Notes under the pieces: model-generated | The model's input: only the letters and a program-made list of their open reading frames with translations | Databases searched by the model: none | Told to the model about the DNA's origin: nothing | Made by a program: the position numbers and the translations under genes | Source of the DNA: Thioclava marina | Lineage (GTDB): Bacteria; Pseudomonadota; Alphaproteobacteria; Rhodobacterales; Rhodobacteraceae | Direction of reading: 5' to 3' | Length of the DNA stretch: 64,000 nucleotides | NCBI RefSeq assembly: GCF_002020135.1 | Contig: NZ_MPZS01000002.1 | Coordinates: 248,001-312,000 of the forward strand | Shown: positions 1 through 64,000 of the stretch, one piece after another | Layout of the letters: each line of letters opens with the position of its first letter | How positions within the stretch are numbered: position 1 is the first letter of the stretch

Positions 1-450
1 GCCGATCACGACCATCACCGCGCGCTGCTCAAGACCATCGCCGATACGACCGGCGCGAGCGTGGCCCGCAAGAAAGCCTGGGACGAATTCTATTACGACA
101 TCAAGTCCCACGCCGCTGCCGAGGAAGAGACGTTCTATTCGAAGCTGATGAGCAAGACCTGGGGTCAGGATTCTGCGCGCCACTCGGTCGAGGAACATGC
201 CGAGCTCGACGATCTTCTCGAAGAGCTCAACGAGATGGACATGGCGAGCCCCGGCTGGCTCAACAAGTTCCACAAGCTCGAACACGATTACAACCACCAC
301 ATGGACGAGGAAGAAGATGAAGTCTTCACCCGCGCCCGCGAGGTGATCGACAACAGCGAGATCGAGAATTACGGCGAGAAATTCCGTGCCCGGAAGAAAA
401 AGGAAATGTCGCTGGTCGACGAGAAGAAAAAGGACTCGCTCGAAGACTGA
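1..450 (+). CDS. Hemerythrin-domain protein (5' end outside window)
   Basis: The frame is open from base 1, so the true start lies upstream; the GTG at 61 is an internal valine codon. The visible 149 residues begin with a DHDHHRALL motif. This is followed by histidine/acidic helices (HAAAEEETFY, EEHAELDDLL, HDYNHHMDEEEDEVF), the pattern of a hemerythrin-like four-helix bundle that binds a di-iron centre through His, Glu and Asp. Such proteins bind oxygen or NO or act as iron/redox sensors; which applies cannot be told here. The C-terminus is a very charged tail (RARKKKEMSLVDEKKKDSLED is its last part) with no obvious fold. The gene converges on aspS across a shared hairpin terminator. Confidence 0.85.
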   Translation, partial: ADHDHHRALLKTIADTTGASVARKKAWDEFYYDIKSHAAAEEETFYSKLMSKTWGQDSARHSVEEHAELDDLLEELNEMDMASPGWLNKFHKLEHDYNHHMDEEEDEVFTRAREVIDNSEIENYGEKFRARKKKEMSLVDEKKKDSLED

Positions 451-460
451 GCCGCCAGCC

Positions 461-493
461 CCCCGGGATATTTCCGCCAAGTCGAATGAAGAA
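461..493 (+). repeat. Dispersed intergenic repeat, copy A
   Basis: This begins 10 bases after the hemerythrin stop. It reads CCCCGGGATATTTCCGCCAA followed by GTCGAATGAAG. The core GGGATATTT..GCCAA recurs at 29381 (+), 29446 (-) and 53909 (-). The TCGAATGAAG end is also present in the copy at 29416-29446. No open reading frame accounts for it. Confidence 0.6.
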
Positions 494-524
494 GGCCCCG
501 CTCGATCCTGAGCGGGGCCTTCTT
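489..524. terminator. Bidirectional rho-independent terminator between hemerythrin gene and aspS
   Basis: A perfect 15-bp inverted repeat AAGAAGGCCCCGCTC / GAGCGGGGCCTTCTT encloses a 6-base loop. The A-rich left arm and T-rich right arm make it usable on both strands. It sits between the convergent hemerythrin gene (stop at 450) and aspS (stop at 548). Confidence 0.8.
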
Positions 525-547
525 GATGTGCGGCGCTGGCGCGCGGA

Positions 548-2329
548 TCAGTCCTCTTTGGGCAGCACCCGCAGGCGCAGCTCGCGCAGCTGCTCGTTCA
601 TCGGCTCGGAGGGCGCGCCCATCATCAGGTCTTCGGCGCGCTGGTTCATCGGGAACATGATGACTTCGCGGATATTCGCGGTATCGGCGAGAATCATCAC
701 GATCCGGTCGATCCCGGCCGCGCAACCGCCGTGGGGCGGAGCGCCATATTTGAACGCCTTGACCATGCCGCCGAAGCGCTTTTCGACCTCGTCCTTGCCA
801 TAGCCGGCGATCTCGAAGGCGCGATACATGATGTCGAGCTTGTGGTTTCGGATCGCGCCCGAGAGGATTTCGTAGCCGTTGCAGGCGAGGTCATACTGGT
901 AGCCCTTGACCTGCAGCGGGTCGCCATCGAGCGCATCCGTGCCACCCTGGGGCATCGAGAACGGGTTGTGGCTGAAGTCGATCTTGCCCTCGTCATCGGC
1001 CTCATACATCGGGAAATCGACGACCCAGGCGAATTTGAACTGGCTCTTGTCGGTCAGGCCAAGCTCCTCGCCGATCACGTTGCGCGCACGGCCTGCAACC
1101 GCTTCGAAGCTGGCAGGCGCGCCACCAAGGAAGAAGGCCGCATCGCCCTCGCCCAGACCCAGCTGCTGGCGGATCGCCTCGGTCCGCTCGGGACCGATAT
1201 TCTTCGCCAGCGGGCCCGCGCCCTCGAGACCCGAGCCGTCTTCGGCCTTGCGCCAGAAGATATAGCCCATGCCCGGCAGGCCCTGTTCCTGCGCGAATTT
1301 GTTCATCCGGTCGCAGAATTTGCGCGAGCCGCCCGTGGGGGCCGGGATCGCGCGGATTTCGGTGCCCTCTTGCTCGAGAAGTTTCGCGAAGATCGCAAAG
1401 CCCGAGTCGCGGAAGTGATCGGAGACCACCTGCATCTCGATCGGGTTGCGCAGATCGGGCTTGTCGGAGCCGTATTTCAGCATCGACTCGGCGTAAGGGA
1501 TGCGCGGCCAGACCGGATCGACGGTGCGGCCATCGGCGAATTCCTCGAACACGCCCTGAAGAACCGGCTGCATCGTGTTGAAGATGTCTTCCTGCTCGAC
1601 GAAGCTCATCTCCACGTCGAGCTGGTAGAAATCGGTGGGCGAGCGATCGGCGCGCGGGTCTTCGTCACGGAAGCACGGCGCGATCTGGAAATACTTGTCG
1701 AAGCCGCCGACCATGATCAGCTGCTTGAACTGCTGCGGCGCCTGGGGCAGCGCGTAGAACTTGCCCGGGTGCAGGCGCGAGGGTACGAGGAAATCGCGCG
1801 CGCCTTCGGGCGAGGACGCGGTGATGATCGGGGTCTGGAATTCGTTGAACTCCGCTTCCCACATCCGCTTGCGCATCGACTTTACCACGTTCGAGCGCAG
1901 GATCATGTTGTCGTGCAGGCTCTCGCGGCGCAGATCGAGGAAGCGATAGGCCAGACGGGTTTCTTCCGGATAGTCGAGCTCGCCGAAGACCGGCAGCGGC
2001 AACTCTTCGGCCTCGCCGAGAATCTCGATGTCGCGAACATAGACCTCGATCTCACCGGTCGGGATCTTCGGGTTGATCAGGCTCGCGTCGCGCAGCTTCA
2101 CCGTGCCGTCGATGCGGATCACCCATTCCGAGCGCACTTTCTCCATCGCCTTGAAGGCGGCCGAGTCGCCGTCGCAGAGCACCTGCGTCATGCCGTAATG
2201 GTCGCGCAGATCGATGAACAGCACGCCCCCATGGTCGCGCACGCGATGGACCCAGCCCGCGAGGCGGACGGTCTCACCGGCATTGGCGGCGCTCAGATCG
2301 GCGCAGGTATGGCTGCGAAAGGCATGCAT
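548..2329 (-). CDS. aspS: Aspartyl-tRNA synthetase
   Basis: This 593-residue protein has the usual length for bacterial AspRS, the class II synthetase that charges tRNA-Asp in the cytosol. The N-terminus (about 15-110) is the anticodon-binding OB fold ([15 protein letters not shown]). Class II motif 2 is seen in [20 protein letters not shown] and motif 3 in [15 protein letters not shown] near the C-terminus. The bacterial GAD insertion occupies the middle. The window does not show GatCAB, so whether this enzyme is discriminating or also charges tRNA-Asn cannot be decided. ATG start at 2329 follows a GGGGAG ribosome site. The gene is monocistronic with a promoter candidate at 2369-2397. Confidence 0.97.
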
Positions 2330-2368
2330 GGGAGGCTCCCCGGATCGAGAATTGCGTATTGTCGCGCC

Positions 2369-2397
2369 GATACACCTGTTGAGCGGGCAAAAGTCAA
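2369..2397 (-). promoter_or_regulatory. Candidate sigma-70 promoter of aspS
   Basis: On the minus strand TTGACT (2397-2392) is followed after 17 bases by TGTATC (2374-2369), 40 bases before the aspS start codon. The -35 match and spacing are good; the -10 match is only fair. Confidence 0.45.
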
Positions 2398-2572
2398 GCT
2401 GTGCAGCAGTTCACAGCCTCCCCTTAGTCACGACACGGTGCGCCGGGTCGAAAAAACGCAAACTTTCAGTTAACGTGACCGGTGAAGGGAACCCCGAGCC
2501 GCTTTCCCGGTTCCCCCCCATCGTCGGCCACCCGAGGGGCGCAGGCGCGTCCCGCAAGACCCGGAGACGCCA

Positions 2573-3811
2573 ATGAGAGCCTGGGACGCGTTACTCGACC
2601 GCATGCTGCGCCACCTGATGCGCAAGGGCACGCTGGAACTGACATACCCTGATGGCACCCGGCGACGATATGGCGATGCGACGGACCCGCCGATCCGGAT
2701 CACGATCCGCAACCCCGATGTCGTGCGCAAGATCGTGTTGAAGCCTGATCTGGGCGTCGGTGAGGGCTATACCGACGGCGACTACACGATCGAGGATGAC
2801 GACCTGCGGGGGTTTCTGGCGCTCGCCGTGCGCAACCAGACCGGGGCGGGGATGCCCTGGTTCGAAAAGCCGCGCGAAGCGAGCCGTTTCTTCGGACGGC
2901 GTTTCGCGCAGTTCAACCCGGTCAACAAGGCGCGCACCAATGTCGCGCATCACTACGATCTCTCGGGCGCGCTCTACGATCTCTTTCTCGATAAGGACCG
3001 GCAATATAGCTGCGCCTATTTCGAGCGCCCCGAGATGACGCTGGACGAGGCGCAGGAGGCGAAGAAGCGCCATATCGCGAAGAAGCTCTTGATCGAGCCC
3101 GGGATGCGCGTTTTGGATATCGGCTGCGGCTGGGGCGGGATGGCGCTGACGCTTGCGCGCGATTTCGGCGCGCAGGTGGTCGGCGTCACCCTGTCGACCG
3201 AACAGCACGCGATGGCGCGCGAGAGGGTGAAGGCTGCCGGGCTGGAAGACAAGATCGACATCCGGCTGATGGATTACCGCGACGTGGCGGAGAGCTTCGA
3301 CCGGATTGTCTCGGTCGGCATGTTCGAACATGTCGGCGTCCCCCATTACCGCGAATATTTCGGGAAGGTGCGCTCCCTTTTGAACCCCGGGGGCGTGGCA
3401 CTGATCCATTTCATCGGTCGCTCGGGACCGGCCGGCGCGACGGCGGATTTCATCACCAAATACATCTTCCCGGGCGGCTATTGTCCGGCGATGTCGGAGG
3501 CCTCGAACGCCATCGAACACGAAGGCCTCGTCACTACCGACCTCGAGGTCTGGCGCCTTCATTATGCCGAAACGCTCAAACATTGGTGCGACCGCTTCGA
3601 GGCGAATATCGAGAAGGCCTGCGCGCTTTACGACGAACGATTCTGCCGGATGTGGCGGTTCTATCTCGTGGCCTCGGAGATGGCCTTCCGACATGGCGGA
3701 CAAGTCGTGTTCCAGTATCAGCTCGCCCACGAGGTCGGTGATGTGCCGCTGACACGCGACTATCTTTACCGTGCCACAGAGGAGGAAGAGCGACGGCTGG
3801 CCGCCGAGTGA
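2573..3811 (+). CDS. cfa: Cyclopropane-fatty-acyl-phospholipid synthase family methyltransferase
   Basis: This 412-residue SAM-dependent enzyme is expected to add a methylene group to unsaturated acyl chains of membrane phospholipids. The SAM-binding glycine motif VLDIGCGWGG is at residues 180-189. The family hallmarks NVAHHYDLSGALYDLFLD (about 123-140) and YSCAYF (about 145-150) precede it, and SVGMFEHVG follows. The N-terminal lipid-binding region (about 1-100) is present, so the protein is complete. The gene is monocistronic and converges on tadA with 13 bases between stops. A neighbouring member of the family, such as an unsaturated-fatty-acid methyltransferase, cannot be excluded on sequence alone. 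Confidence 0.88.
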   Translation: MRAWDALLDRMLRHLMRKGTLELTYPDGTRRRYGDATDPPIRITIRNPDVVRKIVLKPDLGVGEGYTDGDYTIEDDDLRGFLALAVRNQTGAGMPWFEKPREASRFFGRRFAQFNPVNKARTNVAHHYDLSGALYDLFLDKDRQYSCAYFERPEMTLDEAQEAKKRHIAKKLLIEPGMRVLDIGCGWGGMALTLARDFGAQVVGVTLSTEQHAMARERVKAAGLEDKIDIRLMDYRDVAESFDRIVSVGMFEHVGVPHYREYFGKVRSLLNPGGVALIHFIGRSGPAGATADFITKYIFPGGYCPAMSEASNAIEHEGLVTTDLEVWRLHYAETLKHWCDRFEANIEKACALYDERFCRMWRFYLVASEMAFRHGGQVVFQYQLAHEVGDVPLTRDYLYRATEEEERRLAAE

Positions 3812-3824
3812 ACCCGCCGCATCG

Positions 3825-4274
3825 CTACCGCTTTGCAGCGAAGAAGCGCTTGAGCAAAGCCTCGGCCTCGGCGGCGCCGATCCCGTCATAGACCTCGGGG
3901 ACGTGATGGCTTTGCGGGTGAGTGAAGACGCGAGGGCCATGCGCGACCCCGCCCGATTTCGGATCGGCCGCGCCATAGTAAAGCCGCGCGATCCGGGCCT
4001 GCGAAATGGCCGAGGCGCACATCGGGCAAGGCTCCAGCGTGACATAGAGATCGTATCCTGGTAGCCGCTCGGAGCCTACCGCCTTGCAGGCTTCGCGCAT
4101 CGCGAGGATCTCGGCATGGGCTGTGGGATCAGCCAGCTCGCGCGTGCGGTTGCCCGCTGCCGCCACGACCTCGCCCACAGGCGAGACGATGACCGCGCCC
4201 ACGGGCACCTCGCCGCGCTCTGCGGCTGCGCGCGCCTCCGCCAGCGCCTGTTGCATGAAAGACCGGAAACTCAT
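3825..4274 (-). CDS. tadA: tRNA-specific adenosine deaminase TadA
   Basis: This 149-residue cytidine-deaminase-fold enzyme converts A34 to inosine in tRNA-Arg(ACG). The catalytic zinc site is intact: H53-A-E55 in PTAHAEILAMR, and C83/C86 in PCPMCASAISQARI. Length and motif spacing match bacterial TadA rather than a guanine or cytosine deaminase. The gene is divergent from the downstream pseudouridine synthase gene, with 124 bases between start codons, so both RNA-modification genes are expressed from the same intergenic region. Confidence 0.93.
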   Translation of the reverse strand: MSFRSFMQQALAEARAAAERGEVPVGAVIVSPVGEVVAAAGNRTRELADPTAHAEILAMREACKAVGSERLPGYDLYVTLEPCPMCASAISQARIARLYYGAADPKSGGVAHGPRVFTHPQSHHVPEVYDGIGAAEAEALLKRFFAAKR

Positions 4275-4398
4275 GCCCCTTCATCGCTTGCAAACCAGCC
4301 CTTATCAAGACGCTTCCCAAGCGAGATGGAAAGGTGTAGAGCCCGAGCCTTCGCGCCCGAGTGAGTCCGGCGCCCCCTCCCCTTGAAGGACCAGAGAC

Positions 4399-6090
4399 AT
4401 GACCGATACTCCCAGCAAATCCGCATCGAACGAACGCGTCGCCAAGGTGATCGCGCGCTCCGGCGTGGCCTCGCGCCGCGACGCCGAGAAGATGATCCTC
4501 GCCGGCAAGGTCGCGGTGAACGGAAAGCAGATCACCTCGCCCGCGCTCGACGTGGCGGCGACCGACAAGATCACCATCGACGGCAAGCCGATCGATGCGC
4601 CGCAGGAAACGCGGCTCTGGCTCTATTACAAGCCGCTGGGGCTGGTCACGACCGAGAAGGACGAGCAGGGTCGCCGCACGATCTTCGACGAAATGCCCGA
4701 GGGCATGCCGCGCGTGCTGAATGTCGGTCGTCTTGACCTCAACTCCGAAGGCTTGCTGCTGCTGACCAACGATGGCGGCCTCAAGCGCCGTCTGGAACTG
4801 CCCGAGACCGGCTGGCTGCGCAAATACCGCGTGCGTGTGAACGGTCGCCCGACCGAGCAGCTGTTCGACCCGCTCCGTCAGGGCATCACCATCGACGGCG
4901 AGGAATTCCTGCCGATGGAAGTTTCGCTCGACCGCCAGCAGGGTGCGAATGCCTGGCTGACCGTGGGCATCCGCGAAGGCCGCAACCGCGAGATCCGCCG
5001 CGCCATGACCGAAATCGGCCTGCAGGTGAACCGCCTGATCCGCATCAGCTATGGCCCGTTCCGTCTGATGGACATGCAACCGGGCGACGTGATGGAAGTG
5101 AAGCGCCGGATGCTGCGCGATCAGCTCGGCGGACTGCTGGAGGACGCGCCCGCAGGCGGCGAGGATCGCCCCGAGCGCAAGCCGCGCCGCGATGGCGACC
5201 GCCCCGAGCGGGGCGCACGCGATGGCAAACCCCGCTTCGGACGGGATCGCGATGATCGTCCGCGTGGCGACAAACCGCGCTTCAACCGCGACCGCGATGA
5301 CCGTGGCGGAGATGACAAACCGCGTTTCCGCAAGGATCGCGACGAGGGCGGTCGCGAGGATCGGCCGCGCAAGCCGCGCACGGGTGGGTTCAAGTCCGAC
5401 CGTGACGGCGGTGACAAGCCCCGTTTCAATCGCGATCGCGACGACCGTCCGCGCGGTGACAAGCCGCGCTTCAACCGTGATCGCGATGATCGTGGCGAGG
5501 ACAAACCGCGTTTCCGCAAGGATCGGGACGACCGTCCGCAGGGTGACCGCCCCCGTTTCAATCGGGATCGTGACGACCGCGACCGTGGGGACAAGCCGCG
5601 CTTCGGCAAGCCCCGGTTCGAAGGCAAGGGTGAAGGCGGACGCGACGGCGGGCCGCGCAAACCGCGGGCGGGCGGGTTCAAATCCCATCGCGACGAAGGC
5701 GACAAGCCGCGTTACGACCGCAAGCGCGAGGACCGTCCGCAGGGGGACAAGCCGCGCTTCAACCGGGACCGTGATGACCGCGACCGGGGCGACAAGCCGC
5801 GTTTCAACCGGGACCGCGACGACCGCCCGCAGGGAGACAAGCCGCGTTTCGGCAAACCGCGCGGCGACCGCCCCGAAGGCGGCAAGCCGCGTTCGGAGGG
5901 GTTCAAGTCCCATGGCGGCAAACCGGGAGGCAAGCCGCGCTCGGAAGGTTTCAAGTCGCATGGTGGAAAACCGGGCGGCAAACCGCGCGCCGAGGGCTTC
6001 AAATCCCACCGCGATGGCGACCGCAAACCCGGTGGCCGTCCCTTCGGCAGCGGCCCCAAGGGGGGCCCGCGCGGCAAATCGCGCGAGTGA
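4399..6090 (+). CDS. rluB: RluB/RsuA-family pseudouridine synthase with long repetitive charged tail
   Basis: This 563-residue protein has an N-terminal S4 RNA-binding domain (about 10-55, VAKVIARSGVASRRDAEKM). A RluB/RluE/RluF-type catalytic domain follows (about 70-240) with the active-site GRLDLNSEGLLLLTND and the IREGRNREIRRAM motif. It should isomerise a uridine in 23S rRNA, by homology U2605. Residues from about 255 to the end are an extraordinary Arg/Asp/Lys/Pro/Gly-rich tail. RFNRDRDDR occurs six times and GFKSH/GFKSD five times, ending in GGKPRSEGFKSH-type units. RluB homologues often have basic tails, but this one is more than half the protein. A strong terminator follows at 6107. 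Confidence 0.92.
   Translation: MTDTPSKSASNERVAKVIARSGVASRRDAEKMILAGKVAVNGKQITSPALDVAATDKITIDGKPIDAPQETRLWLYYKPLGLVTTEKDEQGRRTIFDEMPEGMPRVLNVGRLDLNSEGLLLLTNDGGLKRRLELPETGWLRKYRVRVNGRPTEQLFDPLRQGITIDGEEFLPMEVSLDRQQGANAWLTVGIREGRNREIRRAMTEIGLQVNRLIRISYGPFRLMDMQPGDVMEVKRRMLRDQLGGLLEDAPAGGEDRPERKPRRDGDRPERGARDGKPRFGRDRDDRPRGDKPRFNRDRDDRGGDDKPRFRKDRDEGGREDRPRKPRTGGFKSDRDGGDKPRFNRDRDDRPRGDKPRFNRDRDDRGEDKPRFRKDRDDRPQGDRPRFNRDRDDRDRGDKPRFGKPRFEGKGEGGRDGGPRKPRAGGFKSHRDEGDKPRYDRKREDRPQGDKPRFNRDRDDRDRGDKPRFNRDRDDRPQGDKPRFGKPRGDRPEGGKPRSEGFKSHGGKPGGKPRSEGFKSHGGKPGGKPRAEGFKSHRDGDRKPGGRPFGSGPKGGPRGKSRE
5161..6087 (+). repeat. In-frame tandem repeats encoding the RluB charged tail
   Basis: Degenerate repeats of 39-54 bases encode (G/Q)GDKPRFNRDRDDR-type units. 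Towards the 3' end, 48-base units encode GGKPGGKPRSEGFKSH. The repeats keep the reading frame throughout, so they belong to the gene. They are recent enough for units near 5905-6000 to be almost identical at the DNA level. The antisense strand also has a long open frame here, which is a by-product of the repeat composition. Confidence 0.85.
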
Positions 6091-6106
6091 TCGATTGAAA
6101 GGGAAT

Positions 6107-6148
6107 CGCCGAGGGGGAAAAGCACGCGCATTTTCCCTCGGCGGTTTT
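6107..6148 (+). terminator. Rho-independent terminator of rluB
   Basis: The arms CGCCGAGGGGGAAAA and TTTTCCCTCGGCG pair with a two-G bulge around a 9-base loop. They are followed by G and TTTT. The hairpin lies 17 bases after the rluB stop codon. Confidence 0.75.
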
Positions 6149-6339
6149 GCGCGAATTTCACACCCCGCCTCTGGCACAACTCCGCTGGCCTGCCTATAAA
6201 TTCCTGTAGGGCGCGGAAATTCCGCGCTCTCGTGTGGCTGGCACGGGGGGCTGGCGATGTCGCGCAGCGCGCAAAAGAGAATCGCTTTCTGGTTGATGAT
6301 CGCGCTGACGCTGTCGGTCGCGCTCACGGGGAGCGTGTG

Positions 6340-7254
6340 ATGGCCCAGCGTTACGGCGGAAAATACAGCCCACAAGGCACGCCTCGCACCGGTCCCGACC
6401 TGAGCGATGCGCGCACCATTCCCGCCCATCGTCGTCCCGACACCCGTCATCCCGAAGAGGGCCGCCCGTTCTGGATCGTGGCGGCCGCCCTGCCCTTCCT
6501 GCTGGGCGCCTTCGGCGAGGGCCCGTTTGCGCTGGCCCGCGCGCTTGGCGCCTTTGCACTGATCGCAGGTGCCGCCTGGACGATCCGCGAGGGGCTGCGC
6601 GCCGAGTTCGCCTATGTCGCCCGTGCCGCCGCCCGCCGCCCTGCTTTTCCGCGCAAGATCGTGGGCTCGGTGCTTTACGGCATCGGCCTCGCGCTCGGCG
6701 CCCAGGCCCCCGAGCTTGGCATGATCGGCGCTGGCGCGATCGGCGTGATCGGCACGATCGTCTCGCTCGTGGCCTTCGGATTCGACCCGATGAAGGACAA
6801 GGGCATGGAGGATATCGACCCGTTCCAGCAGGAGCGCGTCGCCCGTGTCGTCAAGGAAGGCGAGGCCTACCTGACCCAGATGCGCAGCGCCATTACCCCT
6901 TCGGGTGAGCGTGTGTTGATCTCCCGTGTCGACCAGTTCGCCACCACCGCGCGCGATCTGTTCCGCGCAGTCGAGGAAGATCCCGGCGACCTTGCCCAGG
7001 CACGCCGTTACATGACCATCTATCTCGAGGGCGCGCGCGACGCGACGGTGAAATTCGCCGATCTTTGGCGCAATACTCGCGACACGAAGGCCCGCGACGA
7101 TTACGCGGCCCTGCTTGACGACCTCGAGGCCAATTTCACCGCCCGAACGAAGAAGATGCTCGAAGACGGGCGCGAGGGGCTGGAGATCGAGATCGAGGTG
7201 CTGCGCGACCGACTCGCGCGCGAAGGGGTTGCCGCCGCCAACGGGCGAGAGTGA
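6340..7254 (+). CDS. XpaC-like membrane protein (5-bromo-4-chloroindolyl phosphate hydrolysis family)
   Basis: First gene of a five-gene operon; 304 residues. An N-terminal polar stretch is followed by two pairs of hydrophobic segments (FWIVAAALPFLLGAF and ALGAFALIAGAAW, then VLYGIGLALGA and IGAGAIGVIGTIVSLVAFG). A long soluble alpha-helical domain follows (about 145-304, from DIDPFQQERVARVV). This layout is that of the XpaC family, which commonly occurs next to TelA. The biochemical role is unknown; the name comes from an indirect indicator-hydrolysis phenotype. ATG 6340 is chosen because GGGGAG lies just upstream; the frame is open further 5' but those codons lack such a site. The gap to telA is 52 bases. 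Confidence 0.75.
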   Translation: MAQRYGGKYSPQGTPRTGPDLSDARTIPAHRRPDTRHPEEGRPFWIVAAALPFLLGAFGEGPFALARALGAFALIAGAAWTIREGLRAEFAYVARAAARRPAFPRKIVGSVLYGIGLALGAQAPELGMIGAGAIGVIGTIVSLVAFGFDPMKDKGMEDIDPFQQERVARVVKEGEAYLTQMRSAITPSGERVLISRVDQFATTARDLFRAVEEDPGDLAQARRYMTIYLEGARDATVKFADLWRNTRDTKARDDYAALLDDLEANFTARTKKMLEDGREGLEIEIEVLRDRLAREGVAAANGRE

Positions 7255-7306
7255 CATTTGAAGAGTGTGAGCGGGTGATTTGCCCGATGCCGCAAGGAGG
7301 CCTGAG

Positions 7307-8482
7307 ATGACCGAGACGACCCGCCAGAAGGCGACCGAGCTGATGACCGAGGTTGAGGGGCTGACCGGCACCCTCCTGCCCGAGCCGGGCCCTGCCGAGG
7401 CGGTGGTGCCGCTCGATCAGGCCCCGCCGGAGACGGCCGAGGCGATCCGCTCGCGCATGGCCGAGCTCGACATGAGCGATACCGGCTCGATCGTGCAGTT
7501 CGGCTCGCGTGCGCAGACCGACCTCCAGGCGATCAGCCAGGAGATGCTCTCGGGCGTGAAGAACAAGGATGTGGGCCCCGCAGGTGACAGTCTGCGCCGC
7601 ATCGTCACCACGATCCGCGGCTTCTCGGTGTCGGAACTCGACGTGCGCCGTACCCGCAGCTGGTGGGAAAAACTGCTCGGCCGCGCCGCGCCCTTCGCGA
7701 ATTTCGTCGCCCGCTTCGAGGAAGTTCAGGGCCAGATCGACCGCGTGACCGACGAGCTGCTGAGCCACGAGCACAAGCTGATGAAAGACATCAAGTCGCT
7801 TGATATGCTCTATGACAAGACGCTGCGCTTCTATGACGAGCTCGCGCTTTATATTGCTGCGGGCACCGAGAAGCTGCACCAGATCGACTCGGTCGACATC
7901 CCCGCGCTCGAACAGGCCGTGGCCGATGCGCCCGAAGAGGAGAAGGTCCTCAAGGCGCAGGAATTGCGCGACCTGCGCGCCGCGCGTGACGATCTGGAGC
8001 GCCGCGTGCATGACCTGAAACTCACCCGTCAGGTGACGATGCAGTCGCTGCCCTCGATCCGGCTGGTGCAGGAAAACGACAAGAGCCTCGTGACGAAGAT
8101 CAACTCGACGCTCGTGAACACCGTGCCGCTGTGGGAGACCCAACTGGCGCAAGCGGTGACGATTCAGCGCTCGCGCGAGGCGGCGGGCGCAGTACGCGAA
8201 GCCAATGATCTGACCAATGACCTGCTGCGCGCCAATGCCAAGAACCTGCGCGAGGCCAATGCCGAGATCCGCACCGAGATGGAACGCGGAGTCTTCGACA
8301 TCGAGGCGGTGAAGGCGGCCAATGCCGATCTGATCGCGACGATCGAGGACTCCTTGCGCATCGCGGACGAAGGCAAGCGCAAGCGCGCCGAGGCAGAAAA
8401 GGATCTCGTCGAGATGGAGCACAAGCTGCGCGACACGCTGGCGGCGGCAAAATCCTCGGCACAGGGCGGCGGGGCCGCATGA
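7307..8482 (+). CDS. telA: TelA-family toxic anion resistance protein
   Basis: This 391-residue, almost entirely helical soluble protein belongs to the TelA/KlaA family, linked to tellurite and other toxic-anion or cell-envelope stresses. Recognisable family segments are DLQAISQEMLSGVKNKDVG (about 73-91), the TRSWWEKLLG region, and VTMQSLPSIRLVQENDKSLV (about 243-262). Start ATG 7307 has a textbook AAGGAGG 7 bases upstream; the TTG at 7280 lacks one. The stop overlaps the start of the next gene (ATGA), indicating translational coupling. Molecular mechanism is not known for the family. The operon partner set suggests a membrane-associated stress complex. Confidence 0.9.
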   Translation: MTETTRQKATELMTEVEGLTGTLLPEPGPAEAVVPLDQAPPETAEAIRSRMAELDMSDTGSIVQFGSRAQTDLQAISQEMLSGVKNKDVGPAGDSLRRIVTTIRGFSVSELDVRRTRSWWEKLLGRAAPFANFVARFEEVQGQIDRVTDELLSHEHKLMKDIKSLDMLYDKTLRFYDELALYIAAGTEKLHQIDSVDIPALEQAVADAPEEEKVLKAQELRDLRAARDDLERRVHDLKLTRQVTMQSLPSIRLVQENDKSLVTKINSTLVNTVPLWETQLAQAVTIQRSREAAGAVREANDLTNDLLRANAKNLREANAEIRTEMERGVFDIEAVKAANADLIATIEDSLRIADEGKRKRAEAEKDLVEMEHKLRDTLAAAKSSAQGGGAA

Positions 8483-9450
8483 TGCTAAGCGGGCGCGTCT
8501 GGCGCTGGTCGCTCGGGATTGCGGGGTCCCTCGCGCTTTCGGGCTGTATTCCGGGGATGGGCGGTTCGCCGCTCGCCCCGCGTCAGGCCGCGCGCCCGCC
8601 TGAAGCCCCCGCCGATCTCGACCGCACCGGGGTCGCGGCGCCCAGCGCGCTCTCGCGTGAGATGCACGCCTATTACAGCCGGACCGCCGCTGAAATGGAG
8701 GCGCGCGGCCAGTTGAGAACCGATGTCGAACCGCGCGACGCGCCCTTCACGACCCGCCAGCTGGTGCAGGATTTCGTGCAGATCGCGCTCTATGATGAAT
8801 ACACGCCGCAAGGCGGTGGGTTCGTCGCGCGCCAGACGCCCTCGCGCCTGCGCCGCTGGGAGCAACCGGTGCGCATGGATATCGAATTCGGCGCGGCGAT
8901 TCCGAAAACCGATCGCGCCTCGGATCGCTCCGAAGTGACGGCCTATGCCAGCAAACTCGCGCGGGCGTCGAAACACCCCGTCAGCGTTGTTCGCGGGGGT
9001 GGTAACTTCCACGTGCTGTTCCTGACCGAGGACGAGCGCCGCGCCATCGGCCCGCGCCTGCGCGAGCTGGTGCCCGGCATCGACGAGACCAGCGTCGAGG
9101 CGATCACCAACCTGCCGCTTTCGACCTATTGCGTGGTTTTCGCATTTTCCGAAGGCAACAGCCCGGTCTACACTCAGGCCGTGGCCGTGATCCGTGGCGA
9201 GCATCCGCCGAGCCTGCGCACGAGCTGCATCCACGAAGAGCTCGCACAAGGCCTCGGGCTTGCCAATGACTACCCGCGCGCGCGCCCCTCGATCTTCAAT
9301 GACGACGAGGAATTCTCGCTGCTGACCCGGCATGACGAGTTGTTGCTGCGCATTCTCTATGACCCGCGCCTGCGCCCCGGCATCACCGAGGCCGAGGCGC
9401 GCCCGATCGTGACCACCATTGCCACCGAATTGATGGGCGGCGAGAGCTGA
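8479..9450 (+). CDS. DUF2927-domain lipoprotein
   Basis: A 323-residue secreted lipoprotein. The signal peptide ends in the lipobox LSGC with Cys23 as lipidation site. After a Pro/Ala-rich linker, residues about 85-310 match the DUF2927 pattern, including MDIEFG, a Ser/Asp-rich loop, and a C-terminal SCIHEELAQGLGLANDYP, which resembles a metalloprotease-like His-Glu-Glu motif. DUF2927 has no assigned activity; the HEELAQ segment is suggestive only. It is the only exported member of this operon, coupled to telA by a 4-base overlap and 21 bases upstream of the SPFH gene. Confidence 0.8.
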   Translation: MMLSGRVWRWSLGIAGSLALSGCIPGMGGSPLAPRQAARPPEAPADLDRTGVAAPSALSREMHAYYSRTAAEMEARGQLRTDVEPRDAPFTTRQLVQDFVQIALYDEYTPQGGGFVARQTPSRLRRWEQPVRMDIEFGAAIPKTDRASDRSEVTAYASKLARASKHPVSVVRGGGNFHVLFLTEDERRAIGPRLRELVPGIDETSVEAITNLPLSTYCVVFAFSEGNSPVYTQAVAVIRGEHPPSLRTSCIHEELAQGLGLANDYPRARPSIFNDDEEFSLLTRHDELLLRILYDPRLRPGITEAEARPIVTTIATELMGGES

Positions 9451-9471
9451 ACGCTGGAAGGATAACGCACC

Positions 9472-10602
9472 ATGGGCATTCTCGATTTTCTCTCGGGTGA
9501 ATTCATCGATGTCATCGGCTGGACCGACGACACGCGCGATACGATGGTCTGGCGCTTTGAGCGCGAGGGCCATGCGATCAAATATGGCGCAAAGCTCACT
9601 GTGCGTGAGGGGCAGGCGGCGGTCTTCGTCCATGAAGGCCAGCTCGCCGATGTGTTCGGCCCCGGCCTCTACATGTTGGAAACGAACAACCTGCCGATCC
9701 TGACCACGCTCCAGCACTGGGATCACGGGTTCAAATCGCCCTTCCAGTCCGAGATCTATTTCGTCAACACGACCCGGTTCAACGATCTCAAATGGGGCAC
9801 GAAGAACCCCGTGATGGCGCGCGACCCCGAGTTCGGTCCGGTGCGCATTCGCGCCTTCGGCACCTATTCGATGCGCGTCTCCGATCCGGGCAAGTTCCTC
9901 ACCGAGATCGTCGGCACCGATGGCGAATTCACCTCGGACGAGATCAGCTACCAGCTGCGCAACGTGATTGTGCAAGAGTTCTCGCGCGCCATTGCCAGCT
10001 CGGGCATCCCCGTCTTGGACATGGCCGCGAACACCGCCGATATGGGCAAGCTGATCACCAAGGCGATCGCGCCGACGATCGCCGCCTACGGTCTGGAGCT
10101 GCCCGAGTTCTATATCGAGAACGTCTCGCTGCCCGAGGCGGTCGAGGCCGTACTCGACAAGCGCACCTCGATGGGGATCGTGGGTGATCTGAACAAATAC
10201 ATGCAGTTCAATGCCGCCGAAGCGATGGGCCAGCCTGGCTCGGGTGCTTCGGCCGGAATGGGCGCCGCGATGGGCGCGGGCATGGGGGCCGGGATGGGCA
10301 TGGCGATGGGCCAGCAGATGGGGCCGTGGGGGCAGATGCCGCAACAGCCCGCAGCCGCCGCACCGCCGCCTCCCCCGCCGGTCGAGAAGGTCTGGCATCT
10401 CGCGGTGAACGGCCAGACGCAGGGGCCTTACGGGCGTGGGCATCTGGGGCGGATGGTCGCCGAGGGCTCGCTGACCCGCGACAGCCTCGTCTGGACTCCG
10501 GGCCAGAACGGCTGGATGCGCGCCGAGGACGTGACCGAACTGGCGCAGCTCTTCACCATCGCTCCCCCGCCTCCGCCGCCTGCCGCGCCGCCTGCGGGCT
10601 GA
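9472..10602 (+). CDS. SPFH/YdjI-family protein with C-terminal GYF_2-like domain
   Basis: 376 residues. The first about 250 form the SPFH (band-7/YdjI 'virion core') domain, seen in WRFEREGHAIKYGAKLTV, FGPGLYMLETNN, the central TRFNDLKWGTKNPVMARDPE and PEFYIENVSLPEAVEAVLDK. A Gly/Met-rich linker (about 258-285) and a proline-rich stretch follow. Residues about 307-360 (VWHLAVNGQTQGPYGRGHL, SLVWTPGQNGWMRAEDV) fit a GYF_2/DUF4339 module, a small peptide-binding domain common at bacterial membranes. A proline-rich tail closes the protein. Other SPFH proteins scaffold membrane microdomains. The paired zinc-ribbon gene starts 4 bases downstream, as in the ydjG-ydjI arrangement of Bacillus. Confidence 0.85.
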   Translation: MGILDFLSGEFIDVIGWTDDTRDTMVWRFEREGHAIKYGAKLTVREGQAAVFVHEGQLADVFGPGLYMLETNNLPILTTLQHWDHGFKSPFQSEIYFVNTTRFNDLKWGTKNPVMARDPEFGPVRIRAFGTYSMRVSDPGKFLTEIVGTDGEFTSDEISYQLRNVIVQEFSRAIASSGIPVLDMAANTADMGKLITKAIAPTIAAYGLELPEFYIENVSLPEAVEAVLDKRTSMGIVGDLNKYMQFNAAEAMGQPGSGASAGMGAAMGAGMGAGMGMAMGQQMGPWGQMPQQPAAAAPPPPPPVEKVWHLAVNGQTQGPYGRGHLGRMVAEGSLTRDSLVWTPGQNGWMRAEDVTELAQLFTIAPPPPPPAAPPAG

Positions 10603-10606
10603 GCCC

Positions 10607-11749
10607 ATGACCGGGATCCCGAAAGTGGGGCGGAGCAAGTCTCCCGTCCCCGCCGACCCACGCGGCGAAAGCCACTACCACTGTGAAAGCTGCGGCGCGG
10701 ACCTGCGCTTTGCACCGGGCCAGACGCGGCTCGTCTGCGATCACTGCGGTCACGTCCAGGACATTCCCGCCGCGACCGGGCGCGGCGAAGTGCATCTGCG
10801 CGAGATCCCTCTGGAACAGGCGCTCGGGCGCGAGATGCCAGCGCAGGAAATGGAAGAGCACCGCACCGTCTCCTGCCCCAATTGCGGCGCTACGATCGAG
10901 TTGCAAAACGGCGAGCACGCGACCGAATGTCCGTTCTGCGCGACTCCCGTCGTCACCGATACCGGCACGACACGGCTGATCAAGCCGCAAGGCGTTCTGC
11001 CATTCCAGATCACCGAGGATCAGGCCCGGGCTGCGCTCTCGAAATGGCTGGGTTCGCTGTGGTTCGCGCCCAACGGGTTGTCGCAATATGCCCGCAAGGG
11101 GCGGAAGATGGCTGGGGTCTACGCGCCGTTCTGGACCTTCGATGCAGATACCCGCACGCGCTATACCGGCCAGCGTGGGGATGCCTATTTCGAGACCCGT
11201 CAGGTTGCCGTGCGTGAAAACGGCCGCACGGTCTATCACTCGCAGGAGGTGCGCCGGATCCGCTGGACACCCGTGGCGGGGCAGGTCTCGCGGAGCTTCG
11301 ACGACGTGCTGATCTATGCCGCGCGCTCGCTGCCGCCCGGTTACGTTCAGGCGCTGCAACCCTGGGATCTCGGCGCGCTCGAACCCTACCGGCGCGACTA
11401 TCTCGCGGGCTTTTCGGCCGAGGGCTACACGGTCGAGCTTCACGAGGGTCATCACGCCGCCCAAGCCGAGATGATCCGCGTGATCCAGTCCGACATCCGC
11501 CGCGATATCGGCGGCGACGAACAGCGCATCGGCTCGATGGATCCGCTATTCTCGGCCGAGACCTTCAAGCATGTCCTGCTACCGGTCTGGACCGCCGCCT
11601 ATAAGTTCCGCGGCCGCTCCTATCGGTTCGTCGTCAACGCCCAGACGGGCCGCGTGCAGGGCGACCGCCCCTGGTCGCCATGGAAGATCGCCTTCGCGGT
11701 GATTGCGGCGCTGATCGTGGTCGGGGCGATTGCCTATCTGAAGCGCTGA
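10607..11749 (+). CDS. Double zinc-ribbon membrane-anchored protein (YdjG-like)
   Basis: 380 residues with two N-terminal zinc ribbons: Cys26/29 with Cys44/47 (HCESCG, VCDHCG) and Cys90/93 with Cys108/111 (SCPNCG, CPFC). A long alpha/beta domain follows. One hydrophobic segment at the extreme C-terminus (about 360-376, IAFAVIAALIVVGAIAYL) anchors it. Such proteins are often mislabelled as primosomal replication factor or helicase because of the ribbons, but no helicase motif is present. It is the last gene of the XpaC-TelA-SPFH operon and probably sits at the inner membrane with the SPFH partner. It converges on a 59-residue gene. Confidence 0.82.
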   Translation: MTGIPKVGRSKSPVPADPRGESHYHCESCGADLRFAPGQTRLVCDHCGHVQDIPAATGRGEVHLREIPLEQALGREMPAQEMEEHRTVSCPNCGATIELQNGEHATECPFCATPVVTDTGTTRLIKPQGVLPFQITEDQARAALSKWLGSLWFAPNGLSQYARKGRKMAGVYAPFWTFDADTRTRYTGQRGDAYFETRQVAVRENGRTVYHSQEVRRIRWTPVAGQVSRSFDDVLIYAARSLPPGYVQALQPWDLGALEPYRRDYLAGFSAEGYTVELHEGHHAAQAEMIRVIQSDIRRDIGGDEQRIGSMDPLFSAETFKHVLLPVWTAAYKFRGRSYRFVVNAQTGRVQGDRPWSPWKIAFAVIAALIVVGAIAYLKR

Positions 11750-11756
11750 GACGGCC

Positions 11757-11936
11757 TCAACGCCGCCCCGGCAGATCCTCCATCCCGAAGGCGATGCCCT
11801 GCGGCGCGAGCCAATTGGCAAAGCGCACCACCTTTTCGTCGAGCGAGCAGGTCGCGCCCTGCTTCGCCATTTCCACCTCATAGGCGGCTCGCAGATCCAT
11901 TTGCCGCTCGGGCGTGAGCTCGGTCCAGCGCGTCAT
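11757..11936 (-). CDS. Small conserved-looking protein, unknown function
   Basis: A 59-residue ORF with an AAGGAG ribosome site 6 bases before its ATG. The protein starts MTRWTELTPERQMDLRAAYE and ends in FGMEDLPGRR. It is soluble, helical and amphipathic with a single Cys30. Codon use resembles neighbouring genes. It is divergent from trxC with 69 bases between start codons, so the two probably share a regulatory region. I do not recognise the family. Confidence 0.65.
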   Translation of the reverse strand: MTRWTELTPERQMDLRAAYEVEMAKQGATCSLDEKVVRFANWLAPQGIAFGMEDLPGRR

Positions 11937-11945
11937 GTCGTCTCC

Positions 11946-11976
11946 TTGTATTCGCGACAAGCCATTCTGATATATT
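11946..11976 (+). promoter_or_regulatory. Candidate promoter of trxC
   Basis: TTGTAT (11946-11951) and TATATT (11971-11976) are 19 bases apart, or 16 bases to the alternative TGATAT at 11968. They lie in the only AT-rich stretch of the short trxC divergent intergenic region. The spacing is off the optimum, so the exact boxes are uncertain. Confidence 0.35.
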
Positions 11977-12005
11977 GTGCAAGTTGAATGCAAAGGACCG
12001 GTGAC

Positions 12006-12449
12006 ATGACCCAATCCTACCGAGTGACCTGCCTCGATTGCGGGCAGGCGAACCGGGTTCCCGCCGACAAGCTCTCGGCCGGACCGAAATGCGGCACCTG
12101 CGGGAACAAGCTGATCTCCGGTAAGGTGGCCGAGGTCGATTTCGCGACGCTCGCGAAGGCCGAGAGAGACGATCTGCCGCTGTTGGTGGATTTCTGGGCG
12201 CCCTGGTGCGGGCCTTGCCGCGCGATGGCCCCGCAATTCCAGCAAGCCGCCGGCATTCTGGCGCCGCATGTGCGCCTCGCCAAGATCAACACCCAGGTCA
12301 ACCCGACCGCGACTCAGCGCTACAGGATCCAGGGCATCCCCGCCTTCATCCTGTTCCACAAGGGGCGCGAGGCCGCCCGCGCGGCAGGGGCCAGACCGGC
12401 GGCCGATCTCGTGGCCTTCGTGAAATCGAAGATTTCGATCCCCGCCTGA
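12006..12449 (+). CDS. trxC: Thioredoxin 2 (zinc-binding thioredoxin)
   Basis: 147 residues. The N-terminal zinc module has Cys9/Cys12 (CLDCG) and Cys29/Cys32 (CGTCG). The thioredoxin fold carries the active site W67-C-G-P-C71 (FWAPWCGPCRAMAP) and the cis-proline loop QGIPAFILF. This is the disulfide reductase TrxC, usually induced by oxidative stress; no clear OxyR site was read here. ATG 12006 is preferred over ATG 11988 because AAAGGA lies 8 bases before it. A tRNA gene follows 95 bases after the stop. Confidence 0.95.
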   Translation: MTQSYRVTCLDCGQANRVPADKLSAGPKCGTCGNKLISGKVAEVDFATLAKAERDDLPLLVDFWAPWCGPCRAMAPQFQQAAGILAPHVRLAKINTQVNPTATQRYRIQGIPAFILFHKGREAARAAGARPAADLVAFVKSKISIPA

Positions 12450-12501
12450 TCCTTAACCACCGGCCGGGGCGAAAAAATTCGCGCAAGCCGGGGCGGGCCG
12501 C

Positions 12502-12531
12502 TTGACAAGCCCGGCGCCTTGCGCGAAATAC
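12502..12531 (+). promoter_or_regulatory. Promoter of the tRNA-Ala gene
   Basis: A consensus TTGACA (12502-12507) is followed, 17-18 bases on, by GAAATAC (12525-12531). It lies 14 bases before the mature tRNA 5' end, a typical stable-RNA layout. Confidence 0.65.
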
Positions 12532-12544
12532 CCGGCCACGGTGA

Positions 12545-12620
<76 letters not shown>

Positions 12621-12631
12621 AACCGTCTTCC

Positions 12632-12660
12632 AAAAAGCGCCCGATATTCGGGCGCTTTTT
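12632..12660 (+). terminator. Rho-independent terminator after tRNA-Ala
   Basis: A perfect 13-bp inverted repeat AAAAAGCGCCCGA / TCGGGCGCTTTTT with a 3-base loop sits 11 bases after the CCA end. The T-run is part of the right arm. The symmetric arms would also stop minus-strand transcription. Confidence 0.85.
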
Positions 12661-12907
12661 GCATTTCCAAGCCTTGTCAAAGACTTATCCACAAACCCGC
12701 GCGCCGCGCCTCTGCAATGTGGATGATCTATCCCCAGATTTCGTGGGCCACCCCCACTTTATCCACCAGAAATTGCTTTACAGATCGCCCCTCCGCCTAC
12801 ACGATATCTGGTAGGGACAGGCGGCTGCCACCGCCTTTTCTTGTAAAGCCGACAAGCCCTAGGTGAGCTGTACTCCAGGGCGCCAAAACAGGCAGGGGGA
12901 TACGAGC

Positions 12908-13411
12908 ATGGCGCTGAGCGAAGACTATCTGAACGCCGAGGAACTCCACCCGATCGACATCGTCGAGACGCTGGCCGAGGCGCATCAATGGGAATTCGAC
13001 CGGGTTACCGACGATCAGATCGCGATGGCGGTCGAAGGCCAGTGGCGAACCTATTCGATCACCCTCGCCTGGTCGGACATGGACGAGACGCTGCGCCTGA
13101 TCTGCACCTTCGAGATGGACCCGCCGAGCGCCCGCGAAGGCGCGCTCTATGACCTGCTCAATCGCGTCAATGACCGGGTGTGGACCGGCGCCTTCACCTT
13201 CTGGCCCGATCAACGCCTGATGGTGTGGCGGCACGGGCTGGTGCTCTCGGGCGGTCAGTTGCCCGGCCCCGAACAGCTCGACCGGCTGATCGGCGCGGCG
13301 GTTGTCGCTTCCGAGCGTTTCTACCCCGCCTTCCAGCTCGCGACCTGGGGCGAACGCGATCCCGAAGACGCGATGCAGGTCGCCATTGCGGAGGCTTACG
13401 GGCGCGCCTAA
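12908..13411 (+). CDS. YbjN-domain protein
   Basis: A 167-residue soluble alpha/beta protein with the YbjN / type III secretion chaperone-like fold. Family features are PIDIVETLAEAHQWEFDR, the acidic EMDPPSAREGALYDLLNRVN, and a Trp/Phe-rich sheet (TGAFTFWPDQRLMVWRHGL). YbjN proteins are small cytosolic factors connected to stress and motility phenotypes in enterobacteria, with no known enzyme activity. The gene starts 28 bases upstream of proC and is probably co-transcribed with proC-csaA-hydroxyacid dehydrogenase. The 247 bases between the tRNA terminator and this start show no gene. Confidence 0.85.
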   Translation: MALSEDYLNAEELHPIDIVETLAEAHQWEFDRVTDDQIAMAVEGQWRTYSITLAWSDMDETLRLICTFEMDPPSAREGALYDLLNRVNDRVWTGAFTFWPDQRLMVWRHGLVLSGGQLPGPEQLDRLIGAAVVASERFYPAFQLATWGERDPEDAMQVAIAEAYGRA

Positions 13412-13438
13412 TCTCCCCCCCGAACCAAAGGGGGAAGC

Positions 13439-14251
13439 ATGAGCTTTGAGAACATTTCCGACCGTGGCCTCGTCATTCTGGGGTGTGGACGCATGGGCGG
13501 CGCGATCCTTCAGGGGCTGTTGAAGGGCGGGCTTTCCGCCAACTCTGTCTGGGTGGTCGATCCACACCCGTCCGACTGGCTGAACGGCGCGGGCGTGCAT
13601 CTGAACGCCGAATTGCCTGAAAATCCTGCCGTCGTGCTCGTTGCGGTGAAGCCGCAGATGATGGCCGATGCGCTGCCGCAGCTCTCGGCAATGGCGCAGG
13701 GAAATACGCTGTTCGTGACCGTCGCGGCCGGGATCACCATCGCAGGATACGAAAAAATGCTGGGCGGCCAGACCCGTCTGGTGCGCGCGATGCCCAACAC
13801 GCCCGCCGCAATCGGGCGCGGCGTGACGGCGATCGTCGGCAATCCGAATGCGACACCGGCCGATCTCGACACGGCCGAGGCGCTGATGGGCGCGGTGGGT
13901 CAGGTCGTCCGGCTCGACAATGAAGGCCAGATGGATGCGGTGATCGGCGTCTCGGGCTCCGGCCCCGCCTATGTCTTCCACCTGATCGAGGTGATGGCGG
14001 CGGCGGGAGTGGCCGAAGGGCTCGACCCCGATCTTGCGATGCGACTTGCCAAGGCGACCGTCGGCGGCGCGGGTCAGCTGGCCGAGGACAGCGACGAAAC
14101 CCCGTCTAAACTGCGTGAGAACGTGACCTCTCCGGGCGGGACTACGGCTGCGGCGCTCGAGGTGCTGATGGATCCGGAGACCGGCATGCCGCCGCTGATG
14201 CGCCGCGCCGTCGCCGCGAATATCGCGCGCAACCGGGAGCTCGGGAAATGA
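13439..14251 (+). CDS. proC: Pyrroline-5-carboxylate reductase
   Basis: This 270-residue enzyme performs the last step of proline synthesis, NAD(P)H reduction of 1-pyrroline-5-carboxylate. The Rossmann motif LGCGRMGGA is at residues 14-22. The C-terminal signature ENVTSPGGTTAAALEVL, which covers the substrate site, is intact. The gene has a GGGGGAAGC ribosome site. Its stop overlaps csaA by 4 bases (ATGA), so the two are translationally coupled. Confidence 0.95.
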   Translation: MSFENISDRGLVILGCGRMGGAILQGLLKGGLSANSVWVVDPHPSDWLNGAGVHLNAELPENPAVVLVAVKPQMMADALPQLSAMAQGNTLFVTVAAGITIAGYEKMLGGQTRLVRAMPNTPAAIGRGVTAIVGNPNATPADLDTAEALMGAVGQVVRLDNEGQMDAVIGVSGSGPAYVFHLIEVMAAAGVAEGLDPDLAMRLAKATVGGAGQLAEDSDETPSKLRENVTSPGGTTAAALEVLMDPETGMPPLMRRAVAANIARNRELGK

Positions 14252-14583
14252 CGATCTCCTTTGATGACTTCATGAAGGTGGATATCCGCTGCGGCCGGAT
14301 CACCGACGCCCAGCCCTTCCCCGAGGCGCGCAAACCCGCGATCAAGCTCTGGGTCGATTACGGCCCCGAGATCGGCGTGAAAAAGAGCTCGGCGCAGATC
14401 ACCGTGCATTACGCCCCCGAGGAGCTGATTGGCAAACTCGTCTTCGGCGTGATCAATTTCCCGCCGCGCCAGATAGGTCCCTTCATGTCCGAGGCGCTGG
14501 TGCTCGGCGTGCCCGACGAGGCGGGCGAGGTGGTGCTGCTGACGCCCGACAAGGATGTGCCAATCGGCGGGAGGATGTTCTGA
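14248..14583 (+). CDS. csaA: CsaA-like tRNA-binding domain protein
   Basis: A 111-residue single-domain protein of the tRNA-binding (EMAP II/CsaA) OB fold. MKVDIRCGRITDAQPFPEAR and the VNFPPRQIGPFMSE-like segment (here INFPPRQIGPFMSEALVLG) are diagnostic. Homologues bind tRNA or act as export-related chaperones; the physiological role is unsettled. It overlaps proC by ATGA upstream and the next gene by one base (TGATG). Confidence 0.9.
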   Translation: MTISFDDFMKVDIRCGRITDAQPFPEARKPAIKLWVDYGPEIGVKKSSAQITVHYAPEELIGKLVFGVINFPPRQIGPFMSEALVLGVPDEAGEVVLLTPDKDVPIGGRMF

Positions 14584-15530
14584 TGAAACTGCTCGTGACC
14601 CGCAAGCTGACCGAAGAGGTCGAAGCCCGTGTGGCGAAGGAATTCGATGCGACCTTCCGCAACGGCTCGGCCCCGATGACCGAAGAGGAGGCGCATCAGG
14701 CGCTTGCCGATTACGACGCGCTTCTGGTGACGCTGGGCGACAAGCTTTCGGCCCGCGCCTTCGCCGATATTCCCCGCGCCCAGATCGTCGCGAATTTCGG
14801 GGTGGGCTATAACCATATCGACGTGGCCGCAGCCGAAGCGCATGGGGTCACCGTGACCAACACGCCGGGCGCCGTGACCGATGCGACCGCCGATATCGCG
14901 ATGATGCTGATCCTGATGAGCGCGCGGCGCGCCAGCGCCGGCGAGCGTTACGTGCGGCGCGGCGATTGGACCGGCTGGACTCCCACGCAATTCCTCGGCC
15001 ATCACGTGTCGGGCAAGAAGGTGGGGATCATCGGCATGGGCCGGATCGGCACAGCCATCGCGCGGCGCTGCCATTTCGGCTTCGGAATGGAGGTGCTTTA
15101 CACCAAGCGCACGCCCACCGATCCGGGCTTCCCCGCGCAACATGTCAGCCAGGACGAACTGCTGCAAACAGCCGATTTCGTGGTGATCGCGGTGCCTGCA
15201 AGCCCCGCCACCCACCATCTGATCGGTGCGGCAGAAATCGCGAAAATGCAGCCCCATGCGCATCTGATCAATATTGCACGCGGTGATATCGTCGACGAGG
15301 CCGCGCTGATCGCGGCGCTGCAATCGAACGCGATCGCGGGGGCTGGCCTCGATGTCTACGAGCGCGAGCCCTTCGTGCCCGAAGCGCTACGCGAGATGGA
15401 CAATGTCACGCTGCTCCCGCATCTGGGCACCGCCGCGCTTGAGGTGCGCGACGCGATGGGGCATATGGCGGTCGATAACCTGATCGCCTTTCGCGACGGC
15501 AAGGAACCTCCGAACCGCGTCACGGCTTGA
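14583..15530 (+). CDS. D-isomer-specific 2-hydroxyacid dehydrogenase (D-glycerate dehydrogenase type)
   Basis: 315 residues. The NAD-binding motif GMGRIGTAIA lies at 151-160. The catalytic Arg is in INIARGDIVDEAAL, the Glu in the YEREPFVPEA region, and the His in LLPHLGTAALEVR. The closest family is glyoxylate/hydroxypyruvate reductase or D-glycerate dehydrogenase, which would interconvert hydroxypyruvate and glycerate. A hydroxypyruvate isomerase gene lies 12 kb away. Exact substrate cannot be read from the sequence. The start codon ATG 14583 shares a base with the csaA stop. Confidence 0.88.
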   Translation: MKLLVTRKLTEEVEARVAKEFDATFRNGSAPMTEEEAHQALADYDALLVTLGDKLSARAFADIPRAQIVANFGVGYNHIDVAAAEAHGVTVTNTPGAVTDATADIAMMLILMSARRASAGERYVRRGDWTGWTPTQFLGHHVSGKKVGIIGMGRIGTAIARRCHFGFGMEVLYTKRTPTDPGFPAQHVSQDELLQTADFVVIAVPASPATHHLIGAAEIAKMQPHAHLINIARGDIVDEAALIAALQSNAIAGAGLDVYEREPFVPEALREMDNVTLLPHLGTAALEVRDAMGHMAVDNLIAFRDGKEPPNRVTA

Positions 15531-15572
15531 TCTTTTGCCTCCTTGGCGGGAGGGTCTGCCAAGGAGGAGCCG

Positions 15573-16691
15573 ATGCATCAACCTGTCATTACCGGAACCG
15601 GGGTCTTCACTCCGCAGAATGTCATCACCAATGCCGAACTGGTCGAGGCGTTCAACGCCTATGCCGATCTGTTCAACGCCGAGAATGCCGAGGCCATCGC
15701 CGCGGGCGAGGTGCAGGCGAAGGATCACAGCTCGGTCGAGTTCATCCTGAAAGCCTCTGGCATCGAGCAGCGCTTCGTGATGGACAAGGACGGCGTGCTG
15801 GACCCGACCCGGATGTATCCACGCCTGCGCCAGCGCTCGGATGACGAGCCGGGCATCATGGCCGAGATCGCACTCGACGCCTGCCACAAGGCGCTGGCGA
15901 TGGCGGGCCGCACCGGCGAAGAGGTGGATCTGGTGATCTGCGCGGCCTCGAACATGGAGCGCGCCTACCCCGCCATCGCGATCGAGATCCAGAAACTGCT
16001 CGGTGCGGGTGGCTTTGCCTTCGACATGAACGTGGCCTGTTCTTCCGCCACGTTCGGCATTCAGGCCGCCGCCGACATGATCCGGACGGGCTCGGTTCGC
16101 CGCGCGCTGGTGGTGAACCCCGAGATCACCTCCGGGCACCTGGAATGGCGCGACCGCGATTGCCATTTCATCTTCGGCGATGTCGCGACCGCGACGCTGA
16201 TCGAACGGCGCGAGGATGCGCCGCACGGCTTCCTCATCCGTTCCACCCGTTGCGCCACCGAATTCTCTAACAATATCCGCAACAACAACGGCTTCCTGCG
16301 CCGCACCCGCCCCGATGGCGTGGCCGACCGGCGCGACATGCAGTTCATGCAGGAGGGCCGGAAGGTCTTCAAGGAAGTGATGCCGATGGTGGCCAAACAC
16401 ATCCACGAACACCTGTCGGAGACCGGCGTGAAGCCGGACGATCTGCACCGCCTCTGGCTGCATCAGGCCAACAAGACGATGAACGATTTCCTGGGCAAGA
16501 AGGTGCTGGGCCGCGACCCTGAACCGGATGAGCAACCCAACATCCTGCAGGATTACGCGAACACGTCCTCGGCCGGGTCGATCATCGCCTTCGCGAAATA
16601 CTCGGACGATTTCCAGCCGGGCGAGATCGGGCTGATCTGTTCCTTCGGGGCGGGCTATTCGGTGGGCTCGGTCGTCGTCGAACGGATCTAA
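15573..16691 (+). CDS. Beta-ketoacyl-ACP synthase III-like enzyme
   Basis: This 372-residue thiolase-fold condensing enzyme has an intact Cys-His-Asn triad: C156 in NVACSSATFG, H297 in LWLHQANKTMN and N330 in YANTSSAGSI. It is longer than classical FabH (about 320 residues), with an extra N-terminal segment around residues 25-55 (AYADLFNAENAEAIAAGEV). This places it in a FabH-like subgroup rather than the housekeeping enzyme. It may prime fatty acid or specialised acyl-chain synthesis. ATG 15573 is chosen because AAGGAGGAG lies just upstream. No other fatty acid synthesis gene is adjacent. Confidence 0.85.
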   Translation: MHQPVITGTGVFTPQNVITNAELVEAFNAYADLFNAENAEAIAAGEVQAKDHSSVEFILKASGIEQRFVMDKDGVLDPTRMYPRLRQRSDDEPGIMAEIALDACHKALAMAGRTGEEVDLVICAASNMERAYPAIAIEIQKLLGAGGFAFDMNVACSSATFGIQAAADMIRTGSVRRALVVNPEITSGHLEWRDRDCHFIFGDVATATLIERREDAPHGFLIRSTRCATEFSNNIRNNNGFLRRTRPDGVADRRDMQFMQEGRKVFKEVMPMVAKHIHEHLSETGVKPDDLHRLWLHQANKTMNDFLGKKVLGRDPEPDEQPNILQDYANTSSAGSIIAFAKYSDDFQPGEIGLICSFGAGYSVGSVVVERI

Positions 16692-16763
16692 GCGCCGAAA
16701 GCGGCTGCATCGTGCTACACTCCCATGACGCCGCCCGCAGAATGGATGGCGGGGGGAGTGCCC

Positions 16764-17483
16764 ATGATGCTTCGCTTTGTCCGAACGATCCTGATCCTGC
16801 CCTTTCTTACCGCGCAGTCCTCTTGTGCGGAACCCCTTGTGCTCTCGGGCAAGTTCGTGGGTCAGCTCAAGCTGAAGAAAGACGCGGAATGCACCTTCCC
16901 CGGCCCGTGGCAGGTGCAGGAGCGCTTCGGCTATATCGATGAAAGCGGCACCGGCTGGCTGACCGTGAAGGGCGATTGCACCGACGGCGCCTCGATCCCG
17001 CAATGGGCGCAGCCCTTCGTGGGTGGTCCGATGACGCTGCGATACCTGCCTGCGGCGGTGCTGCATGACCACTATTCGAAATCGGTGCGGCCGGTCTATG
17101 GCTGGCTCCAGACGCAGCGCATGTTCCATGACGTCCTGCTCGACTCACATGTCGAGCCGGAACTGGCCGCGATCCTCTACGCCGCCGTCCTGATCGGCTC
17201 GAAGAAATGGATCGTCCGCCTTCAGGGCACCCCTTGCGACATCGGCGAGGTCTGCGTGCGGCGCTACGGCATGGTCGCGGTCTATGAGAGTGAGCCCGAG
17301 ATCTACGACACCCGCGCCTTCAAGACCCAGTTCGACAAGGCCATCGCCCAGATCAAGGCGGACGGCGCGACAGGCGAGCCCGCCGTGGAGGCGATCGTGC
17401 GCGAAATTACGGGCAGCACTATATATCTCGACACGTTGTCGGGAGTGATCGCCCCGGACTTCGTCCCGATAGCGACCGAATAG
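16764..17483 (+). CDS. DUF1353 family secreted protein
   Basis: About 239 residues with an N-terminal signal peptide (MMLRFVRTILILPFLTAQSS, cleavage probably after SSCA). The DUF1353 core has the conserved TDGASIPQWAQPFVGG, the VLHDHYS helix and VYGWLQTQRMFHDVLLDS. The family is phage/bacterial, of unknown activity, with a conserved His-Asp that could bind metal. ATG 16764 follows GGGGGGAG; earlier in-frame ATGs lack a ribosome site. It converges on tdk with only 4 bases between stops. Confidence 0.78.
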   Translation: MMLRFVRTILILPFLTAQSSCAEPLVLSGKFVGQLKLKKDAECTFPGPWQVQERFGYIDESGTGWLTVKGDCTDGASIPQWAQPFVGGPMTLRYLPAAVLHDHYSKSVRPVYGWLQTQRMFHDVLLDSHVEPELAAILYAAVLIGSKKWIVRLQGTPCDIGEVCVRRYGMVAVYESEPEIYDTRAFKTQFDKAIAQIKADGATGEPAVEAIVREITGSTIYLDTLSGVIAPDFVPIATE

Positions 17484-17487
17484 GCGG

Positions 17488-18069
17488 TCAGTCGCGGCCC
17501 ATCGCCTCGCGCCAGTGGCGGCGGCAGAGGCTCACATAGGTCTCGTTGCCACCGATCTGAACCTGATCGCCGTCGCGCAACGCCTGGCCGCCTTCCCCCA
17601 TGCGCACGACCATCGTGGCCTTCTTGCCGCAATGGCAGATCGTGCGCACCTCGCGCATCTCGTCGGCCAGCGCGAGAAGCGCCGCCGAGCCGGGGAAGAG
17701 CTTGCCCTGGAAATCCACCCTTAGCCCGTAGCACATCACCGGCACGCGCAGATCGTCGACCGCACGGGCCAGTTGCCAGACCTGTGTCTCGCTCAGAAAT
17801 TGTGCTTCATCCACAAATACGCAAGCGCAAGGCCCGCGATCGAGCCGAGACTTGATCATTTCGAACATGTCGGTCTCGCCGGTGAAGCAAGAGGCCTTTG
17901 CCCCGATCCCGATTCGGCTCGCGATCTGACCATCCCCAGCCCGGTCATCGAGCTTCGCCGTGACGAGCAAGGTCTGCATCCCGCGCTCGATGTAGTTGTA
18001 GGACGCCTGCAAGAGGATCGTGCTCTTGCCCGCATTCATGGTGGAGTAATGGAAATAGAGCTTGGCCAT
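17488..18069 (-). CDS. tdk: Thymidine kinase
   Basis: This 193-residue type II thymidine kinase phosphorylates thymidine in the salvage pathway. The P-loop region STMNAGKSTILLQ is at about residues 9-21. FVDEAQFLSE gives the Walker B/catalytic Glu. The zinc cysteines are TICHCG and the C-terminal SLCRRHW. The protein is complete. Its leader is unusual: a 13-base palindrome TTGGCTTAGCCAA begins 4 bases upstream of ATG, and a strong 14-bp hairpin lies at 18104-18140. Confidence 0.95.
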   Translation of the reverse strand: MAKLYFHYSTMNAGKSTILLQASYNYIERGMQTLLVTAKLDDRAGDGQIASRIGIGAKASCFTGETDMFEMIKSRLDRGPCACVFVDEAQFLSETQVWQLARAVDDLRVPVMCYGLRVDFQGKLFPGSAALLALADEMREVRTICHCGKKATMVVRMGEGGQALRDGDQVQIGGNETYVSLCRRHWREAMGRD

Positions 18070-18103
18070 GCCTTGGCTTAGCCAAAGCCGTAAAGTACGG
18101 CAA

Positions 18104-18140
18104 GGCTTCGCCAGACGGCCTGTGCTCCGTCGGCGAAGCC
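18104..18140 (-). promoter_or_regulatory. Strong hairpin in the tdk leader region
   Basis: GGCTTCGCC-A-GACGG pairs with CCGTCGGCGAAGCC as 14 base pairs with a single bulged A and an 8-base loop. It is 35 bases upstream of the tdk start. There is no T-run on either side, so it is not a classical terminator. It could be a leader structure of tdk or part of the divergent regulator's promoter region. Confidence 0.5.
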
Positions 18141-18248
18141 CGCCGCCCCGGGAAGTTAGGGGGTTCCAGGGCGAACTCGTACTCTACAGGCGGGAAATCC
18201 CGCATTTCCTAACACTTATGATGTGACAAATTTCGTCGCGGGGGCTAA

Positions 18249-18273
18249 GGGGAAAGCGCAAACGGCTTTCCCC
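18249..18273 (+). promoter_or_regulatory. Hairpin immediately before the ribosome site of the CII-like gene
   Basis: GGGGAAAGC / GCTTTCCCC form a perfect 9-bp stem with a 7-base loop, ending two bases before the TGGAGG ribosome site at 18276-18281. Its position suggests control of translation or transcript ends. No T-run follows. Confidence 0.5.
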
Positions 18274-18287
18274 CCTGGAGGCGCGCT

Positions 18288-18749
18288 ATGGGCGATCACA
18301 TCGGCAGCTATCTCAAGAAGCACAGCGAAGCGCTGGTGAAGGACATCGGCATCGAGAAGGCCGCGGCGCTCTGTGGCAAGTCGAAGGCCACTCTCGGGCG
18401 CTATTATTCGAACGATCCCGAAAACGGCGATCGCTTCATGCCGATCGACGTGGTCGCCCGGCTCGAGGCCGAAGCCGAATTCCCGCATGTGACGGTGGCG
18501 CTGGCCGATCTGTCGGGCATCACCGTGAGCTGGAAGGAATCCAAGCGTAACTCCTCCGAGGGCAATATCAATTCCGACGTCGTCGCGCTCAGCCAGCGTT
18601 TCGCGATGCTGATGGCCGAATATCACGCTTCGATCGCCGACGGCACGATCAGCCTCAACGAGGCCAAACGCATGCTCAAAGAGGCGCAGGCGCTTCAGGA
18701 AGTGCTGCTCGAAGTAAAGCTGAAGCTCGAGGAAGGGACGCTGATCTGA
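18288..18749 (+). CDS. CII-like putative DNA-binding protein
   Basis: 153 residues. An N-terminal helical region (VKDIGIEKAAALCGKSKATL, about 16-35) looks like a helix-turn-helix. A domain ending PIDVVARLEAEAEFPHVTVAL follows. A C-terminal amphipathic, probably coiled-coil region (about 105-150, MLKEAQALQEVLLEVKLKLE) closes it. The organisation resembles phage P2-type CII regulators, but I see no strict signature, and no other phage gene is near. It may be a domesticated regulator. ATG 18288 has TGGAGG 6 bases upstream. The gene converges on dtd with a 3-base gap. Confidence 0.6.
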   Translation: MGDHIGSYLKKHSEALVKDIGIEKAAALCGKSKATLGRYYSNDPENGDRFMPIDVVARLEAEAEFPHVTVALADLSGITVSWKESKRNSSEGNINSDVVALSQRFAMLMAEYHASIADGTISLNEAKRMLKEAQALQEVLLEVKLKLEEGTLI

Positions 18750-18752
18750 GGC

Positions 18753-19202
18753 CTATGGCCGGTCAGCGCTGTCCATCCAGATCGTGACGGGCCCGTCATT
18801 GAGCAGGGCCACCTTCATATCCGCCCCGAATTCTCCGGTCTGAACCGGCAGGCCAAGGCCCGCGAGATGGGCCGCGAAATGCTCATAGAGACGATTGCCG
18901 ATCTCGGGCGGCGCTGCGCTGGAAAAGCCGGGGCGATTGCCGCGCGAGGTATCGGCGGCCAGCGTGAACTGGCTGACCACCAGACAGGCCCCTCCGATAT
19001 CGCCCACCGCGCGGTTCATCTTGTCGGCGTCATCCTTGAAGATGCGCAGCTTCGAGATGCGCTCGGCCAGCTTTTCGGCGGTTTTCTCGTCGTCGCCTTG
19101 CATCGCGCAGGCGAGGATCAGAAGGCCCGGCCCGATCTCGGCGATGCGGTTTCCGTCGACGGTGACAGAGGCTTCCGAGACGCGCTGTATCAAAGCCCTC
19201 AT
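18753..19202 (-). CDS. dtd: D-aminoacyl-tRNA deacylase
   Basis: This 149-residue proofreading enzyme removes D-amino acids (and glycine from tRNA-Ala) from mischarged tRNA. The two signature loops are intact: [17 protein letters not shown] (about 81-97) and the Gly-cisPro motif in [13 protein letters not shown]. Its start overlaps the end of the upstream sugar kinase by 4 bases (ATGA), so the two are co-translated. Confidence 0.95.
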
Positions 19203-20122
19203 GCGAGTTCCTCCGCCCAGGGCGGGTTCGCGCCTGCGCGGCTGACCACGACGGCGGCCGCCCTGACGCCAAGCTCAAGACAGTCAGAGATCAGCCCCTC
19301 ATCCGCCCGCGCGATCCGGCCCTTGTCGAGCGCCCCGGCCCGATCCAGCGCGGCGAGAACGCCCGCGTTGAACGTATCGCCCGCACCAACGGTATCGACG
19401 ACCTCGACCTTGCGCGCAGGCACGAAGATCTCGCACTCGGCGGAAAATCCATGCGCGCCGGTTGCGCCTTCGGTGATGAAGACAAGCTTCGGCCCTTTGC
19501 GCAGCAGCCCCCGCGCCAGATCCGCAATCGCGCCCGGCCCTTCCAGCCAGCGCAGATCCTCGTCCGAGACCTTCACGATATCGGCCGCAGCGATCATCCG
19601 GTCGAGCCGCGCGCGATAGGCGGCCTCGTCGCGGATGAAACCGGGACGGATATTCGGGTCGATCATCGTCACGCGGGTCTTGGCCTCACGCAGCATCAGT
19701 GCCTCGTAAGCCGCCCCGCATGGCTCGACCGGCAGGGAAATCCCCCCGAAGAACATCGCCGTCACATCGGCCGGGATCCCGGGCATATCCTCGATCTTCA
19801 ACATCCGGCCCGCGGTGTTCTCGTCATAGAACGCGTAGCTCGCATGGCCGTCGGTGAGCGTCACGAAAGCCAGCGTCGTGGGCCGGTCCGAGCGCACCGC
19901 AAGCCCCGCATCGACGCCGCTATCCGAGAGCGAACGGATCAGCATCTGGCCGAAAAGGTCCTCGGAGAGGCCGGAGAGAAAGCCCGAACGCGCGCCCAGC
20001 CGTCCCAATGCGATCGCGGTGTTGAATACGGCCCCGCCCGGATAGGGCGCGAAGGCCGCCTCGCCTTGGGCGCTTTCGCGCGGGAGCATGTCGATCAGTG
20101 CCTCGCCGCAGCTCAGGATCAT
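19199..20122 (-). CDS. PfkB-family carbohydrate kinase (fructokinase-like)
   Basis: 307-residue ribokinase-fold sugar kinase. The N-terminal motif [13 protein letters not shown] and [16 protein letters not shown], and the C-terminal [17 protein letters not shown] with the catalytic Asp, are complete. Sequence style is that of fructokinases, but sugar specificity is not certain. It is the first gene of a two-gene operon with dtd, which is functionally unrelated. The 100-base interval upstream separates it from the large membrane protein gene on the same strand. Confidence 0.85.
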
Positions 20123-20222
20123 CGGGGTCTCCTCCGTCTTATCTTTGGGCCGATACCGCTAACATCTGCTACACGCGAAGGACTTGTCGGGCAATCCCCT
20201 CATCTGCTGCAGCCGCCGCGGA

Positions 20223-22337
20223 TCAAGCGGCGGCCCCGCCCTCCCCGCGCCGATTGCGGCCCTCGACAAGCCAGGCGCTGACGGTCAGAAGCGCTGCGAG
20301 CAGCAGCCACGCCCAAGCCGGCAGCAAGGGCTGGACGCGAATATCGGTTGTCGCTGTCGCCCCGCGCGGGGTGATGCCGATCCAGCCGCGCCCTGCCGAG
20401 GGACGTCCCGCACGGATCTCGCGAATACGCGGGATGCCATCTTCGAGCCGCGTCACGCCACCGCCCGAGCCCGCGATCGCAGCGGCGAGCGGGTCAGCGC
20501 TGGCGATGGTCTGTTCGAATTCGCGAGGCGAGGCCGGACCCATCGCGACGACGCGCTCCAGATCGCCATCCTTGAGGCGGTAGAGCCCAGCCTCGGGCGC
20601 GCTCCAACGAGCGGTGAAACGTCCCGGCGCGGTCTCGTTCAGCGTGATCTCCTGCGTCGAGCCATCGGGCAGCGTGATCGTCACCGGCGGCACGCTCTCT
20701 TCCATCGAGCGGCGGACGATCTGCATCGAGAGGGACCCGGGCTCGATCTCGGCGAAAAGGGCCTCTTCCTCAAGCTCGGGTTCCTTCATTTCCCAATGCG
20801 CGATCCGGCGCAGCAATTCGAGCTGCGGCCCGCCACCGTCGTAACCACGGTCCCACAACCAGGCGTGATCCGACGCCAGAAGCGCGACCCGCCCCTTGCC
20901 CTCCCGCGAGAGCACCAGAAGCGGCTTGCCCTCCGCCCCGGACATCACGACCTCGCCCGTCGGATTGGCGAGCTCGATCTGGCGCAGCCAGTGGCCCCAA
21001 TGGGGACCTGTATCGTCGCCTTCGCCTTCTGGTTTGGGCGCACCCTTGAGCCCCGCGGTCACAGGATGGCGCAGACCAATATCGGTCGGGCGCGGCAGGA
21101 AGCTTTCGGAGATCACCCGGCCGGTCGGCCGGGCGGGCATGATATCCCCGAGGCTGGTCTGGAACAGGCTCTCGACAGTCGCGAATTCCGGCCCGGCGGC
21201 CACGAGGATCGCGCCACCGCGTTCAACGTAATCCTTGATATTCTCGAAATAAGCCGAGGGCAGGATGCCGCGCGCGCCGTAGCGGTCGAAAATGATCAGG
21301 TCGAACTCGTCGATCTTGTCGACAAACAGCTCCTGCGTCGGGAAGGCGATGAGCGACAGCTCCGAGACCGGCACACCGTCCTGTTTTTCCGGCGGGCGAA
21401 GGATGGTGAAGTGCACGAGGTCCACGCCCGCATCGGATTTCAGCAGGTTGCGCCAGGTGCGCTCGCCCGCATGGGGCTGGCCGGAAACCAGCAGCACCCG
21501 CAGCCGGTCGCGCACGCCGTTGATCTGCACGGTGGCGACATTGTTGCGATCCGTCAACTCGCCTTCGACGGGCGCGAGCGAGAATTGCACCACGTTCTGC
21601 CCCCCGTGATCGAGCGTCAACGGCAGTTCCAGATCACGCCCGGTGCGCACGGTGTAGCTCTTGGGGTCCTTGCCATCGATCGAGATGGTGATCTGGGCCG
21701 TGCCGCCGGTCGACGCAGGCACATCGCCCATATCCTCGATCTTGAGCCGGATCGCGGTCTCCTCGCCGATGATACCGAAAGCAGGCGCGGTCTCGATCAG
21801 GATGCGGCGATCCCAGTCGGACCGCTTGCCCGTCAAAAGCACCTGCAACGGCGCGGGAAGCACGGGTGCAAGAGCTGCATCATGTGCCTGCCCGTCGGTG
21901 ACCATCAGCGCACCCGCCACCCGGGCGCGCGGCTCGGAGGCAAGCGCCTCGGCCAGCGCGGCACCAAGTTCCGTCCCCGCATTGTCGGCGCCATCATGCA
22001 CGCTGACGCGGCGGGTCTCGATATTGGGCATCGCGGCCAGCTGCGCCTGAAGCGCGTTGACCGCCGCATCGGTTTGATCCGCCCGGTCCGAGAGCCGCTG
22101 CGACGCCGACCGGTCGTCGATCAACAGAACGATATCGGAAAGGGGCGCGGTCTCTTCGCGTTGCAGGGAGGGCTGCGTAATCGCCGCGAGCAGCACAAGC
22201 GCGGCCAGAGCCCGCAATGCCCAGCCGCGCAGCCCCCGCCACAATGCCAGCGCCAGCAGCACCAGCGCCACCCCGCCCCCGACCCAGATCACGGGCCAAG
22301 GCAGCAGCGGCGCGAAAATCACCGACAACCCGTTCAT
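20223..22337 (-). CDS. Large membrane protein with glutamine-amidotransferase/vWA-like region (last gene of MoxR cluster)
   Basis: 704 residues. Two hydrophobic segments lie at the N-terminus (about 10-52) and one lies near the C-terminus (AWAWLLLAALLTVSAWLVEG). Between them a large periplasmic part starts with a vWA-like strand (DIVLLIDDRSAS, a degenerate metal-ion adhesion motif). It also has a class I glutamine-amidotransferase-like fold (LILFDRYGARGILPSAYF, GGAILVAAGPEFA) without an evident catalytic Cys. It overlaps the preceding gene by ATGA. Similar proteins end MoxR/DUF58/DUF4159 operons in alphaproteobacteria. Function is unknown, presumed to be envelope protein or cofactor maturation. 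Confidence 0.72.
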   Translation of the reverse strand: MNGLSVIFAPLLPWPVIWVGGGVALVLLALALWRGLRGWALRALAALVLLAAITQPSLQREETAPLSDIVLLIDDRSASQRLSDRADQTDAAVNALQAQLAAMPNIETRRVSVHDGADNAGTELGAALAEALASEPRARVAGALMVTDGQAHDAALAPVLPAPLQVLLTGKRSDWDRRILIETAPAFGIIGEETAIRLKIEDMGDVPASTGGTAQITISIDGKDPKSYTVRTGRDLELPLTLDHGGQNVVQFSLAPVEGELTDRNNVATVQINGVRDRLRVLLVSGQPHAGERTWRNLLKSDAGVDLVHFTILRPPEKQDGVPVSELSLIAFPTQELFVDKIDEFDLIIFDRYGARGILPSAYFENIKDYVERGGAILVAAGPEFATVESLFQTSLGDIMPARPTGRVISESFLPRPTDIGLRHPVTAGLKGAPKPEGEGDDTGPHWGHWLRQIELANPTGEVVMSGAEGKPLLVLSREGKGRVALLASDHAWLWDRGYDGGGPQLELLRRIAHWEMKEPELEEEALFAEIEPGSLSMQIVRRSMEESVPPVTITLPDGSTQEITLNETAPGRFTARWSAPEAGLYRLKDGDLERVVAMGPASPREFEQTIASADPLAAAIAGSGGGVTRLEDGIPRIREIRAGRPSAGRGWIGITPRGATATTDIRVQPLLPAWAWLLLAALLTVSAWLVEGRNRRGEGGAAA

Positions 22338-25072
22338 TGCCCGAGCCTTTCGAGAAGCGCGGGCACATGGACCTGATCGGATTTATAATTACCGGTCAGC
22401 ACATGCATGACCAGGTTCACCCCGAAGCGATCCGCGATCTCGCGCTGGCGCTCTCCCGTACGGCCGCGCCCGACCGGGAACATCGGCATGCCGCGCGCGT
22501 CGATCGCCCAGGCGCCTGCCCAGTCATTGCCGCCGATCACCACCGGCGTCACTCCGTCATTGAGATTGCGAAACGGCATGCCCTCGGCGCGCTCGGCATC
22601 GGCGGGCGGGGCTTCAACCCAGATCGTGCCATCATAGCGGCCCGGGAAATCCTGAAGCAGGTAGAACGTGCGGGTGAGCACATGATCGTCCGGGATCGGC
22701 GCAAGCGGCGGGATATCGAGCGGTGCGGCCAGCGCCTGCAAGCGCTTACCGGCGGGGGTCGCCTCGCCGAAGCCCGCGATATCGGCGTCGCGGGTGTCGA
22801 ACAGGATCATTCCGCCGCCGCGCAGGTAACGGTTGAGCTTGGCATATTCCATCGGGCTGGGCGCGGGCTGATCTGCGGTGATCGGCCAGTAGATGAAGGT
22901 GTAGACCGCGAGGTCGTCATTCTTGAGATCGACCATCATAGGCTCGGAAGGCTCGACCGTGGTGCGACGATTGAGCACTCCCGAAAGCCCCGTTAGCCCC
23001 GCCATCGAGACCCGGTCGATCTCGGGATCGCCGGTGGGCATAGCGGCAAGAACCACATTGGAGGCAGCCTCGATCGCCCGGGCCGGGTCCATTTCCGCGC
23101 GCGCCTGAGGGGGCGCGAGACCCACGAAGATCATTGCACCGATCATCGCGGCGGCTTTCATTGCGCGCGGCCCCCAAAGCTTGCCCGAGAGCGCGAGCGT
23201 CGCGAGGATATCGATCAGAAGCGCCGCGAGCGCCGCCGCGAGCAGCCAGCCCTTGAGCGGCATCTCGCGCTGTTCCGCCGCCCCTTCGACGGGGACGCTC
23301 GCGGGCCATGTCGCGGGCGACAGCACAGCGTCGCGCGGCAAGGCATTGAGCGCCACGGAACGATCATCGGCTGTGTAGATGCCGGGGCGCAGCTTCGGCC
23401 CCGGAACCGCCTGGGCCAGATCCTCACCCGGTACCCCCGGCGCATCGCCGGCATCCTGCAACCGCCCGAACCCGTCGAGCAGCTTCTGCGGCACCCAGGT
23501 TTGCCCCGCCAGATCAGCCTCTTCGGGTGCGGCCGGACGCGCCGAGACCGCAAGCCGCTCCAGCATCTGCGGGAAGAGAAGCGACAGCGGCAGGCTCGAC
23601 CATTCGGCATTGGCCGTCACATGGAACAAAACTACCGCCCCCTGCCCCATCTTCGCGCGCGTCACCAACGGCGTACCATCGGTCAGCGCGGCGATCGTGT
23701 GCTCTGACAGGTCCGGCGCGGGTTCGGCCATGACCTGCGCCTTGACCGTCACGTCCTCGGGGATCACAAGCCCCGCGAAAGGCGAGCCCTCCGGGAAGGG
23801 CGCCAGCGCGCGCGGATCGCCCCAGCTCATCGTGCCGCCCAGCGAGCGCCCCCCGGCGCGCAGTTGTACCGGCAGAAGCGTATCGGCATCGAGATCGGAA
23901 TTGGCCATGCGCGGTCCTGCGAAGCGGATCAAGAGCCCGCCCTTCTCGACCCAGTCTTGCAACTTCGACTGCTCGGGCAGATCGGCCATATCGGCGAGGA
24001 TGATCACATCCGGGTCGGCCGTCAGCACATCGGCCAGCGTGGCTTCGATCAGGTCGGCCGTGGGCCCAAGCGCCTGATGCAGGTAATGGGTGGGCGAGAG
24101 AAGCTCGAGGCCTTCGCGGTCGCGCGCGGCCGAGAGGATCGCCACCTTGCGCCGCTTCACCGCGTCGTCGGTCAGGCTGACCGCCCCGGCCGAGCGCGCC
24201 CCGGTAATCTCGATGCGGCTGATCCGGTTGCGCAGTTCGGGCGGCAGATCGAAGCGCAGCTCGGTCGCGGTCTTGTCCGCGAAATCGAGCGGCTCACGCG
24301 CCAGTTCGCGCTCGATCCCCGCCGGGTCACGCCCGATCGCAGCCACCTCGCGCGGGCTTGGCAGGGCGGCGGAGGCATAGGCAGGCACGACAAGCGCTCC
24401 ATCCTCGATCCGGGCCGCGCCAAGTGCCAGAACCGGAAATTGCGGCTGCCACACCTTGACCGGACCATGGCTTTCAAGGGTTTGCAGCAGCGGCGCGCGG
24501 CTGTCGCGCGCAAGCCCGTCCGAGAGCCAGAGCGTTTCGAACCCGCCTTCGGGCAGGTTGGCCGTGTCGAACGCCTGCGGCGCCCATGGCTCGGGCTTGG
24601 TCCCTGGCAGCGATTGCAGAACAGCCCCGGCATCCGAGAAAGTAACCTGCGCGGGCGGCGGATCGGCAAGGGAGATCACCGCCGCAGGGCGGCCCGCCTG
24701 CTGGGCATCCTGAAGTGCCGTCGTCATCCGTTCGATCCGGCGCGGCCAGTCGCGCGCCGAAGCCCAGCTGCCATCGACCACGATCAGCAGCGGTCCCTGC
24801 CCCGGCACCGCACGTTGTGGGTTCAGGATTGGTCCGGCAAAACCGATGATCGCGGCGGCGAGCGCGAGCAGGCGCAGCACCAGCAGCCACCACGGTGTGC
24901 GCGCCGCCTCGACTTCTTCATCCTTGAGCCCCAGAAGCAGCGCGACCCCCGGGAACCTCCGGCGGATCGGCGCGGGGGGCACCGCACGCAGGATCAGCCA
25001 GATCACCGGCAAGGCCATCAGCCCCAGCAACAGCCAGGGTGCGGTAAAGCCGATGGGGCCGAGCATCCACAT
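22334..25072 (-). CDS. DUF4159-domain membrane protein with BatA-like N-terminus
   Basis: 912 residues. The N-terminus is BatA/aerotolerance-type (GFTAPWLLLGLMALPVIWLI, then a second membrane segment and GPLLIVVDGSWASARDW). A long periplasmic region and an internal membrane segment (WLLAAALAALLIDILATLAL) follow. The C-terminal about 210 residues match DUF4159 (FIYWPI, YLRGGGMILFDTRDAD, PVGRGRTGERQREIADRFGVNLVMHVLTGNYKSDQVHVP). ATG 25072 is preferred to GTG 25075 because an AGGGGG ribosome site lies 5 bases before it. It shares one base with the DUF58 stop and overlaps the next gene by 4. Confidence 0.8.
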   Translation of the reverse strand: MWMLGPIGFTAPWLLLGLMALPVIWLILRAVPPAPIRRRFPGVALLLGLKDEEVEAARTPWWLLVLRLLALAAAIIGFAGPILNPQRAVPGQGPLLIVVDGSWASARDWPRRIERMTTALQDAQQAGRPAAVISLADPPPAQVTFSDAGAVLQSLPGTKPEPWAPQAFDTANLPEGGFETLWLSDGLARDSRAPLLQTLESHGPVKVWQPQFPVLALGAARIEDGALVVPAYASAALPSPREVAAIGRDPAGIERELAREPLDFADKTATELRFDLPPELRNRISRIEITGARSAGAVSLTDDAVKRRKVAILSAARDREGLELLSPTHYLHQALGPTADLIEATLADVLTADPDVIILADMADLPEQSKLQDWVEKGGLLIRFAGPRMANSDLDADTLLPVQLRAGGRSLGGTMSWGDPRALAPFPEGSPFAGLVIPEDVTVKAQVMAEPAPDLSEHTIAALTDGTPLVTRAKMGQGAVVLFHVTANAEWSSLPLSLLFPQMLERLAVSARPAAPEEADLAGQTWVPQKLLDGFGRLQDAGDAPGVPGEDLAQAVPGPKLRPGIYTADDRSVALNALPRDAVLSPATWPASVPVEGAAEQREMPLKGWLLAAALAALLIDILATLALSGKLWGPRAMKAAAMIGAMIFVGLAPPQARAEMDPARAIEAASNVVLAAMPTGDPEIDRVSMAGLTGLSGVLNRRTTVEPSEPMMVDLKNDDLAVYTFIYWPITADQPAPSPMEYAKLNRYLRGGGMILFDTRDADIAGFGEATPAGKRLQALAAPLDIPPLAPIPDDHVLTRTFYLLQDFPGRYDGTIWVEAPPADAERAEGMPFRNLNDGVTPVVIGGNDWAGAWAIDARGMPMFPVGRGRTGERQREIADRFGVNLVMHVLTGNYKSDQVHVPALLERLGQ

Positions 25073-25988
25073 CACCGCCCCCTCTCAAGCGCGGAGTAAA
25101 GCCACAGGAGTGCGCCTTGCGCAGGGTCGCCCGTGTGATGGGTCGAGAATTGCCAGCCCGCGTTGCGCGCAAGCCCCGCCAGTTGATCGCGCCGCGCCGC
25201 CAACCGGTCGAGGTAACGCGCGCGCAGATCACCCGCCTTGCGGGTCTCGTGCACCAACGCGCCCGACATCGACTGAAAGATCGTGCGTCCGTCATAGGGG
25301 AACGCTTCCTCGTCGGGATCGAGCACCTGCATCATCACGCCCGACACGCCCCGGTCGGCAAGCTGGCCCAGAGCCCCCTCGATCGGACCGAGATCGCCGA
25401 AGAAATCCGACAGCAGCACGACACGCGATTGCGGTGTGACGCCCGCGATCTCGGGCGCGCCGTAATCCTGCGTGCTGCCTGCGCGCGACAAGAGCCCTGC
25501 AAGCTCCATCAGCTGCGCCCGGCCCGGGCGCGGCGGGGCAAGCGGGCCGGTCAGCCCGACCCGCTCGCCGCCCCGGATCATCAGCACCGCGAGCGCAAGG
25601 CCCAGAACCCGCGCGCGCTCGGATTTCGTGACCCGCGCTTTGCGGCCTGTCTCGGCCCCGGTGAACCCCATCGAGGCCGCGTCATCGATCCACAGATGCA
25701 CCGATTGCGCGAGCTGCCATTCGCGTTCACGCACATATTGATTGTCCGACCGCGCCGAACGCCGCCAATCGACAAAGCGCAACTCGTCGCCCGCATGGGC
25801 GGGACGGTATTGCCAGAATTCCTCACCTGAGCCCGCCCGCCTGCGGCCATGCGCGCCCATCTGGACGGTGGCCGCCAGATGCTCGGCCGCGACCAGCAAA
25901 GGCGGCAGCGCAGAGGCTGCCCCTTCCGCCTCGCGGCGCAGACGCAGCGCCGGGATCACCCCCGGCGCCTCCGTATCGGGCGTTACGC

Positions 25989-25992
<4 letters not shown>
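25072..25992 (-). CDS. DUF58-domain protein
   Basis: 306 residues starting at TTG 25992, which overlaps the MoxR stop (TTGA); no ATG or GTG is better placed. DUF58 features are AHAGDELRFVDWRRSARSD (about 67-85), the vWA-like VHLWIDDAASMGF, and a second RVVLLSDFFGDL. Such proteins work with MoxR ATPases, by inference as adaptor or substrate-binding factors. The frame stays open far upstream on this strand, but those codons overlap the MoxR gene in another frame and are not part of it. Confidence 0.85.
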
Positions 25993-27005
<1,013 letters not shown>

Positions 27006-27078
27006 GACAATCTCCCCGTTGATGCCTATCTTTGCCAGCAAAGCAGATATCCACGCTCCGACCAACGGCAAAACTCGC

Positions 27079-27672
27079 ATGACGGATCACAAACAGACAG
27101 TTTCCGCCCATTCCCCCACGGCAGACGGGCTCGCCTCCGCCGCGAAAAAGGCCAGCAAAAAAGGCCCGCCGCCAGTGCATCTGTGGGATCCGCCCTTCTG
27201 CGGCGATCTCGATATGGAGATCCGCCGCGATGGCACCTGGTTCTATCTGGGAACCCCGATCGGGCGCGAGGCGCTGGTGCGATTATTTTCATCGATTCTG
27301 AAACTCGAAGACGGGAAATACTTCCTCGTGACCCCGGTCGAGAAGGTCGGCATCCAGGTCGAGGACGCGCCCTTCATCGCCGTCGATTTCACAGTGGAGG
27401 GTGACGGCGACACCCAGACGATTCGTTTCACCACGAATGTGGGCGACGCGGTTCTCGCCGATGCAGACCATGCGATCCGGGTCGAACATAGCGAGGATGG
27501 CGAGCCCCGCCCCTACCTGCATGTGCGCCGTGGGCTGGACGCACTGATCGACCGCAAGAGCTTCTACCGGCTCGTCGATCTGGCGGTCACCCGCAAACAT
27601 GAGGGGCAGGAATGGCTCGGCGTGATCTCTTGCGGCAGCTTCTTCCCGATCCTGCCCGAAGCGGAGCTGTAA
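27079..27672 (+). CDS. DUF1285 protein
   Basis: 197 residues. A disordered Lys-rich start is followed by the DUF1285 core (VHLWDPPFCGDLDMEIRRDG, GREALVRLFSSIL, YFLVTPVEKVGIQVEDAPFIA). The family is common in proteobacteria and of unknown biochemical function. The small beta-rich fold has been compared to sensor or ligand-binding modules. Gap of one base to the hydroxypyruvate isomerase gene suggests a shared transcript. Confidence 0.82.
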   Translation: MTDHKQTVSAHSPTADGLASAAKKASKKGPPPVHLWDPPFCGDLDMEIRRDGTWFYLGTPIGREALVRLFSSILKLEDGKYFLVTPVEKVGIQVEDAPFIAVDFTVEGDGDTQTIRFTTNVGDAVLADADHAIRVEHSEDGEPRPYLHVRRGLDALIDRKSFYRLVDLAVTRKHEGQEWLGVISCGSFFPILPEAEL

Positions 27673-27673
27673 C

Positions 27674-28429
27674 GTGCCGAAATTCGCCGCCAACCTGACG
27701 TTCCTCTTTACGGAACTGCCGTTCTTCGAGCGGTTCGCGGCGGCCAAACAGGCCGGATTCGACGCGGTCGAGGTGCTGTTTCCCTACGAGTTCTCGGCGC
27801 AGGAAATGCGCCACGAGCTGATCCGCAACGATCTGACCTTCGTGCTGATGAACGTGCCGCCGCCGAACTGGACGGGCGGCGATCGCGGCTTTGCCGCCGT
27901 GCCCGGTTGCGAGGAGCGCTTCCGGCGCGATTTCGACCGGGCGATTCGCTTCGCCGATGTGCTCAAGCCGCGCCATATCCACATCATGTCAGGCAAGGCC
28001 GAGGGGATGGTCGCGCGCAAGACTTATGTCGAGAACCTGAAATGGGCCGCCGCGCGTGCGCCCAAGCGCTCTCTCACCATCGAACCGATCAACCCGATCG
28101 ACATGCCAGACTACTTCCTGAACAGCTTCGATCTGGCGGCCGAGGTTCTGGAGGAGGTCGGCGCGCCCAACCTGCATCTGCAATTCGACGCCTATCACGC
28201 GCAGATGCTGACCGAGGACGTGGCGGGAACCTGGGCCGAGCACGGGCACCGCGCGGTGCATGTGCAATTCGCCGATGCGCCAGGACGCGGCGGGCCGGGG
28301 TCGGGCGAGATCGATCTTGCCGTCTTTTTCGCGACCCTCGATGCCGAGGGCTATGCGGGCCATGCCTCGGCCGAATATACACCGCAGTCGGACACGCGTG
28401 AAACGCTGGCTTGGTTGCCGAGACCCTGA
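27674..28429 (+). CDS. hyi: Hydroxypyruvate isomerase family protein
   Basis: 251-residue TIM-barrel enzyme with GTG start at 27674. The metal-binding glutamates appear in RSLTIEPINPIDMPDYFL (about 135-152) and ASAEYTPQ near the C-terminus. HLQFDAYHAQ supplies Asp/His. Homologues isomerise hydroxypyruvate and tartronate semialdehyde, or 2-oxo-tetronate compounds, in the glyoxylate/glycerate route. The neighbouring genes do not complete a pathway, so the substrate is inferred from family only. Converges on the cation exporter gene with a 4-base gap. Confidence 0.85.
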   Translation: MPKFAANLTFLFTELPFFERFAAAKQAGFDAVEVLFPYEFSAQEMRHELIRNDLTFVLMNVPPPNWTGGDRGFAAVPGCEERFRRDFDRAIRFADVLKPRHIHIMSGKAEGMVARKTYVENLKWAAARAPKRSLTIEPINPIDMPDYFLNSFDLAAEVLEEVGAPNLHLQFDAYHAQMLTEDVAGTWAEHGHRAVHVQFADAPGRGGPGSGEIDLAVFFATLDAEGYAGHASAEYTPQSDTRETLAWLPRP

Positions 28430-28433
28430 GCCC

Positions 28434-29333
28434 TCAATGCGCCGGATGATCGGCGCAGCCCAAGACCGCGCTTTCGGGCTCCAGCGTCGCGTGGTGGATA
28501 TCGAAGCGATGCGCCAGCATCCCCTTCGCCCGCGCGATCACAGGCGCATAATCCTGCCCCTCCGCCAGCACCAGATGCGCCTCGACCGAGATCCGGCGCT
28601 CGTCGATCTGCCACAGATGGACGTGATGGACACTCTCGACGCCCTCGACCGCGCCCAGCGCGACGCGCACCTCGGTGCAATCCTTCTCGGGCGGCGCGCC
28701 AAGCATCAGGATGCGCAGCACCGGTTTGAGATCGGTGAACACATGCCAGAGGATGAACACCGAAATCCCGATCGTCAGGATCGGATCGACCAGCCGCCAG
28801 TCATAGAGCAGGATCACCACGCCACCGATGATGACCGCGACCGAGGCCCCCGCATCGGCGAGGTTGTGCAGGAAGGCGGCACGAATATTGAGGCTGTGCT
28901 TCGAGAGCGCATAGGTCAGCGCGGCGGTCGCAAGGTCGATCACCAGCGCGAGCGTCGCCAGCCAGACCACGATCCAGCCATCGACCTGCGGCGGGTGGAT
29001 CATCCGGCCCACGGCTTCCACGATCAGCCAGATCGAGATCAGGATCAGCGCGATGTAATTGACGAAAGCGGCCACGACCTCGGCACGCGACCAGCCGAAG
29101 CTCATCGCCGCATCCGCGCCGCGCCGCGCGAGCTTGCGCGCCCCGAAAGCCAGCACCAGCGCCGCAGCATCGGAGAAATTATGCACCCCATCCGCGATCA
29201 GCGCCATCGAGCCCGCGATCGCGCCCCCCGCGACCTGCGCGAATGTGAGCACCACATTGACGACCACGGCCCAAAGCACGCGATTGTCACTCGCAGTTTC
29301 GTCGAGATGATGGTGGGAGTGATCGTGGGGCAT
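28434..29333 (-). CDS. Cation diffusion facilitator (CzcD/DmeF-type metal exporter)
   Basis: 299 residues: a His-rich N-terminus (MPHDHSHHHLDE), six hydrophobic segments, then a cytosolic C-terminal domain. The transport site is the paired HNFSDA (helix II) and HNLADA (helix V), an HD-HD pattern typical of zinc/cobalt CDF exporters. HVHLWQIDE in the C-terminal domain binds regulatory metal. It exports Zn2+, Co2+ or similar by proton exchange. Upstream, the 264-base divergent region contains two inverted copies of a dispersed repeat and no obvious regulator site. Confidence 0.92.
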   Translation of the reverse strand: MPHDHSHHHLDETASDNRVLWAVVVNVVLTFAQVAGGAIAGSMALIADGVHNFSDAAALVLAFGARKLARRGADAAMSFGWSRAEVVAAFVNYIALILISIWLIVEAVGRMIHPPQVDGWIVVWLATLALVIDLATAALTYALSKHSLNIRAAFLHNLADAGASVAVIIGGVVILLYDWRLVDPILTIGISVFILWHVFTDLKPVLRILMLGAPPEKDCTEVRVALGAVEGVESVHHVHLWQIDERRISVEAHLVLAEGQDYAPVIARAKGMLAHRFDIHHATLEPESAVLGCADHPAH

Positions 29334-29380
29334 CTACGTCTTTCTCTATCCTCTGCGCCTGTGGCGCGGTGGGACGCTCC

Positions 29381-29408
29381 GCGGGGGATATTTGAGCCAA
29401 GGCGAAGC
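29381..29408 (+). repeat. Dispersed intergenic repeat, copy B
   Basis: It reads GCGGGGGATATTTGAGCCAA then GGCGAAGC, in the same register as copy A. It is followed after 7 bases by copy C in opposite orientation, so the two together can form a long hairpin. Confidence 0.6.
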
Positions 29409-29415
29409 ATAGGCG

Positions 29416-29446
29416 CTTCATTCGAGTTGGCCAAAATATCCCCGCC
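29416..29446 (-). repeat. Dispersed intergenic repeat, copy C (inverted)
   Basis: On the minus strand it reads GGCGGGGATATTTTGGCCAA then CTCGAATGAAG. It shares the TCGAATGAAG end with copy A. With copy B it makes a 19-20 bp imperfect stem. Confidence 0.6.
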
Positions 29447-29597
29447 GAAGGCTCCCGCAGTCTCAACATTGCACGCCCGCGAGGTCAATGCGTTCGCGGC
29501 GTTCTGCGCGGATCCTCACACGGGTTTGTGCGTTGCCCCTCACGCCGCCTTCACCAAAATGAGAGCTTCCCGCTCCGAGCGCTCAAGAGGTGACCCG

Positions 29598-29834
29598 ATG
29601 ATCCCCGCCCGCTATGCACATTTCATCTTCAGCCTGATCCTCTCGGGGATCATGTCACTGCTGGTCTCGGGCATTGCGACCTTGCGCGCGGCGGGGCTGG
29701 TCGAGAATTTCGCCGCGCTTTGGGCATCGAGCTGGCTTTCGAGTTGGGCTTTGGCCTATCCGGCGGTGCTGATCGTCGCGCCGATCGCGCGGCGCGTGAC
29801 CAACAGGCTCGTGCGCCAGACCGCGGCTCAGTGA
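29598..29834 (+). CDS. DUF2798 small membrane protein
   Basis: 78 residues with two hydrophobic helices (about 6-28 and 42-62) and a C-terminal basic patch (PIARRVTNRLVRQ). The pattern HFIFSLILSGIMSLLVSGIAT, then W..SW..A...A.P, is that of DUF2798, small inner-membrane proteins of unknown role. ATG 29598 has an AGAGGTG site 7 bases upstream. The stop overlaps the polA stop by 7 bases (convergent). Confidence 0.75.
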   Translation: MIPARYAHFIFSLILSGIMSLLVSGIATLRAAGLVENFAALWASSWLSSWALAYPAVLIVAPIARRVTNRLVRQTAAQ

Positions 29835-32653
29835 GCCTCGGCCCAGCTCGCCCCCTGCCCCGCATCGACGACCAGCGGCACCGAGAGCTTCACCATAGGT
29901 TCTGCCGCCCCTTCCATCGTGGCGCGGGCGGCGGTGATCAGGTCCTCCACGGCCGTGTCCTCGACCTCGAAGATCAGTTCGTCATGAACCTGGAGCAGCA
30001 TTTTCGCCGGAAGCCCCTCGATCGCCTCGGGCATGCGCACCATCGCGCGGCGGATGATATCGGCGGCCGCGCCCTGGATGGGCGCGTTGATCGCGGCGCG
30101 TTTGGCGAAACCTGCTGAGGGGCCCTTGGCGATGATGTCCGGCGTGTGGATCTTGCGGCCGAACAGCGTCTGGACGAATTTGTGTTCCTTCGCGAAGGCC
30201 ACGGTGTCGTCCATGTATTTGCGGATACCGGGGAAGCGCTCGAAATAGCGGTCGATGAAGCCTTGGGCCTCGGCGCGGGGGATGCGCAGGTTACGCGCCA
30301 GACCGAAGCCGGAAATGCCGTAGATCACCCCGAAATTGATCGCCTTCGCCTGACGGCGGATCTCGGGCGTCATCTTATCGAGCGGGACATCGAACATCTC
30401 GGAGGCGGTGGCCGCGTGAATGTCGAGGCCCTCCTTGAAGGCTTCGCGCATCTCCGGCAGGTCTGCGACATGGGCGAGGATGCGCAGCTCGATCTGGGAA
30501 TAGTCGAGCGAGACGATCTTGCAGCCCTCGCGCGCCACGAAAGCCTCGCGGATGCGGCGCCCCTCTTCCGAACGCACGGGGATATTCTGCAGGTTCGGAT
30601 CGGTCGACGCGAGGCGCCCGGTATTGGCCCCCGAGATCACATAGGACGTATGCACGCGGCCCGTCTCGGGGTTCACATGGGTCTGGAGCGCATCCGTATA
30701 GGTCGATTTCAGCTTCGAGATCTGGCGCCAGTCGAGCACGCGGGCAGCGAGTTTCGCAGCTTGCGGGTTGGTGTCCTCCATCGTGGTCACGTCCTCGAGC
30801 ACATCGGCGCCCGTGCCGTAAGCACCGGTCTTGCCCTTCTTGCCGCCCTCGACGCCCATCGTGTCGAAGAGGATCTCGCCCAACTGTTTGGGCGAGCCGA
30901 CATTGAAGGGCTGGCCTGCGATCTGGCCGATCTCGTCTTCGAGCTGCGCCATTTTCTGCGCGAACGCATTGGACATGCGGGCCAGAACGGAAGCGTCGAC
31001 CTTCACCCCCGCCATCTCCATATCGGCCAGCACCGGCACGAGCGGACGCTCGAGCGTCTCGTAGACGGTGGTGACGTGCTCGCGATGCAGGCGCGGCTTG
31101 AACAGCTGCCACAGGCGCAGGGTGATATCGGCATCCTCGGCGGCGTAGCGGGTGGCCTTTTCGATCTCGACCTTGTCGAAGGTGACCTGGCTTTTCCCTG
31201 TCCCGATCAGCTCCTTGATCGGGATCGGCTGGTGGTTGAGATAGCGATCCGAAAGCGCATCCATCCCGTGGCCGTGCAGCCCCGAGAACATCGCGTAGCT
31301 CATCAGCATCGTGTCGTCGATCGGGGCCACGCGGATGCCGTGGCGGGCGAAGATCTTGAAGTCATACTTCATGTTCTGCCCGATCTTCAGGATCGCCGGA
31401 TCTTCGAGCACGGGTTTCAGGAGCGTCAACGCCTCATCGAAATCCATCTGGCCCGCGACACGCTCGGAGCCGCCGAAAAGGTCGTCGCCGCCCGAGCTGT
31501 GCCCCAGCGGGATATAGGCGGCCCTGCCCGCCTCGATGCAAAGCGAGACGCCCACCAGTTCGGCCTGCATCTCGTCGAGCGAGGTGGTCTCGGTATCGAC
31601 CGCAACCCAGCCTTTCGCGCGCGCCTCGTCGAGCCATTTCGCAAGCTCACCTGCATCGCGGATGCAGGTGTAGCTGTCAGGCTCGAAGGCAGGCTGCTCG
31701 ATCTCCTGCGCCGGTTCGTCGTGGCTCGCAGGCACTGCCGAAACCTCGGGCACGGGTGGCGGCTCGGTGCCGAATTTCTCGGCCACACGCCGGGTCAGCG
31801 TGCGGAACTCCATCCGGTTGAGAAAATCCATCAACTGGTCGGGATCTGGCTCACGCAGTTCCAGATCGTCGAGGGTGAACTCGATCGGGGTCTGCTCGTC
31901 GAGCGTCACGAGCCGCTTCGACAACCGGATCTGATCGGCCTTCTCGATCAGCGTCTCGCGCCGCTTGGGCTGCTTGATCTCTTCCGCGCGGGCGAGAAGC
32001 GTTTCCAGATCGCCGAATTCGTTGATCAGCAGCGCCGCCGTTTTCACGCCGATCCCGGGCGCGCCGGGGATGTTGTCGACCGAGTCGCCCGCAAGCGCCT
32101 GAACGTCGATCACGCGCTCCGGGCCGACGCCGAACTTCGCCTCGACCTCCTCGACCCCGATCGCCCGGTTCTTCATCGCGTCGAACATCTGGACGCCGCC
32201 GCCCACGAGCTGCATCAGATCCTTGTCGGACGAGATGATCGTCACGCGCCCGCCCGCCTCGCGCGCCTGACGCGAGAGAGTCGCGATGATGTCATCGGCT
32301 TCGTAGCCCGCAAGTTCCTCGCAGGCGATATTGAACGCCTTGGTTGCCTCCCGGGTCAGCGGGATCTGCGGGCGCAGCTCCTCTGGCATCGCTTCGCGAT
32401 TGGCCTTGTAGAGATCGTAAAGGTCGTTGCGGAAGGTATGACTGCCCTTGTCGAAGATCACCGCAGCATGGGTGGGCGCGTCCGAACCCTTGGCGTCCTC
32501 GATATATTTCCAGAGCATGTTGCAAAAGCCCGAGACCGCCCCGATCGGCAGCCCGTCGGATTTGCGCGTCAGCGGCGGCAGCGCGTGATAGGCGCGGAAG
32601 ATGAAGGCCGAGCCGTCGATCAGATGCAGGTGACAACCTTTGCCGAATGCCAT
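29828..32653 (-). CDS. polA: DNA polymerase I
   Basis: 941 residues with all three domains. The N-terminal 5'-3' exonuclease (LIDGSAFIFRAYHALPP; GDSVDNIPGAPGIG) comes first. The 3'-5' exonuclease domain has the metal-binding DxE present in VAVDTETTSLDEM, so proofreading is probably active. The polymerase domain has SLDYSQIELRILAH, DIHAATASEMF and QVHDELIFEVED. It works in Okazaki fragment processing and repair. ATG 32653 is preferred, with AAGGAGGG 8 bases upstream, over ATG 32671. Confidence 0.97.
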   Translation of the reverse strand: MAFGKGCHLHLIDGSAFIFRAYHALPPLTRKSDGLPIGAVSGFCNMLWKYIEDAKGSDAPTHAAVIFDKGSHTFRNDLYDLYKANREAMPEELRPQIPLTREATKAFNIACEELAGYEADDIIATLSRQAREAGGRVTIISSDKDLMQLVGGGVQMFDAMKNRAIGVEEVEAKFGVGPERVIDVQALAGDSVDNIPGAPGIGVKTAALLINEFGDLETLLARAEEIKQPKRRETLIEKADQIRLSKRLVTLDEQTPIEFTLDDLELREPDPDQLMDFLNRMEFRTLTRRVAEKFGTEPPPVPEVSAVPASHDEPAQEIEQPAFEPDSYTCIRDAGELAKWLDEARAKGWVAVDTETTSLDEMQAELVGVSLCIEAGRAAYIPLGHSSGGDDLFGGSERVAGQMDFDEALTLLKPVLEDPAILKIGQNMKYDFKIFARHGIRVAPIDDTMLMSYAMFSGLHGHGMDALSDRYLNHQPIPIKELIGTGKSQVTFDKVEIEKATRYAAEDADITLRLWQLFKPRLHREHVTTVYETLERPLVPVLADMEMAGVKVDASVLARMSNAFAQKMAQLEDEIGQIAGQPFNVGSPKQLGEILFDTMGVEGGKKGKTGAYGTGADVLEDVTTMEDTNPQAAKLAARVLDWRQISKLKSTYTDALQTHVNPETGRVHTSYVISGANTGRLASTDPNLQNIPVRSEEGRRIREAFVAREGCKIVSLDYSQIELRILAHVADLPEMREAFKEGLDIHAATASEMFDVPLDKMTPEIRRQAKAINFGVIYGISGFGLARNLRIPRAEAQGFIDRYFERFPGIRKYMDDTVAFAKEHKFVQTLFGRKIHTPDIIAKGPSAGFAKRAAINAPIQGAAADIIRRAMVRMPEAIEGLPAKMLLQVHDELIFEVEDTAVEDLITAARATMEGAAEPMVKLSVPLVVDAGQGASWAEAH

Positions 32654-32966
32654 TGCGAGGCCCTCCTTCACGCGTTGGGCCCGGTTGTGCCACAGGGGGG
32701 TGCGGAGGGAAAGAGGATCGGGGGCGGCTGGGCGTAAAGGGGCGCGCCATAGCCTCGGGTGGGCGCTGTGTTCCGCGCGTGGCTTGGCGCTTTATCTCAA
32801 ACGCCCGCAGGTCGCTTGAACCCGCGAAACTTCGCCAACGCGCCCTCCCGGTGTGAGGGTCGGGCGCGGCCAGGGGCTGGTCGCCCGGGCGAAGGGATGA
32901 ACGCACAGCCCTTGCCAGACGCCCCGAAATCCCCCATCTCAACCACAACGACAAAGGATCGAACCG
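32654..32966. other. Intergenic region between polA and a small basic protein gene
   Basis: 313 bases of divergent spacer. I see no gene with a ribosome site, no tRNA and no terminator. It must contain the promoters of polA (-) and of the 52-residue gene (+), but no strong -35/-10 pair stands out. Confidence 0.5.
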
Positions 32967-33125
32967 ATGGATTATTCCAAGATGGGCGGGGCGAAACAGC
33001 CCAAGAACACGCCCAAGCACGCCGAGCACAATGCCTATGGCACCGACAAGACGCCTTACGGCAAGAAAGACCCCAAGGCCGAACTGCTGGCACGGATGAA
33101 GGCGGCGGCGAAGAAGGGCAAGTGA
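32967..33125 (+). CDS. Small basic protein, unknown function
   Basis: A 52-residue, Lys-rich, Cys-free protein starting MDYSKMGGAKQPKNTPKHAE and ending LLARMKAAAKKGK. An AAAGGA ribosome site is 9 bases upstream. Composition is far from random GC-rich translation, and the coding bias fits. The sequence is low in hydrophobic residues, so probably disordered or nucleic-acid binding. Family not recognised. It converges on the globin gene with a 10-base gap. Confidence 0.65.
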   Translation: MDYSKMGGAKQPKNTPKHAEHNAYGTDKTPYGKKDPKAELLARMKAAAKKGK

Positions 33126-33135
33126 GGGCCCGCGT

Positions 33136-33579
33136 TCAGAGGTCCGCCTCCAGCGCCTCGGCGCCGGCAATCATCTTTGCCGACACCCCGCTCAGAAGCT
33201 CGGCCCAGTCGGCCTCCAGCTCGGACGTCCAGAGATCTCCCAGCTTGGCCGAGATCCCTGCGATCACGGCCTCTGACAGCCAGGCATAATAGTCCGGCTC
33301 GGCCCCGAAGAGCACATGCATCTGGCCGAGGCCCGGCAGTTCCAGTTCCTGCTCCTCGGGCGGATCGAGGGTCGCAAGGATCACCTCCATCATCGCGGCA
33401 TATTTCAGCTGCTGCCCGCCCTCGCTGTTGGGCAGCAGCTGATCAAGTTCGGGATGGACCGCGTAAAGCCGCGCGAAAGTGTCGCGAAACAGCGCCGGGT
33501 CTTCGAAGTCGAGATGTTCGGCACTCGCACGCACCCGAGCCGCCCGCTCGGGCGGCAAGAGTGGCTCAGTGATCGTCAT
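33136..33579 (-). CDS. Globin-like protein (single-domain bacterial haemoglobin)
   Basis: 147 residues, all helical. It matches the bacterial single-domain globin pattern: [17 protein letters not shown] (B-C region), [16 protein letters not shown] (E helix), [18 protein letters not shown] with the putative proximal haem His (about residue 88), and [19 protein letters not shown] (G-H region). By family it would bind O2 or NO, but haem binding is an inference. The start ATG lies inside the 3' end of the zinc-finger gene (14-base overlap), so the two are co-translated. Confidence 0.75.
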
Positions 33580-33772
33580 GCGCGTGGTCGCGGTCGATCA
33601 CGTATTTCTTGTCGCAATAGCCGCATTCGACGAAGCCGGTATCGCGCGGGATCGACAGCCAGACGCGCGGATGGCCCAAAGCACCCTCGCCGCCATCGCA
33701 GGCGACTTTCCAGGTGGTGACGATCTCGGTTTCCGGCGCCTCGGGGGCATTGGGCGAATGGGTGGCAGTCAT
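33566..33772 (-). CDS. zf-CHCC protein, NDUFS6-like complex I accessory subunit
   Basis: 68 residues with the Cys-His-Cys-Cys zinc pattern of zf-[21 protein letters not shown] and [12 protein letters not shown], followed by HAHDDH. In alphaproteobacteria such as Paracoccus this family includes the homologue of the mitochondrial complex I subunit NDUFS6, needed late in assembly of NADH dehydrogenase. Whether this copy works on complex I cannot be told without the nuo locus. ATG 33772 has a GGAG site; the frame extends to 33796 without one. Confidence 0.8.
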
Positions 33773-33852
33773 GGAAGCTCCGTCTATATAAGGCACGAGA
33801 ACCCGCGCCTGTCATTCAGGCGCATTCTAGCAATCGCGAAAGGCGGGGCAAG

Positions 33853-34785
33853 TTGGAACAGCAGGCAATCGAGGTCTCCGGGCTGCGCAAGACCTATGCG
33901 GGCGGCAAGAAACAGGAACCGAAAGAGGCGCTGAAGGGGCTCGATCTGTCGATCCCGGCGGGCTCGATCTTCGGGCTTCTGGGGCCAAACGGGGCCGGAA
34001 AATCGACGCTGATCAACATTCTCGCGGGGCTGGTGAAGAAAACCGAGGGCCGCGTGGTGATCTGGGGCTTCGATCAGGACGTGAACCCGCGCCAGTCGCG
34101 CGCGGCGATCGGCGTGATGCCGCAAGAGCTCAACATGGACCCGTTCTTCACCCCGCGTGCCGCGCTGGAGATGCAGGCGGGGCTCTATGGCGTGCCGAAA
34201 TCCGAGCGCTGGACCGATGAGATCCTTGAACTGGTGGGGCTCACGGACAAGGCCGAGGCCTATGCGCGCAACCTCTCGGGCGGGATGAAGCGGCGGCTCC
34301 TGCTGGCCAAGGCGCTGGTGCACCGGCCGCAGATCCTCGTGCTGGACGAGCCCACCGCAGGCGTCGATATCGAGCTGCGCGCGATGCTCTGGCGCAATGT
34401 GCGCAAGCTCAACGAGCAGGGAATGACGATCATCCTGACCACGCATTACCTCGAAGAGGCCGAGGAAATGTGCGACGAGATTGCGATCATCAACCACGGC
34501 GAATTGATCATCCGCGACACCACGCCGAACCTTCTCAAGCGCATGGACCGCAAGGCGCTGGTCGTCGAGCCGCGCAACGCTGTCAGCCAGGAAATCCGCT
34601 TGCCGGACGGGGTGAGCATGGAGACCCGCGCGGGTGGGGAGATGGCATTTTCCTATTCGCGCAACGAGACCTCGGCCGAGGATATCCTCGACGCGCTGCG
34701 CGCCGCCGGCATCCAGATCCGCGATATCGCAAGCGAACAGCCGGGGCTGGAAGAGGTCTTCGTCTCGCTGACCTCGTCGCGCTGA
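33853..34785 (+). CDS. ABC-2-type transporter ATP-binding protein (YadG-like)
   Basis: 310 residues with TTG start 33853 after AGGCGGGGC. Walker A is GPNGAGKST (about 46-54), signature LSGGMKRRLLLAKALVH, Walker B ILVLDEPTAGVD, H-loop TTHYLEEAEEM. The C-terminal about 70 residues resemble the YadG/DrrA accessory region. A membrane permease would normally be adjacent; none is here. The cognate permease must lie elsewhere, or the ATPase may pair with a distant permease. Substrate unknown. Confidence 0.88.
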   Translation: MEQQAIEVSGLRKTYAGGKKQEPKEALKGLDLSIPAGSIFGLLGPNGAGKSTLINILAGLVKKTEGRVVIWGFDQDVNPRQSRAAIGVMPQELNMDPFFTPRAALEMQAGLYGVPKSERWTDEILELVGLTDKAEAYARNLSGGMKRRLLLAKALVHRPQILVLDEPTAGVDIELRAMLWRNVRKLNEQGMTIILTTHYLEEAEEMCDEIAIINHGELIIRDTTPNLLKRMDRKALVVEPRNAVSQEIRLPDGVSMETRAGGEMAFSYSRNETSAEDILDALRAAGIQIRDIASEQPGLEEVFVSLTSSR

Positions 34786-34795
34786 GCCTGCCCGC

Positions 34796-35653
34796 TTACA
34801 ACCCGTGGCTGCGGTCGTATCGGTTGGCCGCCGGTTGGACCCAGCCCTCGGGCGCGTGCGCGGGGCGGTAAATCTCCACGCCCAGAGGGTAGCAGGCCGC
34901 CGTGTCCGAGCTGTGCTCTGAAGAGCAATCCCCGCCCGGGCAGGCCGAGAGACCCCCCAGCAGGTCGATCTCGGCGAAGAATTCGAGGAAATCGCCGGGC
35001 CGAACGGGGCTGGCCTTCATGAAATACTGCCCGGTTTCGCGGGTGAAGCCGGTGCACATGAAGACGTTGAGCACGTCATGCACCAGCGCCTCCGCCTCGC
35101 GCGGCGAAAGGTTGCGCGCCTCGGCCAATGCGCGCGTCAGGTTCGAATGGCAGCAATGGTGATACTGCCCGCCATCGGAAAGCAGGCAATGCGTATAGGG
35201 ATCGCAGCGCGTGCCGATCACGTCATGGACCGAGCCACCGAACGGGTCGATCCCATACCAGTCGAGCGTATCTTCGGTGATCGTTGCCATGGGCCGAAGC
35301 GTCGGAAAGCCCGACCACATCCGGTCACCCCGGCTGAGATGGGTGCCATGCAGCGCGCGGGTCTTGCCCGAATAGAACCGCTCGGACAGGTCCGCGGAAA
35401 ACAGGTTCAAATCGCCAACTTGCGGCCCCTCGACCGAGGTGATGCGGAAGAAATGCCCGGCGGGAACCTCGAAGGCCAGGGCTTCGCGTGGCGGCACGCG
35501 CAGGTCCGCGACCTTTTCCCAACCGTTCCGGGCAGAGCGATAGGCGCTGAGGTCGGGCTCAGGTAGGGCTTCAACCGGGTAGCAGATCACCGGGGCGAGG
35601 GACTTGCGCGCTTCTGAGTCCTCGGGCGGCTCATGTTCGGGTCTCGGGTGCAT
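34796..35653 (-). CDS. DUF1989 protein (urea carboxylase-associated / carboxyguanidine deiminase-like)
   Basis: 285 residues of the DUF1989 family. Conserved segments are VEGPQVGDLNLFSADL, GTRCDPYTHCLL, YHHCCHSNLTRAL, NVFMCTGFTRETGQYFMKAS and the PGDFLEFFAEIDLLGGLSACP segment rich in metal-type Cys/His. Two DUF1989 proteins (CgdAB) form carboxyguanidine deiminase in guanidine degradation beside a carboxylase. Here only one member is present, with no partner or carboxylase, so a different role (for example amino-acid or purine related) is equally possible. Confidence 0.78.
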   Translation of the reverse strand: MHPRPEHEPPEDSEARKSLAPVICYPVEALPEPDLSAYRSARNGWEKVADLRVPPREALAFEVPAGHFFRITSVEGPQVGDLNLFSADLSERFYSGKTRALHGTHLSRGDRMWSGFPTLRPMATITEDTLDWYGIDPFGGSVHDVIGTRCDPYTHCLLSDGGQYHHCCHSNLTRALAEARNLSPREAEALVHDVLNVFMCTGFTRETGQYFMKASPVRPGDFLEFFAEIDLLGGLSACPGGDCSSEHSSDTAACYPLGVEIYRPAHAPEGWVQPAANRYDRSHGL

Positions 35654-35694
35654 GAAAGGCTCCTCTTTTGCGCCACTCTGCCCTTCCCGAACGC

Positions 35695-35722
35695 AAAGAA
35701 AAACCCCGGTCCAGGACCGGGG
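35695..35722 (-). terminator. Terminator of the 58-residue gene
   Basis: CCCCGGTCC-A-GGACCGGGG (35704-35722) forms a 9-bp stem; on the minus strand it is followed by TTTTTCTTT. It lies 33 bases after the stop of the small gene at 35755. Confidence 0.85.
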
Positions 35723-35754
35723 CAGTCGCGACAGAACGCTTTTCGCTACAACGC

Positions 35755-35931
35755 TCAGGCGGCGTTATAATATTCGTACATCAGTTCAACCGCCTCGAGG
35801 CCGGTTTCCTTGCGCGGCTTTGCCGGCGCGATCAGTACAGGCGCGGATTTCTCGGGGGTGTAATAGGCCAGATGCTCTTCGGCGACTTGAACAGGTTGCG
35901 TCCCTTTCGGGAATTTGACGATTTCCACCAT
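35755..35931 (-). CDS. Small protein of unknown function
   Basis: 58 residues with ribosome site GGAGAG. The sequence begins MVEIVKFPKGTQPVQ and ends in the Tyr-rich ELMYEYYNAA, with a Pro/Lys-rich middle (LIAPAKPRKE). A strong terminator follows its stop, and codon use is typical of the genome, which supports a real gene. No membrane segment or Cys. Family not recognised. It lies downstream of sdhB on the same strand with 185 bases between. Confidence 0.65.
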   Translation of the reverse strand: MVEIVKFPKGTQPVQVAEEHLAYYTPEKSAPVLIAPAKPRKETGLEAVELMYEYYNAA

Positions 35932-36116
35932 GGAACTCTCTCCAGTTGCGAGTTCCTCCCTGCGAGGACATTTAGGCTCATCCGCGGAAAATCAAACCCG
36001 AAAATGCCGCATGTGCGATATGCGCTCGCTGCAACGCAGCAAAAAGGGCGACTTGCGCCGCCCTTCTACAATCCATTGGGGTAAGCACTTCGGCCACCCG
36101 CTATATGCACTGTGGC

Positions 36117-36893
36117 TTAAACCACGCGGTTGACCTGCATCCGCTTGATCTCGGCGATCGCCTTGGCCGGGTTCAGGCCTTTCGGGCAGGTCTTGGTGCA
36201 GTTCATGATCGTGTGGCAACGATAGAGCTTGAAGGGATCTTCCAGCGCATCGAGACGCTCCCCGGTCGCCTCATCGCGCGAGTCGATGATCCAGCGATAG
36301 GCGTGAAGAAGCGCCGCCGGGCCGAGATATTTGTCGCCGTTCCACCAGTAGCTCGGGCACGAGGTCGAGCAGGAGGCGCACATCACACACTCATAGAGAC
36401 CGTCGAGTTTCTTGCGATCCTCGATCGACTGACGCCATTCCTTCTCGGGGCGGTTCGTCTTGGTTTCCAGCCAGGGCATGATCGAGGCGTGCTGGGCATA
36501 GAAATGCGTCAGGTCCGGGATCAGGTCCTTCACCACCGGCATATGCGGGAGCGGATAGATCTTCACGTCGCCCTTGATCTCGTCGAGGCCATAGATACAG
36601 GCCAGCGTGTTGATCCCGTCGATATTCATCGCGCAGGAGCCGCAGATACCTTCGCGGCACGAGCGGCGGAAGGTCAGCGTCGGGTCGATCTCGTTCTTGA
36701 TCTTGAGAAGCGCGTCGAGAACCATCGGCCCGCACTTGTCCATATCAAGGAAATAGGTGTCGAGCCGCGGGTTCTCCCCGGTGTCCGGGTCCCAGCGATA
36801 GATCTGGAACTTGCGGACGTTCTTGGCATCCGGCTTCGGCCAGGTCTTGCCGACGCGGATCTTGGAATTCTTCGGAAGCGTGAACTGAACCAT
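36117..36893 (-). CDS. sdhB: Succinate dehydrogenase iron-sulfur subunit
   Basis: 258 residues. The N-terminal [2Fe-2S] domain has Cys79, 84, 87, 99 ([15 protein letters not shown]). The C-terminal domain carries the [4Fe-4S] and [3Fe-4S] ligands in [16 protein letters not shown] and [14 protein letters not shown]. It passes electrons from SdhA to ubiquinone. Last gene of the sdhC-sdhD-sdhA-lipoprotein-sdhB operon; ATG 36893. Confidence 0.97.
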
Positions 36894-36910
36894 GATTGGT
36901 CCCCTTTCCG

Positions 36911-37198
36911 TCAGTACGAATAGAGCGGCCGCGTGGGCATCCGGCCGGATTTTCTGTAAACGCAGGCGTTGTAGGCCTCTGAGGGATCGCCCTGAACCGT
37001 GACGCCGAGATTGAAGTCGAGTTCCACTTCGGAGTGGAAACCCTCGTTCGTGACGCCCATGCCCGCCGAGCCGGTGACCGGCGCTTTCGGAGCATATTGG
37101 GCGTAGCACTGGCGTTCGGCCTGTTCGACCGGAATGGGACCGCAGGCAGCGAGGCCGAGCCCCGCCGCCATCAGCCCATATGCCGGTCCGAGGCGCAT
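36911..37198 (-). CDS. Small lipoprotein encoded between sdhA and sdhB
   Basis: 95 residues. Signal peptide with lipobox LAAC (Cys19), then a short domain [20 protein letters not shown] with a second Cys and a C-terminal [18 protein letters not shown]. The gene starts at the sdhA stop (one-base overlap, 37198) and is 17 bases from sdhB, so it belongs to the operon. No known subunit of complex II looks like it; function unknown. Confidence 0.8.
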
Positions 37199-39003
37199 CA
37201 GTAGACCCGCTTCTTGGGCGCGATCTTCTTCAGCTCGATGCCGCCATCGGCCTCGGGCGTCAGCGGATCGAGATGGACCGCGCGGAAGCTGAGTTTCACC
37301 TCGTTGCCATCGACATGCATGATCGAGTGCTTGCGCCAGTTCGCGTCGTCGCGATCCGGGTAATCCTCGTGCGCATGCGCACCGCGCGATTCCTTGCGGG
37401 CCTCGGCGCCGACGATGGTCGCCAGAGCGTTCGGCATCAGGTTCTCGAGTTCCAGCGTTTCCATCAGGTCCGAGTTCCAGATGAGCGAACGGTCGGTGAC
37501 CTTCAGATCGTCCAGCTTGGAAGCCACGACCTTCATCTTCTCGACACCTTCGGCCAACGTCTTGTCGGTGCGGAACACCGCCGCGTCGGCCTGCATCGTG
37601 CGCTGCATCTCGAGGCGCAGTTCGGCCGTGGGCGTGCCGCCATCGGCGTAACGCACCTTGTCGAAGCGGTCGAAGATCGCGTCGATCTTGGCTTTCGGGA
37701 TGATCGGGTTGGCGCTGTTCGGATCGACGATCTGACCGGCGCGGATCGCGGCGGCACGACCGAAGACCACGAGGTCGATCAGCGAGTTCGAACCCAGACG
37801 GTTTGCACCATGCACCGAAGCCGAACCCGCCTCGCCCACGGCCATCAGGCCGGGCACGATCGCATCGGGATTGTCGGCGGTCGGGTTGATGACCTCGCCA
37901 TGATAGTTCGTCGGGATACCGCCCATGTTGTAGTGCACGGTCGGCAGAACCGGGATCGGCTCTTTGGTGACGTCGACGCCGGCGAAGATCTTCGCCGATT
38001 CCGAGATCCCCGGCAGACGCTCGGCCAGCGCTTCCGGCGGAAGGTGGCTGAGGTTGAGGAAGATGTGGTCCTTGTGCTCGCCCACGCCGCGGCCTTCGCG
38101 GATCTCTAGCGTCATGCAGCGCGACACCACATCACGCGAGGCCAGATCCTTGTAGGTCGGAGCGTAACGCTCCATGAAGCGCTCGCCTTCGGAGTTGGTC
38201 AGGTAACCACCCTCGCCGCGCGCGCCCTCGGTGATGAGGCAGCCCGAGCCGTAGATGCCGGTCGGGTGGAACTGCACGAATTCCATGTCCTGAAGCGCGA
38301 GGCCAGCCCGCGCCACCATGCCGCCACCGTCGCCGGTGCAGGTATGGGCCGAGGTGGCCGAGAAATAGGCGCGGCCGTAGCCACCCGTGGCCAGAACCAC
38401 CATCTTCGCGTTGAAGACATGCATCGTGCCGTCGTCGAGTTTCCAGCAGACGACGCCCTGACACTGCCCGTCATCGGACATGATCAGGTCGATCGCGAAA
38501 TACTCGATGTAGAACTCGGCGTTGTTCTTCAGCGACTGACCGTAAAGCGTGTGCAGGATCGCGTGGCCGGTGCGGTCAGCGGCGGCACAGGTGCGCTGCA
38601 CGGGCGGGCCTTCACCGTATTCGGTGGTGTGGCCGCCGAAGGGGCGCTGGTAGATCTTGCCCTCTTCGGTGCGCGAGAACGGCACGCCGTAATGCTCGAG
38701 CTCGTAGACGGCCTTGGGGGCTTCGCGCGCGAGGTATTCCATCGCGTCGTTATCCCCGAGCCAGTCCGAGCCCTTGATCGTGTCATACATGTGCCACTGC
38801 CAGCTGTCCGGGCCCATGTTGCCCAGGGACGCGGCGATACCGCCCTGCGCGGCGACGGTGTGCGAGCGGGTCGGGAAGACCTTGGTCACGCAGGCGGTGC
38901 GCAGGCCCTGTTCGGCCATGCCCAGCGTGGCGCGCAGACCCGAGCCACCGGCGCCGACCACGACCACGTCGTAATTGTGGGTTTCGTATTCGTATGCAGC
39001 CAT
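37198..39003 (-). CDS. sdhA: Succinate dehydrogenase flavoprotein subunit
   Basis: 601 residues. The FAD-binding [19 protein letters not shown] (about 16-34) is followed by the covalent-FAD His48 in [30 protein letters not shown] and the active-site region [14 protein letters not shown] are present. It oxidises succinate to fumarate in the TCA cycle at the inner membrane. ATG 39003; the stop shares a base with the small lipoprotein gene. Confidence 0.97.
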
Positions 39004-39019
39004 TTGCCTCGTCCCGTTA

Positions 39020-39412
39020 TCAGTTGCCCAGCAGAAGGCCGATGAAGACCATCTTGCCGAGTGCATAGAGTGCGGTCGCCATGATCACGTAAGCCAGCGA
39101 ATGCATCGCGATCTTGAGCGCCTTGCCGGCGGTGCCGTGCACGTAGTCTTCGATCCAGACTTCGGTGCCCTTCGCGAAGTGCTGCATGCCGACGATCACG
39201 ATCAGCGCGGTCAGGATCGCCGGGAAGGGGCTCGCGAAGGTGGAGATCACGGTCTGCTGGTCAGCGCCCAGCGTGGTGCCGACGATGAAGAGCCAGGTCG
39301 GAATCATGAAGGCAAGCGCCACGGCGGATGCCGACATCCACCAGTGATGCTCGGTACCGGTGCCCGAGGCACCTTTGCCAACGGCGCGTTTGCGGTCGGT
39401 GAGGTAACGCAT
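39020..39412 (-). CDS. sdhD: Succinate dehydrogenase membrane anchor subunit
   Basis: 130 residues with three hydrophobic segments ([54 protein letters not shown]). The [16 protein letters not shown] segment carries the haem/quinone-side residues. It forms the membrane anchor of complex II with SdhC. Gap of 11 bases from sdhC and 16 to sdhA. Confidence 0.93.
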
Positions 39413-39423
39413 CTCGGCCTCCG

Positions 39424-39813
39424 TTACAGATGAATGATGATGAGGGTCAGCGCGGTCAGCACGACCGAGCCGATGATGCAGACCCAGCCGAGCATTTCGG
39501 CGGTCTTGATGTCCATGTAGCGGCCGGTATCCCAGATCAGGTGACGGATCCCTGCAAGGTAGTGATACCAGACGCCCAGCAGCGACAGGGTGAAGACCAG
39601 ATCGCCGAACCAAGAGGTCGCGATCGCGTTCACGAAGTCGAAATAGGCGGGGCTGGTCGCCGCGGCGAGCAGCCACCAGACGAGCAGCAGCACGCCGACG
39701 ATGATCCCGTTGCCGGTGATCCGCGTCATGATCGACGAGAACGACGTCATCTGCGGGCGGTAGATTTGAAGGTGCGGGGAAAGCGGGCGCTCAACCTGTT
39801 TCACTTCAGCCAT
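39424..39813 (-). CDS. sdhC: Succinate dehydrogenase cytochrome b556 subunit
   Basis: 129 residues with the family start RPLSPHLQIYRPQMTSFSSI, containing the ubiquinone-site Ser and Arg. Three membrane segments follow, with the haem-ligand His region WYHYLAGIRHLIWDTG. First gene of the sdh operon. Upstream, 39814-40069, lies the pair of TGTGATCACA sites, so this is the gene whose promoter they control. Confidence 0.94.
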   Translation of the reverse strand: MAEVKQVERPLSPHLQIYRPQMTSFSSIMTRITGNGIIVGVLLLVWWLLAAATSPAYFDFVNAIATSWFGDLVFTLSLLGVWYHYLAGIRHLIWDTGRYMDIKTAEMLGWVCIIGSVVLTALTLIIIHL

Positions 39814-39987
39814 GATCGGTCCCTTTGTTCGCTGGGCTCGACACAAGCAGCGCCCCATGAACGGGGTCCGGGCTTGCGCGGAGCTGGCCGGAATTGGGTT
39901 TGTTACTAACGCAATTTTCCCCCAAGTCACGCGCTCAGAGCATGAAAAACTGTGATTTGCGCTCAAACAGGGGTGAAAAATTCGCTT

Positions 39988-40018
39988 TGTGATCACATAA
40001 ATTCTGAGCGTGATCACA
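39988..40018 (-). promoter_or_regulatory. Paired AkgR-type operators upstream of sdhC
   Basis: Two palindromes, TGTGATCACA at 39988-39997 and CGTGATCACA at 40009-40018, have centres exactly 21 bp apart (two helical turns). They start 175 bases upstream of the sdhC ATG. Between and around them the spacer carries TTCTGAGC. The same layout occurs upstream of sucC. A weaker 9-base palindrome GTTACTAAC lies nearer the gene at 39902-39910. Confidence 0.72.
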
Positions 40019-40069
40019 TGTTACCGCTCGCGGAGGCCGCAGCCCCCGCGAGTGAGTCTCCCGCCGCGA

Positions 40070-41104
40070 TCAGGTCGGCATCAGCGCCCAGTAATCGAGA
40101 TCGAGCAGCACTTCGGGCAGGTATTTCCCGTCCTCGCCCTTATAGGCGAACTCACTCGCACCCTGTTTCGTGGCGACCAGCCGCAGCCGGATCGCGCCGA
40201 CGCCGGGAATGTCGGTCTCGGCGCGGTCGAGCACTTCCGACCAGGCCTTCACCGTATCGCCCGAGAAGCAGGGATTGGCATGTGCGCCGCCATTGAGCGC
40301 CACGATCATCTGCGCGTTGGCCAGTCCGTTGAACGAGAGCGCGCGGGCCATCGAGATCACATGCCCGCCATAGATCAGGCGCTGGCCATCCTCGCGGAAG
40401 GTGGCGTCGAAATGCACCTTGGCGGTGTTCTGCCACAGCCGGGTGGCGATCATGTGCTCGGCTTCCTCGATCGTGACGCCGTCCACATGGTCGATCTTCT
40501 CGCCAATCTCGTAATCGCCCCAGCGATGCGGTTCGCCCGCGAGGTCGAAATCGTAGCCTTCGAAACTCAGCCCCTCAGGGATAACCAGATCCTCAGGGGC
40601 CACGACCTTGGCCAGTTCGGGCAGCACGGTCTCGGGTGCGGGGGCCTCGAAGTCGCGTTTGCGCACCATTACCCAGCGCACATATTCCAGCACGACCTCA
40701 TCCATCTGGTTGAAGCCGCGGGTGCGGACATAGACCACCCCGGATTTGCCGTTCGAGTTCTGCTTAACCCCGATCACTTCGCTTTCGGAGCGCAGCGTAT
40801 CGCCCGGATAGACCGGCTTGATCCAGCGACCTTCCGCATAGCCAAGGTTCGCCACCGCATTGAGCGAGACATCCGGCACCGTCTTGCCGAAGACGACGTG
40901 GAAGGCGATCAGATCGTCGAGCGGCGAGCCCTCGAGCCCGCAGGCAGCCGCGAACTCGTCCGAGGAATAGAGCGCGTGACGTGCCGGATAGAGCGCGTGA
41001 TAGAGCGCGCGCTCCCCTTCCGCGACGGTGCGCGGCACCGCGTGGCGGATCACGTCGCCGATCTTGTAATCCTCGAAGAAACGGCCCGGATTGGTCTTGC
41101 CCAT
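40070..41104 (-). CDS. mch: Mesaconyl-CoA hydratase (MaoC family)
   Basis: 344 residues, two hot-dog-fold MaoC domains. In the ethylmalonyl-CoA pathway it hydrates mesaconyl-C1-CoA to beta-methylmalyl-CoA. The start GKTNPGRFFEDYKIGD and ALYPARHALYSSDEFA match R. sphaeroides Mch as I know it. ATG 41104 is chosen: GGGAGAG lies 5 bases before it but only 2 before the ATG at 41107. Position next to mcl2 supports the pathway assignment. Confidence 0.88.
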   Translation of the reverse strand: MGKTNPGRFFEDYKIGDVIRHAVPRTVAEGERALYHALYPARHALYSSDEFAAACGLEGSPLDDLIAFHVVFGKTVPDVSLNAVANLGYAEGRWIKPVYPGDTLRSESEVIGVKQNSNGKSGVVYVRTRGFNQMDEVVLEYVRWVMVRKRDFEAPAPETVLPELAKVVAPEDLVIPEGLSFEGYDFDLAGEPHRWGDYEIGEKIDHVDGVTIEEAEHMIATRLWQNTAKVHFDATFREDGQRLIYGGHVISMARALSFNGLANAQMIVALNGGAHANPCFSGDTVKAWSEVLDRAETDIPGVGAIRLRLVATKQGASEFAYKGEDGKYLPEVLLDLDYWALMPT

Positions 41105-41310
41105 CATTGCTCTCCCAGCTTCATGTCGGGGTGATATTCGCCCGCGATTTCCTTGGTCACGGCCTGCGCGCAACGCATCACGCCCTTCGCCTGATCGAAG
41201 GCGTATTGCGGATCGCCATGCAGCGCCCAGCCCTTCGAGAGCGCGAGGCTGACCTTGTGGCAAAAGGCCGAGGTGTCGTCTTCGGTAAGCAAACGATAGA
41301 TCAGTGCCAT
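41104..41310 (-). CDS. DUF1737 small protein
   Basis: 68 residues: ALIYRLLTEDDTSAFCHKVS then GWALHGDPQYAFDQ. The LSKGWALHG segment is typical of DUF1737, small soluble proteins of unknown function. It is translationally coupled to mch (stop and start overlap) and separated by one base from the NnrU-like gene. Cys17 and Cys46 are its only cysteines. Confidence 0.8.
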   Translation of the reverse strand: MALIYRLLTEDDTSAFCHKVSLALSKGWALHGDPQYAFDQAKGVMRCAQAVTKEIAGEYHPDMKLGEQ

Positions 41311-41311
41311 G

Positions 41312-41863
41312 TTACGCCCCGAAAACCGCGTAGCCGAACCAGTAGTGGATGCCCGCGATCGCGCCATAAAGGATCAGCGTGCCGACGATGCCACCGATTT
41401 CCTTACCGATATTGACCTGCGGGTTGGGCTTGGCGGGCTTGCTCTGCTTGTTGATCAGGATCACCTCCAGCACCGCCCAGGCCAGCAGACCGCCGAACAG
41501 GATGATCCCCGGCAGGGTCGGATTGACCAGAAGATGCGCGAGCGCCCAGGTCTTTACCCCGGTCAGCTGCGGGTGGCGGATCTTGCCGCTGAGCCACAGT
41601 TTCATGCCCGAGACCGCGAACAGATAGACCGCGAACAGCATCAGCAGGTTGTTGACGCCTTTAAGCGCCGCGTTCGGCGTCCAGAGATAGAAAACCGGAT
41701 CGGCAGCGCGCCAGCCGATGAACATCAGCACGACGCTGATCAGAACGAGTGCGGCCACCATCGGACGCTCCGCGCCCTTGAGCGCGCGCCGGAAGCCCGG
41801 GAAGATCCGTTTCGCGAGATGTGCCAGCGACCAGATCAGGACGCCGAGGATGAGAAGTGCCAT
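41312..41863 (-). CDS. NnrU-family membrane protein
   Basis: 183 residues with about five hydrophobic segments; hallmark KIRHPQLTGVKTWALAHLLVN (about 93-113). NnrU is named for a denitrification-associated gene, but relatives resemble isoprenoid/carotenoid isomerases such as Z-ISO, which bind haem. There is no denitrification gene here; it sits in the ethylmalonyl-CoA operon between mcl2 (12-base gap) and DUF1737. Role inferred only as a membrane protein co-expressed with this pathway. Confidence 0.82.
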   Translation of the reverse strand: MALLILGVLIWSLAHLAKRIFPGFRRALKGAERPMVAALVLISVVLMFIGWRAADPVFYLWTPNAALKGVNNLLMLFAVYLFAVSGMKLWLSGKIRHPQLTGVKTWALAHLLVNPTLPGIILFGGLLAWAVLEVILINKQSKPAKPNPQVNIGKEIGGIVGTLILYGAIAGIHYWFGYAVFGA

Positions 41864-41875
41864 TGCGATTGCCTC

Positions 41876-42736
41876 TTAGCTGCCAAGCGCGGCAATCGCC
41901 TCCGCCTTGGCGAGGATCTGCCGCGCGGTGACGATATGCAGATTCTCCACGATCTTACCATCCACGACCGCAACCCCCTGCCCCGCGGCCTCGGCCTCTT
42001 CGAAGGCCGCGATCTGACGCTTGGCGAGATCGATCTCGGCTTCCGAAGGCGCGAAGGCGGCGTTGCAGACCGTCAGTTGCGCCGGGTGGATCAGCGTCTT
42101 GCCGTCAAAGCCCATGTCGCGGCCCTGATCGCATTCGAATTTCAGGCCCTCGTCATCTTTGAACGCGTTGTAGACGCCATCGACGATGATCTTGCCATGA
42201 GCCTTGGCCGCCAGCAGGCACAGGCCCAACCCCGCCTGCATCGGCAGACGGTCGGCGCGGAAGCGGCTCCCGAGTTCCTTCGCGAGATCGTTGGTGCCCA
42301 TCACCATCCCCTCGAGCCGCGGATGCGCGGCGATGGCGCCTGCGTTGAGCATCCCCAACGCGGTCTCCATCATCGCCCAGAGAGACACGCCCGGGATCAG
42401 ATCGGCCACCGCGTCCAGATCCCCCGTCGTCGAGACCTTCGGGATCAGGATCGCATCGACCTTGGCGCCTGCGCGGATCGCCTCGGCAAAGGCGAGGATG
42501 TCTTCGCGACCCCAGTCGGTGTCGAGCCCGTTCACCCGCACAATCCGCATCCGCGGGCCGTAATCGGCCTCGGCCAGCGTCTTCGCCAGCAGCGCGCGGG
42601 CATTCACCTTCTCGTCAATGGCAACGGCGTCCTCGAGATCGAAGATGATCGCATCACAGGCCAACCCCGTGGCTTTCTCCAGCGCACGCTCTTTCGAGCC
42701 GGGAATGTAGAGCACGGAACGGGTGGGGCGGGCCAT
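41876..42736 (-). CDS. mcl2: (3S)-malyl-CoA thioesterase, CitE/HpcH family
   Basis: 286 residues, TIM barrel related to citrate lyase beta. Motifs are SVLYIPGSKERALEKATGLA, IFDLEDAVA (metal-binding Asp), IPKVS and GMVMGTNDLAKELGSR, with DGKTLIHPAQL near the C-terminus. It matches R. sphaeroides Mcl2, which hydrolyses (3S)-malyl-CoA to malate in acetate assimilation, better than the longer Mcl1 lyase. ATG 42736 has GGAGA 6 bases upstream. First gene of the operon mcl2-nnrU-DUF1737-mch. Confidence 0.85.
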   Translation of the reverse strand: MARPTRSVLYIPGSKERALEKATGLACDAIIFDLEDAVAIDEKVNARALLAKTLAEADYGPRMRIVRVNGLDTDWGREDILAFAEAIRAGAKVDAILIPKVSTTGDLDAVADLIPGVSLWAMMETALGMLNAGAIAAHPRLEGMVMGTNDLAKELGSRFRADRLPMQAGLGLCLLAAKAHGKIIVDGVYNAFKDDEGLKFECDQGRDMGFDGKTLIHPAQLTVCNAAFAPSEAEIDLAKRQIAAFEEAEAAGQGVAVVDGKIVENLHIVTARQILAKAEAIAALGS

Positions 42737-42925
42737 TTGATTCTCCATCTCGCAATTTTCTTTCGCCAGATCGCACAAACGAGACAGAATCGGCAAGCCC
42801 CGATTTGCCGCAACGCAGAAAAATCGCCTCTTTGCGGGACGCTGCGCGGAGCTCGCGTGGGAGGTTAACCCTATTTTCGCATCTCGCGGCGCAGGTTCGG
42901 GACTTCTGTGACGAAAGGGCGCGTT

Positions 42926-43237
42926 ATGCTGCAAAAGATGATCGGCCTCTCCCTCGGCTTCGCTTTGGTGGTTGCGCTTGCGCAGCGCGCGCCCGCCGAA
43001 ACCGCCTCTTGCGGCCAGCGCGCCGATCTCGTGTCCCAACTCCAAACCCGCTATCTCGAGACCCGCCGCGCCATCGCGCTGGCGGAAAACAACGCGGTGC
43101 TTGAGATCTTCGCCTCCGAAAGCGGGAGCTGGACAATTCTCGTTACGCGCGCGAACGGGCAAAGCTGCCTGATCGCCTCGGGAGAGGCCTTCGAAGCGCT
43201 TGCCGAAACGCTGCCGGCTCAGGACACCGCGCTCTAG
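42926..43237 (+). CDS. Small exported protein, unknown
   Basis: 103 residues with signal peptide (LQKMIGLSLGFALVVALAQR, predicted cleavage around APAE). A mature alpha/beta domain follows with Cys pairing possible (ASCGQRADL and SCLIASGEAF). ATG 42926 follows an AAAGGG ribosome site; GTG 42908 has none. It is divergent from mcl2 and converges on the TauE gene with a 4-base overlap. No family recognised. Confidence 0.65.
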   Translation: MLQKMIGLSLGFALVVALAQRAPAETASCGQRADLVSQLQTRYLETRRAIALAENNAVLEIFASESGSWTILVTRANGQSCLIASGEAFEALAETLPAQDTAL

Positions 43238-43980
43238 GCGAAAATCGCCTGGTGGATCAGCTTTAGAGAAATCAGCAGCAGCGCCCAGATCACGATCTTG
43301 TAGAAGATCTCGGTGGGCATCCGCTTCACCAGCCAAACCCCGAGAAACACCGCTCCCGAGGCCGGAACGGCGAGGATCATCGCCGTGCCCAACGAATCCC
43401 AATTCACCTCGCCCAAAGCGATGTAGGGGCCGAGCTTCGCCAGATTCACATAGGAAAACAGCACCGTCGCTGTGCCCGCGAAGACCTGCTTGGGGAGGTT
43501 GAGGGGGATCGTGTAGGTCTGAAAGGGCGGCGCGCCGGAATGGCTGACGAAGCTGGTGAAGCCCGCAATCGTGCCCCAGAACAGCCCCGGCGCGACCTTC
43601 GCCTCCTGGCGCGCGCCGGGCCGATGCCGGAACAGCGCGTTGAGCGCGAACACCGCACCGATCGTCCCCACCATCAGCGTCACCCAACGCTCGGACACGA
43701 TCTCGGCGGTGGCCCAGCCAATGCCGATCCCGATCGTCGTGGCGGGAATCATGATCGCGAGCACACGCCGGTCGAACGCCTTGCGATAGGCCCAGAGGCC
43801 GAACATGTCCGCGACGATATAGACCGGCAGCAAGAGCCCCGCGGCCGCGACCGGATCCATCACCATCGCCAACACCGGAACCGAGATCGATGCCGCCATC
43901 GGGATACCGCCCTTCGACAGGCCGACCATCACCGCAGCAAGAAGTGCCAGGGCCCAGCCCGTCACACTCAGTTCCAACAT
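43234..43980 (-). CDS. TauE/SafE-family sulfite/anion exporter
   Basis: 248 residues with about eight hydrophobic segments and the two TauE/SafE repeats: AAVMVGLSKGGIPMAASIS near the N-terminus and GTIAGFTSFVSHSGAPPFQTY in the middle. The family exports sulfite or sulfonate-type anions across the inner membrane. Nothing in the neighbourhood identifies the substrate. Confidence 0.85.
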   Translation of the reverse strand: MLELSVTGWALALLAAVMVGLSKGGIPMAASISVPVLAMVMDPVAAAGLLLPVYIVADMFGLWAYRKAFDRRVLAIMIPATTIGIGIGWATAEIVSERWVTLMVGTIGAVFALNALFRHRPGARQEAKVAPGLFWGTIAGFTSFVSHSGAPPFQTYTIPLNLPKQVFAGTATVLFSYVNLAKLGPYIALGEVNWDSLGTAMILAVPASGAVFLGVWLVKRMPTEIFYKIVIWALLLISLKLIHQAIFA

Positions 43981-44075
43981 CGCGTTTTCTCCTCCCGATC
44001 GAGAATCGCCCTCCCCGACCGTTGTCCCTGAGTTGCATGGGGACGGGTCGAAGGGAACCGCGACCCCGAAAAGAG

Positions 44076-44128
44076 AATGTAAGCAAAGTCCGAAAGCGGA
44101 CCGCTTCGGCATACATTTGCATACATTT
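44076..44128. promoter_or_regulatory. Nested inverted and direct repeats upstream of mdh
   Basis: AATGTAAGCAAA (44076-44087) is an inverted near-match of TTTGCATACATT (44116-44127). Inside is CCGAAAGCGGACCGCTTCGG (44090-44109), an imperfect palindrome. GCATACATTT is repeated directly at 44109 and 44119, one helical turn apart. The block ends 106 bases before the mdh ATG. Confidence 0.5.
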
Positions 44129-44188
44129 TTTCGTTTCCGCGCCCCGCCGCAGCGCAGCACCCTTGCCCTTTGGGAACCAAAGAGCTAG

Positions 44189-45196
<1,008 letters not shown>

Positions 45197-45222
45197 TCGA
45201 AAATCAAGCCTGATCCGAATTT

Positions 45223-45255
45223 GGGGCGCGCCTTCGGGCGCGCTCTTTGCGTTTT
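45223..45255 (+). terminator. Terminator of mdh
   Basis: GCGCGCC-TTCG-GGCGCGC (45226-45243), extended by two weak pairs, is followed by TCTTTGCGTTTTC. It separates mdh from the opposite-strand glycosyltransferase gene. Confidence 0.6.
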
Positions 45256-45286
45256 CTGGCCGGCGAGTCCGTCAGGGCGATGATGG

Positions 45287-46351
45287 TCACGCTGAACTGA
45301 CGAGCGGCTCGGGGTCAAAGCCAAACGCGTCGTGCAGCCGGCCGATCAGATCCGCCTCGTGACGGATCAGCGCGCGATCGAACCCTGCTGGGCTCAGATC
45401 GACCTTATCTCCAAAGAGCGCGTGTGTTTCCTCGGCGATGGCCAGCTGCGGGCGGATCAACAGCTCATGCGCCGCCAGTTCCTCGGCTTCGTAATCGCGC
45501 AGGCCCTGGACGTCCCACCACAGCCGCATCAGCTCATCGGGATCTTCGGCGCGCAAGGCGGCCTCGTTGAACTGGGCGGTGCGCGAATTGACATAGGGCA
45601 CCGGCTGCCCCGTCACCTTGGTCGTCACCCGACGCAGCATCTTGAGCAGGAAATGCAGCGGCGTAAGCCCGTCGAAATGCATCAGCCGCGCGTTGTAGCT
45701 GGGTCGATAGGGCAGATCGTTGACCGTGCTGTCCCAATGGCTGAGCGGGAAATGCACCCCGATCGCATAGCCGCGCCCCGAGCGCACCACCGGCTTGCCC
45801 GCGACATGGCCTGCAAGCCCCTTGTGCAGGTAGCGCGCGCGCAAACCATAGAACAGCAGCCCTTCCTCGGCGAAACCATCCCAGCGTCGGCGGAAGGCAC
45901 CCGCGAAGATATCGGCGCCGGGCGCCTTGCTCAGATAACAGCGCTCGTCCACCTCGAGCCGCAGCCACGCCTTCTGCTCCCCGGTCTTGGCCAGTTCCCA
46001 TTCGAGCGGGCGCGCGAGGCTCACGAACTCGTCCGCATCGCAATGGATGAGCCAATCCAGATCGGTTTCGGCCAGGGTCCGGGTCGCATTGTATTTCTGC
46101 CGTCCCTGATGGCGCGCCGGTCGCTTGTTGCGCCAGCCCCGCGCCCAGCCATCTTCGCCCGAATGGTGGACGAACACGCCGTCGACCCCGCCGATCAGAG
46201 CCTCGGCCTCGGGGTTGGGCCGGTCGAAGAACACATGAACCTCGCTCGCCCCGATCGCGCGGTGATGCGCGACATAGGCCGCGACCAGCGCTGCGGGCTC
46301 ATCCACGGTGGCCACGACGCCCCAGCGCGGCATCTCTTCACTTTGCGTCAT
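45287..46351 (-). CDS. Glycosyltransferase family 2-like protein
   Basis: 354 residues. The GT-A pattern is seen in WGVVATVDEPAALVAAYVAH, EVHVFFDRPNPEA and the metal-binding DLDWLIHCDADEFV. A C-terminal region contains HFDGLTPLHFLLKMLRR. It is similar to proteins grouped with GT2/GT92-like transferases acting on cell-surface sugars. It lies between mdh and sucC on the opposite strand and shares its upstream region with sucC. ATG 46351 is the best start but its ribosome site is weak. Confidence 0.8.
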   Translation of the reverse strand: MTQSEEMPRWGVVATVDEPAALVAAYVAHHRAIGASEVHVFFDRPNPEAEALIGGVDGVFVHHSGEDGWARGWRNKRPARHQGRQKYNATRTLAETDLDWLIHCDADEFVSLARPLEWELAKTGEQKAWLRLEVDERCYLSKAPGADIFAGAFRRRWDGFAEEGLLFYGLRARYLHKGLAGHVAGKPVVRSGRGYAIGVHFPLSHWDSTVNDLPYRPSYNARLMHFDGLTPLHFLLKMLRRVTTKVTGQPVPYVNSRTAQFNEAALRAEDPDELMRLWWDVQGLRDYEAEELAAHELLIRPQLAIAEETHALFGDKVDLSPAGFDRALIRHEADLIGRLHDAFGFDPEPLVSSA

Positions 46352-46447
46352 ACGCCTGTCATGCTTCGACTGTCCCTTTCCCGCAACTGACTCGATTTTC
46401 GCGAGTCGTGCCAGTGCCCGCATGCCACACTGCAGCATTTTGGCATT

Positions 46448-46478
46448 TGTGATCACACATTTTGAGCCTGTGATCACA
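46448..46478 (+). promoter_or_regulatory. Paired AkgR-type operators upstream of sucC
   Basis: Two perfect TGTGATCACA palindromes lie at 46448-46457 and 46469-46478, with centres 21 bp apart. They start 140 bases before the sucC ATG and 97 bases from the divergent glycosyltransferase ATG. The spacer contains TTTTGAGC, matching TTCTGAGC at the sdh site. Confidence 0.75.
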
Positions 46479-46587
46479 TATGTCGTTTTTTCAGGCCGAG
46501 CGAGGCGAATTGTCGCGATTTCAGTTTGAGTGAAGTCTCAAAGCGCCTAGAACCCCTGCAAATCGCACCAGCATGGGGTATCCAAGG

Positions 46588-47781
46588 ATGAATATCCACG
46601 AATATCAGGCCAAACAGCTCCTCAAGAGCTACGGCGCTCCGGTCTCGGATGGCCGCGTCGTTCTCAAGGCTGAAGAAGCCAAAACCGCCGCGAGCGAGCT
46701 CGACGGCCCGCTCTGGGTCGTGAAGGCTCAGATCCACGCCGGCGGCCGTGGCAAAGGTCACTTCAAGGAGCCCGAAGCGGGTGAAAAGGGCGGCGTTCGC
46801 CTCGCCAAGTCGGTCGAAGAGGCCGAGACGCTGGCCAAGCAGATGCTCGGCAAGACCCTGGTGACGCACCAGACCGGTCCGGCCGGCAAGCAGGTCAACC
46901 GCATCTATATTGAAGACGGCTCGGACATCTCGCGCGAGCTGTATCTCGCGCTGCTCGTCGACCGCGCCACCTCGCGCATCTCGATCGTCGCCTCGACCGA
47001 AGGCGGCATGGACATCGAGGAAGTCGCGGCCTCGACCCCCGAAAAGATCCTGAGCTTCTCGATCGACCCGGCCACGGGCTACCAGGCCTTCCACGGCCGT
47101 CGCGTCGCGTTCTCGCTGGGCCTCGAAGGCCCGCAGGTCAAGCAGATGGTCGCGCTGCTCGGCAATCTCTACCGTGCCTTCACCGAGAAGGACATGGAGA
47201 TGCTCGAGATCAACCCGCTGATCGTGATGACCGACGGCAATCTCAAGGTTCTCGACGCCAAGCTCGGCTTCGACGGCAACGCCGTCTACCGCCACTCGGA
47301 CATCGCCGCGCTGCGCGACGAGACCGAAGAGGATCCGAAAGAACTCGAAGCCTCCAAGTACGACCTCAACTACATCGCGCTCGATGGTGAGATCGGCTGC
47401 ATGGTGAACGGTGCGGGCCTCGCGATGGCCACGATGGACATCATCAAGCTCTACGGCGCCGAGCCCGCGAACTTCCTCGACGTCGGCGGCGGCGCCACGA
47501 AAGAGAAAGTGACCGAGGCGTTCAAGATCATCACGTCGGATCCGAACGTCAAAGGCATCCTCGTGAACATCTTCGGCGGCATCATGCGCTGCGACATCAT
47601 CGCCGAGGGCGTTATCGCCGCGGTCAAGGAAGTCGGCCTGCAGGTCCCGCTCGTCGTGCGCCTCGAAGGCACCAACGTCGAGAAGGGCAAGGAAATCATC
47701 GCCAATTCCGGCCTCAACGTCATCGCCGCCGACAACCTGTCGGATGGCGCAGAGAAAATCGTCAAAGCGGTGAAGGGCTAA
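46588..47781 (+). CDS. sucC: Succinyl-CoA synthetase beta subunit
   Basis: 397 residues. N-terminal ATP-grasp domain ([39 protein letters not shown]), C-terminal ligase domain with [14 protein letters not shown] and [15 protein letters not shown]. With SucD it makes ATP (or GTP) from succinyl-CoA. ATG 46588 has AAGGATG context with no upstream in-frame competition except 46573. Four bases separate it from sucD. Confidence 0.97.
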
Positions 47782-47785
47782 TATC

Positions 47786-48673
47786 ATGGCAGTTCTCGTC
47801 AACGAAAACACCAAAGTCATCTGTCAGGGCTTCACCGGCTCGCAGGGCACGTTCCACTCGGAGCAGGCGATCGCTTACGGCACCAAGATGGTCGGCGGCG
47901 TGACCCCGGGCAAAGGCGGTCAGAAGCACCTCGACCTGCCGGTCTTCAACTCGGTGCACGAAGCCAAGGCCGTGACCGAAGCGAACGCGACCGTGATCTA
48001 CGTCCCCCCGCCCTTCGCGGCCGACTCGATCCTCGAGGCGATCGACGCGGAAATGGAACTGATCGTCTGCATCACCGAGGGGATCCCGGTCCTCGACATG
48101 ATGAAGGTCAAGCGCGCGCTGATCGACTCCAAGTCGCGCCTGATCGGCCCGAACTGCCCCGGTGTCATCACGCCCGACGCCTGCAAGATCGGCATCATGC
48201 CCGGCCACATCCACAAGCGCGGTTCGGTCGGCGTCGTGTCGCGCTCGGGCACGCTCACCTATGAGGCCGTGAAGCAGACCACCGACATGGGCCTCGGCCA
48301 GTCGTCGGCCGTCGGCATCGGCGGTGACCCGATCAAGGGCACCGAGCATATCGACGTGCTCGACATGTTCCTCGACGATCCGGAAACCCAGTCGATCATC
48401 ATGATCGGTGAAATCGGTGGTTCGGCGGAAGAAGAAGCCGCGGAATTCCTCGCCGAGCAGCGCAAGAAGGGCCGCTGGAAGCCGACCGCTGGCTTCATCG
48501 CGGGCCGCACGGCACCTCCGGGCCGCCGCATGGGCCATGCCGGCGCGATCGTCTCGGGCGGCAAGGGCGATGCAGAGTCGAAGATCGAAGCCATGAAATC
48601 GGCCGGTATCGTCGTCGCTGACAGCCCCGCCACGCTCGGCGAAGCCGTGATGAAGGCGATCAAGGGCGAATAA
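47786..48673 (+). CDS. sucD: Succinyl-CoA synthetase alpha subunit
   Basis: 295 residues. CoA-binding N-terminus ([20 protein letters not shown]), phosphohistidine His in [13 protein letters not shown] and the conserved [14 protein letters not shown]. It completes the succinyl-CoA synthetase. A hairpin at 48693-48714 lies downstream before the small lipoprotein gene. Confidence 0.97.
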
Positions 48674-48692
48674 GCCCGAACTGAAGACAAGC

Positions 48693-48714
48693 GGGGCCGC
48701 GTTCGCGCGGCTCC
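48693..48714 (+). terminator. Hairpin between sucD and the lipoprotein gene (partial attenuator)
   Basis: GGGGCCGCG-TTCG-CGCGGCTCC forms 9 pairs with one G-T and a stable TTCG loop, 19 bases after the sucD stop. No T-run follows, so it may protect the 3' end of sucCD mRNA rather than end transcription. Confidence 0.4.
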
Positions 48715-48740
48715 GGTCTCACGAGGAAAGGACCGGACCC

Positions 48741-49169
48741 ATGCCACTCGCCAGAGCACGGCGCACCACCCGCCCGCTTACGGGGCTGGTTGCTTGCGCT
48801 CTGCTCGCAGGTTGCGTGGAGAGCCGGTCCGCCTCGATCGGGCCGGGGGGCACTCTCGCTCCCGCAGGCGCGCAGGCCTCTGATCTGACTGCGCATGCCC
48901 CTGCCCCGGCCGTGCCGCGCGACGAGCGTTCGCACGGCATGTTCCAGACCCTGACGGGCATCAATGGCGACGCGGTCGCGGCCGTTCAGCTCGGCACGAA
49001 ACCCGCCTATGTCTGGTTCGATCCCGTCGCAGCCCAGCCCGGCACGGTTGATCAGGCCCCGACGCGGATCTGCGCGAAGCGCGGCAGCCCGGTGCAAAGC
49101 TCTTACATCACGCGTCCGGAGGACAATGCTCCGGGGGTGCAGGTGCTCGTCGTGGAGTGCCTGTCATGA
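48741..49169 (+). CDS. Putative lipoprotein between sucD and sucA
   Basis: 142 residues. Signal peptide with lipobox LLAGC (Cys25), then a Gly/Ala/Pro-rich linker and a C-terminal domain with QTLTGINGDAVAAVQLGT and RICAKRGSPVQSSYIT ending VLVVECLS; the two Cys could form a disulfide. Ribosome site GAGGAAAGG. Same strand as sucCD and sucA, so likely in the operon. Unknown function. Confidence 0.75.
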   Translation: MPLARARRTTRPLTGLVACALLAGCVESRSASIGPGGTLAPAGAQASDLTAHAPAPAVPRDERSHGMFQTLTGINGDAVAAVQLGTKPAYVWFDPVAAQPGTVDQAPTRICAKRGSPVQSSYITRPEDNAPGVQVLVVECLS

Positions 49170-49367
49170 TGTGCCGCACGCCGGAGTTCCCTGCCATGCC
49201 CTGCTCCGCTCAAATCCACATTGTCCCGTTTGCCGTTGCGTGCCCCCTTGCGATCGCACCGGGCGGCAACCACGTGACACCCGATATCGCACCCCCGCTC
49301 ACACACGCGGCCCATCCCTGACCGGACCGCCACACAGTTTGATGTTCACCGCACCGAGGTGAGGAAA

Positions 49368-52322
49368 ATGACAGACCAATCCCCCAACGACCAGTTCAAT
49401 GCCTCGCAGTTCCTGCAAGGCGCGAATGCCGAGTACGTGGAGCAGCTCTATGCGAAATTCGTCGAGGATCCTTCCTCGGTCGATACCGCTTGGGCCGCGT
49501 TCTTCGCCTCGCTCGGCGATCCCGATCAGGATGTGAGGAAATCCGCCACGGGCGCGAGCTGGGAACGCACGGACTGGCCGCCGGTCGCCGCCGATGACCT
49601 CACCGCCGCGCTGACCGGCGAATGGCCGGTGATGGCAGAGGGCAAGGCCGCTGGCGAGAAGATCAAGAAGAAGGCCGCCGAGGCGGGTATCGCGCTGGAC
49701 GAAGCGGCGGTCAAACGCGCCGTGCTCGACTCGATCCGTGCCCTGATGATCATCCGCGCCTACCGGATCCGCGGCCATCTGAACGCCGATCTTGATCCGC
49801 TGGGCATGCGCGAGCATGAGCATCACCCCGAGCTCGACCCCAAGAGCTACGGCTTCACCGATGCCGACATGAATCGTCCGATCTTCATCGACAACGTGCT
49901 CGGCCTCGAGATTGCGTCGATGCGCCAGATCATCGACGTGCTCAAGCGGACCTATTGCGGCACCTTCGCGCTGCAATACATGCATATTTCCGACCCCGAG
50001 CAATCGGCCTGGCTGAAAGAGCGCATCGAAGGCTACGGCAAGGAAATCACCTTCACCAAGACCGGCCGCCGGGCGATCCTCAACAAGCTCGTCGAGGCGG
50101 AAGGGTTCGAGAAGTTCCTGCACGTCAAATACATGGGCACCAAGCGGTTCGGCCTCGACGGTGGCGAAGCGCTGATCCCGGCGATGGAGCAGATCATCAA
50201 GCGGGGCGGCCAGCTCGGTCTCGAAGAGATCGTGGTCGGCATGCCGCACCGCGGCCGCCTCTCGGTACTCGCGAACGTGCTGCAAAAGCCCTACCGCGCG
50301 ATCTTCCACGAATTCCAGGGCGGCTCGTTCAAACCCGAGGACGTGGACGGCTCGGGCGACGTGAAATATCACCTCGGCGCGTCGGCCGACCGTGAATTCG
50401 ATGGCAACAAGGTCCACCTGTCGCTGACGGCGAACCCCTCGCACCTCGAAGCGGTGAACCCCGTCGCGCTCGGCAAGGTGCGCGCCAAGCAGGACCAGCT
50501 CAACGATCAGGAGCATCGCACCAAGGTGCTCTCGGTTCTGCTGCATGGCGATGCGGCTTTCGCGGGCCAGGGCGTCGTGGCCGAGTGCTTCCAGCTCTCG
50601 GGCATCCGCGGCCACCGCACCGGCGGCACGATCCATATCGTCGTGAACAACCAGATCGGCTTCACCACCGCGCCGCACTTCTCGCGCTCCTCGCCCTATC
50701 CGACCGACATCGCCCTGATGGTGGAAGCCCCGATCTTCCACGTGAACGGCGACGATCCGGAGGCCGTCGTGCACGCTGCCCGCGTCGCGATCGAGTTCCG
50801 CCAGAAGTTCCACAAGGACGTTGTCCTCGACATCTTCTGCTACCGCCGCTTCGGTCACAACGAAGGCGACGAGCCGATGTTCACCAACCCGGTGATGTAC
50901 AAGTCGATCAAGACCCACAAAACGACGCTGCAGCTCTACACCGAACGTCTCGTGGCTGACGGGCTGATCCCCGAAGGCGAGATCGAGGACATGAAGGCCG
51001 CCTTCCAGTCGCACCTGAACGAAGAGTTCGAAGCCGGGAAGGTCTTCAAGCCCAACAAGGCCGACTGGCTCGATGGCCGCTGGTCGGGCATGGAGCAGGA
51101 GAAGGGCGAATACGAGCCCGGCAGCACCGCAATCGCGCCCGACACGTTCCAGGAGGTCGGCAAGGCGCTCGTGACCGCGCCCGATGGCTTCGCGATGCAC
51201 AAGACCGTCACGCGTCTGCTCGAAAACAAAAAGCAGATGTTCGAGACCGGGACCGGCTTCGACTGGGCAACCGCAGAGGCGCTCGCCTTCGGCTCGCTGG
51301 TGACCGAGGGCTACCCGGTGCGCCTGTCGGGTCAGGACGCGACGCGCGGCACCTTCTCGCAGCGTCACTCCGCCTTCATCGACCAGAACACCGAAGACCG
51401 CTACTACCCGCTCAACAATATCCGTGAGGGGCAGGCGCGCTACGAGGTGATCGACTCGATGCTCTCGGAATATGCGGTGCTCGGGTTCGAATACGGCTAC
51501 TCGCTGGCCGAGCCGAAGGCGCTCACGCTCTGGGAAGCCCAGTTCGGCGATTTCGCCAACGGTGCGCAGATCATGTTCGACCAGTTCATCAACTCGGGCG
51601 AACGCAAATGGCTGCGCATGTCGGGCCTCGTCTGCCTGCTGCCGCACGGCTTCGAAGGTCAGGGCCCCGAGCACTCCTCAGCGCGTCTCGAGCGCTACCT
51701 TCAGCTCTCGGCGGAAGACAACTGGATCGTCGCGAACTGCTCGACGCCGGCCAACTACTTCCACATCCTGCGCCGCCAGATCCATCGCGACTTCCGCAAG
51801 CCTCTGATCCTGATGACGCCGAAATCGCTGCTGCGTCACCCCAAATGCGTGTCGAAGGCCGAGGAGTTCACCACCGGCTCCACCTTCCACCGCGTTCTGT
51901 GGGACGATGCCGAGATGGGCAATTCGGATCTCAAGCTGAAGTCGGACGACAAGATCAAGCGCGTCGTGATCTCCTCGGGCAAGGTCTATTACGACCTGCT
52001 CGCGCAGCGCGACGAACGTGGCCTCGACGATGTCTACCTGCTGCGTCTGGAACAGTTCTACCCGTTCCCCGCCCAGGCGATGACCAAAGAGCTCACCCGC
52101 TTCAAGGATGCCGAGATCGTCTGGTGCCAGGAAGAGCCGAAGAACCAGGGCGCCTGGTCCTTCGTCGAACCCTATATCGAATGGGTTCTGGCCAAGATCG
52201 ACGCGAAACACGGACGTGCGCGCTATGCTGGTCGCGCGGCCTCGGCCTCGCCCGCAACGGGTCTGGCCAGCCGCCACAAGGCCGAGCAGGACGCGCTCGT
52301 CAACGATGCACTGGAGGGTTGA
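49368..52322 (+). CDS. sucA: 2-oxoglutarate dehydrogenase E1 component
   Basis: 984 residues. N-terminal [20 protein letters not shown] region [32 protein letters not shown], and the C-terminal pyrimidine-binding part with [19 protein letters not shown] and [16 protein letters not shown]. It decarboxylates 2-oxoglutarate with TPP. ATG 49368 has GAGGAAA just upstream. Starts the sucA-sucB-MAPEG-lpd run; sucB begins 4 bases after the stop. The 198 bases upstream (49170-49367) show no gene. Confidence 0.97.
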
Positions 52323-52326
52323 ACCG

Positions 52327-53847
52327 ATGTCCACTGAAGTCCGCGTTCCCACGCTCGGAGAGAGCGTCACGGAAGCCACCGTCGCCACCTGGTTCAAGAA
52401 ACCGGGTGATGCGGTCGCCGCCGACGAGATGCTCTGCGAGCTCGAAACCGACAAGGTGACGGTCGAGGTTCCCTCGCCCGCCGCCGGCACGCTTGGCGAG
52501 ATCGTCGCCGCCGAAGGCGACACGGTGGGCGTTGCAGCCCTTCTCGCCACGATCGAAGAGGCGGGGGCTGCGGCCGCCGCTCCGAAGCAGGAAGACAAAC
52601 CGGCGGCGGCAGCCGCCCAACCCCAATCGAATGAGGGAAAGATGGTCGATGTGATGGTGCCCAGCCTTGGTGAATCGGTCACCGAGGCAACGGTTTCGAC
52701 GTGGTTCAAGAAGGTCGGCGACACGGTCGCGGCCGATGAGATGCTGTGCGAACTCGAGACCGACAAGGTCTCGGTCGAGGTTCCCGCCCCCGCCGCGGGC
52801 GTGCTGACCGAGATCGTCGCCGCGGAAGGCACGACCGTCGACGCCTCGGCCAAGCTCGCCGTGATCTCCGAGGGCGCCTCGGCTGGGGCTGCTGCACCCG
52901 CCGCCGCCGCTCCGGCCGAAGCCGCTCCGGCGTCGGCTGGCGGGAAAGACGTCGAAGATGCGCCTTCGGCCAAGAAGCTGATGGCCGAGAAGGGCATCGA
53001 CCCGGCCTCGGTTCAGGGCTCTGGCAAGGATGGCCGGATCATGAAGGAAGATGTGGCCAAGGCGGCCGACGCTCCGAAACCGGCGACCGTCGCCGTGGCC
53101 CCGGCCCCGGCGCAGGCTCCGCGCGGGCCGGTCAATGCAGACGATGCCAGCCGCGAAGAGCGCGTGAAGATGACCCGCTTGCGCGCGACCATCGCCAAGC
53201 GTCTCAAGGACAGCCAGAACACCGCCGCGATGCTCACCACCTATAACGAGGTGGACATGTCGGGCGTGATGAACCTGCGCAACGAGTACAAGACCCTCTT
53301 CGAGAAGAAGCACGGCGTCAAACTCGGCTTCATGTCCTTCTTCGTGAAGGCCTGCTGCCACGCGCTCAAGGAAGTGCCGGAAGTCAACGCAGAGATCGAC
53401 GGCAACGAGATCGTCTACAAGAACTATGTCCATATGGGCGTGGCGGTGGGCACGCCCAATGGTCTCGTCGTGCCGGTCGTGCGTGACGCCGACCAGCTGA
53501 GCTTCGCCTCGATCGAGAAGCAGATCGCCGAATACGGCGTGCGTGCGCGCGACGGGAAGCTGTCGATGGCCGAGATGCAGGGCGGCTCCTTCACCATCTC
53601 GAACGGTGGCGTCTACGGCTCTCTGATGTCCTCGCCGATCCTCAACCCGCCGCAATCGGGCATCCTCGGCATGCACAAGATCCAGGAGCGCCCGATGGTC
53701 GAAAACGGCCAGATCGTCATCAAACCGATGATGTATCTCGCGCTGAGCTACGACCACCGCATCGTCGACGGCAAAGGCGCCGTGACCTTCCTCGTGCGCG
53801 TCAAGGAAGCGCTGGAAGACCCGCGCCGCCTGCTGATGGATCTGTAA
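52327..53847 (+). CDS. sucB: Dihydrolipoyl succinyltransferase (E2) with two lipoyl domains
   Basis: 506 residues. Two lipoyl domains, with lipoylated lysines K43 and K147 in identical ELETDK motifs, are joined by Ala/Pro linkers. An E1/E3-binding domain ([18 protein letters not shown]) follows. The CoA-acyltransferase core ends with [13 protein letters not shown]. The two lipoyl domains are nearly identical and offset by 104 residues, so they arose by internal duplication, a feature reported for some alphaproteobacterial E2 proteins. Together with SucA and Lpd it converts 2-oxoglutarate to succinyl-CoA. Confidence 0.96.
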
Positions 53848-53880
53848 AGACAGGAACGAAGGCGGCACTCCCTGCCCCTT

Positions 53881-53909
53881 CCTCTTGGTCCAAATATCCC
53901 CGGGGGGTC
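53881..53909 (-). repeat. Dispersed intergenic repeat, copy D
   Basis: On the minus strand it reads CCCCGGGGATATTTGGACCAA followed by GAGG, 33 bases after the sucB stop. Core and register agree with copies A-C. It is flanked by a long G-run (53901-53918). Confidence 0.55.
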
Positions 53910-53959
53910 CGGGGGGGGCAGGCAGCCCCCCGGTCCGCCCTCTCCACCGGGAGCGACAC

Positions 53960-54352
53960 ATGACCCCCGAACTCACCACCCTCGCCCTTGCGCTGCTTCT
54001 CCATCTCGGCCTGATGGTCGCCTATTCGATCAAGGCCAATACCGAGCTGGGCACGCGCTACCCGCTGAGCCCGCGCGACAAGGCCGCACCTGAGATATCG
54101 GTCCTGCTGGGGCGGTTGCAGCGCACGGTGAACAACTCCTTCGAGGGGTTGATCCTCTTCACCCCTGCGGTGCTGATCGTGGTGCTCTCGGGCCAGGCCG
54201 ATCAGACGACGGCGGGCGCGGCGGTCTGCTTCCTGATCGCGCGCGTCCTCTATATCCCGGCCTATCTGATGGGGCTCGTGCCCTGGCGCTCGCTCGTCTG
54301 GGGCTTTTCGTTTTTCGCAATCCTGGCGCTGGTCGTGGCCGCGCTGATCTGA
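53960..54352 (+). CDS. MAPEG-family membrane protein
   Basis: 130 residues, four hydrophobic segments. MAPEG pattern: NTELGTRYPLSPRD, RLQRTVNNSFEGLILFTPA and ARVLYIPAYLMGLVPWRSL. MAPEG proteins include glutathione transferases and small-molecule-binding proteins of the inner membrane. It is inserted between sucB and lpd in the same direction, with 112 bases upstream and 49 bases to lpd. Confidence 0.88.
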   Translation: MTPELTTLALALLLHLGLMVAYSIKANTELGTRYPLSPRDKAAPEISVLLGRLQRTVNNSFEGLILFTPAVLIVVLSGQADQTTAGAAVCFLIARVLYIPAYLMGLVPWRSLVWGFSFFAILALVVAALI

Positions 54353-54401
54353 ACACCCGCGCGGGTCTCCGCGCGCCAAAGACTTCTAAGGAGCAAGACC
54401 A

Positions 54402-55790
54402 ATGGCAGACTATGATGTGATCGTGATCGGCGGCGGCCCGGGCGGCTATGTCTGCGCCATCCGCTGCGCGCAGCTGGGCCTCAAGACGGCCTGTGTCGAG
54501 GGCCGCGAGACCCTGGGCGGCACCTGCCTCAACGTGGGCTGCATCCCCTCGAAAGCGCTGCTGCACGCCACCCATTCGCTGCACGAGGCCGAGCACAACT
54601 TCGCCAAGATGGGCCTGAAGGGCAAAGCTCCCTCGGTCGACTGGAAGCAGATGCAGGCCTACAAGCAGGACGTGATCGACGGCAACACCAAGGGTATCGA
54701 GTTCCTGTTCAAGAAGAACAAGATCGACTGGCTCAAGGGCTGGGGCTCGATCCCGGCTGCCGGTCAGGTGAAGGTCGGCGACGAGGTCCACAACGCGAAG
54801 AGCATCGTTATCGCGACCGGCTCCGAGCCCGCCTCGCTGCCCGGCATCGAGATCGACGAGAAGACCGTCGTGACCTCGACCGGTGCGCTCTCGCTGCCGA
54901 AAGTGCCGAAGTCGATGGTGGTGATCGGCGCGGGCGTCATCGGCCTTGAGATGGGCTCGGTCTATGCCCGCCTCGGCGCCGAGGTGACCGTGGTCGAGTA
55001 TCTCGACGCGATCACCCCCGGCATGGATGGCGAGGTTGCCCGCAACTTCCAGAAGATCCTGTCCAAGCAGGGCCTCAAATTCGTGCTCGGCGCCGCCGTG
55101 CAGGGTGTCGAGGTCAAAGGCGGCAAGGCGACCGTCAAATACCAGCTCCGCAAGGACGAGAGCGAGGCCACCCTCGACGCCGAAACCGTGCTCGTCGCGA
55201 CGGGCCGCAAGCCCTACACCGATGGCCTCGGTCTTGAGGGCGCGGGCGTCGAGATGCTGCCGCGCGGTCAGATCAAGACCGACGCGCATTGGGCGACCAA
55301 TGTGAAGGGCATCTACGCGATCGGCGACGCGATCGTCGGCCCGATGCTCGCGCACAAGGCCGAGGACGAGGGCATGGCGGTGGCCGAGGTCATCGCCGGC
55401 AAGCACGGCCACGTCAATTACGACGTGATCCCCGGCGTGATCTACACCACCCCCGAGGTCGCCTCGGTCGGCAAGACCGAAGAAGCGCTCAAGCAGGAGG
55501 GCCGCGCCTACAAGGTCGGCAAGTTCTCCTTCATGGGCAATGGCCGCGCCAAGGCGGTGTTCCAGTCGGAAGGCTTCGTGAAGCTGATCGCGGACAAGGA
55601 AACCGACCGCATCCTCGGCTGCCACATCATCGGCCCCGGCGCCGGCGACCTGATCCACGAGATCTGCGTGGCGATGGAATTCGGCGCCTCCGCGCAGGAC
55701 GTGGCGCTGACCTGCCATGCCCACCCGACCTTCTCGGAGGCAGTGCGCGAGGCGGCACTGGCTTGCGGTGACGGTGCGATCCACGCCTGA
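54402..55790 (+). CDS. lpd: Dihydrolipoyl dehydrogenase (E3)
   Basis: 462 residues. FAD motif [18 protein letters not shown] (about 8-25), redox disulfide [19 protein letters not shown] motif [20 protein letters not shown], and the C-terminal catalytic His-Glu in [16 protein letters not shown]. It reoxidises the lipoyl groups of SucB and probably other 2-oxoacid dehydrogenases. AAGGAG lies 9 bases upstream of ATG 54402. Confidence 0.97.
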
Positions 55791-55859
55791 TTGAGGGTCG
55801 CCCGGTAAACAATTGCCGGGTTAGAGCCCTATTCAGGCCGCAAATGACAGCGACTCTCG

Positions 55860-55889
55860 ATAGGCCCGTGGCGTCTCGCCCGGGCCTAT
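55860..55889 (+). terminator. Candidate terminator/hairpin downstream of lpd
   Basis: ATAGGCCCG / CGGGCCTAT pair across a 12-base loop and are followed by TTGAGTTTGAG. A second smaller stem CCCGG/CCGGG is at 55801-55820. It lies upstream of the TerB gene; if that gene started earlier (GTG/ATG at 55844) the hairpin would be inside it, which supports ATG 55913. Confidence 0.45.
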
Positions 55890-55912
55890 TTGAGTTTGAG
55901 TTGGAGCCTGTC

Positions 55913-56755
55913 ATGCACCCCAGATCCATTCCGGCGCTCGTTCTCCTTGCGGCGCTGGCGACCACGGCGACACAGGCCGAAGCCCGCGGCAGGCTCGGTC
56001 ATAGCGAGTTTCTCGAATTCGTCGCCGCCATCCCGCTCCCAGATCCGGACGGCAAGGGCGCATTGTCGCTCTGCGCGCTGAAGACGAAAAACCATGTATT
56101 CGGCATTCCGATCTATTACAGCCCCGATGGCTACGCGATGGCCGCGGGCAAATGCGACGCAGGGCAATATTACCCCATCACGGCCGAAAAGCTCGCAGCG
56201 GGCAAGCAGGCGGGGATCTTCCCGGCCGATCTGCCCGACGAGCCTCAGCTCAGCACGGCGCAGAAGATGAACGGCTATATCACCTTCGGTGCGATCGGTT
56301 TTCTCCTGCTGATGCTGCTGCGCGCGCGGCTGGGCCAGGGTCGGGCCGCAAAGCCGCGCAAAGCTGCGCTCGGAGCGCTCCCCCCGGTCGCGCAGCGCAT
56401 CGCGGATGTGACCTGCGCGATGGCCAAGGCCGATGGCGCGGTCAGCCCCCACGAGGTCGCCACGATCGCAAGCATCGTCACAAGGCTGACCGGAGAAGAC
56501 TGCGATCCGCGCCTGATCGCCGAAATCGCGGAGATGTCGCGCAGCGATCTGCAACCGGCGGATTTCCGAGCCCTCGGCAAGGGGCTGAAAACCGAGGCGA
56601 AAGAGCTGGTGCTGCGTGCCGCGATGCTGGTCGCGATGGCCGATGGGAAATTCGAGAAAGCCGAGATCGCCTTCATCTCGCAGCTCTCCAAGGCCTTCAA
56701 GATCTCGCCCGAGCGTCGCACCGCACTGCTGCATGGCTCTGCCGTGCCCGCTTGA
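55913..56755 (+). CDS. TerB-like membrane protein
   Basis: 280 residues. N-terminal signal/anchor (SIPALVLLAALATTATQAEA), a periplasmic stretch with two Cys (LCALKTKNH, GKCDAGQYYP), a membrane segment (ITFGAIGFLLLMLLRARLG), and a cytosolic C-terminal TerB-like domain. That domain is seen in VAQRIADVTCAMAKADGAVS, the acidic metal-binding helix, and LVLRAAMLVAMADGKFEKAE. TerB proteins bind metals and belong to tellurite-type stress systems. ATG 55913 has TGGAG 7 bases upstream. Confidence 0.78.
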   Translation: MHPRSIPALVLLAALATTATQAEARGRLGHSEFLEFVAAIPLPDPDGKGALSLCALKTKNHVFGIPIYYSPDGYAMAAGKCDAGQYYPITAEKLAAGKQAGIFPADLPDEPQLSTAQKMNGYITFGAIGFLLLMLLRARLGQGRAAKPRKAALGALPPVAQRIADVTCAMAKADGAVSPHEVATIASIVTRLTGEDCDPRLIAEIAEMSRSDLQPADFRALGKGLKTEAKELVLRAAMLVAMADGKFEKAEIAFISQLSKAFKISPERRTALLHGSAVPA

Positions 56756-56773
56756 GAGGCAAGTGCCACACAA

Positions 56774-56805
56774 GACAAGGGGCGGCACGGAGGCCGCCCC
56801 TTGTC
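56774..56805. terminator. Bidirectional terminator between TerB and thioesterase genes
   Basis: GACAAGGGGCGGC / GCCGCCCCTTGTC is a 13-bp perfect stem with a 6-base loop ACGGAG. It lies between the convergent genes ending at 56755 and 56841. Confidence 0.75.
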
Positions 56806-56840
56806 GTTCGGAAGGCACGATGACAAAGCGCCTGGCGGCC

Positions 56841-57344
56841 TCAATCCTCGTCGTGATCGGCCGCAGCTTCCATCTTAGCGGCGAATTCCCGGCGCAGTGC
56901 CCGGCGCAGCTCGGCCGCGTGCCAGCGGTGCTTTTCTTCCTTCGTCGCGGGCTCCAGTTTGGGCACTTCGGCGGGTTTGCCGTTTTCATCCACCGCGACC
57001 ATCGTGAAATAGCAGCTATTGGTGTGGCGCCGCGTGCCGGCGGTGATGTTCTCGGCCTCGACCCGAATACCGACCTCCATCGAGGTGCGCCCGGTATGAT
57101 TCACGCTGGCCCGAAACGTCACCAGCTCGCCCACATTGATCGGTTGCTGGAAGGTCACCTGATCGACGCTCAGCGTCACCGCGTAGCGCTGCGAGTAGCG
57201 CGAGGCGAGCGAGAACGCGACCCGGTCGAGCCAGTTCAGCAGCGCGCCCCCGTGAACCTTGCCGGAGAAATTCGCCTGATCTGGCGTCATCAGCACGGTC
57301 ATCACGAGGCGCTTGCGGTCCTCGAAGCTCAGCGTTTCGGTCAT
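56841..57344 (-). CDS. Acyl-CoA thioesterase (hot-dog fold, YciA/BFIT type)
   Basis: 167 residues with the hot-dog acyl-CoA hydrolase motif DQANFSGKVHGGALLNWLDR (about 22-41, active-site Asn/Asp region) and GTRRHTNSCYFTMVAVDENG. It hydrolyses acyl-CoA to free acid and CoA. A C-terminal helical charged tail ends in DHDED. Cytosolic; no operon partner. Confidence 0.86.
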   Translation of the reverse strand: MTETLSFEDRKRLVMTVLMTPDQANFSGKVHGGALLNWLDRVAFSLASRYSQRYAVTLSVDQVTFQQPINVGELVTFRASVNHTGRTSMEVGIRVEAENITAGTRRHTNSCYFTMVAVDENGKPAEVPKLEPATKEEKHRWHAAELRRALRREFAAKMEAAADHDED

Positions 57345-57417
57345 GGATGTCCCTCGTCATTTTCGCGCGATTTGGCCCAAAGCGGGGCACAGGGTCAATC
57401 AGGGCAAATGCGCGCAC

Positions 57418-59868
57418 TCACTTTCGGGGCTTGGCGCGCAGGGTCGGATCCGCCTCGCGCGGGTCCTCGGGCCAGGGGTGCTTGGGGTAGCGCCCGCGCA
57501 TATCCTTGCGCACATCGGCATAAGATCCCGCCCAGAACCCCGGCAGGTCCATCGTGACCTGAATGGGCTTGTGGCCGGGCGATAGCAGCGTGATCCGCAG
57601 CGGCAGGCGTTTCGGACCGACCGTGGGATGGGTCGTGACGCCGAACATCTCCTGCAGGCGGATCTCGATGCCGGGCGCCTCGCCCGCGTAGTCGATGGGG
57701 ACGCGGCGGCCCAGCGGCGTTTCGAAATGCGCCGGTGCAAGGCGGTCCACCAGCTGCATCTGCTCCCAGTCGAGCGCCGCGCGCAACGCATCGGTCAGGT
57801 CCAGCTTGCGCAGATCGGCCTCGGTCCGGGCCTTGCCAAGGTAGGGCAGCAGCCAGTCCTCGGCAGAGGCGAGCAGCCCCTCATCGGAGAAATCGGGCAG
57901 GTCGGCCCCCTGCCCGCGCAACAGCTCCACCCGCGCCTGCAAGCGGCGCGCGGCCGCGCTCATCGGCAGCCCGATCTGGCGCAGCCCGGCCAGCGCGCCA
58001 TGAGCCAGCGCCTCGCGCGGGGCGTCCTTCCAGACGCGATCGTCGAGCACAAGCGCCCCGAAGCGCTCCTGCCTGCGCGCGATCACCCGGCCCTCGCGTT
58101 TCGACCAGTCGCAGACGTCCTCCCAGGCGATCTGGTCGGCATAGAGGCGACGCAGTTCGGCCTCGGAAATCGCGATGCCCTGCCGCACTTTCGCCTCGCG
58201 CGGGTCGCCGTCGAGATCGCTCACCACGATCAGCCTTTGCGCCCCCAGCGGATCGCCCTCGGCCACAACCGCCCCCTTGCCACCCGAAAGCACAAAGCGC
58301 GGCGCATCGCCCTTGCGGCGCAGGCCCACACGATCAGGGTATGCGAGCGCGAGCTGCTCGGCGGGGGAATAGCTCTCACGCGTGTCGGGCGCGAGACGGG
58401 CGAGACGCTTCGCCTCGGAGCGGATACGTTCGATCGTGCCGCGATGGGGCGTGTAGGGGTGGCGCGCCTCGAAGCGTTTGGGATCGCGAACGGCACTGAG
58501 GCGCAGGGTCAGATCGGCGGGCGCGCCGCGCAGCGGATCACGCTCGGCCAACAGCGCGGCAAGGGGCGCGGCCTCCGCACCCGCCGTCAGCAGCATATGG
58601 CCAAGCCGCGGATGCAGCGGCAGTTTCGCGAGCCTGCGCCCGTGCTCGGTGATCAGCCCGGATTTCAGCGCGCCCAATTCCTCCAGCAGCGCGCGCGCCT
58701 CGGCCATCGCATGTGCAGGCGGCGGGGTCAGGAAGGCCAGATCCTCGCCATCGCTGCCCCAGACCGCGAGTTCCAGCGCCAGCCCCGTCAGGTCCGCCAC
58801 CTCGATCTCGGGCGGGGCGAAGGCGGGCAGTGCCCCTTCCGCGCCCTTGGTCCAAAGCCGGTAACAGATCCCCTCGGCCACGCGCCCCGCACGGCCCCGG
58901 CGCTGCTCGGCCTCGGCACGGCTCACGGGCTCAGTCACCAGCCGCGCCATACCGGAACTCGGATCGAACCGCGCGCGCCGCGCCTTGCCGCCGTCGATCA
59001 CGACGCGGATATCCTCGATCGTCAGCGAGGTCTCGGCGATGGCGGTGGCCAGCACCAGTTTGCGCCCCGAGGGTGCGGGCGCGATGGCGGCGCGTTGGGC
59101 GGCGAACTCCATCGCCCCGAACAGAGGCCTGATCGCGATATCATCGGGCAAGCGCCCCTTCAGTAGCCCCTCGACGCGGCGGATCTCACCCTCGCCCGGA
59201 AGGAAGGCCAGCAGGCTGCCGCTCGTCGCCCCGGCGGCCTCCACGATCAACCCCGCCATCGCCGCCTCGAAGCGCATCGAGCTATCCACCGGACGATCCA
59301 GCCAGCGCGTCTCGACCGGATAGGCACGCCCCTCGGATACCACGATCGGCGCATCGTCCAGCAACGCCGCCACCGGCTCGGCATCGAGCGTCGCCGACAT
59401 CACCACCAGCGCCAGATCGGGCCGCAGCGCGCCGCGCACCTCCCAGGCCAGCGCCAGCCCGAGATCGGCATTGAGCGAGCGTTCGTGAAATTCATCGAAG
59501 ATCACGCAGCCGATGCCGGACAGCTCCGGGTCCGATTGCAGCACGCGGGTCAGGATGCCCTCGGTCACCACCTCGATCCGGGTGGTTTTCGAGACCTTCG
59601 CTTCGCCCCTGATCCGGTAGCCGACCGTCTCGCCCACCTTCTCGCCCAAGGTCTCGGCCATCCGTTCGGCGGCGGCGCGCGCGGCCAACCGGCGCGGCTC
59701 GAGCATCACGATCCGGCCTTCAACCTGATCGAGCAGCGCCAGCGGCACGCGCGTCGTCTTGCCCGCCCCGGGAGGCGCCATCAGCACCGCGCGGCCATGC
59801 GCCAACAGCGCCGCCCGCAGCTCGGGCAGCACCGCATCAATCGGAAGGGAGAGGTTGTCCTTGCTCAC
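57418..59868 (-). CDS. hrpB: ATP-dependent helicase HrpB
   Basis: 816 residues starting at GTG 59868 with an AAGGG site; this is the usual HrpB length. The ATG at 59904 would overlap the DUF3108 gene, which ends at 59876. DEAH-box-type motifs: MAPPGAGKTTRVPLALL, VIFDEFHERSLN, VMSATLDAEPV and AEQRRGRAGRVAEGICYRLW, then the HrpB-specific C-terminal region. Related to RNA helicases (DHX family); physiological role unclear. Transcribed just after the DUF3108 gene (7-base gap), so they form an operon. Confidence 0.92.
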   Translation of the reverse strand: MSKDNLSLPIDAVLPELRAALLAHGRAVLMAPPGAGKTTRVPLALLDQVEGRIVMLEPRRLAARAAAERMAETLGEKVGETVGYRIRGEAKVSKTTRIEVVTEGILTRVLQSDPELSGIGCVIFDEFHERSLNADLGLALAWEVRGALRPDLALVVMSATLDAEPVAALLDDAPIVVSEGRAYPVETRWLDRPVDSSMRFEAAMAGLIVEAAGATSGSLLAFLPGEGEIRRVEGLLKGRLPDDIAIRPLFGAMEFAAQRAAIAPAPSGRKLVLATAIAETSLTIEDIRVVIDGGKARRARFDPSSGMARLVTEPVSRAEAEQRRGRAGRVAEGICYRLWTKGAEGALPAFAPPEIEVADLTGLALELAVWGSDGEDLAFLTPPPAHAMAEARALLEELGALKSGLITEHGRRLAKLPLHPRLGHMLLTAGAEAAPLAALLAERDPLRGAPADLTLRLSAVRDPKRFEARHPYTPHRGTIERIRSEAKRLARLAPDTRESYSPAEQLALAYPDRVGLRRKGDAPRFVLSGGKGAVVAEGDPLGAQRLIVVSDLDGDPREAKVRQGIAISEAELRRLYADQIAWEDVCDWSKREGRVIARRQERFGALVLDDRVWKDAPREALAHGALAGLRQIGLPMSAAARRLQARVELLRGQGADLPDFSDEGLLASAEDWLLPYLGKARTEADLRKLDLTDALRAALDWEQMQLVDRLAPAHFETPLGRRVPIDYAGEAPGIEIRLQEMFGVTTHPTVGPKRLPLRITLLSPGHKPIQVTMDLPGFWAGSYADVRKDMRGRYPKHPWPEDPREADPTLRAKPRK

Positions 59869-59875
59869 CCGGCCC

Positions 59876-60628
59876 TTATCGCCGAGTGAGGCGGCCTTTT
59901 CCATAGATCGTATCGGTTTCGATCCGGTCGACCTGCAAACCGCCCTTAGCGCTCGGATCGTAATAGAGGGTGAAGGCGAAGCGGCTCTTCTCCTTCATGT
60001 CCTTCTCCGAGAAGCCCTCGAGCCTGCGATACTCGCCCGAGCAGACGAGCCCCTTGCCATCGGGCTTGGGATCGAACAGGCGCACCTGAGACCGCCGCGC
60101 CCCGTCATACATCTTCACGTCAAGCTTGCAGGCCTCGTCGCGCGGCACGTCGCGCAGCACCGCATAAAGCGCGGTCAGCGGGTCGACCGTGCCGCCCTGT
60201 TTCGCCGGATCGACGTCGCGGTCCTTGGGCTTGCGCGGCGGCACGCGGCTGACCGAAACCGGGGTGCCGTTGTTGTAGATGATCTCATGGCGGGAATCGC
60301 GGTTCGGCGCGTCATCCACCTCGGTATATTTGAGCGGGGTAAACCGGCCATCCGCGAACAGGCCCGAAACGCTTGCGGTGAACTTGATCTTGCGCAGGAA
60401 GCCCACGAGCCCCGCTGTCTGCAACACGCCGTTCGCGCCATAGGCGCCCTCGGTGATCTTGCCATTGATCGAAAGTTCGCCCGCGCGGATACCCTTGAGC
60501 TCCACGTCGAAAACGATCCGGTCGCTCTGATCGGCGCGCGCCGGCACGGCGGCAATCGGCGTTGCGAGCATGGCCGCGGCCACGACACCGGCGAGCGGCC
60601 GGGAGATGCGGGTCAGAAGAGAGGTCAT
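59876..60628 (-). CDS. DUF3108 exported protein
   Basis: 250 residues with signal peptide (LAGVVAAAMLATPIAAVPARA). The DUF3108 beta-rich core is seen in DRIVFDVELKGIRAGELSI, a KYTEVDDAPNRDSRHEII segment, and the C-terminal GEYRRLEGFSEKDMKEKSRF plus Arg-rich end. Periplasmic or outer-membrane-associated, of unknown role. Upstream of hrpB and divergent from meaB (130-base spacer). Confidence 0.83.
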   Translation of the reverse strand: MTSLLTRISRPLAGVVAAAMLATPIAAVPARADQSDRIVFDVELKGIRAGELSINGKITEGAYGANGVLQTAGLVGFLRKIKFTASVSGLFADGRFTPLKYTEVDDAPNRDSRHEIIYNNGTPVSVSRVPPRKPKDRDVDPAKQGGTVDPLTALYAVLRDVPRDEACKLDVKMYDGARRSQVRLFDPKPDGKGLVCSGEYRRLEGFSEKDMKEKSRFAFTLYYDPSAKGGLQVDRIETDTIYGKGRLTRR

Positions 60629-60758
60629 TGCTTTGTTCACCTCGGGAATTTTCCATTCGCTCTGGACATAGGTCGCAGGGTGAAGGCAAGTAACCGATAA
60701 GTCTTCACGTCTCATGTCAGTTTTGACACGAAAGCAAAAAATCAGCGAAAGCCCGCCG

Positions 60759-61745
60759 ATGAGTGACCAAAGCCCCGCCGATCTCGCCACCCGCATCCTC
60801 GCCGCCGACCGCAGGGCCCTTGCCCGCGCGATCACACTGGTGGAATCGGGGCGCGCCGAGCACCGCGCGAAGGCCACGGCGCTGCTGGACGAACTGGCCA
60901 GCGAAGGGCGTCAGGCGCTGCGCATCGGGCTCTCGGGCACGCCGGGCGTCGGCAAATCGACCTTCATCGAGGCGTTCGGGATGATGCTGACCGCCAAGGG
61001 GCTGCGCGTCGCGGTGCTGGCGGTCGATCCCTCCTCGGCGCGCTCTGGCGGCTCGATCCTCGGCGACAAGACCCGGATGGAGCGCCTCTCGCGCGATCCC
61101 AACGCTTTTATCCGTCCCTCACCCTCGCAAGCCCATCTCGGCGGTGTCGCGCGGCGCACCCGCGAGGCGGTGAGCCTGTGCGAGGCCGCAGGCTTCGACG
61201 TGGTGCTGATCGAGACCGTGGGCGTCGGCCAGTCCGAGACGCTGGTGGCTGAGATGGTGGATCTCTTCGTTCTGCTGATGGCGCCCGCGGGCGGCGACGA
61301 GCTGCAGGGCGTCAAACGCGGCATCATGGAGATGGCCGACCTGATCCTCGTGAACAAGGCCGATGGCGATCTGAAACCGGCAGCAATGCGCACGGTGGCC
61401 GATTACGCGGGCGCTCTGCGCCTGCTGCGCAAACGCCCTCAGGATCCCGAGGGGTTCCCCAAAGCGCTGCCCGTCTCGGCGATCGAGGAACACGGGCTGG
61501 AAAAGGCCTGGGAAGAGATGCAGACTCTCGCCGAATGGCGCCGCGCGAACGGGCATTTCGACCGCCGCCGGGCCGAGCAGGCGCGCCATTGGTTCGAAGC
61601 CGAGGTGCGCGAGGGGCTGCTGGCACGGCTGCGCGAAGACCCGCAGATCCGCGCGAAGATGACCGAGCTCGGCGATGCAGTGGCCGATGGGCAGAACGCG
61701 CCTTCGGCGGCGGCGGCCACGATGCTGGAGTTGCTGCACGGCTAG
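60759..61745 (+). CDS. meaB: MeaB-family GTPase, methylmalonyl-CoA mutase chaperone
   Basis: 328 residues of the SIMIBI GTPase class. Walker [16 protein letters not shown], Switch region [18 protein letters not shown], and nucleotide specificity in LVNKADGDL. MeaB protects and reloads adenosylcobalamin in methylmalonyl-CoA or ethylmalonyl-CoA mutase. It fits the ethylmalonyl-CoA pathway genes elsewhere in the window. ATG 60759 is chosen for the usual length; ATG 60714 is upstream with no ribosome site and overlaps a TTGACA. Confidence 0.92.
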
Positions 61746-61760
61746 GCCGCCGCGCAAGCC

Positions 61761-62309
61761 TCACATATCGCTTTCGGTTTTGCCAAGCTGCGGATCGCCA
61801 TGGGTGATCTCGCCGTGGGTCATGCCGCCATGGCTGACCTCACCATGGGTGACCGGATCGTCTTGCGTCATGTCCTGACCGCGTTCGAGATCCACAGGCA
61901 CATCGAGCACCATCGTTCCCGCCTTCTCGAAGACCAGCGTAAGGCGCACCAGATCGCCCTGATGGATCGGATGGCCAAGCCCCATCATCATCACGTGATC
62001 GCCGCCACGGGCCAGCAGATGCCCCCCATGGGCGGGGATCGGAAAGCCGCCCTCGACCTCACGCATCTGCATCTCGCCATTGGGACCGACCTGATGGGTG
62101 TGCAGCTCGACCCGCGCCGCGAGATCGGAACTGGCCGAGACGAGCCGGTCGTCGCGATCGGTAGTGTTGCGGATATCCATGAAGGCCGCTGCCGATTTCG
62201 CGATCGGGCTGGAGCTGCGCACATAGGCGTCGACGATTTCGATTTCGTCGGCGAAGGCGGGCATGGCGATCGTGCAGGCGGCCGCCAGCATCAGGAATTT
62301 GCGGATCAT
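61761..62309 (-). CDS. PCu(A)C-type copper chaperone with His-Gly tail
   Basis: 182 residues: signal peptide (LAAACTIAMPAFA), then the PCu(A)C core with the Cu(I)-binding His/Met set. H70-x-H, M80/M82 in GEMQMREV, H94/H97 in PAHGGHLLA and the HVMMMGLGHP segment. It delivers copper to the cytochrome c oxidase CuA site in the periplasm. The C-terminus (154-173) is four consecutive pentapeptides (T/S)HGxx with His at 155, 160, 165 and 170, an extra metal-binding tail. ATG 62309 has GAGGAGG upstream. Confidence 0.9.
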   Translation of the reverse strand: MIRKFLMLAAACTIAMPAFADEIEIVDAYVRSSSPIAKSAAAFMDIRNTTDRDDRLVSASSDLAARVELHTHQVGPNGEMQMREVEGGFPIPAHGGHLLARGGDHVMMMGLGHPIHQGDLVRLTLVFEKAGTMVLDVPVDLERGQDMTQDDPVTHGEVSHGGMTHGEITHGDPQLGKTESDM

Positions 62310-62431
62310 AGGGGTGTCCTCCTCATGGCCCCTCCTCTGTCGGAAGGTGGCCGGTTCGCGCGTGGCCCTCAAGCTAGCGCGTCGCGCAAGGCGATGCAAA
62401 GCCAAGACCGACCTGGCATCCTCCGCGCATG

Positions 62432-62463
62432 GCAAAAGCCCCGCCGGGACAACCAGCGGGGCC
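62432..62463 (-). terminator. Terminator of rpmB
   Basis: On the minus strand GCCCCGC (62462-62456) pairs with GCGGGGC (62444-62438) across an 11-base loop and is followed by TTTTGCC. It lies 27 bases after the rpmB stop. Confidence 0.75.
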
Positions 62464-62489
62464 TTCGCAATCTTGTCGGATCACGAGGA

Positions 62490-62777
62490 TCAGGCGGCAG
62501 CCTGGGCCTTTTCGATCGCTTTCTTGATCTTCAGCGCCTTCGCCGACAGCTCTTCGTTCTTCGCCTTGGCGAGGAACGCGTCGAGACCGCCGCGATGGTC
62601 GACCGAACGCAGGCCGGCCGCGGAGATACGCAGCTTGAAGCTCTGGCCCAGGACGTCCGAGATCAGGGTGACATCGTTCAGGTTCGGCAGGAAGCGGCGA
62701 CGCGTCTTGTTGTTCGCGTGGCTCACTTTGTTGCCCGTGGTCGGGCCCTTGCCGGTCAGTTCGCAAACGCGCGACAT
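62490..62777 (-). CDS. rpmB: 50S ribosomal protein L28
   Basis: 95 residues; [32 protein letters not shown] and the [20 protein letters not shown] core are diagnostic for bL28. Ala-rich C-terminus ([13 protein letters not shown]). It starts at ATG 62777; the upstream ATG 62813 has no fit to the family start. Monocistronic. Confidence 0.97.
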
Positions 62778-62837
62778 GGCATTCTTCCTTCGTTTCTTTC
62801 CCGGCCAGCCCACGCGAATCGCGCTCCGGCCCCAACA

Positions 62838-62863
62838 TCAAAGGGCGCCGTCTGGCAGCGCCC
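62838..62863 (-). terminator. Candidate hairpin terminator after the GntR-family gene
   Basis: GGGCGC (62863-62858) / GCGCCC (62848-62843) with TTTGATG following on the minus strand. The T-run is short, so it is weak. It lies 96 bases after the regulator stop and about 60 bases upstream of the rpmB start. Confidence 0.4.
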
Positions 62864-62958
62864 GAAAATCCGTTGGCGCGGAATAAGGCCAAACCTGCTC
62901 CGCGTCAAGTCGCTCAAGCCGTTTTTATGGAGGTATGGGGACCTTTGATCGCCCTGTT

Positions 62959-63615
62959 TTACCAGCCCCGCTGCGCCAGATGGCGCAAACCCTGCGTCAC
63001 ATCGGTGCGCACGGCCAGCCTCAGCGCCGGTTCGTCCCCTGCCCTGAGAGCTGCGAGAATCATCCGGTGATGGCGCGGCGGCTCGTTGCGCTGCACCTTG
63101 TTGTAGAGCGCGCGCATCGTCGGGCCGAGTTGCAACCAGACCGTCTCGATCACCGCCAGCATCGCGGGCGCCTGAGCACGCAGGTAGAGCGTGCGGTGAA
63201 ATTCGAGGTTGGTGCGGATATAGCCCACCGCATCCTGTTTCGCGACAGCTTCGGCATTGGCCACATTGACCGCGCTGAGGCGGTCGATCAGTGCGAGGTG
63301 GGCACGCGGCAAGGCCCGCGCCGACAGTTCCGGTTCGATCAACGCCCGCAAGGCGGCCAGCTCCTCGATGCGCTCGTTCGACAGCTCCGGCGTTGTCACC
63401 CGCCCCGAGCTCGACAGCGTCAGCGCCCCTTCCGCCACCAGCCGCCGCAGCGCCTCCCGCGCGGGCGTCATCGAAACATTGTATTGCTTGCCCAGCCCCC
63501 GCAGCGTCAGCGCCGTGCCGGGCAACAGCTCGCCTACCATGATCTGCTGGCGCAGGTTCCGGTAAAGCCGGTCATGCGCAGCCGTTTCAATCGGACGGGT
63601 GGTAATCGTGGTCAT
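62959..63615 (-). CDS. akgR: GntR-family transcriptional regulator (FCD subfamily), probable AkgR
   Basis: 218 residues. N-terminal winged helix (LRGLGKQYNVSMTPAREALRR, about 38-58; wing SSSGRVTTPELS), then an FCD ligand-binding domain (about 85-215) with metal-type residues near EFHRTLYLRA. The AkgR of R. sphaeroides is a GntR protein that directly activates TCA cycle genes and lies close to them, so this is the most likely orthologue. Start ATG 63615. Site TGTGATCACG is 9 bases upstream, suggesting autoregulation. Confidence 0.8.
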   Translation of the reverse strand: MTTITTRPIETAAHDRLYRNLRQQIMVGELLPGTALTLRGLGKQYNVSMTPAREALRRLVAEGALTLSSSGRVTTPELSNERIEELAALRALIEPELSARALPRAHLALIDRLSAVNVANAEAVAKQDAVGYIRTNLEFHRTLYLRAQAPAMLAVIETVWLQLGPTMRALYNKVQRNEPPRHHRMILAALRAGDEPALRLAVRTDVTQGLRHLAQRGW

Positions 63616-63623
63616 GGCGCTTT

Positions 63624-63633
63624 TGTGATCACG
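63624..63633 (-). promoter_or_regulatory. AkgR-type operator at its own gene
   Basis: TGTGATCACG, one mismatch from the palindrome TGTGATCACA at the sdh and suc promoters. It ends 9 bases before the akgR ATG, so binding here would block transcription or ribosome-site clearance. Only one site is found, whereas the sdh and suc targets have pairs. Confidence 0.65.
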
Positions 63634-63646
63634 TTTGCAGCGTCCG

Positions 63647-64000
63647 TCAATCGCGAAACCGGATTGCATGGAGCGCAGAGCCCTCGCGCTTGAGCCAGGC
63701 GCGCTCGGCTTTGAACCCCGGACGCAGCTCTGCCACGACGCGCCAGAAAGCGGGCGAATGGTTCATCTCCGCGAGATGCGCGACCTCGTGGGCCGCGACG
63801 TAATCGAGCACCTCCGGCGGCCCCATGATCAGCCGCCAGCTGTAGGAAAGCGCCCCCGAGGCGCTGCACGACCCCCAGCGCGAACGGGTGTCGCGCAGGG
63901 TAATCGAGGAGAAGGGCCGGCCAAGCTGGCCCGCATATCTCTCGCTTGCCGCTTGCAGCCGCACCCTCGCGGCATGTTTGAAAAAGGTCTCGAGCCGCAC
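63647..64000 (-). CDS. YgjP-like metal-dependent hydrolase (partial, start outside window)
   Basis: The visible C-terminal 117 residues contain the zinc protease motif HEVAHLAEMNHS (about 70-81). They begin with LETFFKHAARVRLQAASERY and include SRWGSCSASGALSYSWRL, all typical of the YgjP/SprT-like (DUF45) family. Frame is open at the window edge; the true start is upstream. Located 32 bases from akgR on the same strand, and transcribed before it. Confidence 0.85.
   Translation of the reverse strand: MRLETFFKHAARVRLQAASERYAGQLGRPFSSITLRDTRSRWGSCSASGALSYSWRLIMGPPEVLDYVAAHEVAHLAEMNHSPAFWRVVAELRPGFKAERAWLKREGSALHAIRFRD

Follow-up and report, generated by a model that had tools for sequence, protein, structure and literature searches.

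Paired GTGATCAC palindromes upstream of sdh and suc in Thioclava marina and related genomes, with whole-turn distances to predicted sdh promoters

The 64-kb stretch of Thioclava marina DNA analysed here (the window) carries the sdh operon, a cluster of suc genes with lpd, and a gene for a GntR/FCD regulator. Two pairs of a short palindrome and one single copy lie upstream of these genes. The features are as follows.

36117–39813, minus strand: sdh operon; models confirmed sdhC (39424–39813), while sdhA and sdhB were assigned by eye
39903–39908, minus strand: predicted sdh -10 box TAGTAA, separated from the -35 box by a 16-bp spacer
39925–39930, minus strand: predicted sdh -35 box GTGACT, at offset 58; relatives have GTGACW at whole-turn distances
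39931–39988, minus strand: sdh linker, putative operator to -35 box, 58 bp; AT-rich stretches helically phased, as shown on aligned relatives
39988–39997: putative sdh operator, promoter-proximal palindrome TGTGATCACA (8-mer 39989–39996)
40009–40018: putative sdh operator, promoter-distal palindrome CGTGATCACA (8-mer 40010–40017); the 21-bp pair is kept in the family
46448–46457: putative suc operator, promoter-distal palindrome TGTGATCACA (8-mer 46449–46456)
46469–46478: putative suc operator, promoter-proximal palindrome TGTGATCACA (8-mer 46470–46477)
46478–46524, plus strand: suc linker with phased AT-rich stretches (phasing from aligned relatives)
46525–46553, plus strand: candidate suc promoter, a weak assignment (TTT at 46525–46527, -10-like TAGAAC at 46548–46553)
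46588–55790, plus strand: sucC, then sucD, sucA, sucB and lpd with small ORFs between; sucC confirmed by models, the others named by eye
62959–63615, minus strand: GntR/FCD regulator, probable AkgR (PF00392 and PF07729); relatives 76–95% identical
63624–63633: single site TGTGATCACG, shortly before the regulator start codon; in 50 of 80 relatives, the 150 nt upstream contain a GTGATCAC

The sucC start was set from MNIHEY homology, and 175 bp separate the sdhC start from the proximal site.

Five matches to TGTGATCACA with at most one mismatch were found in the window, at 39988, 40009, 46448, 46469 and 63624, where the initial annotation had placed them. Shuffled sequences held 0.98 matches on average, and none of 100 shuffles reached five or more. 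These five positions also hold the only GTGATCAC 8-mers of the 64 kb. The reversed pattern was not taken as a measure of chance for the palindrome because it includes CTAG, a tetramer that many bacteria have at low frequency. The whole genome (3.65 Mb) contains 161 GTGATCAC 8-mers, which rules out this word alone as a genome-wide marker. Two 21-bp pairs were observed in it, versus 0.007 expected under independent placement of the 161 8-mers. Two further perfect 10-mers outside the window look accidental. One of them overlaps the stop codon of a DUF2282 gene preceding an MbnB/TglH/ChrH gene, and the other is inside a long ORF.

A search of related genomes for the paired pattern, which the initial annotation had proposed, retrieved a close pair of GTGATCAC words from 268 of the 295 genomes of the same family; any close match counted as a pair irrespective of spacing, a definition set after seeing the data. 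The pair stands upstream of the two operons across most sampled genera of the family. Among the 75 pairs listed, the spacer is 13 bp in 65 and 12 bp in 5 by hand count, so that the two-turn pair described at sdh and suc is indeed kept in the family. Pairs with a 12–13-bp spacer lie upstream of sdhC or sucC in 68 of 70 cases examined, with context taken from 35 of the 37 listed genomes (G286 and G090 left out). Triple sites, 21 bp apart, occur in 3 of 26 re-searched genomes, which were taken from the 35 with at least three matches. Outside the family, 380 genomes of the class were sampled and any close pair was found in 24 of them, with scattered spacings; the paired architecture therefore looks like a family trait.

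Two other details of the pairs fared less well. Their order is the same on the plus strand, as claimed, but not relative to the genes: sdh is read on the minus strand and suc on the plus strand, so the spacer is reversed. The matching spacer TTnTGAGC is unconserved in the relatives examined, where an AT-rich middle is the common feature. TTnTGAGC was dropped as a recognition element for both reasons, its loss in relatives and its reversed orientation at sdh versus suc. The divergent glycosyltransferase gene said to share the suc pair is not conserved in this position either. Of 35 suc pairs, 4 including that of the window have a homolog within 1.5 kb, which is close and divergent in 3, and the gene was dropped as a regulon member.

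At sdh, the distance from the pair to the GTGACW box was compared over 150 rows among the matches listed (186 genomes match). The gap is 57–61 bp in 129 rows, 68–71 bp in 12, 77–80 bp in 6, 66 bp in 2 and 55 bp in 1, and none of these 150 rows has a gap of 62–65 or 72–76 bp. The operator–promoter distances thus fall mostly in whole turns, as at class I promoters, a likeness of mechanism and not of family. Under a null of uniform and independent distances, from which relatives depart in being incompletely independent, this arrangement was reached in 0 of 20,000 draws with all 21 off-peak rows and in 0 of 100,000 with 17. The latter test omits 4 of the 150 rows, namely those of G199 and G146 (suc pairs) and the first G016 and second G233 rows (suspected suc). 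An alignment of 75 promoters shows a TAnnAA-like consensus at +22 relative to GTGACW. A switch to TTGACA was considered for genomes without the pair: 4 of 18 have GTGACW within 300 bp upstream of sdhC, and no common alternative was seen. At suc, T occupies each of positions +47 to +49 in 74–89% of 35 rows, and TTT precisely at this position in 22 of 53 rows.

The linkers show AT phasing. Periodic power was 6.3 at sdh (n = 43) and 7.6 at suc (n = 49), whereas 1000 circular shifts reached at most 3.0 and 2.4, respectively. The first phasing run had kept 4 rows of two triple-array loci (53 rows); the repeat without these has 49. A hold-out set of 40 sdh promoters, drawn from the GTGACW matches and hence all having this box, gave a power of 6.3 versus a shift maximum of 3.3 and a profile correlation of 0.90. 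The best AT period is 10.25 at sdh and 9.5 at suc. Phased AT-rich DNA also extends beyond the linker: in the first run, periodicity was present in the stretch after the -35 box (4.3 and 3.6 versus maxima of 2.5 and 1.7), and in the repeat it was barely above its own maximum upstream of the pair (2.08 versus 2.04; 1.96 versus 1.91). As far as the literature search went, both the helically phased AT-rich stretches between pair and promoter and the GTGAC(A/T) -35 box at whole-turn distances from the sdh pair are new.

The regulator gene encodes both a GntR DNA-binding domain (PF00392, 54.5 bits; cut-off 27) and an FCD domain (PF07729, 64.3 bits; cut-off 24.3). In an alignment of 81 sequences, N136, H140 and H183 reach an identity of at least 99%; in the metal site of FCD proteins, whose residues we take to be Asp/Asn, His, His and His, the last His position is D205 by eye against 7u5q. 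Imam et al. reportedly described the AkgR regulon of Rhodobacter sphaeroides in 2015, and AkgR is presumably RSP_0981. With these two domains and the GTGATCAC word at sdh and suc, the gene in the window is probably akgR. The excerpts seen of two papers give the family of AkgR solely as GntR (PMC4344238, PMC6365646). Genes of suc-lpd or sdh stand in the flanks retrieved for 37 of 80 relative loci of the regulator, a set that includes no R. sphaeroides record; in R. sphaeroides, RSP_0981 is numbered near RSP_0974-6 (sdh) according to the part of PMC4344238 seen.

The initial annotation linked this gene to the sites, and co-occurrence bears this out. An ortholog (E<1e-50) is present in 262 of 268 genomes with the pair versus 6 of 27 without it (Fisher p = 1e-21, relatedness ignored). 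The cut was picked after seeing the data, the nearest values being 4.6e-55 and 3.1e-44. Two of the six genomes with an ortholog and no called pair have a near-perfect sdh pair, with 1 and 2 mismatches; in G281, whose ortholog is 48% identical, the sdh pair was looked for and is absent. Neither pair nor ortholog was found in 21 genomes. Their sdh region was checkable in 18, of which 17 show nothing beyond shuffles and one (G167) has a 3-mismatch match away from the usual place. The ortholog was undetected in six pair-bearing genomes (G019, G096, G114, G256, G264 and G273), all drafts rated 73–100% complete, with G114 at 100%. An independent-contrast test on a tree from usable SdhA of 56 of 59 loci was underpowered, giving no significance from 3 independent comparisons on supported branches. 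The regulator also has its own site: the single GTGATCAC is found in 50 of 80 loci versus 1.2% of random windows, is absent in 24 and is off by one mismatch in 6 more.

Taken together, we consider it likely that paired AkgR dimers activate sdh and suc from positions around -85 to -120, acting through DNA that is curved and locked in helical phase, and that the single site serves autorepression. The GntR/FCD protein of the window, probably AkgR, would bind GTGATCAC as a dimer, and two dimers would sit two turns apart on the same DNA face at both operons. Relative to the predicted transcription start, their centres would lie at about -97/-118 at sdh and -87/-108 at suc. In the linker, AT-rich minor grooves would point to one side, and curvature of the DNA should follow; this may bring the paired dimers to RNA polymerase and activate a promoter whose -35 box is weak (GTGACW, not TTGACA). 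Operator shifts by whole turns would be expected because this contact needs a fixed helix face. The regulator may repress its own synthesis via the single site at its start. To our knowledge, little is understood of how GntR/FCD proteins activate. Perhaps, and here we are more tentative, AkgR represents a GntR/FCD activator with a higher-order element, in which two, sometimes three, dimers at two-turn intervals would be joined to a weak promoter by a phased linker of ~58 bp (plus one or two turns, or minus one). The AT-rich minor grooves of this linker would face the regulator, towards which it wraps; across the family the element would persist while its letters vary, with selection acting on geometry.

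Whether AkgR itself occupies the pairs may be questioned, as another GntR/FCD paralog, or several using GTGATCAC, could be the main binder, with the window's gene one of them. The same word was proposed for PS417_07240, a GntR-type deoxyribonate regulator of Pseudomonas simiae that is 32% identical to AkgR, although its predicted site is a single one at -47 to -40 from the start codon and its target genes are other ones, according to the part of PMC6365646 seen. A pair also stands before a distant GntR gene in G440, from another family, and the six pair-bearing genomes above retain it without an ortholog. This explanation is nevertheless unlikely: no more than four FCD proteins are encoded in the genome, pair and ortholog go together across genomes, and the regulator start bears the same word in most loci.

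GntR/FCD proteins are mostly repressors, loops too are marked by whole-turn spacing, and the single site at the regulator start looks repressive. The pair could accordingly be a repressor site, with the regulator blocking the promoter or engaging it in a loop. We regard this as quite unlikely, since the pair lies ~85–120 bp upstream of the predicted transcription start, a distance that suits an activator as first proposed, neither promoter in the window has another GTGATCAC nearby, and the -35 box is unlike TTGACA, as suits an activated promoter. AkgR was also described as a transcriptional activator in the part of PMC6365646 seen. A nucleic-acid structure or methylation switch in place of a protein operator is very improbable. 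The two words are self-complementary and able to pair with one another, the single-strand sdh pair outdoes most shuffles in folding (z of -3.2; 3 of 200 shuffles fold equally well), and GATC lies inside each word. A hairpin, however, needs neither two exact turns, T/A-rich outer flanks, triple arrays nor whole-turn promoter distances, and the pair is upstream of the predicted transcription start.

Under activation by paired AkgR dimers, the promoters listed would amount to a repeated natural spacing experiment, in which the operator shifts by whole, not half, turns and the linker keeps its AT phase without its sequence. Face-of-helix activation helped by curved DNA thereby becomes sharply testable on two central respiratory operons. 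The 29-bp signature can be used to find the regulon in new genomes of the family.

Among known systems, E. coli CRP class I promoters are alike in their far-upstream activator, fixed helix face and whole-turn position shifts. CRP is an unrelated protein with the site TGTGAN6TCACA, whereas the element described here consists of two words at a two-turn distance, located further upstream, each a palindrome without the 6-bp spacer of the CRP site. NanR of E. coli is also an FCD-type GntR protein on tandem sites, but it has GGTATA direct repeats and represses. The closest system is AkgR of R. sphaeroides, a GntR-family activator with GTGATCAC and sdh, sucCD and 2-oxoglutarate dehydrogenase targets. 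As anticipated, the regulon is not new in outline: RSP_0981 is the predicted regulator of these genes (PMC4344238), and targets and word are in print in the parts seen of PMC4344238 and PMC6365646. Those parts make no mention of the two-turn pair, whole-turn distances, phased linker or triple arrays, and no description of the paired geometry was found in the literature searched; the main AkgR paper may show part of it. The LacI protein RSP_1663 and NtrC are also predicted at sdh in R. sphaeroides in the part of PMC4344238 seen. The GTGATCAC word further occurs inside a primer in one bacterial paper, likewise seen in part (PMC12724174).

The 8-bp palindromic word GTGATCAC occurs exactly five times in the 64 kb window, at the same five positions as in the initial annotation:

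Two GTGATCAC words, 21 bp apart: upstream of sdhC
Two GTGATCAC words, 21 bp apart: upstream of sucC
One GTGATCAC word: directly upstream of the start codon of the GntR/FCD gene (62959-63615, minus strand)

Family models confirmed sdhC, mdh, sucC and the regulator gene in the window, and the remaining sdh and suc genes were named by eye. The whole Thioclava marina genome (3.65 Mb) contains 161 copies of the 8-mer, so single sites carry little meaning. Pairs at exactly 21 bp were observed twice in this genome, versus 0.007 expected. A perfect TGTGATCACA, the 10-bp form of the word, lies over the stop codon of a DUF2282 gene, ahead of an MbnB/TglH/ChrH gene (stretch L001:1501-1510 of the same genome), and is probably accidental.

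In all, 295 Rhodobacteraceae genomes (294 genera) were searched for pairs of GTGATCAC words separated by 2-32 bp, and a close pair was found in 268 of them. The pair is a family-wide feature. The initial annotation was correct about the five sites and the 21-bp pairs at sdh and suc, and understated the case. Counted by hand, 190 genomes have exactly two matches, 43 have one, 35 have three or more and 27 have none. The spacer is 13 bp in 65 and 12 bp in five of the 75 pairs with sequence listed (hand count). Genomic context was inspected in the window and in 40 stretches drawn from 35 of the 37 listed genomes. Of the 70 pairs with 12-13 bp spacers, 68 are located upstream of sdhC (33) or sucC (35). 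Of the remaining two, one (L149) has no gene called beside it, and one is the third two-turn pair of genome G042, located about 120 bp ahead of fumC, another TCA-cycle gene (L168:2494-2522; one lineage). Triple GTGATCAC arrays at 21-bp steps were identified in three of 26 re-searched genomes (G285:C18:4907, G135:C8:374318 and G191:C11:327609). Outside the family, 24 of 380 alphaproteobacterial genomes contain any close pair, with mixed spacings. One genome from another family of the class has a 21-bp pair some 180 bp ahead of the gene for a distantly related GntR protein (29% identity; L226, G440:C189:992-1020), suggesting that the word predates this regulon.

Downstream of the sdh pair, a GTGAC(A/T) box, the predicted -35, is followed 16 bp on by a TAnnAA-like box (75 promoters). 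A pattern search recovered the pair, 50-80 bp and the GTGAC(A/T) box from 186 of the 295 genomes. Among the 150 matches listed, the gap from pair to box is 57-61 bp in 129, 68-71 bp in 12, 77-80 bp in six (one being a suc pair), 66 bp in two and 55 bp in one; gaps of 62-65 or 72-76 bp were absent. One retrieved promoter has a gap of 48 bp, about one turn shorter. A GCGCCAA block lies 36-37 bp upstream of the -35 in 11 of the 11 retrieved cases having both, and likewise in 13 selected pattern-search matches, including some with gaps of 69-71 bp. In these cases the distance from block to -35 stays at 36-37 bp, indicating that the whole operator shifts relative to a block and promoter that keep their places. 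This GCGCCAAAAAACCGCGC-like block was seen ahead of the sdh -35 in some of the genomes (e.g., stretches L142, L147 and L152); it is perhaps the site of a second regulator or a polymerase docking site.

Aligned on the operator, the linkers of sdh and suc alike show AT peaks at about +1, +11, +21, +31 and +41 between operator and -35, with a median sequence identity of just 30-34%. AT periodicity in sdh linkers (n = 43) reaches 6.3, with a best period of 10.25, whereas 1000 random circular shifts gave at most 3.0. In suc linkers (n = 49) it reaches 7.6, with a best period of 9.5, and the shifts gave at most 2.4. The upstream flank of the operator scores 2.08 (sdh) and 1.96 (suc), barely over the highest values among its shifts (2.04 and 1.91). 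Beyond the -35, periodicity is 4.3 for sdh (shift maximum 2.5) and 3.6 for suc (shift maximum 1.7; 500 shifts), indicating that the phasing continues through the promoter. A hold-out of 40 further sdh promoters, retrieved later, reached a periodicity of 6.3, with a profile correlation of 0.90, and 60 promoters without the GCGCCAA-type block are still periodic (5.9). In these promoters, where AT phasing was measured, the linker conserves helical phase, not sequence.

Comparative support for the geometry is strong; binding and activation by the regulator are predicted. We infer word centres near -97/-118 (sdh) and -87/-108 (suc), taking the window's predicted -10 boxes as reference. With words two turns apart, two dimers would occupy one DNA face. 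The AT-rich minor grooves, at one-turn steps, would all lie on one side of the linker. This would be the regulator's side, as placed from the manner in which FadR-type proteins sit on DNA, and the linker should then bend towards the regulator. An activator fixed to one face, its reach to polymerase flexible or curved, would account for the retention of whole turns. The sdh -35 box differs in its first letter from the consensus TTGACA, which fits a promoter in need of help. Such an element would be a variant of activator elements of a known type.

The regulator is probably AkgR, which we take to be RSP_0981. The regulon and the GTGATCAC word are already known. In PMC4344238, the R. sphaeroides GntR protein RSP_0981 is a predicted regulator of sucCD, sdh and the 2-oxoglutarate dehydrogenase genes, and the LacI protein RSP_1663 and NtrC are also predicted at sdh. 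A companion regulator, CceR, is the subject of PMC11323563 in Paracoccus. The literature searched, partly available, yielded no description of the paired geometry, the whole-turn rule or the phased linker; the original AkgR study (Imam et al., 2015) could contain part of this. The initial interpretation, a GntR regulator acting on paired sites at TCA operons, was right in outline but wrong on the matching spacer and on the glycosyltransferase sharing one pair.

Judged by the GntR protein, the closest named relatives include Thioclava strains: the protein of the window shares 95% identity with that of Thioclava sp. JE_KL1 and 90% with that of T. dalianensis. The regulator is strongly conserved, with 76-95% identity over the 80 loci kept and at least 99% identity at 88 of 218 positions (81 sequences). 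By eye, the last metal-binding His position of the FCD domain holds Asp in the window (D205; 62959-63615), and this position is at least 99% identical in the 81 sequences. A ygjP-like gene directly precedes the regulator in 79 of the 80 loci, and suc-lpd or sdh genes lie within the retrieved flanks of 37.

In the same 295 genomes (ortholog cut-off E<1e-50), the regulator was found in 262 of 268 genomes with the pair versus 6 of 27 without it (p 1e-21, relatedness ignored). The six genomes that keep the pair without a detectable ortholog count against linking regulator and pair. At sdh, two of the six ortholog-bearing genomes without a pair show one that has decayed slightly (one and two mismatches), and G281 has none. 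In a fourth genome the sequence upstream is too short, and the assemblies of the last two gave no match to sdhA. The sdh region was checked in 18 of the 21 genomes with neither pair nor ortholog, and in 17 the best match has at least four mismatches, inside the range of their own shuffles. The other, G167, has a 3-mismatch match (fewest mismatches in 30 shuffles: 4) that lies 1339 nt from sdhA, unlike the pairs and near-pairs of the same check, at 937-970 nt. On the SdhA tree the pair label requires 10 changes, but no more than three independent comparisons fall on supported branches, and shared descent may therefore still contribute to the correlation of regulator with pair.

A GTGATCAC word lies at most 150 nt upstream of the regulator start in 50 of the 80 loci, versus 1.2% of random windows, and a single site placed there would fit autorepression. 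In one genome, a pair of words with a 5-bp spacer, at a distance of 13 bp, lies directly upstream of the regulator gene (G187:C1:3357949-3357969).
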